Assembly: GCA_017464305.1 (NCBI GenBank)
Contig: JAFUDS010000005.1
Coordinates: 1-64,000 of the forward strand
Length of the DNA stretch: 64,000 nt
Origin: Clostridia bacterium
GTDB lineage: Bacteria; Bacillota; Clostridia; Christensenellales; Aristaeellaceae
Direction: 5' to 3'
Below, in pieces: positions 1-64,000 of the stretch. The notes beneath the pieces are model-generated. The model worked only from the letters and a program-made list of their open reading frames with translations. It did no database searches and had not been told where the DNA came from. The position numbers were made by a program, and so were the translations under genes. The stretch's first letter is position 1; the number at the start of each line of letters is the position of its first letter.

Positions 1-1068
1 CACGTTGATATGGCTGGAGCCTGCGCCTTGATACCGGGGTTTTTCGGCAAACTCGCCAATGAAGGCAACAGACTGTTTTTCCTGGAGGGGCAGCGCGCCA
101 TCGTTCTTCATCAACACGGCGCATTCCGCTGCCAGCTTCCGGGCCAGGGCTCGGCAGGCGTCCCGGTCGATCCCGGCATCCGGCTGACGCTGCTGGGCGC
201 AATCCTGCACGAATTTCAGCAAGCGAAGGACAGCTCGATCCAGTTCCTTTTCATCCAGCGTACCATCCTTAACGGCTTGGAGGATCTCCTCCCCGGTGGC
301 GTTGGGCCCGCCAGGCATTTCCAGATCCAGGCCGGAGGCCACGCCTTTTGCCCGATCCTTCACCGCGCCCCAGTCCGTGACCACGAAGGCGTCGGACTGC
401 CACTCCTCCCGCAGGATGTCGGTAAGCAGCATTCTATTCTCGGAGCAGAAGGTACCGTTGATGGCATTGTAGGCGCACATGAGGCTGCGGGTTTTCCCCT
501 TTTTCACCACCACTTCAAAGGCAGGCAGGTAGATTTCCCGAAGGGTGCGCTCATCCAGGTTGGAGGAGCCGCTCATCCGCAGGGTTTCCTGATCGTTGCA
601 GGCAAAGTGTTTGGCGCAGGCGGCGACGCCCTTGCTCTGCAAGGCTCGCACATAGGCCGCGCCTATTTCGCCAGCCAGATAGGGATCTTCCGAGAAATAC
701 TCAAAATTGCGGCCGCACAGGGGGCTACGCTTGATGTTAAGCCCCGGGCCCAGCAGCATGGCCACGTTTTCCGCCTGGCATTCCTGCCCCAGCGCTTCGC
801 CCAGCTGCCGCATAACCTCCCGGTCAAAGGAGGAAGCCAGGGCAGCGGCGGTGGGATAGCACACCGTTTCGATGCTCTTGTTGATGCCCAGATGGTCCCC
901 CTCGCCCTCCTGCTTGCGCAATCCATGGGGGCCGTCACACATCATTACGCCAGGCACACCCAAGCGCTCGATGGCCTTGGTGTGCCAGAAATCCCGGCCA
1001 GAGCAGAAGGCAGCCTTCTCTTCCATTGTCATTTGCTTTAAGATTTCCTGCGGGTTCACTCTCTTCAT
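1..1068 (-). CDS. GH3 beta-glucosidase-like glycosidase (3' end outside window)
   Basis: This is the N-terminal catalytic part of a family 3 glycoside hydrolase, which removes terminal beta-linked sugars; the gene continues past the left edge. The translation has GH3 landmarks: an early MTMEEKAAFCSG helix, GVPGVMMCDGPHGLR, an AKHFACND motif and VVTDWGAV, whose Asp is the expected nucleophile. The second (alpha/beta) domain starts near ECAVLMKNDGALPL. No signal peptide is seen, so it is cytoplasmic. The ATG at 1068 sits directly on the ribosome binding site; an in-frame GTG at 1059 has better spacing and may be the true start. It lies 6-15 nt downstream of the MATE gene, so the two form one operon under the divergent 21-bp-repeat promoter. 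The substrate cannot be told from sequence. Confidence 0.9.
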   Translation of the reverse strand, partial: MKRVNPQEILKQMTMEEKAAFCSGRDFWHTKAIERLGVPGVMMCDGPHGLRKQEGEGDHLGINKSIETVCYPTAAALASSFDREVMRQLGEALGQECQAENVAMLLGPGLNIKRSPLCGRNFEYFSEDPYLAGEIGAAYVRALQSKGVAACAKHFACNDQETLRMSGSSNLDERTLREIYLPAFEVVVKKGKTRSLMCAYNAINGTFCSENRMLLTDILREEWQSDAFVVTDWGAVKDRAKGVASGLDLEMPGGPNATGEEILQAVKDGTLDEKELDRAVLRLLKFVQDCAQQRQPDAGIDRDACRALARKLAAECAVLMKNDGALPLQEKQSVAFIGEFAEKPRYQGAGSSHINV

Positions 1069-1074
1069 CCTTTC

Positions 1075-2445
1075 TTACCAATTCGTCAGGTTTTTCAATT
1101 CTTTCCTGTAATCCTTGTAGCAGAAGGCAAGCGCCGCTACAGCGGAAATCACGGTGGTGACTGTGGTCGCAAAGACGATGCCATACATGCGGAACAGCCA
1201 ATTCAAGATAAACAGCATGGGAATATATACAATTCCCTTTTCCAGCAGAGATACGAAAATCGCCTGCTTGGATTTGCCCGACGCCTGCAAATAGGTGGTA
1301 CAGATTTGGTAGAACCCAAAGAAGGGCCCGATGACGATGGAGGCCAGCAGGCACACCCGGCCGATGACCAGCACCTCCGGATCATTCAGGAAAGCATTCA
1401 GCAGCTGATCCCGGAAAACCAGGCACAGCAAGGATAAGATCGTTCCAGCCACCACCGCCAGGCCGGTGGTTTTTTTCAAAATCTCCGTCAGCCGCTTCAT
1501 GTTTCGGGCGCTGTAATTAAAGGAAATGGCGGGCTGCATACCCATGCATACGCCCATCACCGTCATGGAGATCATCTGCCCGATGCGGCTGGCCACGCTC
1601 TGGCCCGCCACGGCGATGGACCCATATTGCATCATCAGATTGTTGGCAATCGCCCCAGACACGCTGGCTAAGATGGTAGAAATACTCAGGGGCAGCCCCA
1701 GGCTGATCACCTTTCCCACCACGTCCTTTTTCAAGGATATATCCTTGGGAGAGGCCGAATAGATCTTCCCCTTCGTATGCAGGAAGTAGGCATAATAGCA
1801 AAGGGCAACCACATTGGCCATCACTGTCGCCACCGCCGCGCCAGAAACCCCCATCTTGAAAACGGAAATCAGCAGGGGGTCCAGGGCGATGTTCAATCCT
1901 GTGCCGATCATATTCCCGATCATGGAATCGGTGGTGGAGCCATCGGCCCGGATCAGGGCAGGCACCACATTGGTCAGCATGATCACCGGCGCGCCGATGG
2001 CGATGATGCGCAAATATTCAGCAGTAAAGCCCTGGGTATCCGCGTCCGTGCCCAGCAAGCGGCACACAGGATTCATCAGCGCAAGCACCACGGCAGCAAA
2101 GATGGCCCCAACCAGGATGGCGCCCCAGATCGCAAAGGCGCTGATCTTCTTGATACGGTCATATTCTCCCCGCCCCAACGCCAGGGAAATGGCAGTGCAG
2201 CCACCATTGCCCAGCAATACGCCCAGACCCGAGAGAACGGAAAAGAGGGGGCTGGCCAGGGACACCGCAGCCACTTTGTTCGCGTCCCCTGTCTGGCCGA
2301 TGAAAAACACATCTGCCATATGATAGAGCACGGTCACCAGCATGATCAGAATAGCCGGGATGCACAGCTTCCTGGCCAGTTGCCAGTAATTGCCGGAGCG
2401 CAGCATCTCCTCATTCGTGGTTGATTTCTTTCCTAGCACTTTCAT
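1075..2445 (-). CDS. MATE family efflux transporter
   Basis: Multidrug and toxic compound extrusion protein, 456 aa, about 12 hydrophobic segments in two related halves, the usual family length. Members export organic compounds in exchange for Na+ or H+. Typical features include an early LARKLCIPAILIMLV helix, YHMADVFFIGQ, and the repeat-half motif QSVASRIGQM. The ATG at 2445 is only 1-2 nt from an AAGGAGGG ribosome binding site; the in-frame GTG at 2439 has proper spacing and could be the real start. It is the first gene of a leftward operon with the GH3 gene and is driven by one arm of the divergent operator at 2489-2629. Its co-regulation with an ester hydrolase and glycosidase suggests, as inference, export of an aglycone or phenolic released from the imported substrate. 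Confidence 0.93.
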   Translation of the reverse strand: MKVLGKKSTTNEEMLRSGNYWQLARKLCIPAILIMLVTVLYHMADVFFIGQTGDANKVAAVSLASPLFSVLSGLGVLLGNGGCTAISLALGRGEYDRIKKISAFAIWGAILVGAIFAAVVLALMNPVCRLLGTDADTQGFTAEYLRIIAIGAPVIMLTNVVPALIRADGSTTDSMIGNMIGTGLNIALDPLLISVFKMGVSGAAVATVMANVVALCYYAYFLHTKGKIYSASPKDISLKKDVVGKVISLGLPLSISTILASVSGAIANNLMMQYGSIAVAGQSVASRIGQMISMTVMGVCMGMQPAISFNYSARNMKRLTEILKKTTGLAVVAGTILSLLCLVFRDQLLNAFLNDPEVLVIGRVCLLASIVIGPFFGFYQICTTYLQASGKSKQAIFVSLLEKGIVYIPMLFILNWLFRMYGIVFATTVTTVISAVAALAFCYKDYRKELKNLTNW

Positions 2446-2488
2446 CCCTCCTTAGCGCAGGATGCGTTCCGCCCATCCTGTATTCCAA

Positions 2489-2551
2489 ATTATGATTGAA
2501 ATTGCTTTCCCTGTCTTTTCGTAATCCGATCATTTTTTTCACAAATCCGAC
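2489..2551 (-). promoter_or_regulatory. 21-bp-spaced direct-repeat operator and promoter for MATE-GH3 operon
   Basis: On the minus strand GTCGGATT begins at 2551 and ATCGGATT at 2530, exactly 21 bp apart. A CATAAT -10-like hexamer (2494-2489) begins 36 bp after the second box. No good -35 is seen, as expected for an activator-dependent promoter. The layout is the same at three other promoters in the window. I infer binding by the AraC-type response regulator at 10533-11303, because AraC-family proteins often bind tandem boxes two helical turns apart. Confidence 0.72.
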
Positions 2552-2565
2552 GAGCTCATAAAGAT

Positions 2566-2629
2566 GTCGGATTTCTGTCATTCCTGGTCGGATCAGGTCA
2601 AGAAAAGAACAGCCTTTCTTTGCTATGAT
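2566..2629 (+). promoter_or_regulatory. 21-bp-spaced direct-repeat operator and promoter for esterase-like gene
   Basis: GTCGGAT at 2566-2572 and GTCGGAT at 2587-2593 are 21 bp apart. An extended -10 (TGCTATGAT, hexamer 2624-2629) begins 37 bp after the second box. No convincing -35 is present. It sits back to back with the leftward copy; the two innermost boxes are about 15 bp apart, so one protein could switch both directions. Confidence 0.74.
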
Positions 2630-2660
2630 ACAGTTGAATCGAATTTGAGGAGGTTGCACC

Positions 2661-4772
2661 ATGGCAAAAACCATTTATGATCCCCAATCAGATCCCCGTT
2701 TCCAGCATCCCGTGATTGATCAGGACGAATGGAAGGAAAGGTATTTGCCGGACGGTTCCACGATTCCCTTCCGTTATCTGCACGGCTATTTTGAAGGAAC
2801 GGATGTGAAATTTGCTTTCTGTTTTCCTCCAAAGGATAAATATGAAAATCGTTTCCATCAGTATCTTTCCCCCTTCCCCGGCCCGGACGAGGAGATTGCC
2901 TCCCTGGGGCATACGGGGCTGGAGGATCGGATTGGCTTCGCCCTGCACTGCGGCGCTTACTTCATCGAAACCAACATGGGATCCCATTCCCAGTTTGGCG
3001 GTCAGCGGGATGATCATTTGACCTGGCAATCCTCCGCGGCCGCGGCCGAATATTCCCGGGAGAAGGCCATGGAAATTTATGAGACCGACCAGCGCCCCTA
3101 TGGCTATGTGTACGGTGGCAGCGGCGGCGGATACAAATCCATGGCCTGCATCGAAAACACCCGGGCCTGGGATGGGGCAGCGCCCTATGTCATCGGTTCG
3201 CCCGTTTCCCTTCCGAATACCATTACCATGCACGTTCAGGGCCAGCGGGTGCTGCGCAATGCCTTCCCCAAGATTCTGGACGCTCTGGATGCCGGCGGCT
3301 CCGGCGACCCGTACAAGGAGCTGACCAAGGATGAAGCGGATATGCTGCGGGAATTGACCCGAATGGGTTTCCCGCCACTGGCCTGGTATCTGGAGGCCAA
3401 GGGCGTAAGAGACCCCGGGTCCTTGCCTGTTATCCTGCCCGGCGTCAAGCGGATGGATCCCGGCTATTTCACGGATTTCTGGACCAAGCCGGGCTATGCC
3501 GGCTCCGATCCGGAAAGCTCCTCCTCCAAGGATCATATCGTGTTCCATACCCGGGTCAAATCCGTACATCTACCGGAAAAGGCGACGGAGCGCAAAGCGG
3601 AGGACGGCCTCAACGGCGTGGACGACGCCTGGAAAAAACAGCTGGCCGACGGCAACGGAGCCTATCTGGAGCTGGAGGAGCTGCCCCAGGGCGACAATCT
3701 GTACCTGGAAGGCCTGTCCATGATCTTTGAAAGCGGGGAAGCCAAGGGGGCGAACCTGCTCATGGGCAAGATGATGCGCTATTCCGATCGGGCTGGCGGC
3801 ATCGTGACCATTGGCTCCGCCTACGGCACCAGCGATGTGGGAGAAACGCTGGCCAAGGCGCAGCCCGGCGACGAAATCCTGCTGGATAATTCAGATTATA
3901 TTGCGGCCCAGAGCTACTATCGTCATCAGGTGCCGGAGGACCTCTCCTTCCACGCCTGGGATCAATTCCGGGATGAAAAGGGAAACCCGCTTACGGCCCA
4001 ACGGGCGCCCTTCCCAGTGCCCTTCACTGGCGTAGGCGTGCGGCAGGATGGCGACATTCAGGGCAAGGTCATCAACATCCAGGCCCTGATGGACGAAAGC
4101 ACCTGTCCCTGGTGCGCCGACTGGTGGCGAAACAAGATTATCGCGACGAAGGGGTCCGACGCTGATCACCGCACCTATTTCATGGAGCGGTGCATGCATG
4201 GGGATGTAAGCGCCCTGGGAAACTACATGGTGGTGAATTATGTAGGCGCCCTACGCCAGGCTTTGATCGATCTTTCCGCCTGGGTGGAAAAGGGGATTGA
4301 GCCCCTGAACCGCACCACCTATACCCTGGGAGAGGATGGCCAGATCCATCCCGAGCAGGATGTGAGCAAGCGTTTTGGCCTCCAGGCCATCCCCACCCTG
4401 AAGGCCAATGGGGAAAAGTGTGCTCATGTCAAGGTGGGCGAATGCGTCCGCTTCACGGTGGATGTGGAGGTGCCCATCAGTGCCGGCGTGGTAACAGAGG
4501 TGCTGTTTGCCTCCCGTGAAAAACAGGTGGATGATCCGAATGGCACCTATGCCTCCCAGATGTCACGGAGTGACAGCATTTGGGAAAGCCAGCTGAGCTT
4601 TGAGCGGGGCACCCGGGGAGAAGTCCACACCGCCCACGCCGAAGCCATGGCTTCCTATGATCAGCCGGGGACCTACTTCGCCACCGTCCGCGTCGCCAGC
4701 AACCGGAGCGAGGAGGCGGACCCCTTCACCCAGGTGCTGAACCTGGACCGGGCCCGGATTATTGTATCCTAA
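2661..4772 (+). CDS. Tannase/feruloyl-esterase-like alpha/beta hydrolase with C-terminal Ig-like region
   Basis: A 703-aa protein without signal peptide or membrane segment. Residues 148-158 read YGYVYGGSGGGYKS-like, a nucleophile elbow with Ser154 as likely catalytic Ser. Later acidic (Asp487 in CPWCADWW) and histidine (His513 in CMHGD) residues lie where the Asp and His of a tannase-type triad could be. Residues about 590-703 are beta-rich and look like an Ig/fibronectin-type domain. I recognise the general fold but not a characterised family, so ester hydrolysis is an inference. The gene has a strong ribosome binding site (GAGGAGG, 7 nt), is monocistronic, and is read from the operator at 2566-2629. 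The context (MATE export, GH3, ABC import) fits cytosolic removal of an acyl or phenolic group from an imported glycoside. Confidence 0.6.
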   Translation: MAKTIYDPQSDPRFQHPVIDQDEWKERYLPDGSTIPFRYLHGYFEGTDVKFAFCFPPKDKYENRFHQYLSPFPGPDEEIASLGHTGLEDRIGFALHCGAYFIETNMGSHSQFGGQRDDHLTWQSSAAAAEYSREKAMEIYETDQRPYGYVYGGSGGGYKSMACIENTRAWDGAAPYVIGSPVSLPNTITMHVQGQRVLRNAFPKILDALDAGGSGDPYKELTKDEADMLRELTRMGFPPLAWYLEAKGVRDPGSLPVILPGVKRMDPGYFTDFWTKPGYAGSDPESSSSKDHIVFHTRVKSVHLPEKATERKAEDGLNGVDDAWKKQLADGNGAYLELEELPQGDNLYLEGLSMIFESGEAKGANLLMGKMMRYSDRAGGIVTIGSAYGTSDVGETLAKAQPGDEILLDNSDYIAAQSYYRHQVPEDLSFHAWDQFRDEKGNPLTAQRAPFPVPFTGVGVRQDGDIQGKVINIQALMDESTCPWCADWWRNKIIATKGSDADHRTYFMERCMHGDVSALGNYMVVNYVGALRQALIDLSAWVEKGIEPLNRTTYTLGEDGQIHPEQDVSKRFGLQAIPTLKANGEKCAHVKVGECVRFTVDVEVPISAGVVTEVLFASREKQVDDPNGTYASQMSRSDSIWESQLSFERGTRGEVHTAHAEAMASYDQPGTYFATVRVASNRSEEADPFTQVLNLDRARIIVS

Positions 4773-5038
4773 AGTAGATTTGATAAAAACTCCCCCGCGG
4801 AGCGGGGAGCGAAACCCGATAGATGATCGGATTTCCTACTAAATGCTGATGAAAGCTCCCCCCGCAGAGCGGGGGGAGCAACAAAACCTTTTCGAATCAT
4901 CAAGAGATGATCGGATTTCCTATATTTTTGATCGGAATCCGGACAGAATTTAATTGTGAAAAACGGTAAAATAATCATCGTAAAGCCCCAGGAGGCTTCT
5001 TGAGATCGTCAGGTGAACGGGAAAGGAGACGGAAATTC
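4773..5038 (+). repeat. Duplicated palindromic repeat unit in the intergenic region
   Basis: Two hairpins, 4790-4809 (CTCCCC/GGGGAG) and 4855-4879 (perfect 11-bp stem GCTCCCCCCGC/GCGGGGGGAGC), are each followed by an identical 18-nt stretch AGATGATCGGATTTCCTA (4821-4838 and 4905-4922). Related hairpins occur at 43254-43276 and 51408-51430, so this is a dispersed REP-like element, here in tandem. The first hairpin may also end transcription of the esterase gene. The 3' part of the region holds the operator-promoter of the binding-protein gene. Confidence 0.65.
4910..4972 (+). promoter_or_regulatory. 21-bp-spaced direct-repeat operator and promoter for ABC importer operon
   Basis: ATCGGAT at 4910-4916 and ATCGGAA at 4931-4937 are exactly 21 bp apart. 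TAAAAT at 4967-4972 starts 36 bp after the second box. It has the same geometry as the copies at 2489-2551, 2566-2629 and 11313-11375. The first box lies inside the right end of the REP-like unit. Confidence 0.74.
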
Positions 5039-6874
5039 ATGTCGATTCGGACCAAATGGATTGCGCTGATGACAGCTGTGGTGGTGATGCTGGTGGGCAT
5101 GCAGCTTTACTATGGCAACATCGGCAATCCTGGCGCTGGCAGCGCCAGCCCGGAAACCACCTTCGACTGGTGGATCTACTCCGGTACTTCCTCAGAATAT
5201 TACGATAATTACGCCCAGAACCCCGCTATTCAGTACACGCTTCAGCACGGCTGGGGTCCGGAGGAGAAGGCCATTGCGCTAAACTTCCTTCAGCCCCCGC
5301 CCGGCAGCGAGGATAATAACTACACCACCATGATCGCCTCCGGAGACCTGCCGGATATCATCGACGCCGTAATCAGTGAAGCCCCCGGCGTCATGGTGGA
5401 AAAGGGCTATGCCATCGAACTGACGGAGTATGTAGAACAATATATGCCCAATTACAAGGCCCTGGTGCACTCCAACACCGAGTACCTGTATAACTGCGTC
5501 AGCACCGATGAGGATGGCACCGAGCATTACTACCAGCTGAGTCAGTTGCTGGATGGCTACGATCCCCTGTTCCAGGGCTTCCAATACCGCAGGGATTGGA
5601 TCGTGAAATACGGTGCGAACCCTGAAACCGGCGTAGCCTTCACTGGCGGCTATACTGCCCCTGACGACGTGGATGCCTGGGAGGATGACGTGGTGTTCCC
5701 CAGCTGGTTTGACGAGGCAAAGAAAGCCAAGGCCCTGGAGATCGACCCTGAGTGGGATGGCACAGAGCCCTTCTTCGTCTCCGACTGGGAATGGATGTTC
5801 GACATCTTCCTGCAGGCCCAGGCGGATTTAGGAATCGAGGGCAAATATGCCATCAGCCTGTATTATCCCGGCTACACCTGGTCCGGCGGCCTGCTGAGTT
5901 GCTTCGGCGGCGGCGTGAACGTATGGTATCAGGACGCCAACAATCAGGTGCACTTCGGCGGCAACGAAACACCCTTCAAGACCTACCTGGAATGCATGCA
6001 TCACTGGTATGAGGTAGGTTGGCTGGATCACGACTTTAACCAGCGCACCTCCGACGCCTTCTATCAGATCGACTCTACCTCCGTTCGCCAGGGCCTGATC
6101 GGCATGTGGAATGGTGGTCAGAGCGAACTGGGCGGCCGCCTGGACATGCACGATGGCGGCTGTACCGAAGGAATCTTCGTAGCCGGCGCTGCCTATCCCA
6201 TCAACGACAGCTACGGCCCGGAGGAGTGCCAGTTCGTGGTGCCCAACTGCGTGATGGGCTCCAGCCTCACCAAGGGTGGCATCATGATTACGCCCAAGGC
6301 GGCGGAAAAGGATCTGGCGACGCTGTGCAGCTATCTGGATTACTTCTACACGGAGGAAGGCGGGCTGATCAAGACCCTGGGTCTCAGCGCGGAGCAAGCC
6401 GCGGAATTCAGCAGCAATACCTTCTATGCCGATCATGGCCTGGCAGACGGCGCTTACACCGTGGTGGAAGATGGAACCTATGTGAAGAGCAGCGTGCTGG
6501 CCAACGACAGCGGCCAATTGAACACTGCCGTGGGCTTCAACAAGTGTCCGGGACTCCAGATGGTCGCCACCGTGGATCTGGGTTACGCGGCCTCTTACTC
6601 CACCTCCTTGGCTCGATGGACAAAATATCCCAACACCGGCTTCTTCCAGGGCAGCCGAACCACCAACGAAATGAGCCAGTCCGACGCCAAGGCTTGTGAG
6701 GATATTCACAGCAAGGTGCTGGAATACATGGGCAAAAACTGCGCCAACTTTATCACCGGAAAATCCAACTTTGATAAGGACTGGGACAAGTGGTGCACTG
6801 TGCTGAACAAATACAAGGTAGATCAGGCCATCGAGATTTACCAGTATTATGTCGATCATTATCCCTTCCGCTGA
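5039..6874 (+). CDS. ABC transporter extracellular sugar-binding protein (LplA type)
   Basis: A 611-aa solute-binding protein for the two permeases that follow, probably binding an oligosaccharide. The ATG at 5039 is chosen over an upstream in-frame ATG at 5000 because an AAAGGAG site precedes it and the hydrophobic leader (WIALMTAVVVMLVGM) then starts near residue 7. No cysteine follows the leader, so there is no lipobox; the protein is either released by signal peptidase I or held by an uncleaved N-terminal helix, which is unusual for this class in monoderm bacteria. The mature part is rich in Trp/Tyr, as expected for sugar binding, for example TFDWWIYSG. It is the first gene of an operon under the direct-repeat operator at 4910-4972. 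Confidence 0.9.
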   Translation: MSIRTKWIALMTAVVVMLVGMQLYYGNIGNPGAGSASPETTFDWWIYSGTSSEYYDNYAQNPAIQYTLQHGWGPEEKAIALNFLQPPPGSEDNNYTTMIASGDLPDIIDAVISEAPGVMVEKGYAIELTEYVEQYMPNYKALVHSNTEYLYNCVSTDEDGTEHYYQLSQLLDGYDPLFQGFQYRRDWIVKYGANPETGVAFTGGYTAPDDVDAWEDDVVFPSWFDEAKKAKALEIDPEWDGTEPFFVSDWEWMFDIFLQAQADLGIEGKYAISLYYPGYTWSGGLLSCFGGGVNVWYQDANNQVHFGGNETPFKTYLECMHHWYEVGWLDHDFNQRTSDAFYQIDSTSVRQGLIGMWNGGQSELGGRLDMHDGGCTEGIFVAGAAYPINDSYGPEECQFVVPNCVMGSSLTKGGIMITPKAAEKDLATLCSYLDYFYTEEGGLIKTLGLSAEQAAEFSSNTFYADHGLADGAYTVVEDGTYVKSSVLANDSGQLNTAVGFNKCPGLQMVATVDLGYAASYSTSLARWTKYPNTGFFQGSRTTNEMSQSDAKACEDIHSKVLEYMGKNCANFITGKSNFDKDWDKWCTVLNKYKVDQAIEIYQYYVDHYPFR

Positions 6875-6905
6875 TGCGGGCTGACTCAAGAGGAGGTGTA
6901 ATTTC

Positions 6906-7859
6906 ATGGCAAAGAATTCTGCCGCTCTGACCGGCTCCGCACGGCGCAGCTGGAAAACCGAGCTGAAACGCGACTGGGTTGTCTATCTTCTTTTCCTTCC
7001 CATCATCGTGTATGAAGTTCTGATGCATTACCTGCCCATGTTCGGCATCGTCATGGCTTTTGAGGACTACAATGTGGTGGATGGGTACTTCCACAGCCCC
7101 TGGGTGGGAATGAAGCACTTCGTGGATCTCTTTTCCGGGGAAGATTTCCTGCAGGCGCTGCGAAATACCGTGGTCATTGGCTTGCTGAAATGTACCGTCG
7201 GCTTCGTGGCTCCCATCATCTTCGCCCTGATGCTGAGCTTGATCAACAGCAAAAAATTCAAGCGGATTGCCCAAACCATGTCCTACATGCCGAATTTCGT
7301 GGCCGCGGTCATCGTTTGCTCCCTGTTTACCCAATTCCTGGCCAAGGATGGCCCCTTGACCTTGCTGCTGGCCCGGCTGTTAGGCGCAGAGAATCAGAAC
7401 TGGTTGGCCAATGACAAGCCCCCTGTGTTCTGGATTATCTACACCATGATGGGCATCTGGCAGGGGGTTGGCTGGGGCTCCATCATGTATGTGGCGGCCA
7501 TCTCCCAGGTCAGCGGCGATCTGCACGAGGCGGCGGCCATCGATGGCGCCACCCGGTTGCAGCGGCTGTTCAAGATCACCCTGCCCAACATCCTGCCCAT
7601 GGTCATGATGATGTTCGTTATCGGCATCGGCACCGCCTTCGTGGCCGGGTACGATAACATCCTGCTGCTGTATATGCCCAGCACCTACAATGTATCCGAT
7701 ACCGTATATACCTACACCTATCGCCAGGCCTTTGGCGGCGGTACGTCCAACTACTCCTTGTCCGCGGCCTCCGGTCTGTTCCAGTCCGTGGTCAGCACCA
7801 TCTTGCTGGTCGGGTCCAATTCCCTTTCCCGCAAGGTCGGCGGCAGCAGCCTGTTTTAA
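6906..7859 (+). CDS. ABC sugar transporter permease (LplB type)
   Basis: A 317-aa inner-membrane permease of the CUT1 class with about six transmembrane helices. The EAA loop that docks to the ATPase is at residues 208-230 (EAAAIDGATRLQRLFKITLP). The N-terminus (KTELKRDWVVYLLFLP) is typical of LplB proteins. The gene is 31 nt after the binding-protein gene with a clear AGGAGG site, and 18 nt before its partner permease. No ATPase is encoded in the locus; proteins of this class commonly share a genome-wide MsmX-type ATPase, so that is expected rather than a defect. Confidence 0.93.
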   Translation: MAKNSAALTGSARRSWKTELKRDWVVYLLFLPIIVYEVLMHYLPMFGIVMAFEDYNVVDGYFHSPWVGMKHFVDLFSGEDFLQALRNTVVIGLLKCTVGFVAPIIFALMLSLINSKKFKRIAQTMSYMPNFVAAVIVCSLFTQFLAKDGPLTLLLARLLGAENQNWLANDKPPVFWIIYTMMGIWQGVGWGSIMYVAAISQVSGDLHEAAAIDGATRLQRLFKITLPNILPMVMMMFVIGIGTAFVAGYDNILLLYMPSTYNVSDTVYTYTYRQAFGGGTSNYSLSAASGLFQSVVSTILLVGSNSLSRKVGGSSLF

Positions 7860-7877
7860 GAGAGGAGGGAAATCGAC

Positions 7878-8789
7878 ATGGCAAAGAAGCAACGGAAACA
7901 ACAAGAGTGGGAAAACAACATGGTGGAAACCAAAACCATCGCGGACCGCGTCGTGGATATCATCCTGTATTTGGTCATCGCCCTGGTGGCTCTCTGCAGC
8001 GTTATCCCCATGTGGCATGTACTGATGTCCTCCTTCTCGGATGGCAAATCCCTCCTGGCCCATGTAGGCCTGGTGCTGTGGCCCATCGGGAAATTTACCG
8101 TGGAAGGCTATCGGATGATCTTCCAGAACGCCAGCATCGTCAGCGGCTACATCAACACCATCGTATACACCGTGGCCTTTACCACCATCGGCTTCCTGCT
8201 CTCCGCGGTAACGGGCTATGCCCTGAGCCGGGATACGAAAATGAAGAAGCCCGTGACCTTGGCTTTGATGATCACCATGCTCTTTGGCGGCGGCATGGTG
8301 CCTTCCTACATGGTGCTTCGCGCCCTGGGCTGGGTCGGCACGGTATGGGCCCTGGTGATTCCGGGATGTACCAACTCCATGTACTGCATCATGATGATGA
8401 ACGCCTTTAATTCCATCCCCAAGGAAATGTACGAAGCCAGCCACATCGACGGCGCAGGGCATATTTCCACCCTGTTTGAAATCACCCTGCCTCAGGCCAT
8501 GAACATGGGCGCCGTGATCATCCTGAATCTGAGCATCGGCCAGTGGAACTCCTGGCTGCAGGCCAGCATCTACGTACCGAACAAAAAGGCCCTGTGGCCC
8601 CTGCAGCTGGTCATTCGGCAGATCACCAGCGAAAACGCCAACTTCCTGAATTCCTCTAATCCGGATTACAGCCGCTATTTGATCCAGTTCGCGGTCATCA
8701 TCGCGGCCATCGCCCCCATCATCATCGCCTTCCCCTTCTTCCAGGATAAGATGGAAAAGGGTGTGATTCAAGGTGGGGTTAAGGGGTGA
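7878..8789 (+). CDS. ABC sugar transporter permease (YtcP/CUT1 type)
   Basis: A 303-aa second permease subunit, paired with the LplB-type protein to import the ligand of the 5039-6874 binding protein. It has about six transmembrane helices and an EAA-like loop at residues 186-205 (EASHIDGAGHISTLFEITLP). The start at 7878 follows an AGAGGAGGG site; a downstream ATG at 7920 is less likely. The TGA stop lies within the left arm of the long hairpin at 8786-8833. Confidence 0.93.
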   Translation: MAKKQRKQQEWENNMVETKTIADRVVDIILYLVIALVALCSVIPMWHVLMSSFSDGKSLLAHVGLVLWPIGKFTVEGYRMIFQNASIVSGYINTIVYTVAFTTIGFLLSAVTGYALSRDTKMKKPVTLALMITMLFGGGMVPSYMVLRALGWVGTVWALVIPGCTNSMYCIMMMNAFNSIPKEMYEASHIDGAGHISTLFEITLPQAMNMGAVIILNLSIGQWNSWLQASIYVPNKKALWPLQLVIRQITSENANFLNSSNPDYSRYLIQFAVIIAAIAPIIIAFPFFQDKMEKGVIQGGVKG

Positions 8790-8833
8790 GAAATCCGTGA
8801 CCGCCAGTGGCGGAAATTTCACGGATTTCTCAC
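8786..8833 (+). terminator. Long perfect hairpin at the end of the ABC operon
   Basis: A 15-bp inverted repeat (GTGAGAAATCCGTGA at 8786-8800, TCACGGATTTCTCAC at 8819-8833) encloses a second stem, CCGCC-AGT-GGCGG, at 8801-8813. It begins inside the stop codon of the permease gene. There is no following T-run, so it may protect the 3' end or slow transcription rather than terminate by itself. Confidence 0.6.
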
Positions 8834-8839
8834 AGAGCC

Positions 8840-8985
8840 AATAAGGAGCAATCTCCACAGTGCGTCCGCTGTTACCCGCGCTGAAGCGCGGACAGCTTGC
8901 GCATGGGAGTCGTTACCCAAATCAAAGATTTGGACGACTCCACATGTGGAGTTGCGACTATATTGGCGACCGGGCGAAATGTTTT
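8840..8985 (+). repeat. Tandem bulged-hairpin structured element of unknown function
   Basis: The gene-free stretch 8790-9108 holds two consecutive hairpins with the same plan. The first (about 8868-8896) pairs GCTGT with ACAGC around CCGCGC-TGAA-GCGCGG. The second (8906-8941) pairs GGAGTCGT with ACGACTCC around CCAAATC-AAA-GATTTGG. Both carry an unpaired TAC just inside the outer stem on the 5' side, although their stem sequences differ. A CACATGTG palindrome follows at 8941-8948. Conserved shape with changed sequence suggests an RNA or a palindromic mobile repeat. I do not recognise a named family. Confidence 0.5.
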
Positions 8986-9004
8986 TCGACCGCCCCTCCC
9001 CTAT

Positions 9005-9033
9005 GCCTGCGCGTTCCGCGCAGGCTATTTTTT
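9005..9033 (+). terminator. Rho-independent terminator upstream of the sensor kinase gene
   Basis: GCCTGCGCG (9005-9013), loop TTC, CGCGCAGGC (9017-9025), then TATTTTTTT. This is a 9-bp perfect GC-rich stem with a T-run. It ends transcription from the ABC operon and the structured element and insulates the two-component genes. Confidence 0.88.
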
Positions 9034-9035
9034 TC

Positions 9036-9064
9036 TTTTCAGCTTGTTCTATTTGGTGTATAAT
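9036..9064 (+). promoter_or_regulatory. Predicted promoter for kinase-regulator operon
   Basis: TTTTCA (9036-9041), 17-bp spacer, perfect TATAAT (9059-9064), 45 bp before the kinase start. It lacks the 21-bp repeats, so the regulator pair probably has basal, non-autoregulated expression. Confidence 0.55.
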
Positions 9065-9108
9065 GTTCAAAAATCGACCTGTTTCGCATACTCATAGGAA
9101 AGGAAGAA

Positions 9109-10536
9109 GTGATTGTGAAGGCGATTGCGTCCCTGAAGAAGGCATTCTGGAACAAATATCGACATCTTGCGCTGTTTCGCCGGCTGCGCCCCCGAATCAT
9201 GGCCATGATGCTGACCCTGGTGCTGCCTGTCAGCTTAACCTGCCTGATCATTTCCATCATCTCTATGCTGCAAGGCCGGGAGCTGATCGAAATGAACAGT
9301 CAGAACGCCTTCTCCCTGTTCCTGGATCGAATGGCCATTCGATACGAGAATGGAGCCATCGACCCGCTGGACGGCTTCCCAAGCCAGGTAGCGAATGACC
9401 TTTCCGCGTTGGTAAATTCCGTGCAGGAGGAATTTCATGGAGAAATGTATGTATCCCGGGATGGTCAGGAAGCCTGGCGGGTGTTCCCGAACGGCATCAC
9501 CATTCCGATGGAAGAGAGCTATGAATCACTTTCCCGCTCGGGGCATATTTTTTCCTGGCAGGATAATGACAACCGATTCCAGGCCATGGCCGTTTTTCAC
9601 TACGATTTTTCCCTGTCCATGTTACCTGTCCCCTTTTGGATCGGTATCATTCTTTCCCTGTTGACAGCGCTATTTTGCCCCATCCTGTACAAGCGGTTGA
9701 AATTGGATATCCTGGATCCCCTATCCACGCTGGACACAGCGCTGGAAGGTGTCAAGAATGACAGATCCTATCGCATCCCTCCCCAGCCAGGACGGAACAG
9801 TGACGAATTCCTGCATCTGTTCGAAGAATTCAACATCATGGCGCAGGAGGTTCAGGCCTCCTACGAAAAAGACGTCAAAATGCTGGAGACGGAAATGGAT
9901 AACCTGCGCCTCCAGGTGAATCCTCATATGCTGCTCAATTCCTATAACATGATCTATGCCCTGGCGGAATCGAAGAATTATGCCGTAATTCAGGATTACA
10001 CCCTCTGCCTGGTGGATTACTTCCGCTATGTGCTGCGGAGAGGACAAAACCTGGTTTCCGTCCAGCAGGAGCTGGAATTCGTGGATAACTTTATCCGCAT
10101 CCAGCGCATCCGTTTTCCCGGGCGATTTTCCTACGTGTATCAGGCCGAGGAGGACGCCATGCAGGCCATGATCCCACCGCTGCTGATCGAAAACTTTGTG
10201 GAGAACGCCATCAAATATGCCCTGGATCCCACCAGGCCGATTGAGATTGTGGTCACCGCCCGGACGGAGGAGGAAGAAGGAGAATCGAAGCTGCATATTG
10301 CCATTTCGGACACGGGCAGTGGCATCCGGCCGGAAGTGCTGGAAAAGCTGAAGGCCCGGGAGCCCTATGTGGACGAGGCAGGCCAGAAGCATATCGGCAT
10401 CTGGAACTGCGTTCGCCGGATTGAACTGTTCTATGGCGAAGAGGGAGAGATCCATTTTTCCAGCGGGATGGATCAGGGGACACAGATCTATCTGATCATT
10501 CCTTGCCGGAGGGCAGAAGAGGAGGAAGAGCGATGA
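9109..10536 (+). CDS. YesM-type sensor histidine kinase
   Basis: A 475-aa membrane sensor kinase paired with the overlapping response regulator. Transmembrane segments are near residues 31-53 and 174-194, flanking an extracellular sensor domain of only about 120 aa. Then come a HAMP-like linker and a His_kinase-type H-box with His273 in NPHMLLNSYN; the family norm is NPHFLYNTLN, so this box is divergent. An ATP-binding domain follows with the N-box LIENFVENAIKYAL and G-box ISDTGSGI. The start is GTG at 9109 (a second GTG at 9115 is possible) after AGGAAAGG. It probably senses an extracellular sugar or the liganded binding protein encoded upstream; that is inference from the family. Confidence 0.92.
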   Translation: MIVKAIASLKKAFWNKYRHLALFRRLRPRIMAMMLTLVLPVSLTCLIISIISMLQGRELIEMNSQNAFSLFLDRMAIRYENGAIDPLDGFPSQVANDLSALVNSVQEEFHGEMYVSRDGQEAWRVFPNGITIPMEESYESLSRSGHIFSWQDNDNRFQAMAVFHYDFSLSMLPVPFWIGIILSLLTALFCPILYKRLKLDILDPLSTLDTALEGVKNDRSYRIPPQPGRNSDEFLHLFEEFNIMAQEVQASYEKDVKMLETEMDNLRLQVNPHMLLNSYNMIYALAESKNYAVIQDYTLCLVDYFRYVLRRGQNLVSVQQELEFVDNFIRIQRIRFPGRFSYVYQAEEDAMQAMIPPLLIENFVENAIKYALDPTRPIEIVVTARTEEEEGESKLHIAISDTGSGIRPEVLEKLKAREPYVDEAGQKHIGIWNCVRRIELFYGEEGEIHFSSGMDQGTQIYLIIPCRRAEEEEER

Positions 10537-11303
10537 ATATTCTGATCGTGGATGATGAGCAATTAGCGATTCAGGGGATGCTGGACGGGATCAACTGGGA
10601 CCTGTTGGGCTTTGACAAGGTGTTGACAGCCAACGGCTACACGGAAGCCGTGAACATCATCAAAAACACCTACATCGACATCATGGTCAGCGATATTGAG
10701 ATGCCGGGAGAAAGCGGGCTGAAGCTTATCAAGTATGTCAACGAGCACAGCCAAAATACGGAATGCATCATTCTCACCTGCCACGATGAGTTCGACTATG
10801 CCCGCACAGCTGTGGGACTCAACTGCCTGGAATACCTGCTGAAGCCCATTCGCTATCCGAAGCTGACGGAGGTACTCCTGCAGGCGAAGGAGAAGGTGGA
10901 AGCCCGGCGACAGAACGAACAGATGAAGCAATACGGTCAACAATATATCCGGTCCCTGTCCCAGGAAACCAAGGGCGATACCCTGAACGCCCTGGAAACC
11001 GCCGTCAGCTATATTGACGCCCATCTGGCGGAGGAGCTCTCCGTGCGGGATCTGGCGGCGAACAGCTATATCAGCGCGGATCACCTGACCCGGCTCTTCA
11101 AAAAGAAATACGGCATGACGGTTTCGGAATATATTCAGGATAAGCGCATTCGCCTGGCTGGAGAGCTGCTGCGCCGGGAGGATGTGACCATCTCCATGGT
11201 GGCCAACACCGTAGGCTTCGGAAATTATTCCTATTTCACGGAGCAATTCAAGAAGCATTTCGGCCTTACGCCTCGGGAATACCAGCGGCAGGCCAGGAAG
11301 TAA
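10533..11303 (+). CDS. AraC-type (YesN-like) DNA-binding response regulator
   Basis: A 256-aa regulator with an N-terminal receiver domain (acidic residues DDE at 7-9, phosphorylatable Asp54 in SDIEMPG, Lys102 in LLKPI) and a C-terminal AraC/XylS double helix-turn-helix (about 155-256, containing VANTVGFGNYSYFTEQFKKH). It lacks the long middle region of classical YesN proteins such as the one at 33416. The ATG at 10533 overlaps the kinase stop (ATGA), showing translational coupling. I infer that it binds the four 21-bp-spaced TCGGAT repeats at 2489-2551, 2566-2629, 4910-4972 and 11313-11375, since it is the only AraC-type protein in this part of the window and the sites flank its neighbours. 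Confidence 0.94.
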   Translation: MNILIVDDEQLAIQGMLDGINWDLLGFDKVLTANGYTEAVNIIKNTYIDIMVSDIEMPGESGLKLIKYVNEHSQNTECIILTCHDEFDYARTAVGLNCLEYLLKPIRYPKLTEVLLQAKEKVEARRQNEQMKQYGQQYIRSLSQETKGDTLNALETAVSYIDAHLAEELSVRDLAANSYISADHLTRLFKKKYGMTVSEYIQDKRIRLAGELLRREDVTISMVANTVGFGNYSYFTEQFKKHFGLTPREYQRQARK

Positions 11304-11312
11304 ACTCAAGAT

Positions 11313-11375
11313 GTCGGATTTCCGGGGTTTTTGATCGGATTACATAAAGCGCTCCTTCTCCGCCCATGGCATAAT
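11313..11375 (+). promoter_or_regulatory. 21-bp-spaced direct-repeat operator and promoter for secreted-protein gene
   Basis: GTCGGAT at 11313-11319 and ATCGGAT at 11334-11340 are 21 bp apart, and CATAAT at 11370-11375 starts 36 bp after the second box. It begins 10 bp after the regulator stop codon and drives the 11431 gene, possibly with read-through into the glycosidase operon. Confidence 0.75.
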
Positions 11376-11430
11376 AAGCGCAACAACACGGGGAAACCAT
11401 CGTTTTCCCACGAGAAGGAGGAAATGTTCC

Positions 11431-12501
11431 ATGAAAAAGCTGATCTCCCTGCTGCTCTGCCTGGCGCTGAGTCTGTCCCTGGTTTCCGTGTCCTTTGCGG
11501 AGGACGTTCCCAACCTCGCCAACACCTATTATTCCTATGGCTATGACGTAGGCTTCTGGATGGACTACTTCTTCCACTTCTATGATGAAGTGCCCGGCAT
11601 TGGCCGCGTGTTCTACGCCGGCTATGCCCTGAATCAGATCGTGTACACCGGTACCTACGAGGTCATCGCGGAGGAGCGGGCCTACCAGTGCTGGCCGGAT
11701 CGGGCTACTTCCGAAGCAGCGGAGGAAGGCGCTGAAATCCCCACTGGCACCGCGCCTTACACTGTGATCTTCTATGATTTTGACGGCAACGAGATTGATC
11801 GCTGCGCTCTGGATGAAACCCACCTGTACAATGACATGGAAACGCTGACCGGTATTGGCGGTGCAAATGCCGTTTACGACTTGGATACAGATCCTGAAAA
11901 TTCCGCTTTCGCCAAGGAATATGAAGGCGAACAGGCCGTGGTCGTGCTGAGCCTGGTGGATCCCGACGACGATACCGCCACCCTGGAGCTGAAGGTCAAT
12001 GGCAAATATGATGATCTGGTGGTCCTGTACGTGGAAGGCACCTATTCCATGAATGAGGATCAGACCGAGATCACCCTGACCCCCGCTGATGACAGCGATC
12101 CTGGCGCCACCGTGACCAAGAATGAGGACGGCACCTACACCTACGTTTCCACCGACGGCGACGAAGTGGTCCTGGTGGAAGTGAAGGGCGCGGAAGTGGC
12201 CTATCAGCTGAAGGGCTCCATCCCCGTGCCTGGCATGGACGGTGTGAACGCCGATCTGATCTGCGACCTGCTGGATGACAACACCGCCGTGATCTACGCT
12301 GACTTCATGGGCAACCGCATGGATATCGACAAGGGCACCTACGAAATCGATATGGCTACTTATTCCTTCGTGCTGCACCTGGAAACCGCTGGCGATCTGA
12401 CCACGGAAGGCTACGCTGCCGACATGGTACTGAACTACAAGGCTGACAATGTAGATCCCTTCGGCGCCATCGAACAGACCCTGGCCTTCGTGGCGGAATA
12501 A
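11431..12501 (+). CDS. Secreted beta-rich protein of unknown function
   Basis: A 356-aa protein with a signal peptide (MKKLISLLLCLALSLSLVSV, cleavage likely after SFA before EDVP) and no lipobox. The mature part is acidic. The first third is aromatic-rich (YYSYGYDVGFWMDYFFHFYD) and the rest alternates short strands with Asp/Gly turns, suggesting a lipocalin-like or repeated beta-sandwich fold. Two stretches look similar in design: KYDDLVVLYVEGTYSM and TAVIYADFMGNRMDIDKGTY. I do not recognise a family. It has a strong ribosome binding site (GAAGGAGG) and its own direct-repeat promoter, so it is a dedicated member of the sugar regulon. It could bind the substrate or present it to the importer, but this is speculation. 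Confidence 0.85.
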   Translation: MKKLISLLLCLALSLSLVSVSFAEDVPNLANTYYSYGYDVGFWMDYFFHFYDEVPGIGRVFYAGYALNQIVYTGTYEVIAEERAYQCWPDRATSEAAEEGAEIPTGTAPYTVIFYDFDGNEIDRCALDETHLYNDMETLTGIGGANAVYDLDTDPENSAFAKEYEGEQAVVVLSLVDPDDDTATLELKVNGKYDDLVVLYVEGTYSMNEDQTEITLTPADDSDPGATVTKNEDGTYTYVSTDGDEVVLVEVKGAEVAYQLKGSIPVPGMDGVNADLICDLLDDNTAVIYADFMGNRMDIDKGTYEIDMATYSFVLHLETAGDLTTEGYAADMVLNYKADNVDPFGAIEQTLAFVAE

Positions 12502-12547
12502 TCCAAAAACGAAATAACAACCTGCGCGAAGCGCGGTTGGAAACAGC

Positions 12548-12575
12548 GCCGCCGCCCTTAGGGACGGCGGCCTTT
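12548..12575 (+). terminator. Terminator after the secreted-protein gene
   Basis: GCCGCCGCCC, loop TTA, GGGACGGCGGC with one bulge, then CTTTTC. It is leaky by appearance (short T-run), which would allow some read-through into the glycosidase genes, for which no separate promoter is evident. Confidence 0.7.
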
Positions 12576-12594
12576 TCAGAAGGAGAAAACGAAT

Positions 12595-14142
12595 ATGCGG
12601 CAATATGAGACCTTTGAGTTGACTTTTCAAGGAGATACGCTATCAGAAAATTGGGCACAGATCGATTTGACAGCGGAATTTACCTGTTGGGATATCACCA
12701 AAACAGTGAGGGGTTTTTATGATGGCGAGGGGCGATATATCGTTCGCTTCCTGCCCGAGCAGGCGGGAACCTGGCATTGGAAGGTGACCGGCTGCGTGGA
12801 GGCTGAGGGAGAAGAAACCTGCCAGAAGGCACGGGATCAGCATGGGCTGGTGAAGGCGGTGGATACCCATTTCGAGTATGAGGACGGCCAGCTCTTTATC
12901 CCCTTTGGCACCACGGTGTACGCCCTGGCCTCCCAGGAGGATGCCCTGGTGGAGCAAACCTTGGCCAGCCTGAAAAATGCCCCCTTCAACAAGGTACGCA
13001 TGTGCGTGTTTCCCAAGGATTACGATTACAACAAGAACGAGCCACCCTATTACGCCTTTGAAAAAAACACGGATGGCTCCTGGGATACCCGCAGGCCCAA
13101 CATTCCCTTCTGGCAGCGGTTTGAAAGCATCCTGGATCGCATCGGTGAAATGGGTATCCAGGTGGATCTGATTCTGTTCCATCCCTACGATCGCTGGGGC
13201 TTTGCCAAGATGCCGCAGAAAGATAATTTGTACTATCTGGATTATCTGCTCCGCCGCTTCTCTGCCAAGCCCTATATCTGGTGGTCTTTGGCCAACGAAT
13301 ACGATATCAACATGGATGCTAAATCCCTAACGGATTGGGAAGAAATCGAGGAGTATGTGGCAGGCCATGATCCCTACCATCATCTGCTGTCCAATCACAA
13401 CTGCATGTGCTTCTGGGATCACACGCGGCCCAACATCACTCATGCCAGCCTGCAAACGAAAGCGCTGACCGAAATTCCTCGATGGATCAGGGAATATCAA
13501 AAGCCAGTGGTGATTGATGAATGCTGCTATGAGGGAAATATTCAGTATCTTTGGGGAAGCATCTCCGCCCAAGAAATGACCCGCCGCTTTTGGCGATGCT
13601 ATGCCAGCGGCGGCTACTGTACCCACGGGGAAACCTTCTTATCCGATGACGAAATTCTATGGTGGGCCCGAGGCGGACAGCTCAAAGGTCAAAGTCCTCA
13701 ACGCATTGCTTTCCTGCGACAGATCATGGAAGACCTGCCCGGGCCCCTGACGCCTTCCTACGGAGGACTTTCTGCCATCGCGCAAATGGAGGAAGCGGAG
13801 CTTGAATCTGCTCTGGCCACTCTGCCAGAAGAAATGCGACATGCCATGTCTCTTTTTGGCAAGAGCATCCATCGCATGGATCTTCAAAACCGTTCCCTTC
13901 ACCTGGCAGGCGAACATACCTGGGAAGCCCACTGCGGAGAGGAAGCATACCTGACGTACTGCGACCTGCAATGCTATGGCAAACAGACTTTGAATCTGCC
14001 GGAAAACAAGACCTATCGCATTGAGCTGATCGATACCTGGGAAATGACCCAGTCTGTTCTTCAGGAATCTGCCAGCGGTGCAACCACGGTTTCACTGCCT
14101 GCCAAAGAAGGCATGGCCCTCCTGGCCATCCGCATTGGATAA
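12595..14142 (+). CDS. Glycoside hydrolase with DUF5060, TIM barrel and DUF5605-like C-terminus
   Basis: A 515-aa cytoplasmic enzyme. Residues 1-75 form a DUF5060-type beta domain (FTCWDITKTVRGFYDGEG). Residues about 95-395 form a clan-A-like TIM barrel with Glu235 in WSLANEYD as likely acid/base and Glu309 in VVIDECCYEG as likely nucleophile. The C-terminal 90 residues are a beta domain of the DUF5605 kind. The architecture resembles DUF4038/GH140-like and GH5-like putative glycosidases of pectin and xylan loci; the substrate is unknown. It is the first gene of a four-glycosidase run at 12595-21107 and has an AGAAGGAG site 7-9 nt before the ATG. Confidence 0.8.
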   Translation: MRQYETFELTFQGDTLSENWAQIDLTAEFTCWDITKTVRGFYDGEGRYIVRFLPEQAGTWHWKVTGCVEAEGEETCQKARDQHGLVKAVDTHFEYEDGQLFIPFGTTVYALASQEDALVEQTLASLKNAPFNKVRMCVFPKDYDYNKNEPPYYAFEKNTDGSWDTRRPNIPFWQRFESILDRIGEMGIQVDLILFHPYDRWGFAKMPQKDNLYYLDYLLRRFSAKPYIWWSLANEYDINMDAKSLTDWEEIEEYVAGHDPYHHLLSNHNCMCFWDHTRPNITHASLQTKALTEIPRWIREYQKPVVIDECCYEGNIQYLWGSISAQEMTRRFWRCYASGGYCTHGETFLSDDEILWWARGGQLKGQSPQRIAFLRQIMEDLPGPLTPSYGGLSAIAQMEEAELESALATLPEEMRHAMSLFGKSIHRMDLQNRSLHLAGEHTWEAHCGEEAYLTYCDLQCYGKQTLNLPENKTYRIELIDTWEMTQSVLQESASGATTVSLPAKEGMALLAIRIG

Positions 14143-14160
14143 AGAAAAGAGGAAAATAGC

Positions 14161-16560
14161 ATGATGAAGCATATGGATACATCCCTTTCTTCCCGGAAAC
14201 GAGCAGAGCTGCTTTTGCAGGAAATGACCCTGGATGAAAAAATGGCCCAGCTGGTGGGTGTCTTTGCCCTCAAGGGCTACGAGGATCGAATGGTCCCCTT
14301 TTTCAAAAACGGCATAGGCCAAATCAGCACCCTGGAATTCCGCGCCTGCGACAGCATGGAGGAAATCGCGGCATGGCAGCGGCAGCTGCAGACCTTGGTG
14401 ATGGAAAACAGCCGCCTGGGTATCCCCGCCGTGTTCCACATGGAGGGCCTGTGCGGGCCCCTGATGCAGGACACCACCACCTTCCCCTCCGGCGTCAGCC
14501 GAGGATCCTCTTTTGACCCTGAATTGGAACGGAAGATCGGCGAAACCGTGTCCCGCCAGGAGGCAGCCTTCGGCATCACCCAGATTTTAGCCCCGGTGCT
14601 GGACATCTCCCGGGATTCCCGCATGGGCCGTCAGTGCGAGCCCTATGGTGAAGACCCCACCCTGGCCGCCGCCATGGGCGCCGCCTACACCCATGGCATC
14701 CAGGAAACCACCACGGACGGCCGCACGCCAGACGCCGCCGCCAAGCACTTTTTCGGCTTCCATCACTCCTCCGGCGGCATCCACGGAGCCCATGTGGACG
14801 CGGGGGATCGGCTGCTGATGGAGATTTATGGCAAGCCCTTCCAGGCGGCCATCACCGAGGCGGGGCTCAAGGGCGTCATGCCGTGCTACGGCTCCCTGAA
14901 TGGCCTGCCCATCCATGCGTCCAAGCATTATTTGACGGAGATTCTCCGTGATGAAATGGGCTTTGAGGGCGTCACCGTGTCGGATTACGGCGGAGCCAGC
15001 AACGCCTATGAATACCAGGGCATTGGCGAAACCATGGGCGACGCGGGCTTGCGGTGCCTGAAAGCCGGGCTAGACGTGGAGCTGCCCATGCCCAAGGCCT
15101 ATGCTGATGAGCTCAAGCAGAAGTTCGCGGAGGGCAAAGCGGATATCTCCCTGCTGGACAGCGTGGTCCTGCGGGTGCTGGAGGCCAAGTTCCGCATGGG
15201 TCTGTTTGAGCATCCCTTCTCCTTGACCGGGGAGGAACTGGAAAAAGCCGTGCATCACGACGAGGATGAGCGCCTGGCAGAGCAGAGCGCCCAGGAAGCC
15301 CTGGTGCTGCTGAAAAACGACGATGCCCTGCCCCTGACCGGCAAGGAAAAGACCATCGCGGTTTTCGGTCCCGCGGCGATGAACGCCCGGTATTATTTCG
15401 GCGGGTACACCCATCTTTCCATGGTGGAAGCGCAACGGGCCGCGAAGAACTCCATGGCCGGCGTGAAGGGCAACGGAGAAGTAGACCAGGTATCCTATGT
15501 GCCCGGCACCGGCGTGGAGGACGACGAAAACGAGCGTTTCCATGAGGTGCTGCGGAAACTGAAGCCGAATTGCCTCAATCTGGTGGAAGCGCTGAAGGAA
15601 GCCATGCCGGATAGCCGCATTCTGTGGGCCCAGGGCTATCACAAGGCGGGGGCGGACGAAAGCCTGTTCGCTGAAGCGCTGGAGATGGCCAAGGAAGCGG
15701 ATGTGATTCTTCTAACCCTGGGCGGCAAGAATGGCTCCGGCTCCATTGCCACCATGGGCGAGGGCGTGGACGGCACGGACATCAACCTGCCCGCCTGTCA
15801 GGACGCCTTCATCCGGGAAGCCAAGAAGCTGGGCAAGCCCTTGATCGGCCTGCACTTTGATGGCCGGCCCATCTCCAGTGACACGGCGGACGAATACCTG
15901 GACGCCATCCTGGAATGCTGGAATCCCGCCGTTTATGCCGCGGAGGCTGTGGTGGATGCGCTGCTGGGCAAACTGAACCCCTCCGGGAAAATGCCCCTGT
16001 CCACCGCCCGGCAGGCGGGCCAGATCCCCGTGTATTACAATCATCCCAACGGCTCCATGTGGACCCAGGGCCCCAGCATCGGCTTTAACGATTATGTGGA
16101 CTGCTCCCACCGGCCCCGTTACTGCTTCGGCCACGGCTTAAGCTATACCAGCTTTGAGTACAGTGCTTTGACACTGGATAAAAAGGAAACCAAGCCCTTT
16201 GCACCGATCGAAATCTCCCTGACGGTGAAAAACACCGGGAAGTGCGAGGGCACGGAGGTTGTGCAATTGTATGTAAAAGATGTCCACGCCTCCATGACCA
16301 GACCCCAAAAGGAATTGCAGGGCTTTGCCAGGGTTTCTCTGCTGCCTGGCGAAGAAAAGAAGGTGAGCTTTGCCCTCGCTCCCAGCCAGATGGCCTTCCT
16401 GGATGAAGACATGCGCTGGAAGATTGAACAGGGCGCATTTGAGGTGCAAATCGGTTCTTCTTCAGAGGATATCCGCCTGAAGGATTCCTTCACCGTTACC
16501 GAAAACGCCTGGGTAGAAGGCAAAAGCCGTGCATTCTACGCCTTGGGGAAAATGCAATGA
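14161..16560 (+). CDS. GH3 glycosidase (beta-glucosidase/xylosidase-like)
   Basis: A 799-aa complete family 3 enzyme, without signal peptide. The N-terminal barrel carries AKHFFGFHHSSGG and the nucleophile Asp275 in VTVSDYGG. The central alpha/beta sandwich starts near LVLLKNDDALPLTG, and the C-terminal fibronectin type III domain has GHGLSYTSFEYS and VKNTGKCEGTEVVQLYV. It likely trims terminal beta-linked sugars from imported oligosaccharides; sequence alone does not separate xylosidase, glucosidase or arabinosidase activity. It follows the previous glycosidase by 18 nt in an operon. Confidence 0.94.
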   Translation: MMKHMDTSLSSRKRAELLLQEMTLDEKMAQLVGVFALKGYEDRMVPFFKNGIGQISTLEFRACDSMEEIAAWQRQLQTLVMENSRLGIPAVFHMEGLCGPLMQDTTTFPSGVSRGSSFDPELERKIGETVSRQEAAFGITQILAPVLDISRDSRMGRQCEPYGEDPTLAAAMGAAYTHGIQETTTDGRTPDAAAKHFFGFHHSSGGIHGAHVDAGDRLLMEIYGKPFQAAITEAGLKGVMPCYGSLNGLPIHASKHYLTEILRDEMGFEGVTVSDYGGASNAYEYQGIGETMGDAGLRCLKAGLDVELPMPKAYADELKQKFAEGKADISLLDSVVLRVLEAKFRMGLFEHPFSLTGEELEKAVHHDEDERLAEQSAQEALVLLKNDDALPLTGKEKTIAVFGPAAMNARYYFGGYTHLSMVEAQRAAKNSMAGVKGNGEVDQVSYVPGTGVEDDENERFHEVLRKLKPNCLNLVEALKEAMPDSRILWAQGYHKAGADESLFAEALEMAKEADVILLTLGGKNGSGSIATMGEGVDGTDINLPACQDAFIREAKKLGKPLIGLHFDGRPISSDTADEYLDAILECWNPAVYAAEAVVDALLGKLNPSGKMPLSTARQAGQIPVYYNHPNGSMWTQGPSIGFNDYVDCSHRPRYCFGHGLSYTSFEYSALTLDKKETKPFAPIEISLTVKNTGKCEGTEVVQLYVKDVHASMTRPQKELQGFARVSLLPGEEKKVSFALAPSQMAFLDEDMRWKIEQGAFEVQIGSSSEDIRLKDSFTVTENAWVEGKSRAFYALGKMQ

Positions 16561-16631
16561 TGGAATCATCCTGAAAGAACGGTTTGTGGAGATCAGAATT
16601 TCAATCAATCATCTATGAGGGAGCGTAAAAT

Positions 16632-18839
16632 ATGCGAACAATTATTCCCTTCCATGAGGACTGGAGCTTTGAAAAGCCTGGTGAAACTGCTGTGATCGTA
16701 ACGCTGCCCCACACCTGGAACGCCATCGATGGCCAGGACGGCGGCGGTGATTTCTGGCGTGGCGAATGCATCTATCATAAGGATTTTTCCGCCCCTAAAA
16801 AAACGACGCAGGAGGACGTGTACCTGGAATTTGACGGCGCGGCGAACTCCGCAAAGATCACGCTGAACGGCCAATTTGTGGGCGAACACCATGGTGGGTT
16901 CAGCCGCTTCCGCTTCAACGTTACCGATCTGCTACAGGATGGCGCCAACCATTTGGAAGTCGCCGTCAGTAATGCGCTTTGTGATACGGTGTACCCGCAG
17001 AATGCCGATTTCACCTTCTATGGCGGCATTTATCGGGCGGCGCGATTAATCATAGTGTCTCGGGTTCATTTCGATATGGATACCTTAGGTGGCTGCGGTG
17101 TGCGGGTAACACCTCGGGTGAATGTCGATGGCTCCGCCGACGTGCAAGTGTCCGCTCAAACTACTGGCGGACAAGCAGTGTTTGAACTGGATGGCGCAAA
17201 ACTGGAAGGCAACGAAGTCACCTTCCATATCGAAACCCCTATCCTGTGGCATGGTCGGAAAAATCCGTATTTGTACACACTGAAGGCCAGCCTTTTTGAT
17301 AGCGATACCTTAGCAGACTACTTGGAAATCCCCTTTGGCATCCGTTCCTTCCGGATTGATCCGGATGAGGGCTTCATCCTAAATGGCGAGAGCTATCCCC
17401 TCCGGGGTGTAGCCATGCACCAGGACTGGTTGGGGAAAGGAAACGCCATCACGGCAGCCGACATGGAAGAAAGTCTGCGCCATGTGTACGACATGGGGGC
17501 TACCACCGTGCGACTGGCTCATTATCAGCATGATCAGCACACCTATGACCTATGCGACCAGTTGGGCCTGGTGGTGTGGACGGAGATCCCCTACATCAGC
17601 GAGCACATGGATAATGCCCGAGATAACGCCCGGCAGCAGATGCGGGAACTGATCGAACAGAATTATAATCATCCCTCCATTGTCGTATGGGGGCTGAGCA
17701 ATGAGATCACCATGGCCCATGGCGATCAGGAAACCATCGTGCCTTTCCATCAGGAGCTGAAGGGAATCTGTCACCAAATGGATGACACCCGGTTGACCAC
17801 CATGGCCTGCATTTCAACTTTGCCCGTAGATCATCCCCTGCTTTCCGTGCCAGACGTGCTGTCCTACAACCATTATTTCGGCTGGTATGGCGGGCATCTG
17901 GAGGATAACGGCCCTTGGTTTGACCGTTTCCATGCCCTACATCCCGATCTGCCCGTAGGCGTATCAGAATACGGCTGTGAAAACAGCTTGTGGCATTCCT
18001 CCCATCCCGAGCCCGGGGATTACAGCAACGAATATCAAATGATCTATCACGAAAGCCTGATCAAACAGCTGTTTTCCCGGAGGTATCTGTGGGCCACCCA
18101 TGTGTGGAACATGTTCGATTTCGCCGCCGATGCCCGGGAGGAGGGCGGCACCAAGGGAAGAAACAACAAGGGCTTGGTAACTTTTGACCGGAAGACCCGC
18201 AAGGATGCCTTCTACGCCTATCAGGCCTGGCTGACGGAGCAACCCATGCTGCATCTGTGTGGGAAGGAATTTATAAACCGGGATGGGGATTCTGCGGAAT
18301 TTGTGGTATACAGCAATTTACCGGAGGTCACATTGTCGGTGAACGGCGAGGAATACAAGAAGGAATGCCCTGACCACTTCTTCCATTTCATAGTGTCCCA
18401 GCCTAAAGGGGCCTACACCGTTGTCGCTTCGGCGGGTGACCTCTCCGAGCAGGCACAATTCACCCACGTGGCCCAGCCCGACCCCGCCTACCGCTTCCAG
18501 CAGGGCACGGTGCTCAACTGGTTTGATATCACGACCCCCGAGGGGTATTACTCCGTCAAGGATCTGCTGAAGGATATCACACAATCCCAGGAGGCGGCAG
18601 CCTTTGTGAATCCTCTGCTTACCGAAATGGCGGCCTCCCGCACGAAAAAAACGGAGCAGAAGGAACAAGAAGCCGGCCGGAAAACCCAGAAAAGCGGCGA
18701 GGGCATCAGCGCCGAGGCGAGACGGAACATCACATTGCAATTCAGTCTCCTGCAATTGATCCGCATGGGCGCGCCGGATCTGCCCAAGGAACGCATCATC
18801 GAAATCAACAAAAAACTGAACCAAATCCCAAAGAAATGA
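16632..18839 (+). CDS. GH2 beta-galactosidase-like enzyme with charged C-terminal extension
   Basis: A 735-aa family 2 glycosidase. The N-terminal sugar-binding domain (FHEDWSFEKP, LPHTWNAIDG) leads to an Ig-like domain and a TIM barrel with acid/base Glu358 (WGLSNEIT) and nucleophile Glu446 (GVSEYGCEN). After an Ig-like domain the protein has an unusual tail: a Lys/Glu/Gln-rich linker near residues 655-685, then a short helical segment to the end. I do not recognise the tail. No signal peptide. The start at 16632 follows GAGGGAGCG. It is 71 nt after the GH3 gene and 9 nt before the rhamnosidase gene, in one operon. Confidence 0.92.
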   Translation: MRTIIPFHEDWSFEKPGETAVIVTLPHTWNAIDGQDGGGDFWRGECIYHKDFSAPKKTTQEDVYLEFDGAANSAKITLNGQFVGEHHGGFSRFRFNVTDLLQDGANHLEVAVSNALCDTVYPQNADFTFYGGIYRAARLIIVSRVHFDMDTLGGCGVRVTPRVNVDGSADVQVSAQTTGGQAVFELDGAKLEGNEVTFHIETPILWHGRKNPYLYTLKASLFDSDTLADYLEIPFGIRSFRIDPDEGFILNGESYPLRGVAMHQDWLGKGNAITAADMEESLRHVYDMGATTVRLAHYQHDQHTYDLCDQLGLVVWTEIPYISEHMDNARDNARQQMRELIEQNYNHPSIVVWGLSNEITMAHGDQETIVPFHQELKGICHQMDDTRLTTMACISTLPVDHPLLSVPDVLSYNHYFGWYGGHLEDNGPWFDRFHALHPDLPVGVSEYGCENSLWHSSHPEPGDYSNEYQMIYHESLIKQLFSRRYLWATHVWNMFDFAADAREEGGTKGRNNKGLVTFDRKTRKDAFYAYQAWLTEQPMLHLCGKEFINRDGDSAEFVVYSNLPEVTLSVNGEEYKKECPDHFFHFIVSQPKGAYTVVASAGDLSEQAQFTHVAQPDPAYRFQQGTVLNWFDITTPEGYYSVKDLLKDITQSQEAAAFVNPLLTEMAASRTKKTEQKEQEAGRKTQKSGEGISAEARRNITLQFSLLQLIRMGAPDLPKERIIEINKKLNQIPKK

Positions 18840-18848
18840 GGTTTTCAT

Positions 18849-21107
18849 ATGAATTGTGCCTGGATCGGTGTGGATCATCACGCTCCCGCGGGGAAATTCG
18901 CTTACTTCCGGCTGGACGCCGAACTGCCCAAGGATTGCCATCTGACGGCGCAGTTCACCGCCGCCGCCCATTACCGCCTGTGGATCAACGGGCGGCCCGT
19001 GTGCTCCGGCCCCTGCATGGGCGATCAGCACGTTTGGTATTACGATGAGGTGGATCTGACGCCCTATCTGATCCCCGGCGTCAACCGCTTCGCCGCCCAG
19101 GTGATCTGCCTGGATCCTGCTGCTGCCATTGATCGGGGCAGCGAAAACGCCTCGCTGGTGCGCATGATCGTACCGGATCATCGGCATCGCTTTGCCTTTT
19201 GGGCGCAAGCAGGAGAGATCGACCTCTCCACCGGCAAGGCGGATTGGCGGGTGCTTGTGGACGAAAGCGCGAAGTTGCAAAAGGATAAAATTGTGGAATG
19301 GCTGGGGCCGTATTCGGAAATTGTGGATTATCACCAAACCCCCGTCGATTGGAAAAACGCCGACTGTGGCTCCTGGCCTGCTGCCGTTCGGCTGGAAAGC
19401 GTGGAGCACGATAACTATTATCCGGTGGTTGGGCTGACGAAGCGCTATCCCGTACAGCCCCGGCCCATCCCCATGCTCTTTGAGCGGGAGGAAGCCTTTG
19501 CCCGGGAGATCATGACGGATACCAGCCTGCTGCAAAAAGGCAAGATCCAAATCCCGCCCCATACCGCCTTTGAGGCCGTGCTGGACGCGGGCCAGGTGAA
19601 GGTGACGCACCCCGCTTTCCGGGTCAGCGGCGGCGACGGGGCCCAAATGGAAATCACCTATTTTGAAAAGTTCCAGAAGAACGGGGAGAATTTCCGTCGG
19701 GACGATTGGAAGCGTGGCGAAATCATCGGCATCAAGGACCTGGTGACGCTGAACGGACAGGAAATCACCTATGAACCCTTTTTCGTGCGTACCTTCCGCT
19801 TTGTTCGCCTCCGCCTAACCACAGGCGATCAGGGGGCGACGCTGCATCTGCCCACTTTCCGCCGCACGGGTTATCCCCTGACGGAGGATAGCGACATTTC
19901 CTCCTCCGCCTCCTGGGTGCACGACCTGTGGCGCATGTGCGCGGAAACGCTGCAAAATTGCATGCTCTCCACCTACATGGACTGCCCTTACTATGAGCAA
20001 TTGCAGTACATCATGGACACCCGCCTGCAGGTACTGTTCCATCTGACCCTGAGCCACGATACCCAAATGGCCCGCAAGGCCTTGGAGGATTTCCACCGGT
20101 CCATCCTGCCCTGGGGCCTGCTGCCAGGCAAGTATCCCACGGCCTATCTGCAGGTGATTTCCACCTTCTCCCTGCACTACATCTTTATGGTGTGGGAGTA
20201 CTATGCTCACACGGGTGACGCCTCCGTCCTGCGGGCCTATCGGGCGGACTGTGACCGCATCCTGACCTACTTTGAAAATCACCTGACCGACCGGGGACTC
20301 ATGGGCCATCCGGGGTTCTGGCCCTTTGTGGACTGGCAGCCCGCCTGGGATAATTTCGCAGGTGTTCCCACGGCTCTGAAGGAGGGCGAAAGCACCATCA
20401 TTTCCCTCATGTACGCTTTCGCCTTGGAGCAAGCGGCGAAGATCAACGAATTTAGCGGCAGGCCTGGCATGGCGCAGGAATACCAGGCGCGAAAGGGCAA
20501 GGTTTGCGATGCCGTGCAGGCCCTTTGCTGGGACGAGAAACGGCAAATGTACCGGGAGGGCCCGGCGTATCCCCAGTTCACCCAGCATGCCCAGGCCTGG
20601 GCCGTGCTATGCGGCCTGGGAGACGAAGGGTGCATTCGCGCCGCCGCTTCCGATCCGGATGTGCTGCCCGTCACCTTCTCCACTGCCAACGAGTGGTTCC
20701 GGGCACTGGAAAAGACGGGCTTGTACAAGGAATACGGCAAGCAGTCCCTGCAGCCCTGGATCGACCTGATCGCCCTCGACTGCAAAACCTGCCCCGAAAC
20801 CCCCGTCAATTCCCGCAGCGAAAACCACGCCTGGAGTGCCCAGCCCATGCTGGAATTGATCCGGGGCGTGGCGGGCATCCGGCAGGAGGGCGTGGGTTGG
20901 CGGCAGGTGGTGATCGCGCCCTGCCTCATGGATTTGCCCGATCTGCGCGGCACGGCAGCTACCCCCAAGGGCGACATCCGTTTTTCCTACACGGAAGAAA
21001 GCTATTCTATCACCTTGCCAGCAGGCGTGACAGGCACATTCCGCCATCCCGATGGGCGGCTGCTGACACTGCACGAAGGCGATAACTCCGGACGGATGTC
21101 TCCATAA
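18849..21107 (+). CDS. GH78-like alpha-L-rhamnosidase
   Basis: A 752-aa cytoplasmic protein. The N-terminal beta-sandwich domains (YRLWINGRPVCSGP) resemble those of bacterial rhamnosidases. The catalytic (alpha/alpha)6 barrel has the GH78 signature MDCPYYEQLQYIMDTRLQ and a downstream FVDWQPAWDN. The C-terminal beta domain ends the protein (AATPKGDIRFSYTEES). It would remove terminal alpha-L-rhamnose, which links this operon with the rhamnogalacturonan genes further right and with FucO. It is the last of the four glycosidases and has no clear terminator behind it. Confidence 0.88.
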   Translation: MNCAWIGVDHHAPAGKFAYFRLDAELPKDCHLTAQFTAAAHYRLWINGRPVCSGPCMGDQHVWYYDEVDLTPYLIPGVNRFAAQVICLDPAAAIDRGSENASLVRMIVPDHRHRFAFWAQAGEIDLSTGKADWRVLVDESAKLQKDKIVEWLGPYSEIVDYHQTPVDWKNADCGSWPAAVRLESVEHDNYYPVVGLTKRYPVQPRPIPMLFEREEAFAREIMTDTSLLQKGKIQIPPHTAFEAVLDAGQVKVTHPAFRVSGGDGAQMEITYFEKFQKNGENFRRDDWKRGEIIGIKDLVTLNGQEITYEPFFVRTFRFVRLRLTTGDQGATLHLPTFRRTGYPLTEDSDISSSASWVHDLWRMCAETLQNCMLSTYMDCPYYEQLQYIMDTRLQVLFHLTLSHDTQMARKALEDFHRSILPWGLLPGKYPTAYLQVISTFSLHYIFMVWEYYAHTGDASVLRAYRADCDRILTYFENHLTDRGLMGHPGFWPFVDWQPAWDNFAGVPTALKEGESTIISLMYAFALEQAAKINEFSGRPGMAQEYQARKGKVCDAVQALCWDEKRQMYREGPAYPQFTQHAQAWAVLCGLGDEGCIRAAASDPDVLPVTFSTANEWFRALEKTGLYKEYGKQSLQPWIDLIALDCKTCPETPVNSRSENHAWSAQPMLELIRGVAGIRQEGVGWRQVVIAPCLMDLPDLRGTAATPKGDIRFSYTEESYSITLPAGVTGTFRHPDGRLLTLHEGDNSGRMSP

Positions 21108-21306
21108 CAAAGAAGTAAGCTGCAACGAGACGTGTCAAATCATGGAAAACAGGATCACTGAAATAGAATCGACATAGCAAAGCGGGCTGTCAAGAGGCTA
21201 AAAGTTTCTGAAAACAAAAAGGCATTTGTTAAGTAAAAGTATGATCCTGGGCACATTATAAAATTTGACTGGGGGACGTAAAAGTATAGTTCCACTGTCA
21301 CAATGT
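21108..21306. repeat. Possible IS end remnant between rhamnosidase and Rpn gene
   Basis: This AT-richer gap contains two copies of GTAAAAGTAT followed by GATCC or AGTTCC (21233-21247 and 21278-21293), 45 bp apart, ending in TGTCACA. Multiple terminal repeats of this kind are a feature of IS21-type element ends. No transposase is present in the window, so at most this is a solo or decayed end. Confidence 0.3.
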
Positions 21307-22140
21307 TTAGCCTGCGGGTTTCAATCCTGCTTCTTGGCTAAAATCATCTTCAGTCATGTTTGCACGCTTAGCCGCTTCTTTCAGAGAAATCAATCCGTCC
21401 TTCACAAGACCAGCCAGCATCTTAATACCGCCTTCTTTTTCTTTGCGATGTTCAAATAGCTTCATATAAGAATCTTTATCGTACAGCGCCATCATGATAT
21501 CAATCACCTCTTTCTCGTGAAGTTCGATATAATCCTTCAAAATACCTTTTTCTTTACATTCCCTCAGCGTGGTCATCACAGCTTTCTTGGTTTTTCCGAG
21601 TTCCATGACCTTCTGTTTATAAATCTGCGTAAACTTCACATACTGTGAAAGAATCGAGTTGCTTTCATCCCCGTAGATCACTTTGACCTTCAGGTCTAAA
21701 ATACTGCGGTCACCATTCCAATATACATCTGCTAACGATAATTCCTTTTCCTGGTGTTTTCGGTCTCCTGTGTAAAGCATGTAAACCTCCGGTTTCGGGA
21801 GATTTACCGGCTTATCGTCATAGTAATCCTGGTCCGTATCATGCAGATACCGATTATAGGACTCACCCAGGTACATCAAAGAGCGGATAGTGATGTTCCT
21901 CGACCATGTACTCATTGCTTCCAACAAGAGAATATGCACAGATCCAATCGTAAATCCCAAGTCGTTGTACATCTGATCCATGAAAATCGCTTCCAACGTT
22001 ACGTTCTGGATATCATCCACCGTGGCTTTCGTGTCTTCTGGATGCAATGCCTGATATGCTTCCAACTGATACCTCGGATCCTGAAAGAGGTCGCAGAACA
22101 CACTGTCATATATCTTCCGTTTTGGGTTTCCGTCTGGCAT
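21307..22140 (-). CDS. Rpn-family PD-(D/E)XK nuclease / putative transposase
   Basis: A 277-aa protein of the Rpn/YhgA-like recombination-promoting nuclease type. It starts MPDGNPKRKIYDSVFCDLFQ, a typical family opening (DSVFxDLF), continues with GDRSILDLKVKVIYGDES, where the Asp and Lys fit the nuclease core, and ends in a helical, Lys/Glu-rich tail with EAAKRANMTEDDF. The reading frame stays open upstream to 22578, but the start at 22140 has a GGGGAGG site and the promoter at 22167-22196 lies inside that extension. Base composition is visibly lower in GC than the neighbours, suggesting acquisition. It is not functionally linked to the sugar genes around it. Confidence 0.82.
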   Translation of the reverse strand: MPDGNPKRKIYDSVFCDLFQDPRYQLEAYQALHPEDTKATVDDIQNVTLEAIFMDQMYNDLGFTIGSVHILLLEAMSTWSRNITIRSLMYLGESYNRYLHDTDQDYYDDKPVNLPKPEVYMLYTGDRKHQEKELSLADVYWNGDRSILDLKVKVIYGDESNSILSQYVKFTQIYKQKVMELGKTKKAVMTTLRECKEKGILKDYIELHEKEVIDIMMALYDKDSYMKLFEHRKEKEGGIKMLAGLVKDGLISLKEAAKRANMTEDDFSQEAGLKPAG

Positions 22141-22166
22141 AGCGCACACCTCCCCTCTCTGGCCAT

Positions 22167-22196
22167 ATTTTAACATAAGGTCAGAGTAGCTTTCAA
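22167..22196 (-). promoter_or_regulatory. Predicted promoter of the Rpn gene
   Basis: On the minus strand TTGAAA (22196-22191), 18-bp spacer, TAAAAT (22172-22167). It is 27 bp before the start codon and indicates transcription independent of the GH2 gene that ends at 22397. Confidence 0.6.
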
Positions 22197-22396
22197 TACC
22201 CAAAACAATAACAGCCATCCACACTGCCAGCAACCGCAGAGTAATCCCCTTTTCCCTTGGAAAACGGAGCTCAGAATATTCCAATAATACTGCGCTGAAC
22301 TCTACGGGATCATATGAACAAGCCTTCAGCCACTCCTGCACACCGCCGTTACAAATAGTAATCAGGTTGATTTTCTCTTGAGAGATGAAAGCAAGT

Positions 22397-25078
22397 TTAT
22401 ACTTCACTGACAATAGACCTGATGAATTCGATGGGCAGAGTTTGCTTCGGTTCAAACTCGCAGGACGCCATATATTCATAAATTGACCGCTGTAAGGCCC
22501 GGGCTTCTGGATACTGCTGAAGATGTTGCAGCCCCATGGAGGATACCAACAACTTCCCATTTCCACATCGGCATTCAAACATCATAGCCATAGGGCGCAT
22601 CGTGGCATAGGAATCCATTTCAGCAATCACTGTATCAATTTTTTCAGGCAAGATGATTGCCCTTTGCGTCGCCATAGGCCACCACTGCCAATCGGTATGA
22701 GCGTCCGTCGGGAAAGTCCGGAACAAAGGATGGCTCACATCTATGAATTGTCCCATGCTTCCTGACTGATGAACAAAGCTGCATACATTCCAAAAATCCG
22801 TACTGAAATGACAGGCGATGGAGGCGGGCAACGCTTCCGGAGAAGAATCCGGAGAAAGATACACCCTGCCCCCTTCCTCCAGGATGCTGCAAGCGGTTTC
22901 ATCTAAGGAAACACACTCATACACGCTTTCAGGCTTTCTTATTATCCTTTCCGGGTATACCCAAAATGCGTAACTGTTCTGGAGCCCCGCGAATCTGACT
23001 GTCAATGTGAACTTTGTGGCCACTTTCACCGGGGTTAGCAAAACTTTAATACAACCTCCATCCGTTAATTGCCCCTGTTTTGCCACCACTTCGGATGATT
23101 TCCCTTCCCACCGCCAATCACCGCCATCTATCTGCCACTCGGTTTCGCCCATGAGATCTTTCTTTCCATAATTAGCTATACGAACATTCACGCTCATGGT
23201 TTCCTGATTTGTATAGGTATATTTCGGAAACAAGGCCAGAGGCAGCGCATCTCTGAAGAAAGCGCGGAATCGTTCAGGCTTCGCAAAGTCATGCGGCTTA
23301 GGCCGCAAATGCGCGTTCATCATGCCAACCAATGCGGTACCCTGGCCTGGAAAATCCTGCAGCCCCAGCAGGGAAATGCCGCTAAAATCAGCCGTACGCA
23401 ACGCGGCTTCCACCTCGGCCCGATAGCACAGCAGGGCTAATTCCCCCGAGGCCGAAACCCTTTGCTTCCACTCGGACTGGAAGCCTTTCTCCTTTGCCCT
23501 TTCACAAAGGGCCATCAGGTTATCCGGCTTGGTCACCCCCTGATAATCAGATATTTCATCAAAGTCCGGCAAGGTTTCATATTGTCCCACCTCAAAGGAA
23601 TATACTGGCTGATCCGTTTTGGCGCGAAGGGCGTTGATTGGCGCGTCATAATTCACACAGCCATTGGGATAGGCCCGGTTTAGCCAGCCCAGCATATCTC
23701 CGGATGTACCGCGCAGGTCTTGATCTATATAGGTCATGGCTGTGTAAAAATCACTTTCCTCATCATGCCCACGGAAGCCAAAGTGGGTATTTGATCCATC
23801 CGCAAAGAGCCGAGTAGCGTCATAAGCACGAGCGATTCCAATCAACCTATGCATCTGTTCATGCCCAGCCGCGTCCGCTCGCAGTTCATTGCCCAGGGTC
23901 ATCATGATAAATGAAGGATGATTGGCCAACATTCGAAGCGCGCCCACCATCTCATTCCGATAATAGCGCACGGCCTCTTCATCCGCAAAAGTATTCTTCG
24001 GATCCCAGTTGGAAAGCTCCGGCTGCATCAGCAACCCCAATTCATCCGCTGCTACGAAGGCTGCTTCCGGCGGGCAGTGGCTGTGGAATCGTATACAGTT
24101 GACGCCGTAAGCCCGATACCTGGAAAGGATCCCTTTCCAGGCCTCCACATCCATTGGCGCATATCCCGTTTCCGGAAACACCGCACAATTTGCCTCGCTT
24201 CGCAGGAAAATCCTACGATTATTCAACCAGAAGCAGCCATTCCGCGCTTGATAGTTACGCATTCCAAAGGATACTGTTTTTTCCTTCAAATCCCGAGCAT
24301 ACACGCTCAGGGTATAGAGATTGCCTTCCTCTATATCCCAGTGCCGGATTTCCTGATGCACAGGCAGATTTCTGAACCAAATCTCGGTTCTGCCCGCCTG
24401 AACTGCCACTGATTGTGCTGCCGGCCGTGCCAGCGCTTTACAGGCCACTTGTAAAGCGCCTTCCCAAGAACACCCGGCATCCAAAACGACCCGTATATCT
24501 ATAGATGCTTCCTTAGGATAAACGTGAACGTCAGAGATAAAAACCTGATCCTCTAGGCGCAGTCTCAGATATCCCAACAGACCGTTCCAGTTGGTCTGGG
24601 TTTCATCCGCACAAGCAGAGGATTTCATCAAGGCTTCCCGCGGCCAGCCTGAATAGCTGTTATCCGAAATGATCCTGATCGTATCCTGTCCAGTGACCTG
24701 ATCTGTTATTTCAAAAACCCATGGAGAAATCAGATTTCCCTCATCGCATGGCAAGACGCTTTGACCGTTGACCCACAGTGATAGTCTCCTGGCCCGCTCG
24801 CTTTCCAGAAACACACGTTTTCCCCGGGGCACCTCCCATGCCAATGTGCGGAAAAACTGGGCTTCTCCCTCAAAGGTATACTTGCGAGTCAGGCGGGTCA
24901 TGATGGGATCATCCTCCCGCCATAGGCCAATGGCGCTGGCGTTTTCCAGGTGCCATTGGTTCTGTACAGAATCTGGAAAACCTATGCCATTTTCCTCCAA
25001 TGTACCTGGCATATGAATCAAGACACATTGCCCCGGGATTTCGCATTGCCATTCACCGGAAAGATCCACATATTTCAT
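22397..25078 (-). CDS. GH2-family glycosidase (large form)
   Basis: An 893-aa family 2-type enzyme. The N-terminal sugar-binding fold opens with YVDLSGEWQCEIPG, followed by an Ig-like domain and a barrel with TLGNELR (acid/base Glu) and YSFEVGQYET (probable nucleophile Glu). About 300 residues of extra beta and alpha/beta domains follow. The frame is open up to a GTG at 25165, but the added 29 residues are low-complexity (KVKGKVKVK) and poorly served by a ribosome binding site, so the ATG at 25078 is preferred. It directly follows the lyase gene in the second importer operon and is cytoplasmic. Which beta-linked sugar it removes is not clear; galactose or glucuronate would fit rhamnogalacturonan. 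Confidence 0.85.
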   Translation of the reverse strand: MKYVDLSGEWQCEIPGQCVLIHMPGTLEENGIGFPDSVQNQWHLENASAIGLWREDDPIMTRLTRKYTFEGEAQFFRTLAWEVPRGKRVFLESERARRLSLWVNGQSVLPCDEGNLISPWVFEITDQVTGQDTIRIISDNSYSGWPREALMKSSACADETQTNWNGLLGYLRLRLEDQVFISDVHVYPKEASIDIRVVLDAGCSWEGALQVACKALARPAAQSVAVQAGRTEIWFRNLPVHQEIRHWDIEEGNLYTLSVYARDLKEKTVSFGMRNYQARNGCFWLNNRRIFLRSEANCAVFPETGYAPMDVEAWKGILSRYRAYGVNCIRFHSHCPPEAAFVAADELGLLMQPELSNWDPKNTFADEEAVRYYRNEMVGALRMLANHPSFIMMTLGNELRADAAGHEQMHRLIGIARAYDATRLFADGSNTHFGFRGHDEESDFYTAMTYIDQDLRGTSGDMLGWLNRAYPNGCVNYDAPINALRAKTDQPVYSFEVGQYETLPDFDEISDYQGVTKPDNLMALCERAKEKGFQSEWKQRVSASGELALLCYRAEVEAALRTADFSGISLLGLQDFPGQGTALVGMMNAHLRPKPHDFAKPERFRAFFRDALPLALFPKYTYTNQETMSVNVRIANYGKKDLMGETEWQIDGGDWRWEGKSSEVVAKQGQLTDGGCIKVLLTPVKVATKFTLTVRFAGLQNSYAFWVYPERIIRKPESVYECVSLDETACSILEEGGRVYLSPDSSPEALPASIACHFSTDFWNVCSFVHQSGSMGQFIDVSHPLFRTFPTDAHTDWQWWPMATQRAIILPEKIDTVIAEMDSYATMRPMAMMFECRCGNGKLLVSSMGLQHLQQYPEARALQRSIYEYMASCEFEPKQTLPIEFIRSIVSEV

Positions 25079-25168
25079 TTTTCGAGCCCTTTCATCCGTT
25101 TTCACTTTGACTTTGCCCTTAACTTTCCATCCATCATGGCTCAAGCAAGGATAAGGGGAAGTCACCCC

Positions 25169-27769
25169 TTACTTAGGAATATTATGCTCCCTCGCCGCTC
25201 GTTCATCCCACTCGGCCTGCGGTGGAAGCGAATCCCGGATAAACTCCAGCGCCATGATAACGTTTAAGCACCATTGGGATACGTAATTTGTGGCAATCCA
25301 GGGAATATCCTTTTTCTCCTTTTCGTCCAACAAAACCCCATATGCCTCTTTGATAAACCCCTCTTTGTTATGATGGCAAGGACTGGCCATCATCAGTGTT
25401 TCCCACGCCCGCCGGGCCAGTTCCTGATCCTGACGGCCAACAGCCCCATATGCAGCTAATCCTGCTGCCACATAATCCATCACGAATCTCTTTTTATCCA
25501 CCAGGCTGCCAAAGACCTTACCGCGTTCCTCGTCCGTCATCAGATAGACCTGGCCATAATCCGCGGCCAGCTTGCTCAGCTCTGGGCAGTCGATCGCCTC
25601 CGCCGTCTCCAGCCATACCTGAGGGCCGCCCATACAAAGCGTCAGGTGAATGTTCTCCACAAACTCACTGCTATATTTCATCTCTCCAGTAGCAGGATCG
25701 AATTCAAAGGAAGGTCCAGAAGCCAATTGCATGGGGGCTCGTTGAATTCCTTCCAGCCCCTTGAGTATCTTTTGCCGGTATGCTTCGTTCAGGGTGCGTT
25801 CATAGCCAGTCATCCAGTCGGACACAAAGGCCGCCCAGTCCGGGCCGGTACGAATCAACAGCTTGGGCGGATTTTGAGGCGGTCCGTACAGAAACACCGT
25901 ATCATAAAAGAAATAGAGGTTGGCAATAGATTCCGGTGCGGATAACACTTCATCAAAATAATCACCGATACGGCGATCGCCTGTTAAGTAGTACAGCGGC
26001 CGATGATGTCCCGCCATGGATACTCGCGGCTCCTTGCAAGAACAGCCCCAATGCCGAATATTGTGGCGTGAGCCGATCCCTTTCTTCGGGCCGAAGTGAT
26101 ATACATCAGTTTCGGAGCAATGGCGACTCATGGCCTCCGCCAGGGTGAAGACATCCTCCCGCCCCGTGCGAAGAAAATACAGCCATAGCCAGTAGGTAGG
26201 CACCAGCTCTGTATTCTGCCAGGCACATCCGCCGAAATCATATTTCCAGCAGTGTCTCACCTCATCGTAGGAATGCATTACATCTCCATAATCATACAGG
26301 CCATACCAATGGCGATTCTCAATCTCCTCTTTATAATACTCCACCGCCTGATGAAGCAGCTTTTCCAATTTCCTTTCCTCCGGCGTATCTTCGCAGGGCA
26401 AACTCCAATATCCAAATGCCCGCTTTTCATGATAAACCTCCGGAGTCGCTACATACACAGCCGGCTTCTGGGTGTGTTTGATAAAGTCGACAAACTCAGA
26501 GGCCATCGGGAAATGGTTTGTCAGCTTCAGGAAGCATTCGCTGGTCGTAGCAATACCGTCCGCTGACGCGCCCGGATCCGGATAGCCCTCATAATTGCTA
26601 AGCCAATAGCTGCGGGTGTCATAATGCCGATAATCCATGGCTGGCGCCTGGGGAGAGCGGAACCAGGCAATACAGCAGGCTGTCTGTCCGGCCAAATTTT
26701 CCGCCTCCAGTCCAGAAGGAAAGCGTTGCCAGAAATCCCGCATGCCGACGAGCACGCCACCATTCTCGCCTGTCACAGCCATTGCTCCAGGGGCACGGCG
26801 ACCCCAGTGCGCGTCGATCACGCAGCATTCTTGCTTTGTCTGCTTGCCGATATGAAAAGAATCCGCCGTAAACTGGGTAAGCGTATAGCGGCTCCAGATG
26901 GGCAGATCCCGAGAAGCCGCTTCGATCAATTCCGTCGGCTCCAACATCTGGCCTTCCATTTGTGCTTGTCGCATTTCTACCGTGGTACGGGGATGATAGC
27001 TGTACAAATACTGTGCCTGCTCATGAAAAACATCCTGATCGACACCGAACTGAATATGCCTGTTCCAGACCTGTCCCGTCAGCGCCGCATCGAAGCGTAG
27101 CCCAAAGCCACGCACATAATCCCGATTCTCCACACCATTGTAAAAGAAGGTATTTTCCCATTTTATTTCATCACAATCCAGCCCCACCGTCATGCGAATG
27201 GTGAAGGGCATCAGCTCTTGCGCCGCCCAATACACGCCAGTGAATTTCACCACAAGTGCCACCGGCCCCAAGATTTCCATAGACACCGAATTCACCCGGC
27301 TTTCGCAGTGGTAGATTGTGAGGGTTTCATTCTCCCCTGCTTCTACTCGGCGTTCCAGCTCCATCACCGGACTGATTCCGCGGAGCCGCAGTTCATGACC
27401 CAGATACACCTCCTGCGCAAGAAACCGGCTGCCCGCTTTGGGGATGAACAGCCGAATCCGCCCTGCATCTATGCTCCAGCCGTTCTCCTGTTCCTCCACC
27501 CGAATCTCTCTATCTGGAAAAAAAGATTCTCCGGTCATAATGGAGACCTGATCGCCCATCTGCTCGCTATTGGCCGTATGCCTCGCCCATTTCACGCTGC
27601 CATCAGGCCAATATGCGACAATTTCATGCTGGGCGGGCACGGGGTTTCCCTGGCTGCCTCGAAGAGCAAAGTTGGCAGAGGTTGCCTCTCCCCTATTCCA
27701 GCAGGTACCAAAGGACACCATGCCGCCGATGTGGCGATTTTCCAACAGATGCAATTCCATCATTTTCAT
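25169..27769 (-). CDS. Exo-rhamnogalacturonan lyase-like protein (PcRGLX/YetA type, PL26-like)
   Basis: An 866-aa protein matching the exo-rhamnogalacturonan lyase family in layout. An N-terminal beta-sandwich (WPDGSVKWARHT) is followed by a large (alpha/alpha) toroid with LYDYGDVMHSYDEVRHCWKY and GGCAWQNTELVPTYWLWLYF, then a C-terminal domain. Known members cleave the rhamnosyl-galacturonate bond of rhamnogalacturonan I from the chain end. No signal peptide, so it acts on imported oligomers. The ATG at 27769 overlaps the kinase stop codon (ATGA); the ATG at 27763 is better spaced from AAAGG and may be used. This gene gives the strongest clue to the substrate of the second import locus. Confidence 0.78.
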   Translation of the reverse strand: MKMMELHLLENRHIGGMVSFGTCWNRGEATSANFALRGSQGNPVPAQHEIVAYWPDGSVKWARHTANSEQMGDQVSIMTGESFFPDREIRVEEQENGWSIDAGRIRLFIPKAGSRFLAQEVYLGHELRLRGISPVMELERRVEAGENETLTIYHCESRVNSVSMEILGPVALVVKFTGVYWAAQELMPFTIRMTVGLDCDEIKWENTFFYNGVENRDYVRGFGLRFDAALTGQVWNRHIQFGVDQDVFHEQAQYLYSYHPRTTVEMRQAQMEGQMLEPTELIEAASRDLPIWSRYTLTQFTADSFHIGKQTKQECCVIDAHWGRRAPGAMAVTGENGGVLVGMRDFWQRFPSGLEAENLAGQTACCIAWFRSPQAPAMDYRHYDTRSYWLSNYEGYPDPGASADGIATTSECFLKLTNHFPMASEFVDFIKHTQKPAVYVATPEVYHEKRAFGYWSLPCEDTPEERKLEKLLHQAVEYYKEEIENRHWYGLYDYGDVMHSYDEVRHCWKYDFGGCAWQNTELVPTYWLWLYFLRTGREDVFTLAEAMSRHCSETDVYHFGPKKGIGSRHNIRHWGCSCKEPRVSMAGHHRPLYYLTGDRRIGDYFDEVLSAPESIANLYFFYDTVFLYGPPQNPPKLLIRTGPDWAAFVSDWMTGYERTLNEAYRQKILKGLEGIQRAPMQLASGPSFEFDPATGEMKYSSEFVENIHLTLCMGGPQVWLETAEAIDCPELSKLAADYGQVYLMTDEERGKVFGSLVDKKRFVMDYVAAGLAAYGAVGRQDQELARRAWETLMMASPCHHNKEGFIKEAYGVLLDEKEKKDIPWIATNYVSQWCLNVIMALEFIRDSLPPQAEWDERAAREHNIPK

Positions 27770-29547
27770 CCTTTCCGAGGCTCTATACCCAGTCTTTCCT
27801 GATGCGCTTCAATGCTCATCCGCGGAATGGTAATCACCACCCGCAGCCCACAAGGGTGATTCGGCTCCAACCGTACACCCCAGCCTTCCCCATAGAACAG
27901 CCGGATACGCTTGGCGATGCTCATGAGCCCATATCCGCCACCGCCAGCTTCTGGGTTCCGAAGGCGTTCGTTAATTTCCTGTATTCTTTCCTCATTGCTT
28001 CCCACCCCATTATCCGCGATAAGGATGCGAACGCCGCCCTCCCCCTCATGCTCGCAAACGATTTCCAAGGTATGCTCCTGGTTGCTTTCCTCCAACGCAT
28101 GCATAAAGTAGTTTTCTATCGCGGGTTGAATGAGATGTGCTAAGATACCGCCATCCTGTAAATCAATGTCGATATCGTAGAAGATCTCCACAGCGTCCTG
28201 ATAGCGCAGCTGTAAAAGCGACATATACAGGCTGCAAAACCCTATTTCCTCCCGGATGGTTGTAACCGGCGCAGCGTCCGTTAAATTGCGGAAAATACGG
28301 GATAGCTTTTCAATGTAATCCGCAGTCTCCAGATCTCCGCTGCGAAACAGCTTTCCCCGGACAACCTCCAGCGTGTTGTACAAAAAGTGGGGATCAAACC
28401 GGGCTTGAATCTGGTTCAACTCCGCCTGTGTTTGGCGTTTCACCAGTTCGTATTCTTTCTGAATGCTGTGTTCCAGCAACGCTGTCATGCGGTTGATGTG
28501 CTCCGCAATCTCATCAAATTCATCGTTGCCTCTCCCGATGCTTAGCCGATAATCCAGTCGATTTTCACCAATGATATCCAACCCCTTCTGAATCCGCTGC
28601 ACCTGATGAAAGATATGCCTGGAGGAAAGCATATACAAAGCAAAGGAGAACAGGGCAAAGGCAGCCAGAATCGCCAAGATATAGGGCGTATACACATTGG
28701 CTCGAAGAAACAGCTGCCGCCAAGGCACGCGATACGCCGCCGTGAACACTCGACCGGCATTGGCGATTTTTCCCGTATACCATCTTTGGCCATTTCCATC
28801 TTTTACAATGGATGAAGCGTCAGAAAGCCAATCCATGTTGGTTTGATTGTTTTCATACGCACTGGTCGAATCATACACAAGGCCATCCTCATTGATCAGG
28901 TAAAACTCTGCCATATCCAACACCTGATAGCGCCGAAGCAGCTTATCCAGCATGGATGTACCATAGCCGATCAAAACGCCCCCTTTTTCCCCCACGGGAG
29001 CTGCTCCGCCCTGAAAATAAAAGGAATTGCGGCTCAATCCGCTGACAGGATCAACCCAGATATTGGCAGAAAGCAGGCGCATACTTCCAGGCGCGGCTGA
29101 CATTTTCTCCGGCAGTTCTCCCCGATAAATCTGAAGCTGGCTCCCACCTGCTGTAAGATAAAAATGCTGCTTGGCGGCGGGATGATATAGCAGAATGAAT
29201 TCGATGTCGTTATCCTGGCCCATCATGGCGTCCAGGAGACGGACAAGGCTGTGCCGTTCCGCATAGCCGAGGCTGGAGGGATCCTCACTTTCAAAGTAGG
29301 CTTTCGCCAGCGCTTTGTCCTCGTCCGATTGAAAGATCGGGACATAAATATCAGAAAACGAATAAGCCTTTTGATAATATATATCAAAAAGATCCTGCAG
29401 CGCGTTTTCACATTGCAACAGCAATCGTTCCCTCTGATAGGTAAATGTGGAATAGCTGGCAATAAACGCAAATAAGAACAGGACCACAAGCAAAGAAAAC
29501 GTAAAAGCTTTGCTGACTGGTCGAATTCTGTATCGTTTCTTCCTCAT
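27766..29547 (-). CDS. YesM-type sensor histidine kinase
   Basis: A 593-aa sensor kinase with transmembrane segments near 17-36 and 287-308 and a large extracellular Cache-like domain between them. It continues with a HAMP domain (HIFHQVQRIQKGLDIIGENR), the phosphoacceptor His387 in FDPHFLYNTLE, and an ATPase domain with the G-box IADNGVGSNEERI. It probably phosphorylates the AraC-type regulator at 33416-34876, the only other unpaired two-component partner nearby, although the two genes are on opposite strands about 4 kb apart. It is placed between the binding-protein and lyase genes and is translationally coupled to the lyase. Confidence 0.93.
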   Translation of the reverse strand: MRKKRYRIRPVSKAFTFSLLVVLFLFAFIASYSTFTYQRERLLLQCENALQDLFDIYYQKAYSFSDIYVPIFQSDEDKALAKAYFESEDPSSLGYAERHSLVRLLDAMMGQDNDIEFILLYHPAAKQHFYLTAGGSQLQIYRGELPEKMSAAPGSMRLLSANIWVDPVSGLSRNSFYFQGGAAPVGEKGGVLIGYGTSMLDKLLRRYQVLDMAEFYLINEDGLVYDSTSAYENNQTNMDWLSDASSIVKDGNGQRWYTGKIANAGRVFTAAYRVPWRQLFLRANVYTPYILAILAAFALFSFALYMLSSRHIFHQVQRIQKGLDIIGENRLDYRLSIGRGNDEFDEIAEHINRMTALLEHSIQKEYELVKRQTQAELNQIQARFDPHFLYNTLEVVRGKLFRSGDLETADYIEKLSRIFRNLTDAAPVTTIREEIGFCSLYMSLLQLRYQDAVEIFYDIDIDLQDGGILAHLIQPAIENYFMHALEESNQEHTLEIVCEHEGEGGVRILIADNGVGSNEERIQEINERLRNPEAGGGGYGLMSIAKRIRLFYGEGWGVRLEPNHPCGLRVVITIPRMSIEAHQERLGIEPRKG

Positions 29548-29610
29548 ACATTCGCCTCCAAAGCCAAGTGGGTGCGAAAATTATATCCCATATCCTTCGT
29601 GTTGTAAAAT

Positions 29611-29639
29611 GGCGGCCACCCGCATATGCAGGTGGCCGC
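29611..29639 (-). terminator. Intra-operon hairpin after the binding-protein gene
   Basis: On the minus strand GCGGCCACC pairs with GGTGGCCGC around a self-complementary GCATATGC, followed by ATTTTA. The short T-run suggests partial termination or mRNA protection, keeping the binding protein in excess over the downstream kinase and enzymes. Confidence 0.7.
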
Positions 29640-29655
29640 ACAGGGATGGAAGATT

Positions 29656-31290
29656 TTATTCGCTCAGGGAAGCCAGGGTAGCGCGAGCGGCCGCGATATC
29701 ATCCAGCTTCTGCTGCACCAGGAAATCAATCCCTAGAGATTCGCATTTGTCCTTCATTTCATTCCAGATGTCATCAAATTCCGCTTCGTCCGCTGCGAAA
29801 ATCATCCGCCAGGAGGCCGGAACGATAATATCCTTCAGCGCGGCTTTGGTCATGATGGTAATATCGTCATCTGCGGTCAGGAAAGCGGAGAAGCCTTCCG
29901 TCTGCGCGGCGATGGTCCAATTCTTATCGTCCAACAGAGCTTTCAAATAGGGATAGCCATAGGTTTCGGTCCAGTCCTTTGCCAAATCGGTGTTATAGGT
30001 CACCTCATAATAGGAAGGCCACAGAGTATAGTTATAGGAAACGCCGTAGCTGTTGATGACACCAGGGGACAGCAGATGCATAATGTTCCAGAACTCGATG
30101 TTCTTATCCGGATCAATGGAAAGCTCCGTTCCATTATTGAGGGCATCCGCAAAGGCCGCTGTAATGGTAGGAACACCATTCTCATTATAAACCCAGCGCA
30201 TATCTTCGCCTTCATACCCGCTTACCAATTCCAGCAGGCATTGCTCATCCGCCAGAATATTGATCAGCTTCAAGGCTGCGTCCACATTCTGGCACTTGGC
30301 AGAAATGCAGTAGCCTCCCGTGGGGAACGCCTGTGCTACAGAATAAGAGGGGATAAAGTCATCATACACCACGGGATAATAGCCCTGGTTTTCCCAGCCG
30401 GGATCGCCAGACCATCCAGCCAGCGCTGCGCCTGTGTCGATCTTGGCCCAAGCTGCGGAACGAGTCTGGGACAAAGAGTCGGGATCCACCAAGCCAGCCT
30501 GATTCATCTGATAGAAGAACTTCAAGCCATGATAATACTCGCTTCCCTCCGCAAAAATGGAGGTACCAGTTTGCGTCAGCGTATCATATTCGATGCCATA
30601 GGGCAGGAAGGTGGTATCCTTGCCGGTGACGCTGTAAATGCTGCCAATGTTCCAGAAATAATTGGTATCAAAGTCGGAGAAAAGGTTGATGCCATAGGTC
30701 GGCACGCCATCCGCCGTCTGAGGATAGACTTCCTTCATTTTCTGCAGCACAGGGATGATTTCTTCCAGGGTGCTGAAGGTGGGGTGACCTGCCTCCTGAT
30801 ACACCTTCCAGTTCATCTTGATCGCATGGCGTTCCGTATCAGCCATAACGTTCATGGAGCTGGCGCCTACACGGCCAATGTAATACAGCGTGTTGGTGTC
30901 ATTGCTGTTGAACTGGCGCGCATAATTGAATGCCGGCTCAAACAGGTCGATATTTGCCTGGATCGCGGGCAGCTGATCCAGATACTCGTCCAGCGGCAGA
31001 ATCAGATTGCTTTCAGCGGCAATCAGCATTTCTTGCTGTTCCAGCCACATGACATCCGCCAGATCGCCCGAAGCCAATTGTGCCTGCAGCTTTTCAGTGC
31101 TATAGGGAACAACTTCGATGGTAAGACCACGATCAGCGAAGTACTTTCCGAGTCCGCCGGACAGCTCACCGCTGCCAGACATAGCATTGTTGCCAAAGTA
31201 GGTGATCTTCACAGTTTCATCCGCCGAAGCAAAGCTCAAGCAGGAAAAAGCCATCAAGAACGCCAGGGCCAAACCAAGGATCTTTTTCAT
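29656..31290 (-). CDS. ABC transporter extracellular sugar-binding protein
   Basis: A 544-aa solute-binding protein of the LplA-like group. The leader MKKILGLALAFLMAFSCLSF ends in ASA-DE. The only cysteine (after AFS) is inside the hydrophobic core and does not make a good lipobox, so cleavage by signal peptidase I seems more likely. The mature protein has the class features QLASGDLADVMWLEQQEM and LPLDEYLDQ near the first lobe and many Trp/Tyr residues. It has a strong AAGGAGGG site and lies third in the operon after its two permeases, the reverse of the order at 5039-8789. The likely ligand is a rhamnogalacturonan oligosaccharide, inferred from the lyase downstream. Confidence 0.92.
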   Translation of the reverse strand: MKKILGLALAFLMAFSCLSFASADETVKITYFGNNAMSGSGELSGGLGKYFADRGLTIEVVPYSTEKLQAQLASGDLADVMWLEQQEMLIAAESNLILPLDEYLDQLPAIQANIDLFEPAFNYARQFNSNDTNTLYYIGRVGASSMNVMADTERHAIKMNWKVYQEAGHPTFSTLEEIIPVLQKMKEVYPQTADGVPTYGINLFSDFDTNYFWNIGSIYSVTGKDTTFLPYGIEYDTLTQTGTSIFAEGSEYYHGLKFFYQMNQAGLVDPDSLSQTRSAAWAKIDTGAALAGWSGDPGWENQGYYPVVYDDFIPSYSVAQAFPTGGYCISAKCQNVDAALKLINILADEQCLLELVSGYEGEDMRWVYNENGVPTITAAFADALNNGTELSIDPDKNIEFWNIMHLLSPGVINSYGVSYNYTLWPSYYEVTYNTDLAKDWTETYGYPYLKALLDDKNWTIAAQTEGFSAFLTADDDITIMTKAALKDIIVPASWRMIFAADEAEFDDIWNEMKDKCESLGIDFLVQQKLDDIAAARATLASLSE

Positions 31291-31340
31291 GGGAAACCCT
31301 CCTTAAATATTTTTAGGGCTACTGCCCTTGGGAAACTGAG

Positions 31341-32270
31341 TCATCCTTTCACCGCGCCAATCATTACACCCTGAACATAATAGCGCTGGATAAAGGGATA
31401 TACACAGATGATGGGCACGATGGTAATCACAGTCATGGTGTTACGCACAGCAGTAGTAGATACCTTTGTGGCCGCATCCAGCATGCTCAGATCTGTCAGA
31501 TTGTTCAAGCTCTTCGCCAACGCCGCCGCCTGGTTAAGATATTCATACAGCTGGAACTGCATGGTATACAGCCGGGAATCGGTAATGTAGAGCAGCGTAT
31601 CCAGGTAGGAATTCCACGCGCCTACCGCGTTGAACAGCGCTATGGTTGCCAGGATGGGCGTGGACAGTGGGAAAACGATATGCACAAACCGGTGGAAATA
31701 ATTGGCGCCGTCGATCTGCGCAGATTCTTCCAGCGCGGCTGGCAAGGATTCAATGAAGGTTTTGACGAGCACCACGTTGTAAACCTTAATCAACCCAGGA
31801 ATGATGTATACCCAGAAATTGTTCAGCAGCCCCAGCATGCGGATATTCATATACACCGGAATCATTCCCGCGGAGAAATACATAGTAATGATGGTAAACC
31901 GATACAGGAATTTACGGCCTTTCATGTGCTCCTTGGTAAACAGATAACCCAGGATCGTGGTAAACACCAGCGGAATGAAGGTACCCAGGACTGTTCGCAA
32001 AACGGAGATGAACACGGAATTCATCACATTGCTTAGCTTAAAGATGTTGATATAGTTCTGAAAATGAACACCTATCGGAGCATACATGACCAGACCCAAA
32101 TCCACATAATCGTTGCGGCTGATGGTGTTGATCACCAAATAGTAAAAGGGATAGATGCAAATTAGCCCCAGCAGGAAGAAGACGGTGTAATTGATAGTAT
32201 GAAAGATTTTATCTTCCCGGGACATCCGCTTTTTATGGGGGCGAATGTTTGCAGCCTTATTAACTTCCAT
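31341..32270 (-). CDS. ABC sugar transporter permease (YtcP/CUT1 type)
   Basis: A 309-aa permease with about six transmembrane helices and the EAA loop EESAQIDGANYFHRFVHIVF. The ATG at 32270 has GGGAGGG seven bases upstream and is preferred to an in-frame ATG at 32291 that overlaps the preceding gene's stop. It pairs with the 32291-33238 permease. The final residues (VQGVMIGAVKG) are the usual YtcP-type ending. Confidence 0.93.
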   Translation of the reverse strand: MEVNKAANIRPHKKRMSREDKIFHTINYTVFFLLGLICIYPFYYLVINTISRNDYVDLGLVMYAPIGVHFQNYINIFKLSNVMNSVFISVLRTVLGTFIPLVFTTILGYLFTKEHMKGRKFLYRFTIITMYFSAGMIPVYMNIRMLGLLNNFWVYIIPGLIKVYNVVLVKTFIESLPAALEESAQIDGANYFHRFVHIVFPLSTPILATIALFNAVGAWNSYLDTLLYITDSRLYTMQFQLYEYLNQAAALAKSLNNLTDLSMLDAATKVSTTAVRNTMTVITIVPIICVYPFIQRYYVQGVMIGAVKG

Positions 32271-32290
32271 TGATTTTCCCTCCCTTTCCA

Positions 32291-33238
32291 TCAGAACATG
32301 CTGGTTCCGCGCACCTTTTTACTGGCCCAGTTGGCGCTGGCAAAAAGGATCACCGCAATCACGGACTTCATCATACCCACGGCGGTAGAATAGGATATCA
32401 GGCCAGAGCCAATGCCCATGTTATACACATACAGATCCAAGGTTTCTATGAAGGGCTTGGTCATCGCATTGCTGAATAATTGCTGTTGCTCCATTCCAGT
32501 GTTCAGGAAGTTACCAATGCCCATCACCAACAGCACGAAATAAGTCGGAATCAATTGGGGCAGAACGATGTTCCAGATGCGCCGCATCCGGCCTGCGCCA
32601 TCCACCTCGGCAGCTTCCAGCACCTCATGATCAATACCCGCCACAGCCGCCAAATAAACGATTGCGTTCCAGCCTAGAGATTTCCACAGGCTCAGCAGCG
32701 CCATTTTTAACCACACATGGTCGCTGGAGGTCAGGAAAGAAATCCCGTTTTCGATCAGCCCCATGTCCTTGAGCATGTTGTTGATAAAGCCGGTGTCCAC
32801 CGCCAGCATGCCATAGGCCAGCGCGTAAATAATGACCCAGGAAATAAAGTTTGGCAAGGTGGTTACCGTCTGGGTGATCTTGCGGAAACGGGTGGACTTC
32901 ATTTCATTAAGGAACACCGCGAAAAACATAGGCAGCGGCGTAAATAGATAGCCAATCAACTGCATGCCCAGCGTGTTTCGCAGCACTTCCATCAGGCGGT
33001 TTCGCATCACGGGCTGCACGAACAGCGTTGTGAAGTTTTCCCATCCTACGAAGGGGCTATTCGTCAGAGAACGCCCCGGACGGTAGGAAACAAATGCAAA
33101 GGACCAGCCCCATAGCGGCAGGTAGTGAAAAATGAAAATGTAAAGGATGAATGGAATGGCCATCCAAAACAGTTTCCATCCATCCTTATCCTGTAGGGTT
33201 CGGGTCCTCCCCCGACTCTTCTTCGTCACTGCTGTCAT
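32291..33238 (-). CDS. ABC sugar transporter permease (LplB type)
   Basis: A 315-aa first permease of the second importer. Features are a basic N-terminus, WKLFWMAIPFILYIFIFHYL as first helix, about six helices in all, and the EAA loop EAAEVDGAGRMRRIWNIVLP. The start at 33238 has an AGGAGG site seven bases upstream; the longer frame to 33334 has no such site. It is the first gene of the leftward operon that continues through the partner permease, binding protein, kinase, lyase and GH2. As in the first locus no ATPase gene is present. Confidence 0.93.
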   Translation of the reverse strand: MTAVTKKSRGRTRTLQDKDGWKLFWMAIPFILYIFIFHYLPLWGWSFAFVSYRPGRSLTNSPFVGWENFTTLFVQPVMRNRLMEVLRNTLGMQLIGYLFTPLPMFFAVFLNEMKSTRFRKITQTVTTLPNFISWVIIYALAYGMLAVDTGFINNMLKDMGLIENGISFLTSSDHVWLKMALLSLWKSLGWNAIVYLAAVAGIDHEVLEAAEVDGAGRMRRIWNIVLPQLIPTYFVLLVMGIGNFLNTGMEQQQLFSNAMTKPFIETLDLYVYNMGIGSGLISYSTAVGMMKSVIAVILFASANWASKKVRGTSMF

Positions 33239-33269
33239 CCATAAGCCTCCTCTCCCTCGATTCACCGGC

Positions 33270-33299
33270 ATTGTAACATCTGGCAAGAAAATACGTAAA
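33270..33299 (-). promoter_or_regulatory. Predicted promoter of the second importer operon
   Basis: On the minus strand a TTTACG -35 (33299-33294), 18-bp spacer and TACAAT -10 (33275-33270) with the extended TG motif (TGTTACAAT). I searched the divergent region 33239-33415 for two boxes 21 bp apart and found none, so this locus does not share the operator code of region 1. Confidence 0.5.
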
Positions 33300-33415
33300 T
33301 ATGAACAATTATACTTTTTGTGGGAAATTATCAATTCCTTTTAGAAAGGGTTGATCTTTCATTGCTTTTGGCCGATTTGTTATGCTATCATGCTGGGGCA
33401 AAAGGGGGGAAGAAA

Positions 33416-34876
33416 ATGAACGATGTACTGCTGGTAGACGATGAAAGCGCGGTGCTGGAAGGTCTGACCAATGCGCTGGATTGGGCGGAGTTTGGATTCA
33501 AACATGTTCTCTCCGCCCAAAGCGCTCAGGAGGCCATGCTGCTGATGCGCGATCATCCCGTGGACCTGCTTCTGCTGGATATCCTCATGCCTGGCATGAA
33601 CGGCTTGGAAATGTTGAAAACCATTCGTTCTCGCTATCCCCGCATACACTGCGTACTCATATCCGCTCACAGTAAGTTCGAATACGCCCAAGAGGCCATT
33701 CGCCTGAATGTGGAAAACTATTTGCTGAAGCCCGTGGATTTAAATGAGCTTCGAGAAACGGTTTACCGGGCTGTGGAAAATATCAATCAGGATGCTGAAA
33801 GCTTCCATAATCTGTTTGAGCGCAATGTTCTGGAAAGATGGCTTTATGGCCGCATCACTACGGATGAATTGGTGGAGCACAGTCGGTTTACCGGCTATAA
33901 CGTGCTCATGCGCCGATATTTTTCGCTATGCGTCCGGGGTAAGTCATCCGTCGACGCCTGCCTGCGAGCCCTCGTCTCCGCCCTCCAGGTGCAATATCCT
34001 GCCTATCTATTGTCAGAAGAGGGAGAGGGCTTCCTATTAACAGGAGGACGAGATATTACCTGGGATATTCTCTCCCAACTACTCTCCCCTGTCGCATCCG
34101 CATTCCCTGGTTTAGTGATATCCTGTGGCTCCTGCGCAAACGGCAGCGGAGAAGTGAACAAGAGTTTAACGGATGCCAGGATCGTACAGGAATATGCCAG
34201 GCTGACTAACCACAAAGGCTTCCTGGCCTATGATGAGATTTCAGAAAATATGCTGTCCATTCAACAGTTATCCTCGCTGAACGATGCGCTCTCCGCCCAG
34301 GATCCGGAAAGGAAGGTCAGCGAATGGGTCCGGATTTCCCTGGGGCTTGGCGAAAACAGTGAATCCACCATCCGTCATCTTTACGCCATCACCTGCTTAG
34401 CCATGCTTGAATCCGCCAAGGAAACCATCTCCCAAGATGTAAAGCTGCCTGTAATGGCTCCACCTTATACGCCCGATCATCTCCAACAAGCGCTAAAGGA
34501 AGCCGTTTCCCTGCTGTCATCTGCCCAGGAAAGAGAGCGCCAGGACTATTCTCCCGTTGTCAATCGCATGATCCATTATATCAACGAAAACCTGACAGGC
34601 GCCCTTTCCATCAAGCAATTCTGCGCTCAATCCAAAACGAACGCCGCTTACATTGGTCGACTTTTCAAAGAAGAGACAGGCATGTATTTCAGCGATTACG
34701 TCAGTATTCTGCGCATTCGTAAAGCAAAATTGCTTTTAAGCAGCAGCAATCAAGCCATTGGTGACATTGCCCGCCAAGTAGGCATTTACGACGTAAGCTA
34801 TTTCACCCAATGCTTCAAGAAGCAAGAGCGCATGTCTCCCACGCAGTATCGGCAATCCTTACAAAACACCAAATAA
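33416..34876 (+). CDS. AraC-type (YesN-like) DNA-binding response regulator
   Basis: A 486-aa full-length YesN-like protein. The receiver domain has DDE at 8-10, phosphorylatable Asp55 in LLDILMPG, and YLLKPVDL. A middle region of about 250 residues of unknown role follows, then a C-terminal AraC double helix-turn-helix (about 385-486, DIARQVGIYDVSYFTQCFKK). The ATG at 33416 follows GGGGGAAG; the frame is open upstream to 33320 but lacks a site. Divergent from the importer operon and 15 nt before a GH2 gene, it probably activates both directions on sensing by the kinase at 27766-29547. Confidence 0.94.
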   Translation: MNDVLLVDDESAVLEGLTNALDWAEFGFKHVLSAQSAQEAMLLMRDHPVDLLLLDILMPGMNGLEMLKTIRSRYPRIHCVLISAHSKFEYAQEAIRLNVENYLLKPVDLNELRETVYRAVENINQDAESFHNLFERNVLERWLYGRITTDELVEHSRFTGYNVLMRRYFSLCVRGKSSVDACLRALVSALQVQYPAYLLSEEGEGFLLTGGRDITWDILSQLLSPVASAFPGLVISCGSCANGSGEVNKSLTDARIVQEYARLTNHKGFLAYDEISENMLSIQQLSSLNDALSAQDPERKVSEWVRISLGLGENSESTIRHLYAITCLAMLESAKETISQDVKLPVMAPPYTPDHLQQALKEAVSLLSSAQERERQDYSPVVNRMIHYINENLTGALSIKQFCAQSKTNAAYIGRLFKEETGMYFSDYVSILRIRKAKLLLSSSNQAIGDIARQVGIYDVSYFTQCFKKQERMSPTQYRQSLQNTK

Positions 34877-34891
34877 AAAAGGAGCGATTTC

Positions 34892-37267
34892 ATGGAAAAG
34901 CATCGTATTCCCCTCCTGGATGGATGGCGGTTTTGCCTGACCGCGGATCCGCAAGCCGTATGTTCCTCTTACTCTGATGAAGCCTGGCGCATTGTTGACC
35001 TGCCTCATGACTGGCAAATCGAGCAGCCGCGGCAAGAAAACGCCATTGATCGACAGGGCTTCTTCCCGCGGGAACATATTGGCGTTTATCGGCTTCATTT
35101 CTCTCCAGATACAGCCTGGCAGGGAAAGCAGATTCGCGTACTATTCGACGGAGTGCAGCATTTTTCCACCGTCTATTTAAATGATGTACAGGTAGGCGCC
35201 CGGCCCTATGGCTATGTGCCTTTTCTGTGCGACCTAACGGAGGCATTGCGTTTCGGGGAGGAAAATATATTAGCCGTCCGGGTGGATAATAGCGACCCCT
35301 CTGGCGGTGTATGGACTTCAAACGGCGGGGATCGATGGTATTCCGGCGCGGGAATTTATCGCAAGGTATGGCTGCTGGTTCAGGAGAAAACCCATATCGC
35401 TCATGACAGCATCCGTATTGTTGCAGCCCCCCTCAACCATGGTCCAAACGGGGATGTGCCGGATGTGGCAGGGATTCGATGCGACAAAGCCAGCGTTTCC
35501 TTCCACGCGGAAATCGAGAATCCCCAGGAAGGCACGACCTTGCACGCGGCGTTTTATGACCAGGAAGGAAATCTGGTTCATGAGGAGGAAAGCAACGCGG
35601 AAGCCATTGTTCAGAAAGAGTTTGCATTGAAAAGTCCCCTTCTCTGGACCCTGGAAAAGCCCTCCCTGTATCGCGCAGAATTCACCTTGAAGGAAAAGGA
35701 CGCCCTGTTGGATGCTCATGAAGTCCGTTTTGGCGTCCGTACCGCCGTCTTTGACGAAGAGGATGGTTTTGTTTTAAATGGAACGAAAACGAAGATGTTT
35801 GGCGTCAACCTGCATCATGATGGCGGAGCGGTAGGCGCAGCAGTTCCTGTAGAAATCTGGCGGCGTAGGCTTTCTACGCTGAAATCCTTAGGCGTGAATA
35901 CGATCCGCGCCTCCCATAACCCCATGGCGGAGGAAGTGTACGACCTGTGCGATGAAATGGGCTTCCTGGTGGTGGATGAGCTCTACGACAAGTGGATCGG
36001 CAGCAGCATGTACTTCGACGCCCTGTATGAACAATGGCATGAGCAGGATTTGTCCGCCATGATTCGAAGGGATTTTAATCACCCTTCCGTGGTGCTCTGG
36101 AGCGTGGGGAACGAGGTGAGAGGACAATACAGCGAACAGTTTTTCCGCTGTCTGGAGGAGATGTGTTCCCTGACTCGCAAAATGGATCCCTCGCGCGCTG
36201 TCACAGCCGCCTTGATTATGTTTGTGCTGCCAGAATACAATGACACCACTCCCCTGGGTAAACGTCTATCAATCGCCCGCCGCTATGCCGACATTGTGGA
36301 TGTGTTTTCCTGCAATTATATGGAGCACTACTACGAGAAACTGCGGGAGAGCGGCATGCGGAAGCCGATCCTGGGAACGGAGGTACGCATGTATTACAAG
36401 CATGACGATCGCTTCCAGGATAGCGTCACAGTGAAGCTGGAATCCCCCTATGAGATCGTCAAGAAGCATGACTATGTATGCGGCGCCCTGGTCTGGGCCG
36501 GCATTGACTATTTGGGCGAGGCGCCCTTCTGGCCCCTGCGGGGCTGGACCGGAAATTTGCTGGATTCCACAGGCGATATCAAGACTCGCGCCTGGTATTG
36601 TGCAGCCCAGTGGATGAACACCCCCGTTCTCAAGCTGGCAGTCTATGATGAAACTGAGCCCTGGGATGGATGCCGAGGAATGTGGGGCTTCCCTCAAATG
36701 CGCAGGCACTGGAACTATACCCAGTTCGAAAAGGTATTCCACGTAGCGGTGATGACCAATTGTGACATGGTAAAGTTGTACCAGAACAACCAGACCGTGC
36801 GCACCGCTTATCTTTCCGATTTTGAGGATGGCATGGTGCACTTCTATCTGCCCTATATCCCTGGCACATTGCGCGCGGAAGGATATCGCGGAGGATGTAA
36901 AGTCGCGGAAGATATCCTGTATTCCGATCACGAGGCAGAAAGCTTAATCGTCACCGCAGATCTAAGCGAATTGCCCGCCGATGGCCACAGCGTAGCACTG
37001 ATTGATCTGGAAATCAGGGACAAACATGGTATTCGCTATGAACTGGAAGATCGAGCCTTTACATGGGAAGCAGAAGGCACTCCCTGTGAAATTCGGATCG
37101 ACAACGGCAATGCCTGGTCCGTGCTTCCTTTCGATATCCACGAAATGCCTCTTCACAACGGACACATGCTGGTTATCCTTCGGGCAGGCCATGAAAAAGG
37201 AAAAATACTGCTGCATCTACGCGTGCAAGGCTTTGAAGAGAAAGCCATCGAAATCAATCTGATTTAA
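34892..37267 (+). CDS. GH2 beta-galactosidase/beta-glucuronidase-like enzyme
   Basis: A 791-aa family 2 enzyme with a sugar-binding domain (DLPHDWQIEQPR, RWYSGAGIYRKVWL), an Ig-like domain, and a TIM barrel carrying acid/base Glu408 (WSVGNEVRG) and nucleophile Glu497 (ILGTEVRMYY). C-terminal DUF4982-like and Ig-like domains follow. It is cytoplasmic. The start has AAAAGGAG upstream and the gene is 15 nt behind the regulator gene. With the GH42 that follows, it likely removes beta-galactose or beta-glucuronate branches from rhamnogalacturonan oligomers; the exact sugar is not decided by sequence. Confidence 0.92.
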   Translation: MEKHRIPLLDGWRFCLTADPQAVCSSYSDEAWRIVDLPHDWQIEQPRQENAIDRQGFFPREHIGVYRLHFSPDTAWQGKQIRVLFDGVQHFSTVYLNDVQVGARPYGYVPFLCDLTEALRFGEENILAVRVDNSDPSGGVWTSNGGDRWYSGAGIYRKVWLLVQEKTHIAHDSIRIVAAPLNHGPNGDVPDVAGIRCDKASVSFHAEIENPQEGTTLHAAFYDQEGNLVHEEESNAEAIVQKEFALKSPLLWTLEKPSLYRAEFTLKEKDALLDAHEVRFGVRTAVFDEEDGFVLNGTKTKMFGVNLHHDGGAVGAAVPVEIWRRRLSTLKSLGVNTIRASHNPMAEEVYDLCDEMGFLVVDELYDKWIGSSMYFDALYEQWHEQDLSAMIRRDFNHPSVVLWSVGNEVRGQYSEQFFRCLEEMCSLTRKMDPSRAVTAALIMFVLPEYNDTTPLGKRLSIARRYADIVDVFSCNYMEHYYEKLRESGMRKPILGTEVRMYYKHDDRFQDSVTVKLESPYEIVKKHDYVCGALVWAGIDYLGEAPFWPLRGWTGNLLDSTGDIKTRAWYCAAQWMNTPVLKLAVYDETEPWDGCRGMWGFPQMRRHWNYTQFEKVFHVAVMTNCDMVKLYQNNQTVRTAYLSDFEDGMVHFYLPYIPGTLRAEGYRGGCKVAEDILYSDHEAESLIVTADLSELPADGHSVALIDLEIRDKHGIRYELEDRAFTWEAEGTPCEIRIDNGNAWSVLPFDIHEMPLHNGHMLVILRAGHEKGKILLHLRVQGFEEKAIEINLI

Positions 37268-37284
37268 TCAAAGGGGTCATTCTC

Positions 37285-39303
37285 ATGGTAAATTATGATA
37301 AATTGTATATCGGAACCAATTACCATCCCCACGATTGGACGCCGGAACGATGGCGTGTGGATATCGCCATGATGAAGGAGGCCGGCTTTGAGTTAGTTCG
37401 CCTGGGCCACCTGATGTGGGACAGTTTTGAACCGGAGGATGGCATATACACCTTCGATTGGTTCGATGAGGTGATGGATTTATTCGCGGAAGCGGGAATC
37501 AGCGTAGTCTTGGATATCTCCTTGCGCCCCGCGCCCATCTGGGTGCATGAGAAAGCCCCCGGGTGCAGCATTCATGATAAAGCGGGACATTCCTGCGCCG
37601 CAGTTCGTCGGTATATGGAGGATGTGACTGACCCGGATTATCAGCGCTACGCCTTCCGCTTTGCGCGAGCGCTGATCGCCCGCTATCAGCATCATCCGGC
37701 CCTGTTTTGCTTTGGCCTGTGCAATGAACAGGGAGCCGGCTGGATGTCCTTTTCGGAAGGATCGCTGTCCCGCTTTCAGCGCTGGCTCAAAAACAAATAT
37801 GATAGCATTGAGGCGCTCAATAAAGCCTGGTCCACCCAGCGCTGGTGTCGTCGATTGCGCTCCTTCGAGGATGTATTTTTCCCCGAGACCACCATCGCCC
37901 GGGGCGCGCCAGAACCTTGGTTGGATATGCGTCGCTTTTTTTCCGACGGCATTGGAGAATTTCTTGTCCAGTTATCTCAGTTGGTAGAGGAATGCGCTCC
38001 CGGGGTTCCGCACTCCTCCAATCATTATTCCGGCCACAAGAATATCGGTTTCGATTTACTCAAGTATACGGATGGTTTTGTGGATTATCCCGGCGTAGGC
38101 CACTACCCGGATTATGTGATGAACGAGCAGGTGCAATATACCTTTACCACCATTCAAGAGCGTTTGAACGAACAGGAGAAACCCATGTGGTTTCTGGAAT
38201 TCATTTCCGGCGCTAACAGCATCTATTCTGGTCCTGAAGGATATGTGCGGATGCAGGCCTTCCTATGCCTCCAGCATCGGTTGCAAATGCTGCTGGGATG
38301 GACCTGGCGAACTATGTTGGGCGGCGAGGAGCAGTTTTATAACGGATTGCTGGGGCATGATGCCGTTCCAAATCCTGTATATTTCGAATACGCACAGATC
38401 GCAAAAGATTTTCGTAAGCTGGAAAAATATGCTTTCCCCTACCTTCCCCATCCGGAAATTGCAGTCGCTTTTCATCAGGATAGCCTATGGGCGGCGGAAT
38501 ATTCCACAACGCATTTTGCCCTGCCCTATACCCAGGCCATCCTGTATGCGCAAAAGGCCTTGTTCTATCAGAATCGGGATTACAACATGGTCAATCTTCG
38601 AAATCTAAAAAAGAAATACAAGCTATTGATTGTTCCAGAACAGATCATCATGGATCCCGTTTCCGCCCAGACCATCCGGAATTACGTCCTGGAGGGAGGC
38701 TCCGTACTCATGACCGGTTATTCCGCCACGCTGGATGAAACAGGCAAAGTATTTGATACACCTCGTCCCGGCTTGCTGAGTGATGTTTTTGGCATCCGGG
38801 TGGCAGGTTTCGACCGCGCCGGACGCCCAGATTGCGCGGGAGACATTCAGCCTTCAGACAGAACAATCACCAGGGGAAGCGAAAGCCTTTCTTTCCATGC
38901 GGATTACGTAGAGCGCATCGAGCTGCAGGATGCAACAACCTTCGCCGCCCTGGAAAATGGGCAATGCTGCGTTTCCGTCCATTCCTTTGGGAAAGGGAAT
39001 GCCTATTACCTGGCTCCCGAAAGCAATGCAGAGCTGCTTTCCTGGATGATTGACCAATTGTCGGAGGAATTGGAGCTTTCAGCACCGCCCGCCACGCCGG
39101 AAGGGGTACAAGTCCGGCAGATCGCCCCTGACCAAATTTTTTATGTCAACACGACAAACAGGACCAAGAAGGTTTCCCTTCCATCTGCTGCTTATGGTGT
39201 GTTGTCAGAAAAAGAGTATCAGACAGAATTTCTCCTCGCTCCATACGATGGGGAATTGATGATCACTCATTCAGCAGAAAACCATGCTGGAAGCCAAACG
39301 TAA
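37285..39303 (+). CDS. GH42 beta-galactosidase
   Basis: A 672-aa family 42 enzyme of normal length. The barrel begins YIGTNYHPHDWTPERW and has acid/base Glu148 (GLCNEQG) and nucleophile Glu305 (WFLEFISGAN). The trimerisation-type alpha/beta domain (about 390-590) and a small C-terminal beta domain follow. Family members hydrolyse terminal beta-galactosides, often beta-1,3/1,4/1,6-galacto-oligosaccharides from pectin side chains. No signal peptide. It is 17 nt after the GH2 gene and ends in the terminator at 39320-39355. Confidence 0.94.
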   Translation: MVNYDKLYIGTNYHPHDWTPERWRVDIAMMKEAGFELVRLGHLMWDSFEPEDGIYTFDWFDEVMDLFAEAGISVVLDISLRPAPIWVHEKAPGCSIHDKAGHSCAAVRRYMEDVTDPDYQRYAFRFARALIARYQHHPALFCFGLCNEQGAGWMSFSEGSLSRFQRWLKNKYDSIEALNKAWSTQRWCRRLRSFEDVFFPETTIARGAPEPWLDMRRFFSDGIGEFLVQLSQLVEECAPGVPHSSNHYSGHKNIGFDLLKYTDGFVDYPGVGHYPDYVMNEQVQYTFTTIQERLNEQEKPMWFLEFISGANSIYSGPEGYVRMQAFLCLQHRLQMLLGWTWRTMLGGEEQFYNGLLGHDAVPNPVYFEYAQIAKDFRKLEKYAFPYLPHPEIAVAFHQDSLWAAEYSTTHFALPYTQAILYAQKALFYQNRDYNMVNLRNLKKKYKLLIVPEQIIMDPVSAQTIRNYVLEGGSVLMTGYSATLDETGKVFDTPRPGLLSDVFGIRVAGFDRAGRPDCAGDIQPSDRTITRGSESLSFHADYVERIELQDATTFAALENGQCCVSVHSFGKGNAYYLAPESNAELLSWMIDQLSEELELSAPPATPEGVQVRQIAPDQIFYVNTTNRTKKVSLPSAAYGVLSEKEYQTEFLLAPYDGELMITHSAENHAGSQT

Positions 39304-39319
39304 AACAGCCAAAACGACA

Positions 39320-39355
39320 AAAGCCGACTGCGTATCAAAGCGCAGTCGGCTTTTT
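39320..39355. terminator. Bidirectional terminator between GH42 and HAD genes
   Basis: AAAGCCGACTGCG, loop, CGCAGTCGGCTTTTT: a 10-bp perfect core stem flanked by A-run and T-run, serving the rightward GH42 transcript and the leftward HAD/GH112 transcript. Confidence 0.9.
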
Positions 39356-39378
39356 GCCTGCTTCTTGGAATGACGCCT

Positions 39379-40173
39379 TTACGACAACCCCAGATGCTCC
39401 AGAGCCCGGGCGATGCCATTCTCCTCGGGCCTGGGGGCCACATACCAGCAGCGGCTTTGCAGCTCCTTCGGCGCGTTGCCCATGGCGACACTATGGGGCA
39501 CATGAGTCAGCATGGACAAGTCATTATTGCTGTCCCCAAAGGCATAGCAATCCTCCAGCTTCACCCCCAGCTCCTCCCGCAGGATCTCAATGCCCGCAGC
39601 TTTTGAGCAGCCGGCAGGCACCACTTCCCAGCCCGCGCCGCCCCGATCGATGGCCTCGAAGGGACAGCCCGCCTCCGCCAGGGCCGCCAGCATCTCCTCC
39701 ACCTGCTTCTTTTCCTCGGAGAACACGAACATCTTCACCGCCCGGAACTCGGGATCGTCCTCCCGAATGATCCGGGTCAGCCCCATCCGGTCCGAAAAGG
39801 CCCGAAAGCCCTCGATGGCCGGCCAGGTAGCTCCCTCGGGATCAAAGTACATTCCCGTGTCGCATTCGTACACCGCCGGCATCTGAACGCTTCGAAGGGC
39901 CTGGCGAATGCGCAGGGAGGTGGCCAAATCGTATTCCACCGCCCGCAGGGTTCTCCCCCGCAGCGTGACCCGGGCACCACATCCGGTGATCCTGCCATCC
40001 AGCGGAATCTCCGCCAGCCGGGCATCCATATTGCACAGGGTGCGGCCCGTGTTGATAAACAGCAGGCAACCCTTTTCCTTGGCCCGATTCAGGGCCGGAA
40101 TCACCGTGGGCGGCAGCTGATGATGATCATCAATCAAGGTGCCGTCGATATCAAAAAACATTAGCTTGCTCAT
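39379..40173 (-). CDS. HAD-IIB (Cof-type) sugar-phosphate phosphatase-like protein
   Basis: A 264-aa HAD hydrolase. Motif I is FFDIDGTLID with the nucleophile Asp, motif II is FINTGRT, and the acidic motif IV is FGDSNNDLSML; a IIB cap lies between motifs. Such proteins dephosphorylate small sugar phosphates with broad specificity. The ATG at 40173 overlaps the GH112 stop codon (ATGA), so the two are translated together. Since GH112 makes alpha-galactose-1-phosphate, a role in handling phosphorylated sugars of that pathway is reasonable but unproven. Confidence 0.9.
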   Translation of the reverse strand: MSKLMFFDIDGTLIDDHHQLPPTVIPALNRAKEKGCLLFINTGRTLCNMDARLAEIPLDGRITGCGARVTLRGRTLRAVEYDLATSLRIRQALRSVQMPAVYECDTGMYFDPEGATWPAIEGFRAFSDRMGLTRIIREDDPEFRAVKMFVFSEEKKQVEEMLAALAEAGCPFEAIDRGGAGWEVVPAGCSKAAGIEILREELGVKLEDCYAFGDSNNDLSMLTHVPHSVAMGNAPKELQSRCWYVAPRPEENGIARALEHLGLS

Positions 40174-42326
40174 GCTTCGATCTCAAGCTCCCGGGTTTCC
40201 AGGGGCGCCAGCTCCACCTGCAGGCTGCCGCCCGGCAGGGCAATCTTCGCGGCCACCTTTTCCTCCGCGTTATTGAAAACCAGCAGGGTTTTCTGGGCGG
40301 GATAATAGGCGGTTTCCACGCTGGGATGATCCGCCAGATACAGCGCGTCCTTTTCCTTCCCCGCGGCATAGAGCAGGATATCCAGCAGCATGCGGGCGTT
40401 TTCCGGGGTGAAATGGAAATCGCTGAGATAGACTCCCGCTCCCTGGCCAAAAGCATGCACCGTCAGCTGCGGGATGCCGTCCTTGGCCGCCAGCACCTGA
40501 GCCTTCCCGTCCGTCAGATACAGATGATCCTTGGCGCCCAGGGCTTCCGGGTTCACCGGGAAAGGCTGCTCCTGCGGCGTCTCAAAGCTCCAACGGCCAT
40601 GGCAAACCCGTTCGCCCCGATCCAAATCTATGCCCAACACCGGCGCCATCCGGAAGGTATACTGGTATCCCTCCGTGGCGGAAGGCTCGTTCACCCCCAG
40701 GAAGACGCCGCCCTGATAAGCGAACTCCGTCAGGGCCTCCACCAGACGATCGCTCTGCCAGGCTTCACCGCCGCTCCAGGCATCCCCCATGCGGCCCGCG
40801 TTGATGACCACGTCCAGATCCCGCAGGGCGCCCTGCTCCGCCTCCTCGAAGCTCAGGAAACGAACCTCCACCGGCAGGCCGGACAGGGCTTCATTGATAT
40901 GAATCAGAGAGTGCATATAAGTCTCATGGAAATGCCCGCTCAACGTCCAGGAACGGAGGCTGCCCCAGGTATGCAGCACGCCCACCCGCAGGGGCAGCGT
41001 ATAGGGCGCCCCCGCCTGATGCAGGGCCTTCATCCGCCGGAATTCATCCCCGATGCGGGTAATGGCGTCCACAAACGCCGGATAGCCCTCCGTCAAATGC
41101 AGATATCCTCCCAGGCCGATGCGGTCCACCGGCTGACGAGCCAATGCCCGGCGGGCGGAGCGCCAATAAGCCAGGGCATCCTTCTCCGGATGGCCGCCCT
41201 CCGAGAAGGTGGGCAGGCCCCCCAACCCTACAGGGAACAGATAAGGATGCAGCCGAATTTCGTGGGTGGGCGCCTCCGCCCCCGCACACAGGCGGCATTC
41301 GAACCCAGAGAAGATGCACTTGATCAGCCCATCGAAGCCGATGGTTGCAAACTGCTTGCCGTAGGGCTCCAGCCCCACCCAGCTGTCATCATAGAACACA
41401 TAGGCTTTTTTGCCATAGCGATGCACGATTTCTACCAGGGTCTTCGCCTTTTCCGCCACGAAGCGCTGGATGAAGTCCATATAATCCCGCTTCGCCTTAG
41501 TGGGGGGCATATGGGTCACCTGCAGCTTCCGCTGACGGATGAAATCCTCTGCCGTCAGAGCATAGCCATACTCCGCCTGGAAGGCAGCCAGGGCGGCGGG
41601 GCTGACGGTGAAATCATAGCTGGCCCAGTCCGTAAAGCGATTCCGCCGCTTCATATCGCTGCCAAAGATCCAGACGAAATTATAGAACAGGGAGGTAAAC
41701 CGCACCACCGTGGTATCCGGGTTGGCAATGCACCAATCCTCCAGCCATTTCTGCAGATATTCCCAGGCCAGGGGATGCCGGGGATCCAGCTGCCGAAGAT
41801 GCTCGCTTTGCCAATTGTTGGTGGTGTGGTTGTACATATTGATCTCTTCCCAGATGCGCCAGCACAGGAAGGACACGGTATACTCATGCCATTTTTCGCA
41901 GCCCCGGATCGTCACCTGGCCCTCGGCGTACTCCCACTGCTCCCGGGGGAGCAGGCGGTTGCTGGTCCGGTCGTACACCTGCCAATAGGCCAGGGCCTCC
42001 GGGGTATCGTTGATCTCGAACTGCTGGTCGAAGAAGCCCTCCAGCGGAGAAATCCGCAAGGTTTCCTCCGTCGCCACCACCGGATCTGAGCAGAGGAACA
42101 CCTGCTGCTGGGCGTCGGGATGGGCCTGGGCAAATTCATTATGCTGGCGAATGATGCAGATGGTGGAATAGATGCCATACCCCGCCTGCACAATCTCGTC
42201 GGAAAGCTTGGTGCCATCGCTGTCCCGAATCACATCCGCCCCCCAGGTCTTCGCCAGCTCCAGCGTCAGCTTCTCGTAACCCGCCTCTCCCGGCAGGGTA
42301 AAATCTCCACGGTTCTTCTGTTCCAT
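40170..42326 (-). CDS. gnpA: GH112 beta-galactoside phosphorylase (galactosyl-rhamnose or galactosyl-HexNAc)
   Basis: A 718-aa GH112 phosphorylase, the normal family length. It has the N-terminal GRDFTLPGE-like opening (GDFTLPGEAGYE), a barrel with TTNNWQSEHLRQLDPRHP, FYDDSWVGLEPYG and FPVGLGGLPTFSEGGHPEKD, then Rossmann-like and beta C-terminal domains. The family cleaves a beta-galactosyl bond with phosphate, giving alpha-Gal-1-phosphate. Known acceptors are GlcNAc/GalNAc (lacto-N-biose, galacto-N-biose) or L-rhamnose (beta-1,4-galactosyl-rhamnose). In this window rhamnogalacturonan enzymes and FucO surround the gene, so galactosyl-rhamnose is the better guess; the symbol reflects the common family label. 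It is cytoplasmic and coupled to the HAD gene. Confidence 0.9.
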   Translation of the reverse strand: MEQKNRGDFTLPGEAGYEKLTLELAKTWGADVIRDSDGTKLSDEIVQAGYGIYSTICIIRQHNEFAQAHPDAQQQVFLCSDPVVATEETLRISPLEGFFDQQFEINDTPEALAYWQVYDRTSNRLLPREQWEYAEGQVTIRGCEKWHEYTVSFLCWRIWEEINMYNHTTNNWQSEHLRQLDPRHPLAWEYLQKWLEDWCIANPDTTVVRFTSLFYNFVWIFGSDMKRRNRFTDWASYDFTVSPAALAAFQAEYGYALTAEDFIRQRKLQVTHMPPTKAKRDYMDFIQRFVAEKAKTLVEIVHRYGKKAYVFYDDSWVGLEPYGKQFATIGFDGLIKCIFSGFECRLCAGAEAPTHEIRLHPYLFPVGLGGLPTFSEGGHPEKDALAYWRSARRALARQPVDRIGLGGYLHLTEGYPAFVDAITRIGDEFRRMKALHQAGAPYTLPLRVGVLHTWGSLRSWTLSGHFHETYMHSLIHINEALSGLPVEVRFLSFEEAEQGALRDLDVVINAGRMGDAWSGGEAWQSDRLVEALTEFAYQGGVFLGVNEPSATEGYQYTFRMAPVLGIDLDRGERVCHGRWSFETPQEQPFPVNPEALGAKDHLYLTDGKAQVLAAKDGIPQLTVHAFGQGAGVYLSDFHFTPENARMLLDILLYAAGKEKDALYLADHPSVETAYYPAQKTLLVFNNAEEKVAAKIALPGGSLQVELAPLETRELEIEA

Positions 42327-42401
42327 CTTGCTCCTCCTGGCGATCGCCTTCGCCCCGTCTGTATTATGCCCCTCGGTAGAGAGAGTTTTGTACGTTTTCC
42401 G

Positions 42402-43061
42402 TCACTTCATATAGCCCTTGGTCAGCGGATTTTGCCGCAATTCCTCCGCCACCAGGCCGGCAATGGCCTTGGCGCCCTCGGCGCAGAAATGGGTCCGGTC
42501 ATCATGGCCCTGGGGATAATCCGGATGCTCCCCGGGGGCCAGCTGGACAAACAGCTTTGCCGCACCTTCCTCCCCCAGGTCCAGATACAGCTTGCGGCTG
42601 TCCATCTCCAGATCGCACAGGGGCACGCTCTCCCGCTTCGCCAGATTCCGAATCGCCAGAGGATATTCCCCATGTGTGTACAGCAGGCTGGTAGCCCCCG
42701 CGAAGAAGCGGCGGGAAACCGGGGTAATCAGCACGGGCTGCCCCCCCTTGCGCCGGGCGGCCTGGATGTAATACAGCAGCATCTCCGGGAAGGTACTCTC
42801 CGGATCCGTATGCCGCTCCGCATCGTCCTTCTCGTCGTTATGGCCGAACTGAATCAGCAGCAGGTCCCCTTCCCCCATGGCCTCCTCCACGGGGGCGAAA
42901 AGCCCCTCCTCGAAGAAGCTCTTGCTGCTGCGGCCGCTCAGGGCGTGGTTCTTCACCGCCACCCCTTCCTTGACGAATTCCGGCAGGGCCCAACCCCAGC
43001 CCCGGAAGGGGGGCGTATTGTCATCCACAGTAGAATCCCCGATCAAATAAATGGTTGCCAT
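42402..43061 (-). CDS. SGNH hydrolase, rhamnogalacturonan acetylesterase-like
   Basis: A 219-aa SGNH/GDSL esterase. Block I is YLIGDSTVDD with catalytic Ser10, Gly and Asn blocks are HALSGRSS and QFGHNDEKDD, and block V is DDRTHFCAEGA with the Asp-x-x-His pair. The pattern and length fit the RhgT/YesT group, which removes acetyl groups from galacturonate in rhamnogalacturonan I. No signal peptide, so it would deacetylate imported oligomers. The ATG at 43061 follows AGGAGGAAAGG; an upstream extension to 43172 is low-complexity and unsupported. It is 75 nt upstream of the GH112 gene, transcribed in the same direction. Confidence 0.85.
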   Translation of the reverse strand: MATIYLIGDSTVDDNTPPFRGWGWALPEFVKEGVAVKNHALSGRSSKSFFEEGLFAPVEEAMGEGDLLLIQFGHNDEKDDAERHTDPESTFPEMLLYYIQAARRKGGQPVLITPVSRRFFAGATSLLYTHGEYPLAIRNLAKRESVPLCDLEMDSRKLYLDLGEEGAAKLFVQLAPGEHPDYPQGHDDRTHFCAEGAKAIAGLVAEELRQNPLTKGYMK

Positions 43062-43427
43062 TTGCCTTTCCTCCTCTATGATTCCTGTTTTCTGTTCCCA
43101 ATTTTTCTCAGGCTTCTCCGCACATTTCCGTTTCGAAGCCCCTCCGCCTGTCCTCCGGCGTTGAAAAATCATCCATTTCCTTCGGGAAGCGCTGCTTTAC
43201 TATAATCAGCGTAAAGCACTTTGCTTACTTCGTTGATTTACAAGAGTTTTCTCGCTCCCCCGCTCCGCGGGGGAGCTTTCATCAGCGTTTCCTTAGGAGC
43301 ATACATCAGCCAAGCCCCTTCCGTCAAGATGGGATTTTCTTTCCCGCTTGCGCTCTGGCGGAAAATGTGGTTTAATAGGAAAGGTTTTCCGACGGTTGTC
43401 GAACTGAATATGAGGAGGTTTTCTATT
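43062..43427. promoter_or_regulatory. Divergent control region between acetylesterase and fucO
   Basis: This 366-bp gap holds three things. GCTTTAC-N10-GTAAAGC (43194-43217) is an inverted repeat that overlaps a TATAGT -10-like hexamer on the minus strand (43204-43199), so it may be a repressor site for the acetylesterase operon. A REP-like hairpin with a perfect 10-bp stem is at 43254-43276. The fucO promoter is TTGCGC (43348-43353), 17-bp spacer, TTTAAT (43371-43376). Confidence 0.5.
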
Positions 43428-44576
43428 ATGGCTGATCGCATTGTGTTGAACCCGATTTCTTACCATGGCCATGGGGCCATTGAGAACATCGTGCCGGAGC
43501 TGACCGCCCGGGGATATCAGAAGGCTTTTGTCGCCTCTGATCCGGATCTGCTGAAGTTTGGCGTCACCAAGAAGGTGACCGATCTGCTGGACGCGGCGGG
43601 CTTTGCCTATTCCGTTTACAGCGACATCAAGCCCAACCCCACCATTGAGAATGTGCAGAGCGGCGTAGCGGCCTTCCAGGCGGCCCAGGCGGACTGCATC
43701 GTGGCCGTGGGCGGCGGCAGCGCCATGGATACCGCCAAGGCCATCGGTATCATCATTAACAACCCTGAATTCGCGGATGTCCGCAGCCTGGAGGGCGTCG
43801 CCCCCACGAAGAAGCACGCCGTGTTCACCATCGCCGTGCCCACCACCGCCGGTACCGCCGCGGAAGTGACCATCAACTATGTCATCACCGACGTAGAGAA
43901 GAAGCGGAAGTTCGTCTGCGTGGACGTGAACGACATTCCTGAAATCGCCGTAGTGGATCCCGACATGATGGCCACCATGCCCAAGGGGCTCACCGCAGCC
44001 ACAGGCATGGATGCCCTGACCCATGCCATCGAAGGCTACATCACCAAGGGCCATTGCGCCATCAGCGATATGTTCCATCTGGAAGCCATCCGGCTCATCA
44101 GCCACAACCTGCGCCAGGCGGTGCAGAACGACCCCGACGGCCGCGAAGGCATGGCCCTGGGCCAGTACATCGCGGGCATGGGCTTCTCCAACGTAGGCCT
44201 GGGTATTGTTCACAGCATGGCCCACGGCCTCTCCGCCCTGTATGACACGCCTCACGGCGTCGCCTGCGCCATTCTGCTGCCCTGTGGGCTGGAATATAAC
44301 GCCCCCGTCGCCGGCAAGCGCTATCGCGCCATCGGCAAGGCCATGGGCGTGGATGGCATCGACGCCATGGACGATGAAGCGGCAGCCGCCGCCACCATCG
44401 CGGCAGTGAAGCAGCTCTCCGCCGACGTGGGCATCCCCGCGGACCTGAAGGGCATTCTGAAGGACGAGGATGTGGATTTCCTGTCCGAATCCGCTTTCGC
44501 GGACGCCTGCCGTCCCGGCAATCCCCGGGATACCAGCGTGGAAGAGATCAAGGCCCTGTATCGCGGCATGATGTAA
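43428..44576 (+). CDS. fucO: Lactaldehyde reductase (1,2-propanediol oxidoreductase)
   Basis: A 382-aa iron-dependent group III alcohol dehydrogenase, close along its length to Escherichia coli FucO. It has the NAD-binding GGGSAMDTAKAIGIIINNPE, the strongly conserved PTTAGTAAEVTINYVITD, and metal-ligand segments TGMDALTHAIEGY and GIVHSMAHGLSALYDTPHG. It reduces L-lactaldehyde, formed by aldolase cleavage of rhamnulose- or fuculose-1-phosphate, to propane-1,2-diol, regenerating NAD+ under anaerobic conditions. The ATG at 43428 follows GAGGAGG. It is a single gene with its own promoter; rhamnose isomerase, kinase and aldolase genes are not in the window. Confidence 0.92.
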   Translation: MADRIVLNPISYHGHGAIENIVPELTARGYQKAFVASDPDLLKFGVTKKVTDLLDAAGFAYSVYSDIKPNPTIENVQSGVAAFQAAQADCIVAVGGGSAMDTAKAIGIIINNPEFADVRSLEGVAPTKKHAVFTIAVPTTAGTAAEVTINYVITDVEKKRKFVCVDVNDIPEIAVVDPDMMATMPKGLTAATGMDALTHAIEGYITKGHCAISDMFHLEAIRLISHNLRQAVQNDPDGREGMALGQYIAGMGFSNVGLGIVHSMAHGLSALYDTPHGVACAILLPCGLEYNAPVAGKRYRAIGKAMGVDGIDAMDDEAAAAATIAAVKQLSADVGIPADLKGILKDEDVDFLSESAFADACRPGNPRDTSVEEIKALYRGMM

Positions 44577-44596
44577 TTTACAGGTTTATTCATAAA

Positions 44597-44661
44597 GCGG
44601 CGTCTCCCCTTCGGGGGAAGGCGCCTTTCTCGCTCCCCCGGCTTCACGGGAGAGTTTTTTT
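44597..44661. terminator. Double terminator between fucO and mgtC-like genes
   Basis: A first hairpin, GGCGTCTCCCC-TTCG-GGGGAAGGCGCC followed by TTT, and a second, CTCCCCCG/CGGGAGAG followed by TTTTTTT. The second resembles the REP-like hairpins seen elsewhere and ends the fucO transcript; on the other strand it follows the MgtC-like gene. Confidence 0.8.
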
Positions 44662-44665
44662 GTCC

Positions 44666-45391
44666 TTAAATCTCCTCTATATGAGAGACATATTCCAGCG
44701 TAGCCAAGGCGTCGATGATCTCCTTGTGGGTCTTAAACTTCTTCAGCTCCTTCCGGGTGATGGAGATGGCGATAGAATAGACGCTGAGGCCGGAATTCAC
44801 GTAGGCCGGGTTGGTTTCGATATCGTCGATCTTCAAGCCCAGCTCCCGGATGGTGGTCACGAACTCCTTCAGGTGATGGCTGCTGGTCAGCTCCAGATGC
44901 ACCTCGAAATGGTTGGATCGATCCTTCAGCACCACCTCCAGGGCCGGCAGCAGGCTGAGGCTGAACAGCATGGCCACCGCGGCCACCGCCGTCAGGGTGT
45001 AGAACCCAGCGCCGATGCTGATGCCCAGCAAGCAGCACACCAGCAGCCCCGCCGAGGTGGTAATGCCCTTGATCTGATTCCGGGAGGAGATGAACAGGGA
45101 ATTGGTGGCGATCATGGTGGTGGAAACCACCGTGGCCACGCTTAGCAGGAACAGCCCCGTCTTCAGCAGCTCATACAGCCACATATCCACCATCATGGCG
45201 ATGGTTCCCGCCAGGGACACCAGCATGAAGGTCCGCAGGCCCGCAGAGTGCCGCTTGCTGGAGCGCTCCGTGCCGATGATGGCGGAAAGGGCGGCGGAGA
45301 AAAAGACCCGCAGCAGCACGGACCAGATGTTGATTTCCCCGGCCCATGCCCCCAGCAGCCTTACCATGGGATCATTCATCGCGTTCATCAT
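44666..45391 (-). CDS. MgtC/SapB family membrane protein
   Basis: A 241-aa protein with about five N-terminal transmembrane helices, including the MgtC core IIGTERSSKRHSAGLRTFMLVSL, and a C-terminal soluble domain of ACT-like appearance (residues about 155-241). Family members affect Mg2+ homeostasis, membrane ATPase activity or acid survival; exact action is unsettled. The start codon overlaps the antiporter stop (TGATGA), so it is translated with the antiporter, hinting at a shared role in ion or pH homeostasis. Confidence 0.9.
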   Translation of the reverse strand: MMNAMNDPMVRLLGAWAGEINIWSVLLRVFFSAALSAIIGTERSSKRHSAGLRTFMLVSLAGTIAMMVDMWLYELLKTGLFLLSVATVVSTTMIATNSLFISSRNQIKGITTSAGLLVCCLLGISIGAGFYTLTAVAAVAMLFSLSLLPALEVVLKDRSNHFEVHLELTSSHHLKEFVTTIRELGLKIDDIETNPAYVNSGLSVYSIAISITRKELKKFKTHKEIIDALATLEYVSHIEEI

Positions 45392-46854
45392 CTGAAATAA
45401 CGACCTCCTTTATATCTGCGGCCTCGGGCCATCTGGCCCCCACCCCACATTTCGTCATAATGCTGGATGGCTTCCTCCGTAAAGACCTGTTCCTCCTCGT
45501 TGGTCTCCTGCCGGGCAGCCAGCTCCTGCTGGATGGCATTGACCCGCTCGATCAGCTTCTGGGCCTCCGTCTTGGGCTGGCCGGCTTCGTCCGTCTCCGC
45601 CACGGGAACGATCTCCTCCAGCTTCGTGCTGTAGGACCCGGACAGATACAGGCTCAGCTTCGCCAGCCCAGGCCCCGCCAGCTCATAGAGAATGCTGGAG
45701 GCCAAAATGATGGTTTCCAAGGCCCGGCCCGTGGCACCTCCCAGGGTCCGGGCTCCCAGGGCCGCCAATCCAATGGCCACCCCCGCCTGAGGCACCAGGG
45801 CCAGCCCCAGATAATTCCGTACCTTTTTCTCCTTCCCCACCGCCGCGCAGCCCACAAAGGCGCCGCCGTACTTGCCCAGGATGCGAGTTATGAAATACAC
45901 CACGCCTACCACCAGCAGGGGCGCGCTGCCGATGCTGCCGCCGCTGCTGACCACCGCGTTCAGGTCGAAGCTCATACCGGAGCGAACGAAGAACAGCAGC
46001 AGAATGGGCGGAGAAAAGTATCCCAGCTGGCGGAAGAGCCGCTCATCTCCCGTCAGGTTGATATACACCGTGCTCATGGCCATGCAACCCAACAGCGGGG
46101 ATATTTCCAGCACGGCGCAGATGCCGCAGAAGGAGAACATCAGGGCGATGGCGATGATGAGCCGATTATCCTTGGAGGAGCGGTTATGCAGCCCCCATTT
46201 CAGCAGCACGCCGAAGATGCCCCCCAGAATCAGCACCCCCAGATTGGACAGGATGGGAGTCATCAGCGTGCCCAGGGAAAAGCCCGTTCCCGCATAGCTG
46301 GACACCGCCACGGCGATGGCGGCGGAGAAGGCCACCAGGCCCACGATGTCGTCAAAGGCCACCACCTGCAGCAGGGTCTCCACAAAATCCCCCTTCGCCC
46401 CGGTTTGCCGAATGGTCATCATGGTGGAGGCCGGCGCCGTGGCCGAGGCCAGGGCCGCCAGCACCACGGAGAAGGCCAGCTCCATGCCCAGCACAAAGTA
46501 GACCACGATGAACACCACCAAGGAGGCCATCAGGGCCTCGAAGAGCGTAATGATGATGACCTTGGCCCCGTTCTTCCGGATGGCAGAGAGCTTGAAGAAT
46601 TCGCCGGTGCTGAAGGCGATGAAGGACAGGGCCACGTCCGACAGGAAATCCGTGTTTTTGATAAAGGACGCGGGAATCATGTTCAGGCAGAAGGGGCCGA
46701 TTAGAATCCCCGCCAGGATATATCCCGTCACATTGGGCAGCCGCAGCTTCTTGGTCACCCGGGTCATGAGGAACCCCGCCAGCAGCATCACGGCCATGGA
46801 AACGATAATGGACGAGGCGGAAGGCCCCGTGTCCTGCTGTACCCAGGGAAACAT
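45388..46854 (-). CDS. CPA2-type cation:proton antiporter
   Basis: A 488-aa antiporter of the KefB/NapA group with about 12-13 helices. The first region has TKKLRLPNVTGYILAGILIG, and the ion-binding helix includes ALASATAPASTMM and VVAFDDIVGLVAFS, with two adjacent Asp residues. A hydrophilic 80-residue tail follows, ending in RGRRYKGGRYFR. It exchanges Na+ or K+ for H+ across the cytoplasmic membrane. AAAGGAGG precedes the ATG. Upstream, GGAGC-GAAA-GCTCC forms a short hairpin at 46890-46903. Confidence 0.92.
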   Translation of the reverse strand: MFPWVQQDTGPSASSIIVSMAVMLLAGFLMTRVTKKLRLPNVTGYILAGILIGPFCLNMIPASFIKNTDFLSDVALSFIAFSTGEFFKLSAIRKNGAKVIIITLFEALMASLVVFIVVYFVLGMELAFSVVLAALASATAPASTMMTIRQTGAKGDFVETLLQVVAFDDIVGLVAFSAAIAVAVSSYAGTGFSLGTLMTPILSNLGVLILGGIFGVLLKWGLHNRSSKDNRLIIAIALMFSFCGICAVLEISPLLGCMAMSTVYINLTGDERLFRQLGYFSPPILLLFFVRSGMSFDLNAVVSSGGSIGSAPLLVVGVVYFITRILGKYGGAFVGCAAVGKEKKVRNYLGLALVPQAGVAIGLAALGARTLGGATGRALETIILASSILYELAGPGLAKLSLYLSGSYSTKLEEIVPVAETDEAGQPKTEAQKLIERVNAIQQELAARQETNEEEQVFTEEAIQHYDEMWGGGQMARGRRYKGGRYFR

Positions 46855-46936
46855 GCGCTCCGCCTCCTTTCTGTTTCAATCCCGGGGGCAGGGAGCTTTC
46901 GCTCCGTTTGCCGCCCATTCTTGCTCAAAAAATGCA

Positions 46937-46965
46937 CTCACCCCGACCAGGGAACGATCGGGGTG
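46937..46965 (-). terminator. Terminator of the Fe/thiamine-type ABC operon
   Basis: On the minus strand CACCCCGA pairs with TCGGGGTG (46965-46958 and 46946-46939), followed by AGTGCATTTTTT. Confidence 0.85.
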
Positions 46966-46972
46966 AAGTTCA

Positions 46973-48862
46973 TCAGTTCGCCGCCTTGCCGGTCAGCTTC
47001 GCCCAGCGCTTTCTGCGCTTTTCCTTTCTTTCCAGCCGCTCGCCCAGATCCCGGGCGCCCACGCCGTACACCAGATACAGAATCAACCCCGACACCACCA
47101 TGATGAACACCGTGGAGGCGCATCTGCGGCCGGAGGCGTTCATGTTCATGCCGTCCCGGCCCTCCTCGTTGCACATGCTCTGAATCACCATGGCGTAGGA
47201 GGTACCGTAGCTGGAATGGAAGGTGGCGCTCATGTCGTATTCCGTAAACAGGGCGTTAAAGTTCAGGGCAAACACCGCCAGCACGCTGGGCAGCACGATG
47301 GGCAGTTTCACCCGCAGGAAGGTTACCAGCTGGCTGGCCCCCAGGTTCCGGGCCGCGTCCTCCAGCTCGTCGTCGATGGCGTAGAAGGCGGCCTTCACCA
47401 TTCGCAGGGCGAAGGGTAGCTTCACCACCGTATAGGCCATGACAATAAGGAAGCGGACGTTCTCCGCGTAGTACATGTTATTGCCAAAGACGTACCAGAT
47501 CTTCTGATTGAAGAAAATCCGATAGCTGTAGCAAATCAGGATGGTGGGCAGCAGCCAGGGGAACAGCAGGCACCCCTCCACCAGGGCCGCCCGCTTCTTG
47601 TTCCGGTGCTTGAAGATGTAGTTCACCGCTACCACCACGATGACGCAGGCCAGGGCCGCCGCCAGGGCGGACAGCACGAAGCTGAGCCGGATGCCCCCCA
47701 GGGTCTTCTCATTGGCGAACACGCCAGAGATAGCGTCCAAGCGCACCTTGGTTTTCCCCCGGGAGGTGGTGTAGGAATAATCCTGAGAACCAAAGTAGTT
47801 AATCAGCGTCCACCCGGAAAAATCCAGTGTCTTGGAGCGGATGGCCTGCCAGTTCTGGAAGGAGAAGACGACGATCATCACCACAGGGGTCATGTAGATG
47901 ATAAACAGCGCGTAAGCATAGATATGGGCCAGCACATTGGCCACCGGGCTCTGAATCTTCTGCTTCACCAGCTTGGCCTTGGTCTTGCTGACGGAAAGGT
48001 AATGTCCCTTCTTTTCATAATGGTTCAGGATGGTCAGCAGGATCATGGTAAACATGGCCAGAATCACGGACAGCAGTGCCGCCCGGGCCTGGGGGAAGGC
48101 TTCATCCGCCACGGTGGACCCTGCCAGGCGCACGATCTCCGGGTTGATGGAGTTATACCCCAGCAGCGTCGGGGCGGACATGGCGCACAAACCGGTGATA
48201 AAGGTCATCACCGTCAGGGAAAACAGCGTCGGCAGCAAGGTGGGCATAACCACCTTGAACAACACCTTGAAGGGCTTGGCCCCCATGTTCCGGGCCGCCT
48301 CCACCGTGTTGTAATCGATGCCCCGAATGGCGTTGCGCAGGAACAAGGCATGGTTTGAGGTGCAGGCGAAGGTCATGGTAAACAGCACCGCGCTGTATCC
48401 GGAGAACCATTGCCGGTTCATGTTCGGAAAAATCTGCAGCAGCCAGGTGGTCAGCATGCCGTCCTTATCGTAGAGGAACTGGTATCCCGTCACCAGAGCC
48501 ACGCCGGAATAGATCAGGGTGGTCATATATCCCAGCCGCAGAATCTTCGCGCCCTTGATGTCAAAGTATTCCGTCAGCAGCACAATGCTGACGCCCACAA
48601 TGTTGACCGTGATCACCAGGGTCACCGCCAGCTTCAGGGAATTCATCACGAAGCTGGGCATGTTCCCCGCGAAGAAGAACCGAATCACCGCGAAGGGATC
48701 CGTATTCCCCGCCGCGTCCTTGATGGTAAAGATAGAAGTCAGGGTGTTCAGACAGGGCACCACCATGAAGCCCAGAAAAAGGTACAGGAACAGGACGCCC
48801 CCGAAGACCTTGTACAGCAGGGAAGCGTCCACCTTCCCGCTCCGTCTCATCGAAGCCTGCAT
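46973..48862 (-). CDS. Fused ABC permease of the Fe3+/thiamine/polyamine class (FbpB/ThiP-like)
   Basis: A 629-aa inner-membrane protein containing two permease halves in one chain, about 12 helices. Each half has an EAA loop: EAARNMGAKPFKVLFKVVMP and EDAARNLGASQLVTFLRVKL. The double size is normal for FbpB-type transporters. It works with the ATPase at 48872-49876 and the binding protein at 50038-51243. The C-terminus is strongly basic (ERKEKRRKRWAKLTGK). Substrate could be ferric iron, thiamine or a phosphonate; sequence does not decide. Confidence 0.92.
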   Translation of the reverse strand: MQASMRRSGKVDASLLYKVFGGVLFLYLFLGFMVVPCLNTLTSIFTIKDAAGNTDPFAVIRFFFAGNMPSFVMNSLKLAVTLVITVNIVGVSIVLLTEYFDIKGAKILRLGYMTTLIYSGVALVTGYQFLYDKDGMLTTWLLQIFPNMNRQWFSGYSAVLFTMTFACTSNHALFLRNAIRGIDYNTVEAARNMGAKPFKVLFKVVMPTLLPTLFSLTVMTFITGLCAMSAPTLLGYNSINPEIVRLAGSTVADEAFPQARAALLSVILAMFTMILLTILNHYEKKGHYLSVSKTKAKLVKQKIQSPVANVLAHIYAYALFIIYMTPVVMIVVFSFQNWQAIRSKTLDFSGWTLINYFGSQDYSYTTSRGKTKVRLDAISGVFANEKTLGGIRLSFVLSALAAALACVIVVVAVNYIFKHRNKKRAALVEGCLLFPWLLPTILICYSYRIFFNQKIWYVFGNNMYYAENVRFLIVMAYTVVKLPFALRMVKAAFYAIDDELEDAARNLGASQLVTFLRVKLPIVLPSVLAVFALNFNALFTEYDMSATFHSSYGTSYAMVIQSMCNEEGRDGMNMNASGRRCASTVFIMVVSGLILYLVYGVGARDLGERLERKEKRRKRWAKLTGKAAN

Positions 48863-48871
48863 GCCCTCACC

Positions 48872-49876
48872 TCACTTCTCCGCCGGATAGCTCATCACAT
48901 CCGCGGGATGAATGCCCACCGTGACGGACTCTCCGGCTTCATAAATGTTGATGCCATCGTTCTTTTCAATGACCTTGATGGTCTGCCCGGCCACCTGAAT
49001 ATAATACTTGATGTACAGCCCGTAATATTCCCGGCTCTCGATGACCCCCTGGGCCTGGAATTCCTGTTCCTCCTTGGTCCGGTTCACCCGCACCCGCTCC
49101 AGGCGAATAAAGTGATGCTTGCTGCCCTCCAGCTTCAAGCCCTGCACCAGTCCGCTCTCCAGCCGATTGATATCGCCGATGAAATTGGCGACGAATTCCG
49201 TCTGGCTGAAGTTGTATACCTCGTTGGGGGTGCCGATCTGCTCGATGTATCCCTTGTTGAACACGGCGATGCGGTCGCTGAGGGTCAGGGCCTCCTCCTG
49301 ATCATGGGTGACATAGATGGTGGTGATGCCGAAATCCTTCTGCATCTTTTTCAGCTCGTTGCGCAGCTGAACCCGCAGCTTGGCGTCCAGGTTGCTCAGA
49401 GGCTCATCCATGCAGATGATGGCCGGCTCCGTCACCAGGGCCCGGGCGATAGCCACCCGCTGCTGCTGGCCACCGGAAAGCTGGCTCACCGCCTTGGCCA
49501 GCTGCTCGTCGCTCAGATCCACCTTCCGGGCGATGGTCTTTACCTTTTCCTCAATCTCCTGCTTCTTCAGCTTCTTGATTTTCAGACCAAAGGCGATATT
49601 GTCATGCACCGTCATGGTGGGGAACAGGGCGTAGCTCTGAAACACGATGCCGATGTTCCGCTTTTCAATCGGCACATGGGTAATGTCCTGGCCCTTCATG
49701 GACACCGTGCCACTGACCGGCTCGATAAAGCCGGTAATGGTCCGCAAGGTGGTGGTTTTCCCGCAGCCGCTGGGCCCCAGGAAAGTGAAGAACTCCCCTT
49801 CCTTTACGTGGACATTGATATTGTGCAGGGCTTCAAAGTCCCCAAATTTCACGATGATATCCTTCAGCTGAATCAA
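48872..49876 (-). CDS. ABC transporter ATP-binding protein (FbpC/PotA-like)
   Basis: A 334-aa ATPase with Walker [11 protein letters not shown]-loop [11 protein letters not shown], signature [15 protein letters not shown], Walker [13 protein letters not shown], and a C-terminal TOBE-type domain (about 240-334) that often has a regulatory role. The start is TTG at 49876, with AAGGAG about ten bases upstream. It lies between binding-protein and permease genes, and the gap before it contains an attenuator hairpin. Confidence 0.93.
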
Positions 49877-49999
49877 AGCGGATCAACTCCTTTGGCTTGA
49901 TTGTTAGCTCCCTTTTGCTAAGGGAAGGGATGTTTCACTCCAGGGCCCATACTACCCCAGCAGATTTCCCTCCTGCGGGAAATCCGCTGATAAGAAAGG

Positions 50000-50022
50000 G
50001 GCGAGCCCCTCAGGGGCTCGCC
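50000..50022 (-). terminator. Intra-operon hairpin after the binding-protein gene
   Basis: GGCGAGCCCC-TGA-GGGGCTCGCC, a perfect 10-bp stem, is followed on the minus strand by CCTTTCTT. It lies 16 bp after the binding-protein stop and likely reduces transcription into the ATPase and permease genes. Confidence 0.78.
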
Positions 50023-50037
50023 ACCGGGGAAAAGGCA

Positions 50038-51243
50038 TTATTCCGCCTTCTGGGTCAGGGTCGCCCAATCCAGGTTGTCCCAATCCGGCTCAGCCGGCGC
50101 GGCCGCGTTGTCCGCCCAGTAGAAGCCCAGGTTGGTCATGATGTTGGTCCATTCCGCGTTGTGGGCCGCCACATACTCGGCATAGCTCAGATCTGTGCCT
50201 TCGATGGTGTTCAGCGCGAAGTTGGGAATGGTGTAAATGGCCGGAGTCTCGTCGAAGACTTCCGCAGCCGCCTCGGTGTTGCAGGGATAGCTGTCGAATT
50301 CCTCAGACCAGGCCGCCTGGGTCTCGGCGGAGCCGAACCACTCGGCGAAGGCTTCCACAGCCTTGGTCTGCTCTTCGGTGCGACCTTCCCGATCCAGGAT
50401 GCCCAGATATTCGGCGATGTAGTAGGTACCGTCGTCGATCTCTACCAGCGCCCAGTTTTCAGGCTCCAGGGTGCCATGCAGGGCAGTTTCGATGCCCGCT
50501 TCTTCCGCGGCTTCGATGTTGCCATACAGGGAGGAGGAGTAGAAGGTGGCTACCTGCACGTCGCCGCGGATCAGGGGATCCAGGCCGTAGCTGTCGCCAG
50601 TGAAGTTGCCGTTGGCGCAATAGGCCCACAGGGTCTTCCAGCCGTCCACGGAGATGCCGCCGGCGGGAGAGGTGGGATCCGCGAAGGGATACAGCATGGA
50701 GCTGTTGATGTTGGCATTGGTGGTGCCGCCTACCTTGCCCTGGCGATACCACTTGTAGCCGGAGTTCACAATGTCCGCCCAGTGGGCAAAGTGCAGCGCT
50801 TCACCATTGGTACCCAGCTCATCGTTTCGATAGAGCATCAGCACGTTCTGGATCACGATGCCGTAGGCCTTGCCATCGTACTTGAAGTCGCCGACCTTGT
50901 CCGCCCAGGTGGGGGTCCAGTCGGCTACCTTCAGGTTGGCGTAGTTGCCCTTGATCAGCTGGCTCCAACGGGTCTCGTTCAGGCCGAAGATCAGGTCGCC
51001 ATCCTTGTTTTCATCCGCGGCCTGCACAGCGGCGGTGTCGCCGGAGATGACGGTGTTGTCGTCGATGGAGATGGTGAAGCCAGCTTCCTTTGCGGCGTTG
51101 ATCAGCCAAGTGGTTCGCTCCGGAGAGTTGGAGTTGGAGTAGATGCGGATGGTGTAGCCGGAATAATCCTCCGCGGATGCGCCGAAGGCGCACAGGCTCA
51201 GCACCAGCGCCAGGGACAGAACCAATGAAACAAGTTTCTTCAT
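50038..51243 (-). CDS. ABC transporter binding protein (Fe3+/thiamine-type)
   Basis: A 401-aa type 2 binding protein. The leader MKKLVSLVLSLALVLSLCAF ends in GASA-ED without a lipobox. The mature protein starts YTIRIYSNSNSPERTTWLIN, and contains NKDGDLIFGLNETRW and YGIVIQNVLMLYRND, matching the FbpA/AfuA/ThiB class fold. Two clustered Tyr residues that would mark ferric binding cannot be assigned with confidence, so the ligand stays open. The gene has its own promoter and AAAGGAGG site, and heads the operon. Confidence 0.88.
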   Translation of the reverse strand: MKKLVSLVLSLALVLSLCAFGASAEDYSGYTIRIYSNSNSPERTTWLINAAKEAGFTISIDDNTVISGDTAAVQAADENKDGDLIFGLNETRWSQLIKGNYANLKVADWTPTWADKVGDFKYDGKAYGIVIQNVLMLYRNDELGTNGEALHFAHWADIVNSGYKWYRQGKVGGTTNANINSSMLYPFADPTSPAGGISVDGWKTLWAYCANGNFTGDSYGLDPLIRGDVQVATFYSSSLYGNIEAAEEAGIETALHGTLEPENWALVEIDDGTYYIAEYLGILDREGRTEEQTKAVEAFAEWFGSAETQAAWSEEFDSYPCNTEAAAEVFDETPAIYTIPNFALNTIEGTDLSYAEYVAAHNAEWTNIMTNLGFYWADNAAAPAEPDWDNLDWATLTQKAE

Positions 51244-51303
51244 AAGTATGTTCCTCCTTTGATTGAATTGGCAGAAGCGGAATCGCCTCTGTTGCTTTCA
51301 GAT

Positions 51304-51332
51304 AGTCTACCACAAACCCGGATCGATTTCAA
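51304..51332 (-). promoter_or_regulatory. Promoter of the Fe/thiamine-type ABC operon
   Basis: On the minus strand TTGAAA (51332-51327), 17-bp spacer, TAGACT (51309-51304), 61 bp before the start codon. Confidence 0.62.
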
Positions 51333-51394
51333 CCATTTTGCACAAATTTTCTATTTGGCTGGGAGGTCCGCTCCCATTGGAACGGGGACAAAAT

Positions 51395-51500
51395 GTTTTT
51401 GATAAAAGCTCCCCCGTGGAGCAGGGGAGCAAGAAAGCCTTTGGAAATCGGCGAAACACGCCGAAGGAGTTTCCACTAATTAGCATGGACCAGCGTTTCC
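51395..51500. repeat. REP-like palindromic element
   Basis: GATAAAA followed by a hairpin GCTCCCC/GGGGAGC (51408-51430), then AAGAAAGCCTTTGG, a second hairpin CGGCG-AAACA-CGCCG, and GTTTCCACTAA. The order hairpin, A-rich spacer, small hairpin, TTTCC-ACTAA matches the units at 4782-4850, showing one dispersed family. Confidence 0.6.
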
Positions 51501-51515
51501 AGAAATCTACGATTC

Positions 51516-53081
51516 TCAATCCTCCAGGGCGTTGGTCTGCTTCACCAGCACCTTCTTCTCATAGCAGGAGAAGGCGTTGTCCACGATCTTCCGATCGGGC
51601 TTGGGCGTGATCAGGGAAATAATCGGCACGCACACCAAGCCCACCAGCATGCAGAAGGCGCCGGCATTGATGGGGCTCTGCAGCAGGCCCAGGTTCACGC
51701 TCAGCACCCCCAGGTTGCTCAGCATGTCAATGGTCATGAACACGCAGGAGAACAGGATGTTGATCCAGCAGGCGATGCGGCTGGTGCCCTTCCAATACAG
51801 CCCATACAGGAAGGGGGCCAGGAAGGCACCCGCCATGGCGCCCCAGCTGACGCCCATGGCCTGGGCGATGAAGGCTACCGGGGAGTTCACCTGAATGATG
51901 GCAATGACGGCGGAGATGGCGATGAAGACCACGATCAGCACGCGCATGATCAGCAGCTGCTTCTTCTCGTCCAGATTCTTGATCACATGGCCCTTCAGCA
52001 GATCCAGGGTCACGGTGGAGGAGGAGGTCAGCACCAGGGAGCTCAGGGTGCTCATGGAGGCGGACAGCACCAGGATGATCACCACGGCGATCAGCAGATC
52101 CGGCAGACCGGAGAGCATGGCCGGAATCACCGCGTCGAAGCCACCCACCGGGTTGCCGTTTTCGGCCACGCCCACCACATCGGAGAACAGCCGGCCGAAG
52201 CCGCCCAGGAAATAGCATCCGCCCGCTACGATGGTAGCAAAGATGGTGGAGATAATGGTTCCCTTATGGATATCGCCCTCGCTCTTGATGGCGTAAAACT
52301 TGCCCACCATCTGGGGCAGGCCCCAGGTGCCCAGGCTAGTCAGAATCACCACGCCCAGCAAGCTCAGGGGATCCGGCCCGAAGAAGGAGTTGAAGATGCC
52401 CGGCACGGTGGACACCCGGTCATCCTGGATGGTGGCCAGGCCGTTCAGGGATCCGATGAAGCCGCCGTTCTTGCTCAGCACCGCCGCGATGACCGCCACG
52501 ATACCCACGATCATGATGAGGCCCTGGATAAAGTCGTTAATGGCGGTGGCCATGTATCCGCCGGCGATGACGTAGATCGCCGTCAGCACAGACATCACCA
52601 GCACGCACCAGAAGTAGGGAATGCCAAAGGCCATCTCAAACAGCCGGCTCAGCCCGTTATATAGGGAGGCGGTGTATGGAATCAGGAAAATGAAGATGAC
52701 GATGGAGGCCACGATCTTCAGCGCCTCGGAGCCAAAGCGGCGAGCGAAAAAGTCCGGCATGGTGGCGCTGTGCAGATGCTGGGTCATGATGCGGGTCCGC
52801 CGACCCAGCACTACCCAGGCCAGCAGGGAGCCGAGAAGCGCGTTCCCGATGCCTACCCAAGTGGAAGAAATGCCGAATTTCCAGCCGAACTGCCCGGCAT
52901 AGCCCACGAAAATTACCGCGGAGAAATAGCTGGTGCCATAGGCGAAGGCCGTCAGCCAGGGGCCGACGCTGCGCCCGCCCAGGACGAAGCCGTTGACGTC
53001 TGTGGCGTTTTTCCGGGTGATGAAGCCAATGGAGACCATCACGCCGAAGAAGATGACCAGCAGAATGATTTTGATTGCCAT
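51516..53081 (-). CDS. Sodium:solute symporter (SSS family)
   Basis: A 521-aa transporter with about 13 helices. Typical SSS features are GFVLGGRSVGPWLTAFAYGTS near the first helices, the RRFGSEALKIVAS loop, GGYMATAINDFIQGLIM, and LSASMSTLSSLVLTSSSTVT in helix 8, where Ser/Thr residues form the sodium site. Substrate is not evident; proline, pantothenate and sugar carriers all share this layout. It has its own promoter with a cre-like sequence downstream of the start point, suggesting catabolite control. Confidence 0.92.
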   Translation of the reverse strand: MAIKIILLVIFFGVMVSIGFITRKNATDVNGFVLGGRSVGPWLTAFAYGTSYFSAVIFVGYAGQFGWKFGISSTWVGIGNALLGSLLAWVVLGRRTRIMTQHLHSATMPDFFARRFGSEALKIVASIVIFIFLIPYTASLYNGLSRLFEMAFGIPYFWCVLVMSVLTAIYVIAGGYMATAINDFIQGLIMIVGIVAVIAAVLSKNGGFIGSLNGLATIQDDRVSTVPGIFNSFFGPDPLSLLGVVILTSLGTWGLPQMVGKFYAIKSEGDIHKGTIISTIFATIVAGGCYFLGGFGRLFSDVVGVAENGNPVGGFDAVIPAMLSGLPDLLIAVVIILVLSASMSTLSSLVLTSSSTVTLDLLKGHVIKNLDEKKQLLIMRVLIVVFIAISAVIAIIQVNSPVAFIAQAMGVSWGAMAGAFLAPFLYGLYWKGTSRIACWINILFSCVFMTIDMLSNLGVLSVNLGLLQSPINAGAFCMLVGLVCVPIISLITPKPDRKIVDNAFSCYEKKVLVKQTNALED

Positions 53082-53137
53082 GAATCTCTCTCCCTTATCC
53101 GTATTCTTTCGCGCTTTTAAGCTTTTATGCTTTTATC

Positions 53138-53196
53138 TCTAAAAGCGTTAAAGCGCTTGTGCCGTTTATTTTACTCCCCTCCCGCTTTTCATACAA
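53138..53196 (-). promoter_or_regulatory. Promoter with cre-like operator for the symporter
   Basis: On the minus strand TTGTAT (53196-53191), 17-bp spacer, TAAAAT (53173-53168). TAAAAGCGTTAAAG at 53140-53153 (plus strand) agrees with 11 of 14 positions of the CcpA site pattern, and AAAGCGCTT overlaps it. It lies just after the -10, a position suited to repression. Confidence 0.5.
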
Positions 53197-53233
53197 GAGG
53201 TGAATTGTTCTCTTTTCGTTTTTCTAAGCAATC

Positions 53234-53265
53234 AAAAAGAGAGGCACCCCCGCGAAGCGGAGGTG
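53234..53265 (-). terminator. Terminator of the polysaccharide deacetylase gene
   Basis: On the minus strand CACCTCCGC-TTC-GCGGGGGTG followed by CCTCTCTTTTTG; 70 bp after the deacetylase stop codon. Confidence 0.75.
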
Positions 53266-53334
53266 TGAAAAGAAGCCATGGGTTTATGAAGCAATTCCAA
53301 CGCATCCTGCTGATAGGAAGCGATCAGCCCATCC

Positions 53335-54693
53335 TCAGGTATCATCGCGCTTGGAGGTATCCCCATTCTGGCAGCGATAATACACCGTGTCCGGCTGCAG
53401 CGTCACCCCATCCTTGGCGAAAAGCTCATCGATGGTCAGCAGCAGATAGCCGTTCTCCTCCAGATATTTCACCATCTGGCGGGTGGTTTCCGGCGTGTTG
53501 TCCTTGATGTCGTGGCAGAGGATGATGTCCCCATCCTGAATGGCCTTTTTCACCTTGCTCATGACCTGGGCCGTCGTCCGCCCCCGCCAGTCATAGGTAT
53601 CCAGGCTCCATTGGATATAAGCCCAGCCCACCTTGGCCTTGATCATCTGGGGATACCGGCCACCGGGCACCCGGTCATACCGCACGGGGATGCCGATGGA
53701 TTTGATCATGGCCTGGTTCACCTTCCCCGGCATAGCCCGAAGAGCGGCGCCGGAGGATTTAGTGACATTGCCATGGTGCCAGTTGTGGGAAGCCACCGCG
53801 TGGCCTTCGTCGTTTTCCCGCTGCACCAGATAGCTGTAATCCGCTACCCGGTTGCCGATGACAAAGAAGGTGGCCGTAGCCCCGGTTTCCATCAAGCTGT
53901 TCAGCACCTTGGGGGTATTGGAGCCGCTGGGGCCGTCGTCAAAGGTCAGGGCGCAGGTGTTGTAATAGCTGAGATTATCCGTCTCCAGATAAGCGTCCTC
54001 CGTCATCATATCCTGAATCTGAGGATAAAAGAAGGTCACAGACATCAGGGTATGCTTCCCCTCGTACAGCGCCTCCGCAGGATAATGCAGCACCAGGCTC
54101 ATGCCGTGGAGGGTGAAATCCGCCTGCTCCAGGACCTCCCGGCTGCAAAGGGCTGCCAGCTTATCCTCCTCCGGCTCCTCCTCCGGCCAGAAGGCCAGAA
54201 GGCCTTCCCGCACCTCCTCCGCCAGGAAGGCCCAGGTAGCCTCGTCCTCGTCGAAGATGTCCGAAAGATAAATCCGCTCCCCAGTGGACATATCATAGGT
54301 CCGGGTGGTCATCCGCTGGTCCGTCAGGGCCTGGTGATACTGAGTTCGGGCCTGAATCAGGAAACTGAGCCAGCGATGCCCCGTGCGGCTGTACCGAATC
54401 TCCACATCCAGGCGGCTGTTGCTTTTTCCGGCATTCTTTTGGGCGGGCAGATCCGGCCCCAACTCCTGGGCCCAGGCCTGGGCAATGCCGTTGACCTCCT
54501 CCGTCACACTATCCGCCGCCGTTTCCACCTGCCAAAGCCGGACCACGGATTTATTGCTGTTCACCGTATCCTGATAGCCATTTTGCACCTGATGAAAAGG
54601 AGAGATGGACTCCGCCGCCGCCAGGGAAAGGGCGCAAAGGCAAGCCAGGAAAAGAATGATCCCCAGCCATTTCCGAAATGTTTTATCCGCCAT
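53335..54693 (-). CDS. Polysaccharide deacetylase (CE4, PgdA-like) with DUF3298-like domain
   Basis: A 452-aa exported protein. A signal peptide or N-terminal anchor (WLGIILFLACLCALSLA) is followed by a DUF4163/DUF3298-like domain (about 40-230, RTYDMSTGERIYLSDIF). The NodB domain has TFDDGPS (motif 1), SHNWHHG (metal His pair), RVPGGRYPQM, DTYDWRG, and ILCHDIKDNT. Family members remove N-acetyl groups from peptidoglycan or related glycans, giving lysozyme resistance. The start at 54693 is chosen because the leader then begins properly; the longer frame to 54921 covers the promoter. Confidence 0.9.
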   Translation of the reverse strand: MADKTFRKWLGIILFLACLCALSLAAAESISPFHQVQNGYQDTVNSNKSVVRLWQVETAADSVTEEVNGIAQAWAQELGPDLPAQKNAGKSNSRLDVEIRYSRTGHRWLSFLIQARTQYHQALTDQRMTTRTYDMSTGERIYLSDIFDEDEATWAFLAEEVREGLLAFWPEEEPEEDKLAALCSREVLEQADFTLHGMSLVLHYPAEALYEGKHTLMSVTFFYPQIQDMMTEDAYLETDNLSYYNTCALTFDDGPSGSNTPKVLNSLMETGATATFFVIGNRVADYSYLVQRENDEGHAVASHNWHHGNVTKSSGAALRAMPGKVNQAMIKSIGIPVRYDRVPGGRYPQMIKAKVGWAYIQWSLDTYDWRGRTTAQVMSKVKKAIQDGDIILCHDIKDNTPETTRQMVKYLEENGYLLLTIDELFAKDGVTLQPDTVYYRCQNGDTSKRDDT

Positions 54694-54747
54694 TGCCGCG
54701 CCTCCTGCTTTCCGTCGCTTCTTCCCTCTCCCGCGCCTCCGGCCCCC

Positions 54748-54776
54748 ATTATAGCCCGAACCCGGCAGAAAAGCAA
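54748..54776 (-). promoter_or_regulatory. Promoter of the deacetylase gene
   Basis: On the minus strand TTGCTT (54776-54771), 17-bp spacer, perfect TATAAT (54753-54748), 55 bp before the start codon. Confidence 0.72.
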
Positions 54777-54788
54777 TTTCCCGCCTGA

Positions 54789-55310
54789 TTATCGAACATA
54801 GGCCCGCATGGGCGCTTCCTCCCGCAGGATGCGATCCACCTCCATCAGCCCCCAGCGCCGCAGCTTGTAGAGATATCGCAGGCTGTATCCGCTGCGCTCC
54901 GCCGCGGCCCGAGCGGTACATCCGTTCAGGTACAGATCATCCAGAATCAGCGCCACCTCCGGGTTCTCTATCCGATCCAACACGGCCCAGATTTCGTTTT
55001 TCAAATTCACCAGATGATCCACCTCCCGGTCGATCTCCTGGTCCAGATCCATCATCCGATCCCGAGCGGCCATGCGGCTATCATCCGCCCCGCTGCCCGG
55101 CCGGGCAAAGGGATCCCCCGTGATGCGCAAAGAAAGATCCCGCAGCTGGGCGCGAAAGCGCAGCTTTTGATCTATCCGCTGATCCAGCCGCCGAACCTGG
55201 GACAGATAGCTATCCGCCCGGGCCAGGGCCGCCTCTTCCCATTGCGCCGCCAGCGCCTGATCCTCCCGGCTCAAGGGACTCGCCGCCTCCCTGCGAAGCG
55301 CCTCACTCAT
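54789..55310 (-). CDS. DUF1492-like phage-type regulatory protein
   Basis: A 173-aa protein: helical coiled-coil-prone first half (LSQVRRLDQRIDQKLRFRAQL) and a C-terminal helix-turn-helix resembling sigma region 4 (LYLNGCTARAAAERSGYSLRYLYKLRRWGL). This pattern is typical of DUF1492/ArpU-like proteins that control late genes in Firmicute phages. The ATG at 55310 has GAGGAG upstream; its promoter is near consensus. No other phage structural gene is present, so it is an orphan or recruited regulator, divergent from the XRE-ImmA pair. Confidence 0.75.
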   Translation of the reverse strand: MSEALRREAASPLSREDQALAAQWEEAALARADSYLSQVRRLDQRIDQKLRFRAQLRDLSLRITGDPFARPGSGADDSRMAARDRMMDLDQEIDREVDHLVNLKNEIWAVLDRIENPEVALILDDLYLNGCTARAAAERSGYSLRYLYKLRRWGLMEVDRILREEAPMRAYVR

Positions 55311-55337
55311 CCGGAAACCACTCCTCTCTCCTTCGAT

Positions 55338-55394
55338 AGCACAAAATTTTTGTGCTTTAGGCGCATTATACTGGAATGAATTCTGGTTTGTCAA
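55338..55394 (-). promoter_or_regulatory. Consensus promoter with palindromic operator for DUF1492-like gene
   Basis: On the minus strand TTGACA (55394-55389), 18-bp spacer, TATAAT (55370-55365). AGCACAAA-ATT-TTTGTGCT (55338-55356), an 8-bp inverted repeat, lies just downstream of the -10 at the likely start point, a position fit for repression by one of the adjacent XRE proteins. Confidence 0.72.
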
Positions 55395-55464
55395 GCTGCA
55401 TTTTTTTAATTTTTTAAAATTATTATTCCCTATATTTCAATATTACTTGAATTTTCTCCCCTTT

Positions 55465-55502
55465 TATGATAGAATCCCCAAAGAACAATTATTTTGTTCT
55501 TT
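55465..55502 (+). promoter_or_regulatory. -10 region and palindromic operator for XRE-ImmA pair
   Basis: TATGAT (55465-55470) is followed by the perfect inverted repeat AAAGAACAA-TTATT-TTGTTCTTT (55480-55502), directly before the AAAAGGAGG ribosome binding site. The -35 is unclear. The palindrome differs from the one on the divergent side, so two repressors or two specificities may be involved. Confidence 0.65.
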
Positions 55503-55522
55503 CTCGAAAAGGAGGCATTTCC

Positions 55523-55867
55523 ATGGAGCAAATCTTTGGAGATCGGCTGCGGATGATTCGAAAGCGGCGAGGGATGACGCAGAGCGCCCTGGCCCAGGCC
55601 CTGGGGGTCACGGTGCAAACCGTGGTCCGCTATGAGAGCCTCCGCCTGGAGGAGCTCCGGCCCGGCCGGCTGGAGGCCATCGCCGCCGCCCTGGATGTTT
55701 CGCCCCAGGAACTTTCCGGCGCCGGATGGGATCCGGTGGAGGACGAAATCCAGGTCCTGACTCGCGGCCTGCGGAATATGGACCCCGCCCAGCGGGAAAA
55801 TCTGATTCAGCTCATGATGCCCTTCGTTCTGCAGTATCAAAAAAAGGAGGCGGTGGATCATGGCTGA
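55523..55867 (+). CDS. XRE-family transcriptional regulator
   Basis: A 114-aa protein with an N-terminal helix-turn-helix (RLRMIRKRRGMTQSALAQAL, recognition part VQTVVRYESLRLEEL) and a short helical C-terminus (NMDPAQRENLIQLMM). The ATG at 55523 follows AAAAGGAGG. Its stop overlaps the start of the ImmA/IrrE-like gene by 8 nt. The pair resembles the repressor-antirepressor modules of ICEs and phages, where the metalloprotease cleaves the repressor to induce the element. Confidence 0.9.
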   Translation: MEQIFGDRLRMIRKRRGMTQSALAQALGVTVQTVVRYESLRLEELRPGRLEAIAAALDVSPQELSGAGWDPVEDEIQVLTRGLRNMDPAQRENLIQLMMPFVLQYQKKEAVDHG

Positions 55868-56690
55868 TCGTCTCCCCCCGCCGGAGGAGGAGCGCCGGGG
55901 CCCCGCGGTTCGCCTGGCTTGCCAGGTGCTGATCTCCGCCGAGGTGCGTTTCCTCCCGCCGGATCCCTTCGCCCTGGCGCGGGATCTTGGGTTTCATCTG
56001 CTCTCCCTCTCTGCCATCGCTGAAGAGCTGCAGCAGAATCCGGATCATTATATCCGCCACACCGTGGGGGAGGAGGCCTTTACCCTCTCCCTCGGGGAAC
56101 AAAAGCTCATCATCTATAATGACACCGTCCGTTCCCCAGAGCGGATCCGCTTTTCTATTTTTCACGAATTTGGCCATTTGCTCCTGCGGCATTTTGACTG
56201 CTGGAATCTGGCCCGCCTCTCCCCGGATCAAGCCCGGGCCCTGGAGGACGAGGCCAACACCTTTGCGCGGAATTTTCTGTGTCCCCCGCCGATTCTGGAT
56301 CTGGTACGGGGGGATCGGGCGGATCCCAAGCTTGCCGCCCTCTTCTGCATGAGCCAGCGGGCCTGGTCCGCCCGGCTGCGGACCATGGCCATCGATCGGC
56401 GATACATCGATCAGCCCCTGGCCGATCAGCTGCGGGATCAATTCCGCCCCTATATGTTCGGCCGCCGATGCCGGGATTGCGGCCACGTCTTTATCGATGA
56501 ATTCCGCCAGGACCGATGCCCTCAATGCGGTTGCCGCTATCTATCCTGGAACCCCTTGATGGAATCCCGGTTGCAAGCCGCCGCCCATCAACACGTGGCC
56601 GGCACCCGGGCGGAAGATATCAAGCCCGCCTTGGGGGCCGCCGCGCCGGATTTGACCCGGTACTGGGAGCTGCTGCGCCAAGAGCAATAA
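55860..56690 (+). CDS. ImmA/IrrE-type metalloprotease with C-terminal zinc ribbon
   Basis: A 276-aa protein. The central zinc-protease motif is FHEFGHLLL (HExxH) with a downstream acidic helix EDEANTFARNFL that supplies the third ligand. The C-terminal part has CRDCGHVF and CPQCGCRYL, a four-cysteine zinc ribbon not present in minimal ImmA proteins. ImmA cleaves the paired XRE repressor on a stress signal. Start and promoter are shared with the XRE gene (8-nt overlap). The ribbon may bind DNA or the repressor. Confidence 0.9.
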   Translation: MADRLPPPEEERRGPAVRLACQVLISAEVRFLPPDPFALARDLGFHLLSLSAIAEELQQNPDHYIRHTVGEEAFTLSLGEQKLIIYNDTVRSPERIRFSIFHEFGHLLLRHFDCWNLARLSPDQARALEDEANTFARNFLCPPPILDLVRGDRADPKLAALFCMSQRAWSARLRTMAIDRRYIDQPLADQLRDQFRPYMFGRRCRDCGHVFIDEFRQDRCPQCGCRYLSWNPLMESRLQAAAHQHVAGTRAEDIKPALGAAAPDLTRYWELLRQEQ

Positions 56691-56847
56691 TCTTCGATGA
56701 TCCCCCCATTGCATGACAAACTCTACATTTCACGCGCCAGAATGGTATAAGTTTCTTGTGCCTTTTTGGCGCGTTTGTCGAATTTTCTTCTTCCTTTTTA
56801 CCGCACCTTCCAAATCATAGTATATTTTTATGAGAAGGTGAAAAGAA
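56691..56847 (+). promoter_or_regulatory. Upstream region of second XRE gene with nested inverted repeats
   Basis: GACAAAC (56715-56721) pairs with GTTTGTC (56773-56779), and inside it CGCGCCA (56733-56739) pairs with TGGCGCG (56767-56773). A candidate promoter is TTTACC (56797-56802), 18-bp spacer, TATATT (56821-56826), ending close to the AGAAGGTG ribosome binding site. Confidence 0.45.
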
Positions 56848-57150
56848 ATGATCGGTGAACGGTTGAAGGAAATCCGGAAGGATCGGGGAGACACCCAGGC
56901 CGCCATGGCCCGGAAGCTGCATGTGGCTTTGAGCACGGTGAAATCCTGGGAGGGGGAGCGCAGCTCTCCCGACCATGCCACGCTAGTGGAAATCTGCCGG
57001 ATGTACGATGTCTCCGCGGATTTCCTCCTGGGCTTGACGGATGAGGACCCCCTGTTCCTGTCCCATGCCCATCCCCAACTTTCCCCGGAAAACCAGCAGC
57101 AGATGCGGCTTTTCGAAGGATATCTGGTCTATCTGGAGCAAAATAAGTAA
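56848..57150 (+). CDS. XRE-family transcriptional regulator (short)
   Basis: A 100-aa protein made mainly of one helix-turn-helix domain (RLKEIRKDRGDTQAAMARKL, recognition part LSTVKSWEGERSSPDHATL) followed by LVEICRMYDVSADFLLGLTD, a typical closing helix of SinR/HipB-like regulators. It may regulate the neighbouring XRE-ImmA or DUF1492-like genes; no partner toxin gene is adjacent. Confidence 0.9.
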   Translation: MIGERLKEIRKDRGDTQAAMARKLHVALSTVKSWEGERSSPDHATLVEICRMYDVSADFLLGLTDEDPLFLSHAHPQLSPENQQQMRLFEGYLVYLEQNK

Positions 57151-57166
57151 CAAAACCTGAAATACA

Positions 57167-57207
57167 GGAAGGGCGCCTCCCCCAGGGAAAGGCGCCCTTC
57201 CTTTTTT
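57167..57207. terminator. Terminator between XRE and GerMN genes
   Basis: GGAAGGGCGCC (57167-57177) pairs perfectly with GGCGCCCTTCC (57191-57201), followed by TTTTTT. It serves the XRE gene; its T-run touches the last codon of the convergent GerMN gene. Confidence 0.9.
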
Positions 57208-58765
57208 ATCCAAAGCTCTCCTCACAAAGTCCCGTGTTCATGTCGAAATACCCCGCCCAGTAAATGACCCCGGCGATGGATTCCACCTGCTCCCCCTCGA
57301 AGAAGAAGCACACCCGCCGGGCCCCAGTGTTTTCGCAAAGGGTGTTCACCATGCTGTAGCATAGCAGGGTTTCTCCTTCTCGGCCCCAGGCCTGAATTTC
57401 CGCCCGGAAGCTTTCGCTCAGGTTCACCAGCAGCACATCCCCCTCCTGGGAGATGCCCAAAATATCCTCCTCTCCCACCAGCTCCGGCAACGGGGCCTCC
57501 AGTCCCTCCGCCCGTTCCCGGGCACCAGGGCCATCCATCAGGGCAGCCAGCTGTTCCCTCGGGCTATCCGCCAATTCCCGGTCCACGCTCTTTTCTACCG
57601 GGGCCAGCATGCCCCCCCGGGCAAAATAAACCGTCGTCCGGCCCATCAGAAAGGGCTCAAACAATTCCCGGCGAAACAGTCCACCCAGCACGGGCACCGT
57701 GCCAAATTTCTCGCTGGACACCGTGGTCAGGGGCCGGTCTCCAATCCGGATAGCCACCCCCGCCATGCCAGGGATGAAGGTGGTCAGGCTGTAGCAAATG
57801 GCCGCGGCCATGCAGGCCTCGTCCACCCCCGCCTCCTCCCAGGCGGCCTCCGTCCCCTCCCGAAAGGTCAGGGTGATCATCCGTCCCCCATCCGCCAGGT
57901 CGCTGGGCAAGGGATCGTAGGCCAGCATGCTCATCAGGTCCGGCAGATCCGGCACCCCCGTCAGGTACATGGCCCCATGGCTCAGGTTATCCAGAATAGT
58001 TTTCGCCATCTGCTGGGGCGTTTGCCCCTCAAAGTTCATCGTCCGGTTTTCGCAGGAAACCCCCTGGCCATTTTCCAGTGGATAGTACAGCGTCAGATAG
58101 GAGGTCAGGGGAGTATCCGCCGCGTTCTGTCCCACAGGGACCCGCTTCGCTTCCATCTGCTCCCATAGCACGGGCAGGTTCTCCCCTGGATGGGAGATCA
58201 GGCTGCCCATGGGCAGGCTGCCGGTGGTGTCCAGGCCCACGCTGCGCCCCGCCACCAGTACATTGACGCATCGCACCGTGTCAATTTCGCACAGGGTGGC
58301 CGCCAGGGCCAGGCTCAGAGTATAGAAGGCGCGATAGCTCAACCCCAAGGCAGCGGAGCCCAGGTTCACCGTCGCCACGCCGCCGCTGAATTCCACAGGG
58401 TTTTCCCCGTAGAGGGTCAGCTCCGTTTCACCCCCCAGGGCGTCCACCTGGTTGTTGCTGGGAAAGGTCAGCAGCTCCCGAACAATGGCCTCCAGCATCT
58501 CCGTTCGCAGGATGCCGGGCACGGAGGGCACATGCTGAGCCACCAGGTTCAGCCCGTTTTTCCCGGGCAGGTAGAGGGTCCAGAGCCCTTCCTCCCCGGA
58601 CCGATGATCTCCGTCCGGCGCCTCCCCTTCCACCGCGGCCGGTGCCAGGGTGGGCAGGCTGGGATCCACGTCCTTCCCCGGCCCGGCGGCACAGCCTGTC
58701 AAAGTCAGCATCATCAGCGTCATCATCAGGCATAGCCCGTTTCTTCCCTTCATGATTCCTTTCAT
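57206..58765 (-). CDS. GerMN-domain lipoprotein
   Basis: A 519-aa lipoprotein: leader MMTLMMLTLTGC with lipobox LTGC (Cys25), then two GerMN (sporulation/germination) domains, about residues 60-200 and 230-365, and a third related C-terminal segment from about 385 (TTVYFARGGMLAPVEKSV). GerMN domains occur in GerM and in LpqB, the lipoprotein partner of the actinobacterial MtrAB two-component system. Here too the gene is the third in an operon with a regulator and kinase (ATGA overlap with the kinase stop), so a sensory or accessory role to that kinase at the cell surface is likely. The start may instead be the ATG at 58753, closer to AAAGGAA. Confidence 0.87.
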   Translation of the reverse strand: MKGIMKGRNGLCLMMTLMMLTLTGCAAGPGKDVDPSLPTLAPAAVEGEAPDGDHRSGEEGLWTLYLPGKNGLNLVAQHVPSVPGILRTEMLEAIVRELLTFPSNNQVDALGGETELTLYGENPVEFSGGVATVNLGSAALGLSYRAFYTLSLALAATLCEIDTVRCVNVLVAGRSVGLDTTGSLPMGSLISHPGENLPVLWEQMEAKRVPVGQNAADTPLTSYLTLYYPLENGQGVSCENRTMNFEGQTPQQMAKTILDNLSHGAMYLTGVPDLPDLMSMLAYDPLPSDLADGGRMITLTFREGTEAAWEEAGVDEACMAAAICYSLTTFIPGMAGVAIRIGDRPLTTVSSEKFGTVPVLGGLFRRELFEPFLMGRTTVYFARGGMLAPVEKSVDRELADSPREQLAALMDGPGARERAEGLEAPLPELVGEEDILGISQEGDVLLVNLSESFRAEIQAWGREGETLLCYSMVNTLCENTGARRVCFFFEGEQVESIAGVIYWAGYFDMNTGLCEESFG

Positions 58766-60252
58766 GAGGCCTGCCCGCCTCCTTCCTGCCTCGGCAGCCG
58801 GACGATGAAGCAGCTGCCCTGTCCCGGCTGGCTCTCCACCGTAATCTGGCCCCCATGCATTCCTACCAGCTGGCGAACGATGCTCAGCCCCAGGCCCGTA
58901 CCGCCAGTTTCCCGGCTGCGGGCTTTATCCACCCGATAGAATCGGTCGAAGATATGCTCCTGGTCCTCCGCGGGGATGCCTACGCCATTATCCTTGACCC
59001 TCCAGACCATCTGATCCTCTTCCGCCTGCAGAGATACGTGAATCTCTCCCCCATCCTGGGTGTACTTCATGGCGTTGTCGATCAGGTTATACAGCACCTG
59101 GTTCAGCTTGCTCCGATCCCCCTGCAGATGCAGGTCCGGGGCGATGCTGCTCTCCAGATATTGCCCCCGTTTCCGGGCCACCGGGATCAGCAAGCGAACC
59201 GTCTCCGCCGTCAGAGCGCTCAGATCGATCTCCTCCACCTTCATGGCGTCGCTCTTGTTGTCCATGCGGGTCAAGGTCAGCAGGTCCGTAATGATGCCCG
59301 TCAGCCGGTCAATTTCGTGGTTCATGTCCGCCATGAACTCCTGCCGCACCTCCGCGGGCATGTCTGGCTGATAAATCATGGTTTCCAGCATGATCTTCAT
59401 GGTGGCCAGGGGGGTCTTTAATTCGTGGCTGGCGTTGGATACAAACTGGTTTCTGGACTGATCCATGTTTTCCAGCTGGGCCGCCATGGTATTATAGGTT
59501 TCCGCCAGCTGGCGCAATTCGCCGCTGCCCTTTTCCGGCACACGGACGCTCAGATCGCCCTTTCCCATCTTCCGCATGGATTTGCTCAGGTTTACGATGG
59601 GCGTGGTCAGCACCCGGCTGAGAAACAGGGCCAGAATCAGCGCCGCCACCGCGATGACGATAAAGGTGGTGATCAGCTGCAGCTGCACCGATCGCAGGGA
59701 ATCCATCATGCCCTGCACCCGGCTGATGTACAGCAGCGCCCCGGTGCGCCCCCGGGGCCCCAGCAGCTCATGGGCCCCATAGGCCACATATTCCGCTTCC
59801 GCTTCGCCGCTCATCCGGGCCACCGTGTCCCGCCCCGGGCGATACATGCCATAGGCGCTAATCTCCCCCAAGGCCAGCACACGGACCACCTCCGGCACCG
59901 CCAGCCGCTGGCCACAGAAGGCGTTAAAGCTGTCGAACTGAACCTTGCCGTCCGTGTCCAGCAGCAGCAACCGCCCATCCAGCCCCTCCGCGGATTCCTG
60001 CAGACGGTTGTTCAGCGTCGCGCTGTCCGCCGTTTGCATCAGGGGGCCGAAGATCCCCGCCAGGCTTTCCGCCGCCTGGGTATCCTCCCGGGTTCGCTGG
60101 GCGGTCAGATAATTGCTGACCAGGCCTGTCAGGTTCGTAGCCGCCACCAGGAAGGAAATCCCCACCACGACAAAAAAGGCCAGCAGGATTTTCACCCTGA
60201 TACTGGCCCAGAAGGAAACTTTCTCAGTCCTGATCCGTGAAATAGTAACCAA
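58762..60252 (-). CDS. Membrane sensor histidine kinase (WalK/PhoR-like)
   Basis: About 496 aa. Transmembrane segments are near 20-42 and 190-215 with an extracellular sensor domain between them. A HAMP domain follows (VLTTPIVNLSKSMRKMGKGD), then HisKA with the phosphoacceptor in SNASHELKTPL, and an ATPase domain with DNAMKYT, DNGVGI and GGTGLGLSIV. There is no ATG start; TTG at 60252 gives a typical N-terminus and overlaps the regulator by 29 nt, while TTG at 60300 would extend the frame. It partners the OmpR-type regulator and the GerMN lipoprotein. Confidence 0.93.
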   Translation of the reverse strand: MVTISRIRTEKVSFWASIRVKILLAFFVVVGISFLVAATNLTGLVSNYLTAQRTREDTQAAESLAGIFGPLMQTADSATLNNRLQESAEGLDGRLLLLDTDGKVQFDSFNAFCGQRLAVPEVVRVLALGEISAYGMYRPGRDTVARMSGEAEAEYVAYGAHELLGPRGRTGALLYISRVQGMMDSLRSVQLQLITTFIVIAVAALILALFLSRVLTTPIVNLSKSMRKMGKGDLSVRVPEKGSGELRQLAETYNTMAAQLENMDQSRNQFVSNASHELKTPLATMKIMLETMIYQPDMPAEVRQEFMADMNHEIDRLTGIITDLLTLTRMDNKSDAMKVEEIDLSALTAETVRLLIPVARKRGQYLESSIAPDLHLQGDRSKLNQVLYNLIDNAMKYTQDGGEIHVSLQAEEDQMVWRVKDNGVGIPAEDQEHIFDRFYRVDKARSRETGGTGLGLSIVRQLVGMHGGQITVESQPGQGSCFIVRLPRQEGGGQAS

Positions 60253-60916
60253 CCCCCCACTTGGTGAAGATGAACTCTGGCTTCGTCGTATCCCGCTCAA
60301 TCTTCTCCCTCAGGCGTCGGATATGCACATCCACCGTGCGGGCATCGCCGGCATAGTCGTATTTCCATACAGTCTCCAACATTTGCTCCCGGCTGAACAC
60401 CGTGCCCCGATTGGTCACAAACAGCTGCAGCAGGTCAAATTCCTTGGCCGTCAGCTTTACATCCTTGCCTCCCAGCACGACGCTGCGCTTGATCAGGTTC
60501 ACGTCCATATCGTGCACCCGGATGATGCGTTGCTCCTGCTGCTGCATGCTGGCGGAAACCCGGCGGAAAATCGTCTTGATCCGGGCCTTTACCTCCAGGA
60601 TGTTGAAGGGCTTGGTCATATAGTCGTCCGCGCCATATTCCAGGCCCAGGATCTTGTCCATGTCCTCGCCCTTGGCCGTCAGCATAATGATGGGCACATC
60701 GCTGGTTTCACGAATCCGCTGGCAAACCTCGATCCCGTCTTTCTTGGGCAGCATCACGTCCAGCAGGATCAGATCATAGGCGCTGTCCTCGAACTTGCGC
60801 AGCGCCTCCTCCCCGTCGGTGGCACTGTCCGTCTCGTATCCTTCCTGCTCCAGGGTATATTTCAGGCCCTTCAGAATCAGGGGCTCATCGTCCACCAGAA
60901 GAATCCGTTTCGCCAA
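60224..60916 (-). CDS. OmpR/PhoB-type response regulator
   Basis: A 230-aa regulator: receiver domain (DDE at the start, Asp in LLDVMLPKKDG, TAKGEDMDK, Lys in YMTKPFN) and a C-terminal winged helix (LTAKEFDLLQLFVTNRG, DVHIRRLREKIE). The likely start is TTG at 60916 (LAKRILLVDDEP), nine bases after GGAAGG; a GTG at 60925 is the alternative. It is the first gene of the three-gene operon with a promoter at 60950-60978. Confidence 0.94.
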   Translation of the reverse strand: MAKRILLVDDEPLILKGLKYTLEQEGYETDSATDGEEALRKFEDSAYDLILLDVMLPKKDGIEVCQRIRETSDVPIIMLTAKGEDMDKILGLEYGADDYMTKPFNILEVKARIKTIFRRVSASMQQQEQRIIRVHDMDVNLIKRSVVLGGKDVKLTAKEFDLLQLFVTNRGTVFSREQMLETVWKYDYAGDARTVDVHIRRLREKIERDTTKPEFIFTKWGVGYYFTDQD

Positions 60917-61262
60917 TCTAAACACCCTTCCGTAACCATTTCTTATTGAAGTTTAAACTATTTTTTCCAAAATTGCAAGCATTTGTTACAAATTTCTTTC
61001 TATTTTTTAGCGTTTTCTCTTCATTTCTGGAAGATTGGGAGAAAAAGCAATCAAAAAGCAAAAAACGCCCCCGCAAATTGGACAGGGAATGACCCATCCG
61101 GACGCTGATTGACCTGAAAGTTCAGGAAAAGACAGATTTTCAGGGCCCGCTTCCCGTGCTAAAATTGTACCATTGAAAGGAATATGTTTTCGCCGCGGGG
61201 CCTCGCCCCGGGGCTTTTTCTTATTCCTTCAAAATCTTACAAACAGAAAGGAAATTCCCCCC
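60917..61262. promoter_or_regulatory. Divergent promoter region between response regulator and small-protein gene
   Basis: Leftward promoter: TTGCAA (60978-60973), 17-bp spacer, TAAACT (60955-60950). Rightward: extended -10 TGCTAAAAT (hexamer 61160-61165), no clear -35. A GC-rich hairpin CGGGGC-CTC-GCCCCG followed by TTTTTC (around 61195-61220) sits between that promoter and the 61263 gene and may attenuate it. The rest of the 346 bp shows nothing else recognisable. Confidence 0.5.
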
Positions 61263-61676
61263 ATGAAAACCCGTTTTGAAATCGCTTCTCTCCTCTCCCC
61301 CGACGCCCCCTCCCTCCAGGAGGAGGCTTTTTCCTTCGAGGGACTCTTTCCCGAGGAAGCCCTGGCCCTGGCCATCGCTCTGCAGGCGGTGGCGGATTGG
61401 CGTAAAGCCCGGGAGGTGCTGCGACGCTGCCCGGATCATGCCCCGGCCTTCGCTCTGCTGCAGGAGACAGAGGTCTTCTTCCGCTCTCGGTGGTTCCACA
61501 CCCTGATGGATCTGGAGGGGGAAGCGCTGCTGCATCAGCTGCGAGGCGTAGAGGGCTCCGCCCTCCCCACTGCCCCGGAAAAGCACGCTCCCCAAATCGA
61601 CCAGAAGCTGCGCCGCCATCTGCGGCATAAGCGGGATAAGGCCGTCTCCCAGCGCGCAAAAAAACCGGCCCCCTAA
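61263..61676 (+). CDS. Small hypothetical protein
   Basis: A 137-aa protein, unrecognised. It is helical and acidic in the first two thirds (FEGLFPEEALALAIALQAVADW, WRKAREVLRRCPDHAPAFALL), with a TPR-like helical-hairpin look, and very basic at the end (RRHLRHKRDKAVSQRAKK). AAAGGAA precedes the ATG by nine bases. The end of the frame overlaps the terminator of the convergent DUF3048 gene. The frame could be by chance, but the ribosome binding site and composition favour a real gene. Confidence 0.6.
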   Translation: MKTRFEIASLLSPDAPSLQEEAFSFEGLFPEEALALAIALQAVADWRKAREVLRRCPDHAPAFALLQETEVFFRSRWFHTLMDLEGEALLHQLRGVEGSALPTAPEKHAPQIDQKLRRHLRHKRDKAVSQRAKKPAP

Positions 61677-61686
61677 CGGGAGCCGG
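61658..61686 (-). terminator. Terminator of the DUF3048 gene
   Basis: On the minus strand ACCGGCTCCC, loop GTTA, GGGGGCCGGT, TTTTTT. It overlaps the last codons of the convergent small gene. Confidence 0.85.
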
Positions 61687-61700
61687 TCCAAAAGGATCCA

Positions 61701-62882
61701 TTATTCATAGCTCACGGAGCGGCCTTCATCGGCGTACTGATAATCCATGACGATGATCAGTGTGCGACCAGGCTGCAGGCGAATCTCTTCACCTTCCTCG
61801 TCGTAGAACACGGTGCGCTCCGCCAGGGAGTCCCGGTTCCAGACGCCAGCGATATGCTTGCCGCCCATGAAGTAATCCGCGTTGCCCGTACCCAGCACGG
61901 TGGGGTTCGGCGCGTCGGTCCGGGCCCACTCCATCTCGACGAACTGGACGATGATGTTATTGAAGGTCACTTCCACCGGCTCATCCACCTTGGTCTTCAA
62001 GGAGGTGTAGATATGATCCTTGCCGCTGGTATCCTTCATGTAGCGGTAGTAGCACTCGTCATCCTCGTCCCATTCCAGGATGCTGTTGTACACGGAAAGA
62101 TCGCCCTTGGCCCAGTTGACGTAGATGGTTTCCGCGTCATCGCCATCCGGCTCCCGGGTGGTGAACAGCCAGGTATGGTTCGCCGGCTCGAAGTCGTAGG
62201 GGATCAGGCTCACCATGGCCGCGGCATTGGCGGTCACATGGTGGGGCTTGGCCAGCTGCTTCTTGGAATAGGTGTCGTAGTACTGCTTCCAGGGGTGATT
62301 GGTTCCCACCGTGCCGCTGAACAGCAGCAGGCCGTCAGCCTTCTTGTCCGCGCCGGTTTCCTTAAACACGGCGGGCACGTTGGTGGCGGTGTATTCCTGC
62401 TGGCCATAGAAGGCGAAGCCACAGTCCCATTCCTCCCGCAGCCAGGCGTGGAACAGCCGGGCAGAACGGCAGGGGCCTACTTCGTCGGGGATGATATCGG
62501 AGAACAGGAAAGAAAGGCGGGTGTTCCCGGCCTTGTACAGCGCGGTTTCATAAATCACGTCCGTGTACTGCACGCCCCAAGGCGCCCGGTTGCCGGTGGC
62601 CTTGCTGCCTTCATAGCCAATGCCGCCGTCCGCGTTGTCAATCTGCACCAGAATGGGCATATACCGGCCCGTCACCGCCTGGCCAGTAAAACCGTCCGGC
62701 ACATCCTCCGCCAGCTCGGACAGGAAGCGGCCCGTGGTGGGCGAAAGATCATCCACCGGGTCGTTCACATCCGCCTTGTCGAAGGAAATGCCACGATTCT
62801 CGCCGCCGTTCAGCGTCGTCTCCGCCAGGGCGGCGGAGCCCATCAACACCAGGCAGAGCAAAAGGCTCCAGAATTTCTTCAT
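61701..62882 (-). CDS. DUF3048 domain protein (YerB-like)
   Basis: A 393-aa secreted protein with signal peptide MKKFWSLLLCLVLMGSAALA, cut before ETT; no lipobox. It shows the DUF3048 hallmarks: PILVQIDNADGG, YTDVIYETALY, DEVGPCRSARLFHAW (usual form GPVRSAR) and a second half with NNIIVQFVEME, HIAGVWNRDS and LQPGRTLIIVM. YerB of Bacillus subtilis is the best-known relative; its function is unclear, and it is usually extracytoplasmic. It is a single gene with near-consensus promoter and its own terminator. Confidence 0.9.
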   Translation of the reverse strand: MKKFWSLLLCLVLMGSAALAETTLNGGENRGISFDKADVNDPVDDLSPTTGRFLSELAEDVPDGFTGQAVTGRYMPILVQIDNADGGIGYEGSKATGNRAPWGVQYTDVIYETALYKAGNTRLSFLFSDIIPDEVGPCRSARLFHAWLREEWDCGFAFYGQQEYTATNVPAVFKETGADKKADGLLLFSGTVGTNHPWKQYYDTYSKKQLAKPHHVTANAAAMVSLIPYDFEPANHTWLFTTREPDGDDAETIYVNWAKGDLSVYNSILEWDEDDECYYRYMKDTSGKDHIYTSLKTKVDEPVEVTFNNIIVQFVEMEWARTDAPNPTVLGTGNADYFMGGKHIAGVWNRDSLAERTVFYDEEGEEIRLQPGRTLIIVMDYQYADEGRSVSYE

Positions 62883-62936
62883 GAATTCGATCCTCCAAAT
62901 TACTATAGTCCTTCCCCATAGGGAAAATCACCCTGG

Positions 62937-62965
62937 ATTTTACAATTCTTTTACGTTTTTGTCAA
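62937..62965 (-). promoter_or_regulatory. Promoter of the DUF3048 gene
   Basis: On the minus strand TTGACA (62965-62960), 17-bp spacer, TAAAAT (62942-62937), 55 bp before the start codon. Confidence 0.78.
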
Positions 62966-63003
62966 CAGAGTTGCGCTTTTTTGCTGTTTTGTTACATTTT
63001 AAA

Positions 63004-63027
63004 GCCTCCAGCCCTTCGGCTGGAGGC
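63004..63027 (-). terminator. Terminator of serA
   Basis: GCCTCCAGCC-GAAG-GGCTGGAGGC on the minus strand, a perfect 10-bp stem followed by TTTAAAA. Confidence 0.82.
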
Positions 63028-63042
63028 AAGAGATCTGATGTT

Positions 63043-64000
63043 TTACGCGAAGGTCCGCACCCGAACCACGCCAGCAATCTGGCGGATGGCCTCCAGGGCC
63101 GCCGGGCTGGGCAGGGTCGGCACGTCCATCACCGTGGCCGCCATATCCTTCTTGCTCTTGTTGATCAGGTTCTCGATGTTGATCCCCTCCTGGGAAACCG
63201 CCGCCGAGATGGGGCTGATCATGTTGGGCTTGTTTTCATGCAGCACCAGGATCCGCGCCGCCTCGGGCTTGCCCAGCTGCAGCTCCGGGAAATTGACGCT
63301 GTTATGGATGGAGCCAGACTCCAAATAGTCCCGAATTTCCGCCGCGGCCATGCTGGCACAGTTTTCCTCGCTCTCCGGGGTGCTGGCGCCCAGGTGCGGA
63401 ATGCAGACCACCTTCTCCTGGCAGAGCATCTCGTCGCTGGGGAAATCCGTCACATAGCTGCGCAGCTTCCCGCTTTCCAGGGCGGAAAGCACCGCCGCGC
63501 TGTCTGCCAGCTCTCCCCGGCTGAAATTCAGGATGCCGGCGCCGTCCTTCATCTTGGCGATCATCTCGCCATTGATGGAGCCCCGGGTCTTGTCCGTCAG
63601 GGGGATATGGAAGGTTACATAATCCGCCTGGGCCAGCACTTCGTCCGCGGAGCCCGCGCGATGAATGGTGGTGCTGAGGCTCCAGGCGCTTTCCACCGAG
63701 ATGAAGGGGTCGTAGCCGATGACGTTCATCCCCAGGCCTCGGCTGGCGGCGTTGGCCACCAGGGCGCCGATGGCTCCCAGGCCGATGACGCCCAGGGTTT
63801 TGCCCCTCATCTCCGGCCCGACGAATTGGCCCTTGCCCTTTTCCACCAGCTTGCCCACCTCCGGGCCCTGACCCTTCAGGGTCTTGGCCCAGTCGATGCC
63901 CCCGGTGATGTTCCGGCCGCTCATCAGCAGCCCGGCGATTACCAGCTCCGCCACCGCGTTGGCGTTGGCACCGGGGGTGTTGAACACCACGATGCCCGCC
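63043..64000 (-). CDS. serA: D-3-phosphoglycerate dehydrogenase, 5' end outside window
   Basis: The visible part codes for about 319 residues; the frame stays open to the right edge, so the N-terminus is missing. The NAD-binding domain has GVIGLGAIGALVANAA, the family segment NTPGANANAVAELVIAGLL and a conserved HLGASTPESEENCA near the catalytic His. A C-terminal ACT domain (HENKPNMISPISAAVSQEGINIENL) is the serine-sensing module. This is the short form, with an ACT domain but no extra allosteric domain. It catalyses the first step of serine synthesis, oxidation of 3-phosphoglycerate. Confidence 0.93.
   Translation of the reverse strand, partial: AGIVVFNTPGANANAVAELVIAGLLMSGRNITGGIDWAKTLKGQGPEVGKLVEKGKGQFVGPEMRGKTLGVIGLGAIGALVANAASRGLGMNVIGYDPFISVESAWSLSTTIHRAGSADEVLAQADYVTFHIPLTDKTRGSINGEMIAKMKDGAGILNFSRGELADSAAVLSALESGKLRSYVTDFPSDEMLCQEKVVCIPHLGASTPESEENCASMAAAEIRDYLESGSIHNSVNFPELQLGKPEAARILVLHENKPNMISPISAAVSQEGINIENLINKSKKDMAATVMDVPTLPSPAALEAIRQIAGVVRVRTFA

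Follow-up and report, generated by a model that had tools for sequence, protein, structure and literature searches.

The analysed window, a 64,000-nucleotide stretch from a Clostridia bacterium, belongs to a 2.53-Mb draft genome that is 69% complete, so further targets of the regulon described here may be missing; contig C8 of the same draft is a redundant copy of the studied region. On the minus strand, a MATE transporter gene (1075..2445) is followed by a GH3 gene, which is whole on contig C8 (L037:5229-7475). The plus strand encodes an esterase-like protein of 703 amino acids (2661..4772), which owes its name to a preliminary description of this DNA and has no Pfam family at E ≤ 0.001; a presumed solute-binding protein (5039-6874) with no Pfam match; two permeases (6906-7859 and 7878-8789) that form an LplABC-like arrangement with it; a sensor histidine kinase (9109..10536); a regulator (10533..11303); and a 356-amino-acid protein (11431..12501) that likewise has no Pfam family at E ≤ 0.001 and whose N terminus, judged by eye, resembles a signal peptide. 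A glycoside hydrolase run (12595..21107; GH140/apiosidase-like, GH3, GH2, and alpha-L-rhamnosidase-type), assumed to be a single transcript, lies 3′ of this secreted-protein gene on the same strand. Judged from the neighboring hydrolases only, the substrate of the system is probably a pectin-like plant glycan.

The preliminary description presented the 256-amino-acid protein as an AraC-type regulator. It does carry an AraC helix-turn-helix (HTH) domain at its C terminus (PF00165, 1.5e-23; PF12833, 4.8e-22), but it is a response regulator with an N-terminal REC domain (PF00072, 9.4e-21) and its own PF06580 kinase (1.2e-19; HATPase_c PF02518, 1.4e-12) rather than a plain AraC protein. The pair thus has the domains that define the YesM/YesN type, and the phospho-acceptor aspartate D54 and conserved lysine K104 of the regulator are invariant in two alignments (A3 and A4). 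In a search for a dedicated YesN or YesM subfamily model, no cutoff was reached by the 25 NCBIfam models listed, out of 111, for the regulator or by the 17 for the kinase. The two genes adjoin the ABC operon, whose permeases are assigned by Pfam and whose solute-binding protein is assigned by position and conservation only. In Bacilli, YesM/YesN (YesL-MN) and XynDC-type systems similarly place a PF06580 kinase and a REC-AraC regulator beside an LplABC-type transporter. The present locus shares the kinase/regulator/transporter arrangement of YesL-MN, and in related genomes a DUF624 (YesL-like) gene lies under the operator described below.

Four promoters in the window carry pairs of TCGGAT-type boxes whose starts are exactly 21 bp apart in every case. 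Unit 1 (2489..2553, minus strand) precedes the MATE-GH3 operon, with boxes starting at 2550 and 2529 and a −10 hexamer, CATAAT, at 2494-2489. Divergently placed, unit 2 (2564..2629, plus strand) precedes the esterase-like gene, with boxes at 2567 and 2588 and TATGAT at 2624-2629 (+36). Unit 3 (4908..4972, plus strand) precedes the solute-binding protein/ABC operon, with boxes at 4911 and 4932 and TAAAAT at 4967-4972; an alternative −10, AATAAT, 3 nt further on scores equally well. Unit 4 (11311..11375, plus strand) precedes the secreted-protein gene and glycoside hydrolase run, with boxes at 11314 and 11335 and CATAAT at 11370-11375. Each unit consists of two direct-repeat half-sites (ATGTCGGATTT ... 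TGTCGGA), 21 bp apart, followed by a −10 whose register hardly varies. All four box pairs and −10 hexamers had been recognized in the preliminary description, with coordinates for the boxes that were off by one. Its distances to the −10 (36, 37, 36, and 36) were each one too many; measured from where box 2 starts, they are 35, 36, 35, and 35 nt for units 1 to 4. The second box of unit 3, previously given as TCGGAT, reads TCGGAA.

The four units are not a chance occurrence. Exact matches to TCGGATTT-N13-TCGGA number four distinct places in the whole draft genome, all of them at these promoters (eight rows, each place being listed again through contig C8). Taken alone, TCGGA-N16-TCGGA shows no enrichment in this genome, with 13 rows versus 13 for the reversed control, and a pattern allowing one mismatch proved unspecific as a regulon finder, matching in 58 of 61 genomes. 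We therefore used an operator profile (R1), built from 18 operators at promoters of five genomes. Scanned against the 61 genomes, R1 returned 24 rows at E ≤ 1.4e-6, or 20 distinct sites once the C8 repeat is discounted, and all 20 fall in the five genomes that encode an ortholog of the adjacent regulator with at least 70% identity. The next-best match had an E value of 0.0095. Two of the 20 form a divergent pair in G021 that lies outside the model. Within the source genome the scan found no strong distant target, the next match having an E value of 0.046; weak sites can be missed in these scans, because scoring, under strict filters, was confined to the 107 best first-look candidates of each genome. 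Thus the genome-wide two-box search that had been suggested earlier recovers the exact form only at the four promoters, and strong profile sites only where there is an ortholog of the regulator.

Conservation at orthologous promoters, another check suggested earlier, gave a concordant picture, with box pairs and −10 hexamers kept in related genomes. Counterparts of unit 1 are present in G009, G027, G035, and G021; in the same four genomes, unit 2 is followed by another small gene first, which is DUF624/YesL-like by Pfam in G035. We extended the comparison to 78 regulator loci, comprising 21 whose regulator is at least 70% identical to the one studied, 5 at 51 to 57%, and 52 others. Strong R1 rows (51) occur in all 21 loci of the first group, 17 of which lie outside the training records, and in none of the other 57. 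An exact TCGGAT-21-TCGGA pair followed by a −10 (at most one mismatch, at +35 or +36) was found at 36 places in these same 21 loci, at 4 places in two of the five 51-to-57% loci, and in 0 of the remaining 52; at any other spacing from 15 to 29, such an arrangement is absent from all 78. The four more distant places comprise three in L171, before homologs of the esterase-like, solute-binding, and secreted proteins, and one in L169, before a solute-binding protein homolog. L167, L170, and L173 have no clear site on contigs that are short and on which no solute-binding protein homolog was found, although L173 has one two-mismatch box pair with a −10 at +37. Only the exact form makes the 21-bp spacing stand out among these five loci: with up to two mismatches it is not distinct (in L171, three matches at 21 and three at 25). 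A de novo search found a common tandem 7-mer at spacing 21 in five of five loci and in at most three of five at other spacings from 12 to 42.

The register of the −10 is nearly fixed. Among the 18 promoters of five genomes, the best −10 lies at +35 in 17 (equalled in four of these by a second hexamer 3 or 5 nt downstream) and at +36 in one. We then considered 55 distinct sites, which are not 55 independent events, since they include R1 training records and close relatives. The window's four sites enter this set via those of L148; sites identical to others (L161 10775, L172 10777, and L152 2371) and weak or distant matches (in L169, L171 [two], L181, and L186) were left out, and one weak site was retained (L157 2072, E 0.027). 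In 53 of the 55, the best match to TATAAT is at +35 (41 alone, 7 tied) or +36 (5); in the other two, a hexamer at +40 or +41 matches better. The mean mismatch to TATAAT is 1.53 at +35 versus 3.24 to 5.05 at every other offset from 24 to 47. A −35 element sought in the spacers of the 55 sites gave matches no better than those in shuffled spacers. The earlier remark that none of the four promoters has a good −35 holds for these related sites taken together, but the MATE promoter itself has AAGACA-17-CATAAT, which scores 9/12 in a consensus scan. At the place expected for a −35, 13 to 14 nt into the second repeat, there is an A in every site and a G in nearly every one.

A near-fixed distance to the −10 is also what might be seen if the boxes were an alternative sigma-factor promoter element or part of a conserved leader RNA rather than regulator sites. 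We regard this as very improbable: with its start 35 nt ahead of the −10, box 2 is too distant to serve as a −35 element, the boxes come as two copies 21 bp apart, and the −10 is of the ordinary type. A leader RNA is disfavored by the position of the boxes, upstream of where the transcript is predicted to begin. With −12 assigned to the first base of the −10 hexamer, the two box starts fall near −68 and −47, close to the positions of araI1-araI2 at araBAD. There, AraC binds two direct-repeat half-sites 21 bp apart that end beside the −35, and contacts RNA polymerase. AraC is a one-component, arabinose-binding protein that also acts by looping, whereas the regulator here belongs to a two-component system and its half-site sequence differs.

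Could a different transcription factor bind these operators? Candidates include the second two-component pair in the window, with its kinase at 27766-29547 and its regulator at 33320-34876, as well as AraC-type proteins not linked to the locus. The cassette genes occur together in 5 of the 61 genomes, and therefore their co-occurrence with the boxes does not by itself single out the adjacent regulator; moreover, every genome examined encodes many AraC-type proteins. Against such a binder, no strong profile match lies elsewhere in the genome, the surroundings of the second pair included, and in L171 homologs of the adjacent kinase and regulator share a 19-kb stretch with three operators. A natural control is provided by a paralogous cassette in G009 (identities of 53% for the esterase-like protein, 52% for GH3, 35% for the solute-binding protein, 51% for the permeases, and 41% for MATE). 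In place of the kinase/regulator pair it encodes a protein with an AraC HTH only, no kinase or response-regulator match was found within 20 kb, and it has no operator boxes. We accordingly consider another factor unlikely. The specificity data, together with this box-free cassette without the pair, make the 256-amino-acid protein the most likely binder. Consistent with a shared recognition element, S[AP]DHLTR, presumably a helix segment as placed by AraC/MarA anatomy, is present in nine of nine aligned regulators at least 50% identical and in none of three at 31 to 36%.

Taken as a whole, the data are best explained, with high confidence, by the four units being operators of the adjacent YesN-type response regulator. 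The earlier proposal that the MATE-GH3, esterase-like, ABC, and secreted-protein genes form one regulon under this protein is upheld by promoter conservation, the profile scan, and the natural control, with binding itself predicted from sequence. The regulator probably activates this transport and glycoside hydrolase regulon from −35-less promoters. In the model that we propose, a sugar signal would cause the YesM-type kinase to phosphorylate D54, two regulator molecules would occupy the tandem half-sites on the same DNA face, and the downstream molecule would abut RNA polymerase and substitute for the missing −35 contact, so that the MATE-GH3 operon, the esterase-like gene, the ABC uptake operon, and the secreted-protein/glycoside hydrolase run would be switched on jointly. 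That the adjacent regulator binds but represses or merely tunes these promoters seems about as unlikely as a different binder. The sites lie upstream of the −10 and not over it, which, with the missing −35, is an activator layout, and AraC-type two-component regulators of Caldicellulosiruptor with upstream tandem repeats are inferred to be activators in a published study (PMC8579813).

The preliminary description knew of no published motif of this form, which does not hold for the layout: direct or tandem repeats of about 21 bp have been published for REC-AraC regulators (PMC3878776, PMC8579813). In Bacteroides, direct repeats averaging 21 bp were described for 16 hybrid regulators and interpreted as two monomers bound to the same DNA face and separated by two turns (PMC3878776). 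The Bacteroides thetaiotaomicron HTCS of that report share with the present system a REC plus AraC-type DNA-binding regulator of glycan loci and the approximately 21-bp repeats, whereas here the host is a member of the Clostridia, kinase and regulator are separate proteins, and the −10 register was followed over 55 sites; the likeness is one of repeat layout (PMC3878776). In Caldicellulosiruptor, three of the five AraC-type two-component regulators have tandem repeats, sought by the authors with 21- or 32-bp periodicity, ahead of promoters (PMC8579813). BxgRS and AviRS of Caldicellulosiruptor bescii likewise act locally on ABC sugar transporter and hydrolase genes, but in another species and with other gene cassettes, and again the likeness is in layout (PMC8579813). 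Among the open-licence PMC matches listed, no report names a TCGGA box motif or this regulon, the string TCGGAT has no occurrence in any of the 15 papers listed out of 228 on related terms, and no operator is described for this regulator lineage. The tandem layout of about 21 bp is thus already known, while the TCGGA motif and the regulon look new.

A general 21-bp rule for YesN regulators was considered and rejected as not demonstrated. In 40 further regulator regions plus L043 and L044, scanned for tandem repeats followed by a −10, a raw peak at 21 bp (33 versus 19 for the next spacing) was lost on merging overlaps, after which 21 bp has 11 sites, as do spacings 11, 18, 22, 24, and 42, and 15 bp has 15. 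Nor does any word stand out at 21 bp, as it does in the set studied, within three other YesN ortholog clusters of 19, 7, and 5 loci. The YesN family therefore does not obviously share the layout. For the lineage studied, we lean modestly toward a complete, transferable promoter code. In it, a YesN-type regulator and its TCGGA-21-TCGGA-AG-(−10 at +35) promoters would have stayed associated as a single activation unit of strict register that dispenses with a −35. This association would extend to regulators about 52% identical and to a metagenome-assembled genome (MAG) labelled Blautia; the S[AP]DHLTR helix segment would carry out recognition, and the single-locus regulon could be read from sequence alone.

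YesM/YesN-type pairs are numerous in plant-fibre-degrading Clostridia: the source draft alone has 19 matches to the regulator, whole or in part, at E ≤ 0.001 (some doubled through redundant contigs). Targets of the present pair can be predicted from a motif whose register is nearly constant and whose regulon is defined. Loci of named genomes that carry the system with a regulator at least 70% identical number 21, and many are from rumen MAGs. As far as genome sequence can indicate, this sensor-and-switch pair appears to turn on plant-sugar genes in gut bacteria of plant-eating animals through two short boxes set a constant distance from the start signal of every gene, and the regulon probably shows which genes act together on one plant glycan. 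The pair may have its own box-free promoter: a pattern scan whose totals are near the shuffled mean, and which is suggestive only, placed a terminator-like hairpin at 9005-9025 and a consensus-like promoter, TTTTCA-17-TATAAT, at 9036-9064, both on the plus strand, before the kinase gene. If so, the pair would be present before induction. Upstream of unit 3, a lone extra box (4821..4840, plus strand; TCGGAT at 4827) lies exactly 84 bp (4 × 21) before box 1; not found at that place in L149, L155, L156, or L158, it is also present in L148.

Four promoters in the window share an operator made of two TCGGAT-type boxes 21 bp apart. The first bases of boxes 1 and 2 lie at 2550 and 2529 on the minus strand (MATE-GH3 operon) and, on the plus strand, at 2567 and 2588 (esterase-like gene), 4911 and 4932 (solute-binding protein/ABC operon), and 11314 and 11335 (secreted-protein gene). 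The −10 hexamer begins 36 nt past the first base of box 2 (+36) for the esterase-like gene and 35 nt past it (+35) for the other three. All four pairs and their spacing had been recognized in the preliminary description, with coordinates shifted by one base. The exact pattern TCGGATTT-N13-TCGGA occurs at four distinct places in the whole draft genome, which are these four operators; the eight rows returned reflect contig C8, which duplicates this region of contig C1. The bare pair TCGGA-N16-TCGGA was uninformative (13 rows versus 13 for a reversed control), and TCGGATTT-N13-TCGGA with one mismatch was unspecific, matching in 58 of 61 genomes, so the case rests on the complete motif and on genome comparison.

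The draft (2.53 Mb, 69% complete, 51 contigs) has the window at the start of C1. The 26-kb C8 (fetched as L037 and L038) duplicates the initial ∼19.8 kb of C1 (window 1-19821), differing at one of 13,593 compared bases and at none of the remaining 6,228, and reaches 6.4 kb further upstream. The draft is partly redundant, with C6 and C34 also giving the same regulator match. A roe deer omasum Clostridia MAG (L148) encodes an identical regulator protein.

A single additional TCGGAT box at 4821-4840, exactly 84 bp (4 × 21) upstream of the solute-binding protein operator, sits in an 18-base stretch that by eye matches part of that operator exactly, and is possibly a partial duplication of it. The box is kept in L148 and missing at that place in four other fetched loci (L149, L155, L156, and L158). 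A GC-rich hairpin (4850-4885) lies downstream of it.

The protein encoded at 10533-11303, previously described as an AraC-type regulator, is actually a response regulator with a receiver domain and an AraC helix-turn-helix (HTH) (Pfam PF00072, 9.4e-21; PF00165, 1.5e-23; PF12833, 4.8e-22). The preceding gene (9109-10536) encodes a PF06580 histidine kinase. By domain makeup and position after two ABC permease genes, the two are a YesM/YesN-type pair; no NCBIfam model reached its cutoff among the best 25 of 111 for the regulator and 17 for the kinase. Upstream of the kinase gene, a pattern scan whose totals were near shuffled means found a terminator-like hairpin and a box-free TTTTCA-17-TATAAT match, which only suggest that the pair may have a separate promoter of its own. 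By eye, several hairpin-forming inverted repeats appear to lie between the second permease and kinase genes (8790-9030).

Four genomes of the same genus encode the regulator at 70 to 82% identity and keep the gene order: MATE and GH3, then esterase-like, solute-binding protein, two permeases, kinase, regulator, secreted protein, GH140-like, GH3. Some extra genes are inserted (in G027, for example, a rhamnosidase-type gene separates the esterase and solute-binding protein genes); the G021 cassette is split over two contigs, and that of G035 is cut by its contig at both ends. In G009, G027, G035, and G021, a small membrane-type gene comes first after the "esterase" promoter; the G035 copy, the one tested, is DUF624 (YesL-like) by Pfam, and the window genome has no DUF624-like gene behind this promoter. 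The boxes are retained at the orthologous promoters of the four genomes. The aligned operator across 18 promoters is ATGTCGGATTTnTGGnATTTTTnGTCGGATTTCAnAAAGAA, with TCGG, TCGGA, and AG invariant in 18/18, and the best −10 is at +35 in 17 (in four of these, a hexamer 3 or 5 nt downstream scores equally) and at +36 in one. In divergent pairs, the distance from first box to first box varies (17, 22, 28, 28, and 28 bp), but neither the inner 21 bp nor the −10 register changes, so the conserved unit is the single promoter and not the pair.

The register held across 55 distinct sites, of which 53 had their best TATAAT match at +35 (48 sites; 41 alone, 7 tied) or +36 (5 sites). In the two exceptions, one solute-binding promoter each in L165 and L160, another hexamer (at +41 or +40) matched better. 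Mean −10 mismatch was 1.53 at +35 versus at least 3.24 at each other offset from 24 to 47. No distinct −35 was seen in these sites: 1, 2, 3, and 4 matches of 6 were found in 17, 21, 12, and 5 sites, where shuffled spacers predict 7.0, 22.4, 18.8, and 5.8 (and 0.9 with 5 matches). Where a −35 would be, A34 (55/55) and G35 (54/55) are conserved, numbered from box 1, whose first base is 0.

The 61 genomes were searched with a sequence-only profile built from the 18 operators, with at most 107 first-look candidates scored per genome under strict filters, conditions in which weak sites may go undetected. It returned 24 rows (20 distinct, E ≤ 1.4e-6), all at this cassette in the five ortholog-bearing genomes; the next best E value anywhere was 0.0095. 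Two of the 20 sites lie outside the model and form a divergent pair on another G021 contig, upstream of MATE and a DUF624-like gene. One has TATCCT (2 mismatches) as its best −10 at +35, and at the second, TAAAAT at +35 and TATAAA at +33 score equally.

In a set of 78 loci from named genomes, strong profile sites (51 rows, E ≤ 5.3e-5) were present in all 21 whose regulator is at least 70% identical and in none of the other 57. Four of the 21 are training records, so 17/17 loci not used for training also had strong sites; several of these are closely related to each other, and L148 is almost the same as the window. The L166 locus, from a MAG, has three strong operators, although its regulator frame seems shifted near 10001-10764, with stops in the given frame. 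A strict count, which required exact TCGGAT and TCGGA boxes at 21-bp spacing plus a −10 at +35 or +36 carrying no more than one mismatch, gave 36 places in 21/21 of the loci at 70% or more, 4 places in 2/5 loci with a 51 to 57% regulator, and none in the remaining 52; at any other spacing from 15 to 29, it gave none in all 78. Three of the four places at 51 to 57% are in L171, before esterase-like, solute-binding, and secreted-protein homologs, and the fourth is before the solute-binding protein of L169 (a MAG labelled Blautia). With filters off in a 63-kb search, two L171 sites and the L169 site scored E values of 0.0011 to 0.0026, and the third L171 site only 0.17. L167, L170, and L173 showed no such site, and their contigs yielded no solute-binding homolog. 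Once as many as two mismatches were allowed, the 21-bp spacing was not distinctive in the five loci with a 51 to 57% regulator.

Co-occurrence alone cannot tell regulator from targets, since the cassette stays together: the esterase, solute-binding protein, and MATE genes all occur in the same 5/61 genomes at the strict thresholds used. Contig C47 of G009 (L244) carries a paralogous cassette (esterase 53%, GH3 52%, solute-binding protein 35%, permeases 51%, MATE 41%) with a one-component AraC-type regulator instead of the two-component pair. Within the 20 kb fetched there was no kinase match, and the only regulator match was a 366-aa protein that matched AraC HTH models and lacked a receiver domain. 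The profile had no match at this cassette, and its six two-mismatch box pairs were all intragenic. This paralogous cassette serves as a natural control, and the boxes thus track the regulator rather than the target genes. The segment S[AP]DHLTR is conserved in 9/9 aligned regulators at least 50% identical and in 0/3 at 31 to 36%; AraC anatomy leads us to expect that this segment is the first HTH's recognition helix.

Most likely, two phosphorylated regulators would bind the direct repeats on the same helix face, the downstream one standing in for the missing −35. With the −10 set to begin at −12, the boxes begin near −68 and −47, positions like those of araI1-araI2.

Direct repeats averaging 21 bp are reported for 16 Bacteroides REC-AraC hybrid regulators (PMC3878776), and three of five Caldicellulosiruptor AraC-type two-component regulators are reported to have tandem-repeat sites upstream of promoters (PMC8579813). 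The form of the operator is therefore already known, and it is very well supported that the box pairs are a new example of it. In the literature searched, which included running text of these two papers, no description of this motif or regulon turned up, and a tandem-repeat comparison found no shared layout in other YesN clusters of the genus.

The neighboring GH140-like, GH3, GH2, and rhamnosidase-type genes suggest a pectin-like substrate. Further along the window are a second PF06580 kinase (27766-29547) and a long REC-AraC regulator (33320-34876) whose GGDEF-like middle is weak (23.4 bits versus a Pfam cutoff of 24.5). Near this second pair lies a rhamnogalacturonan-lyase-like gene (PcRGLX, 25169-27769).
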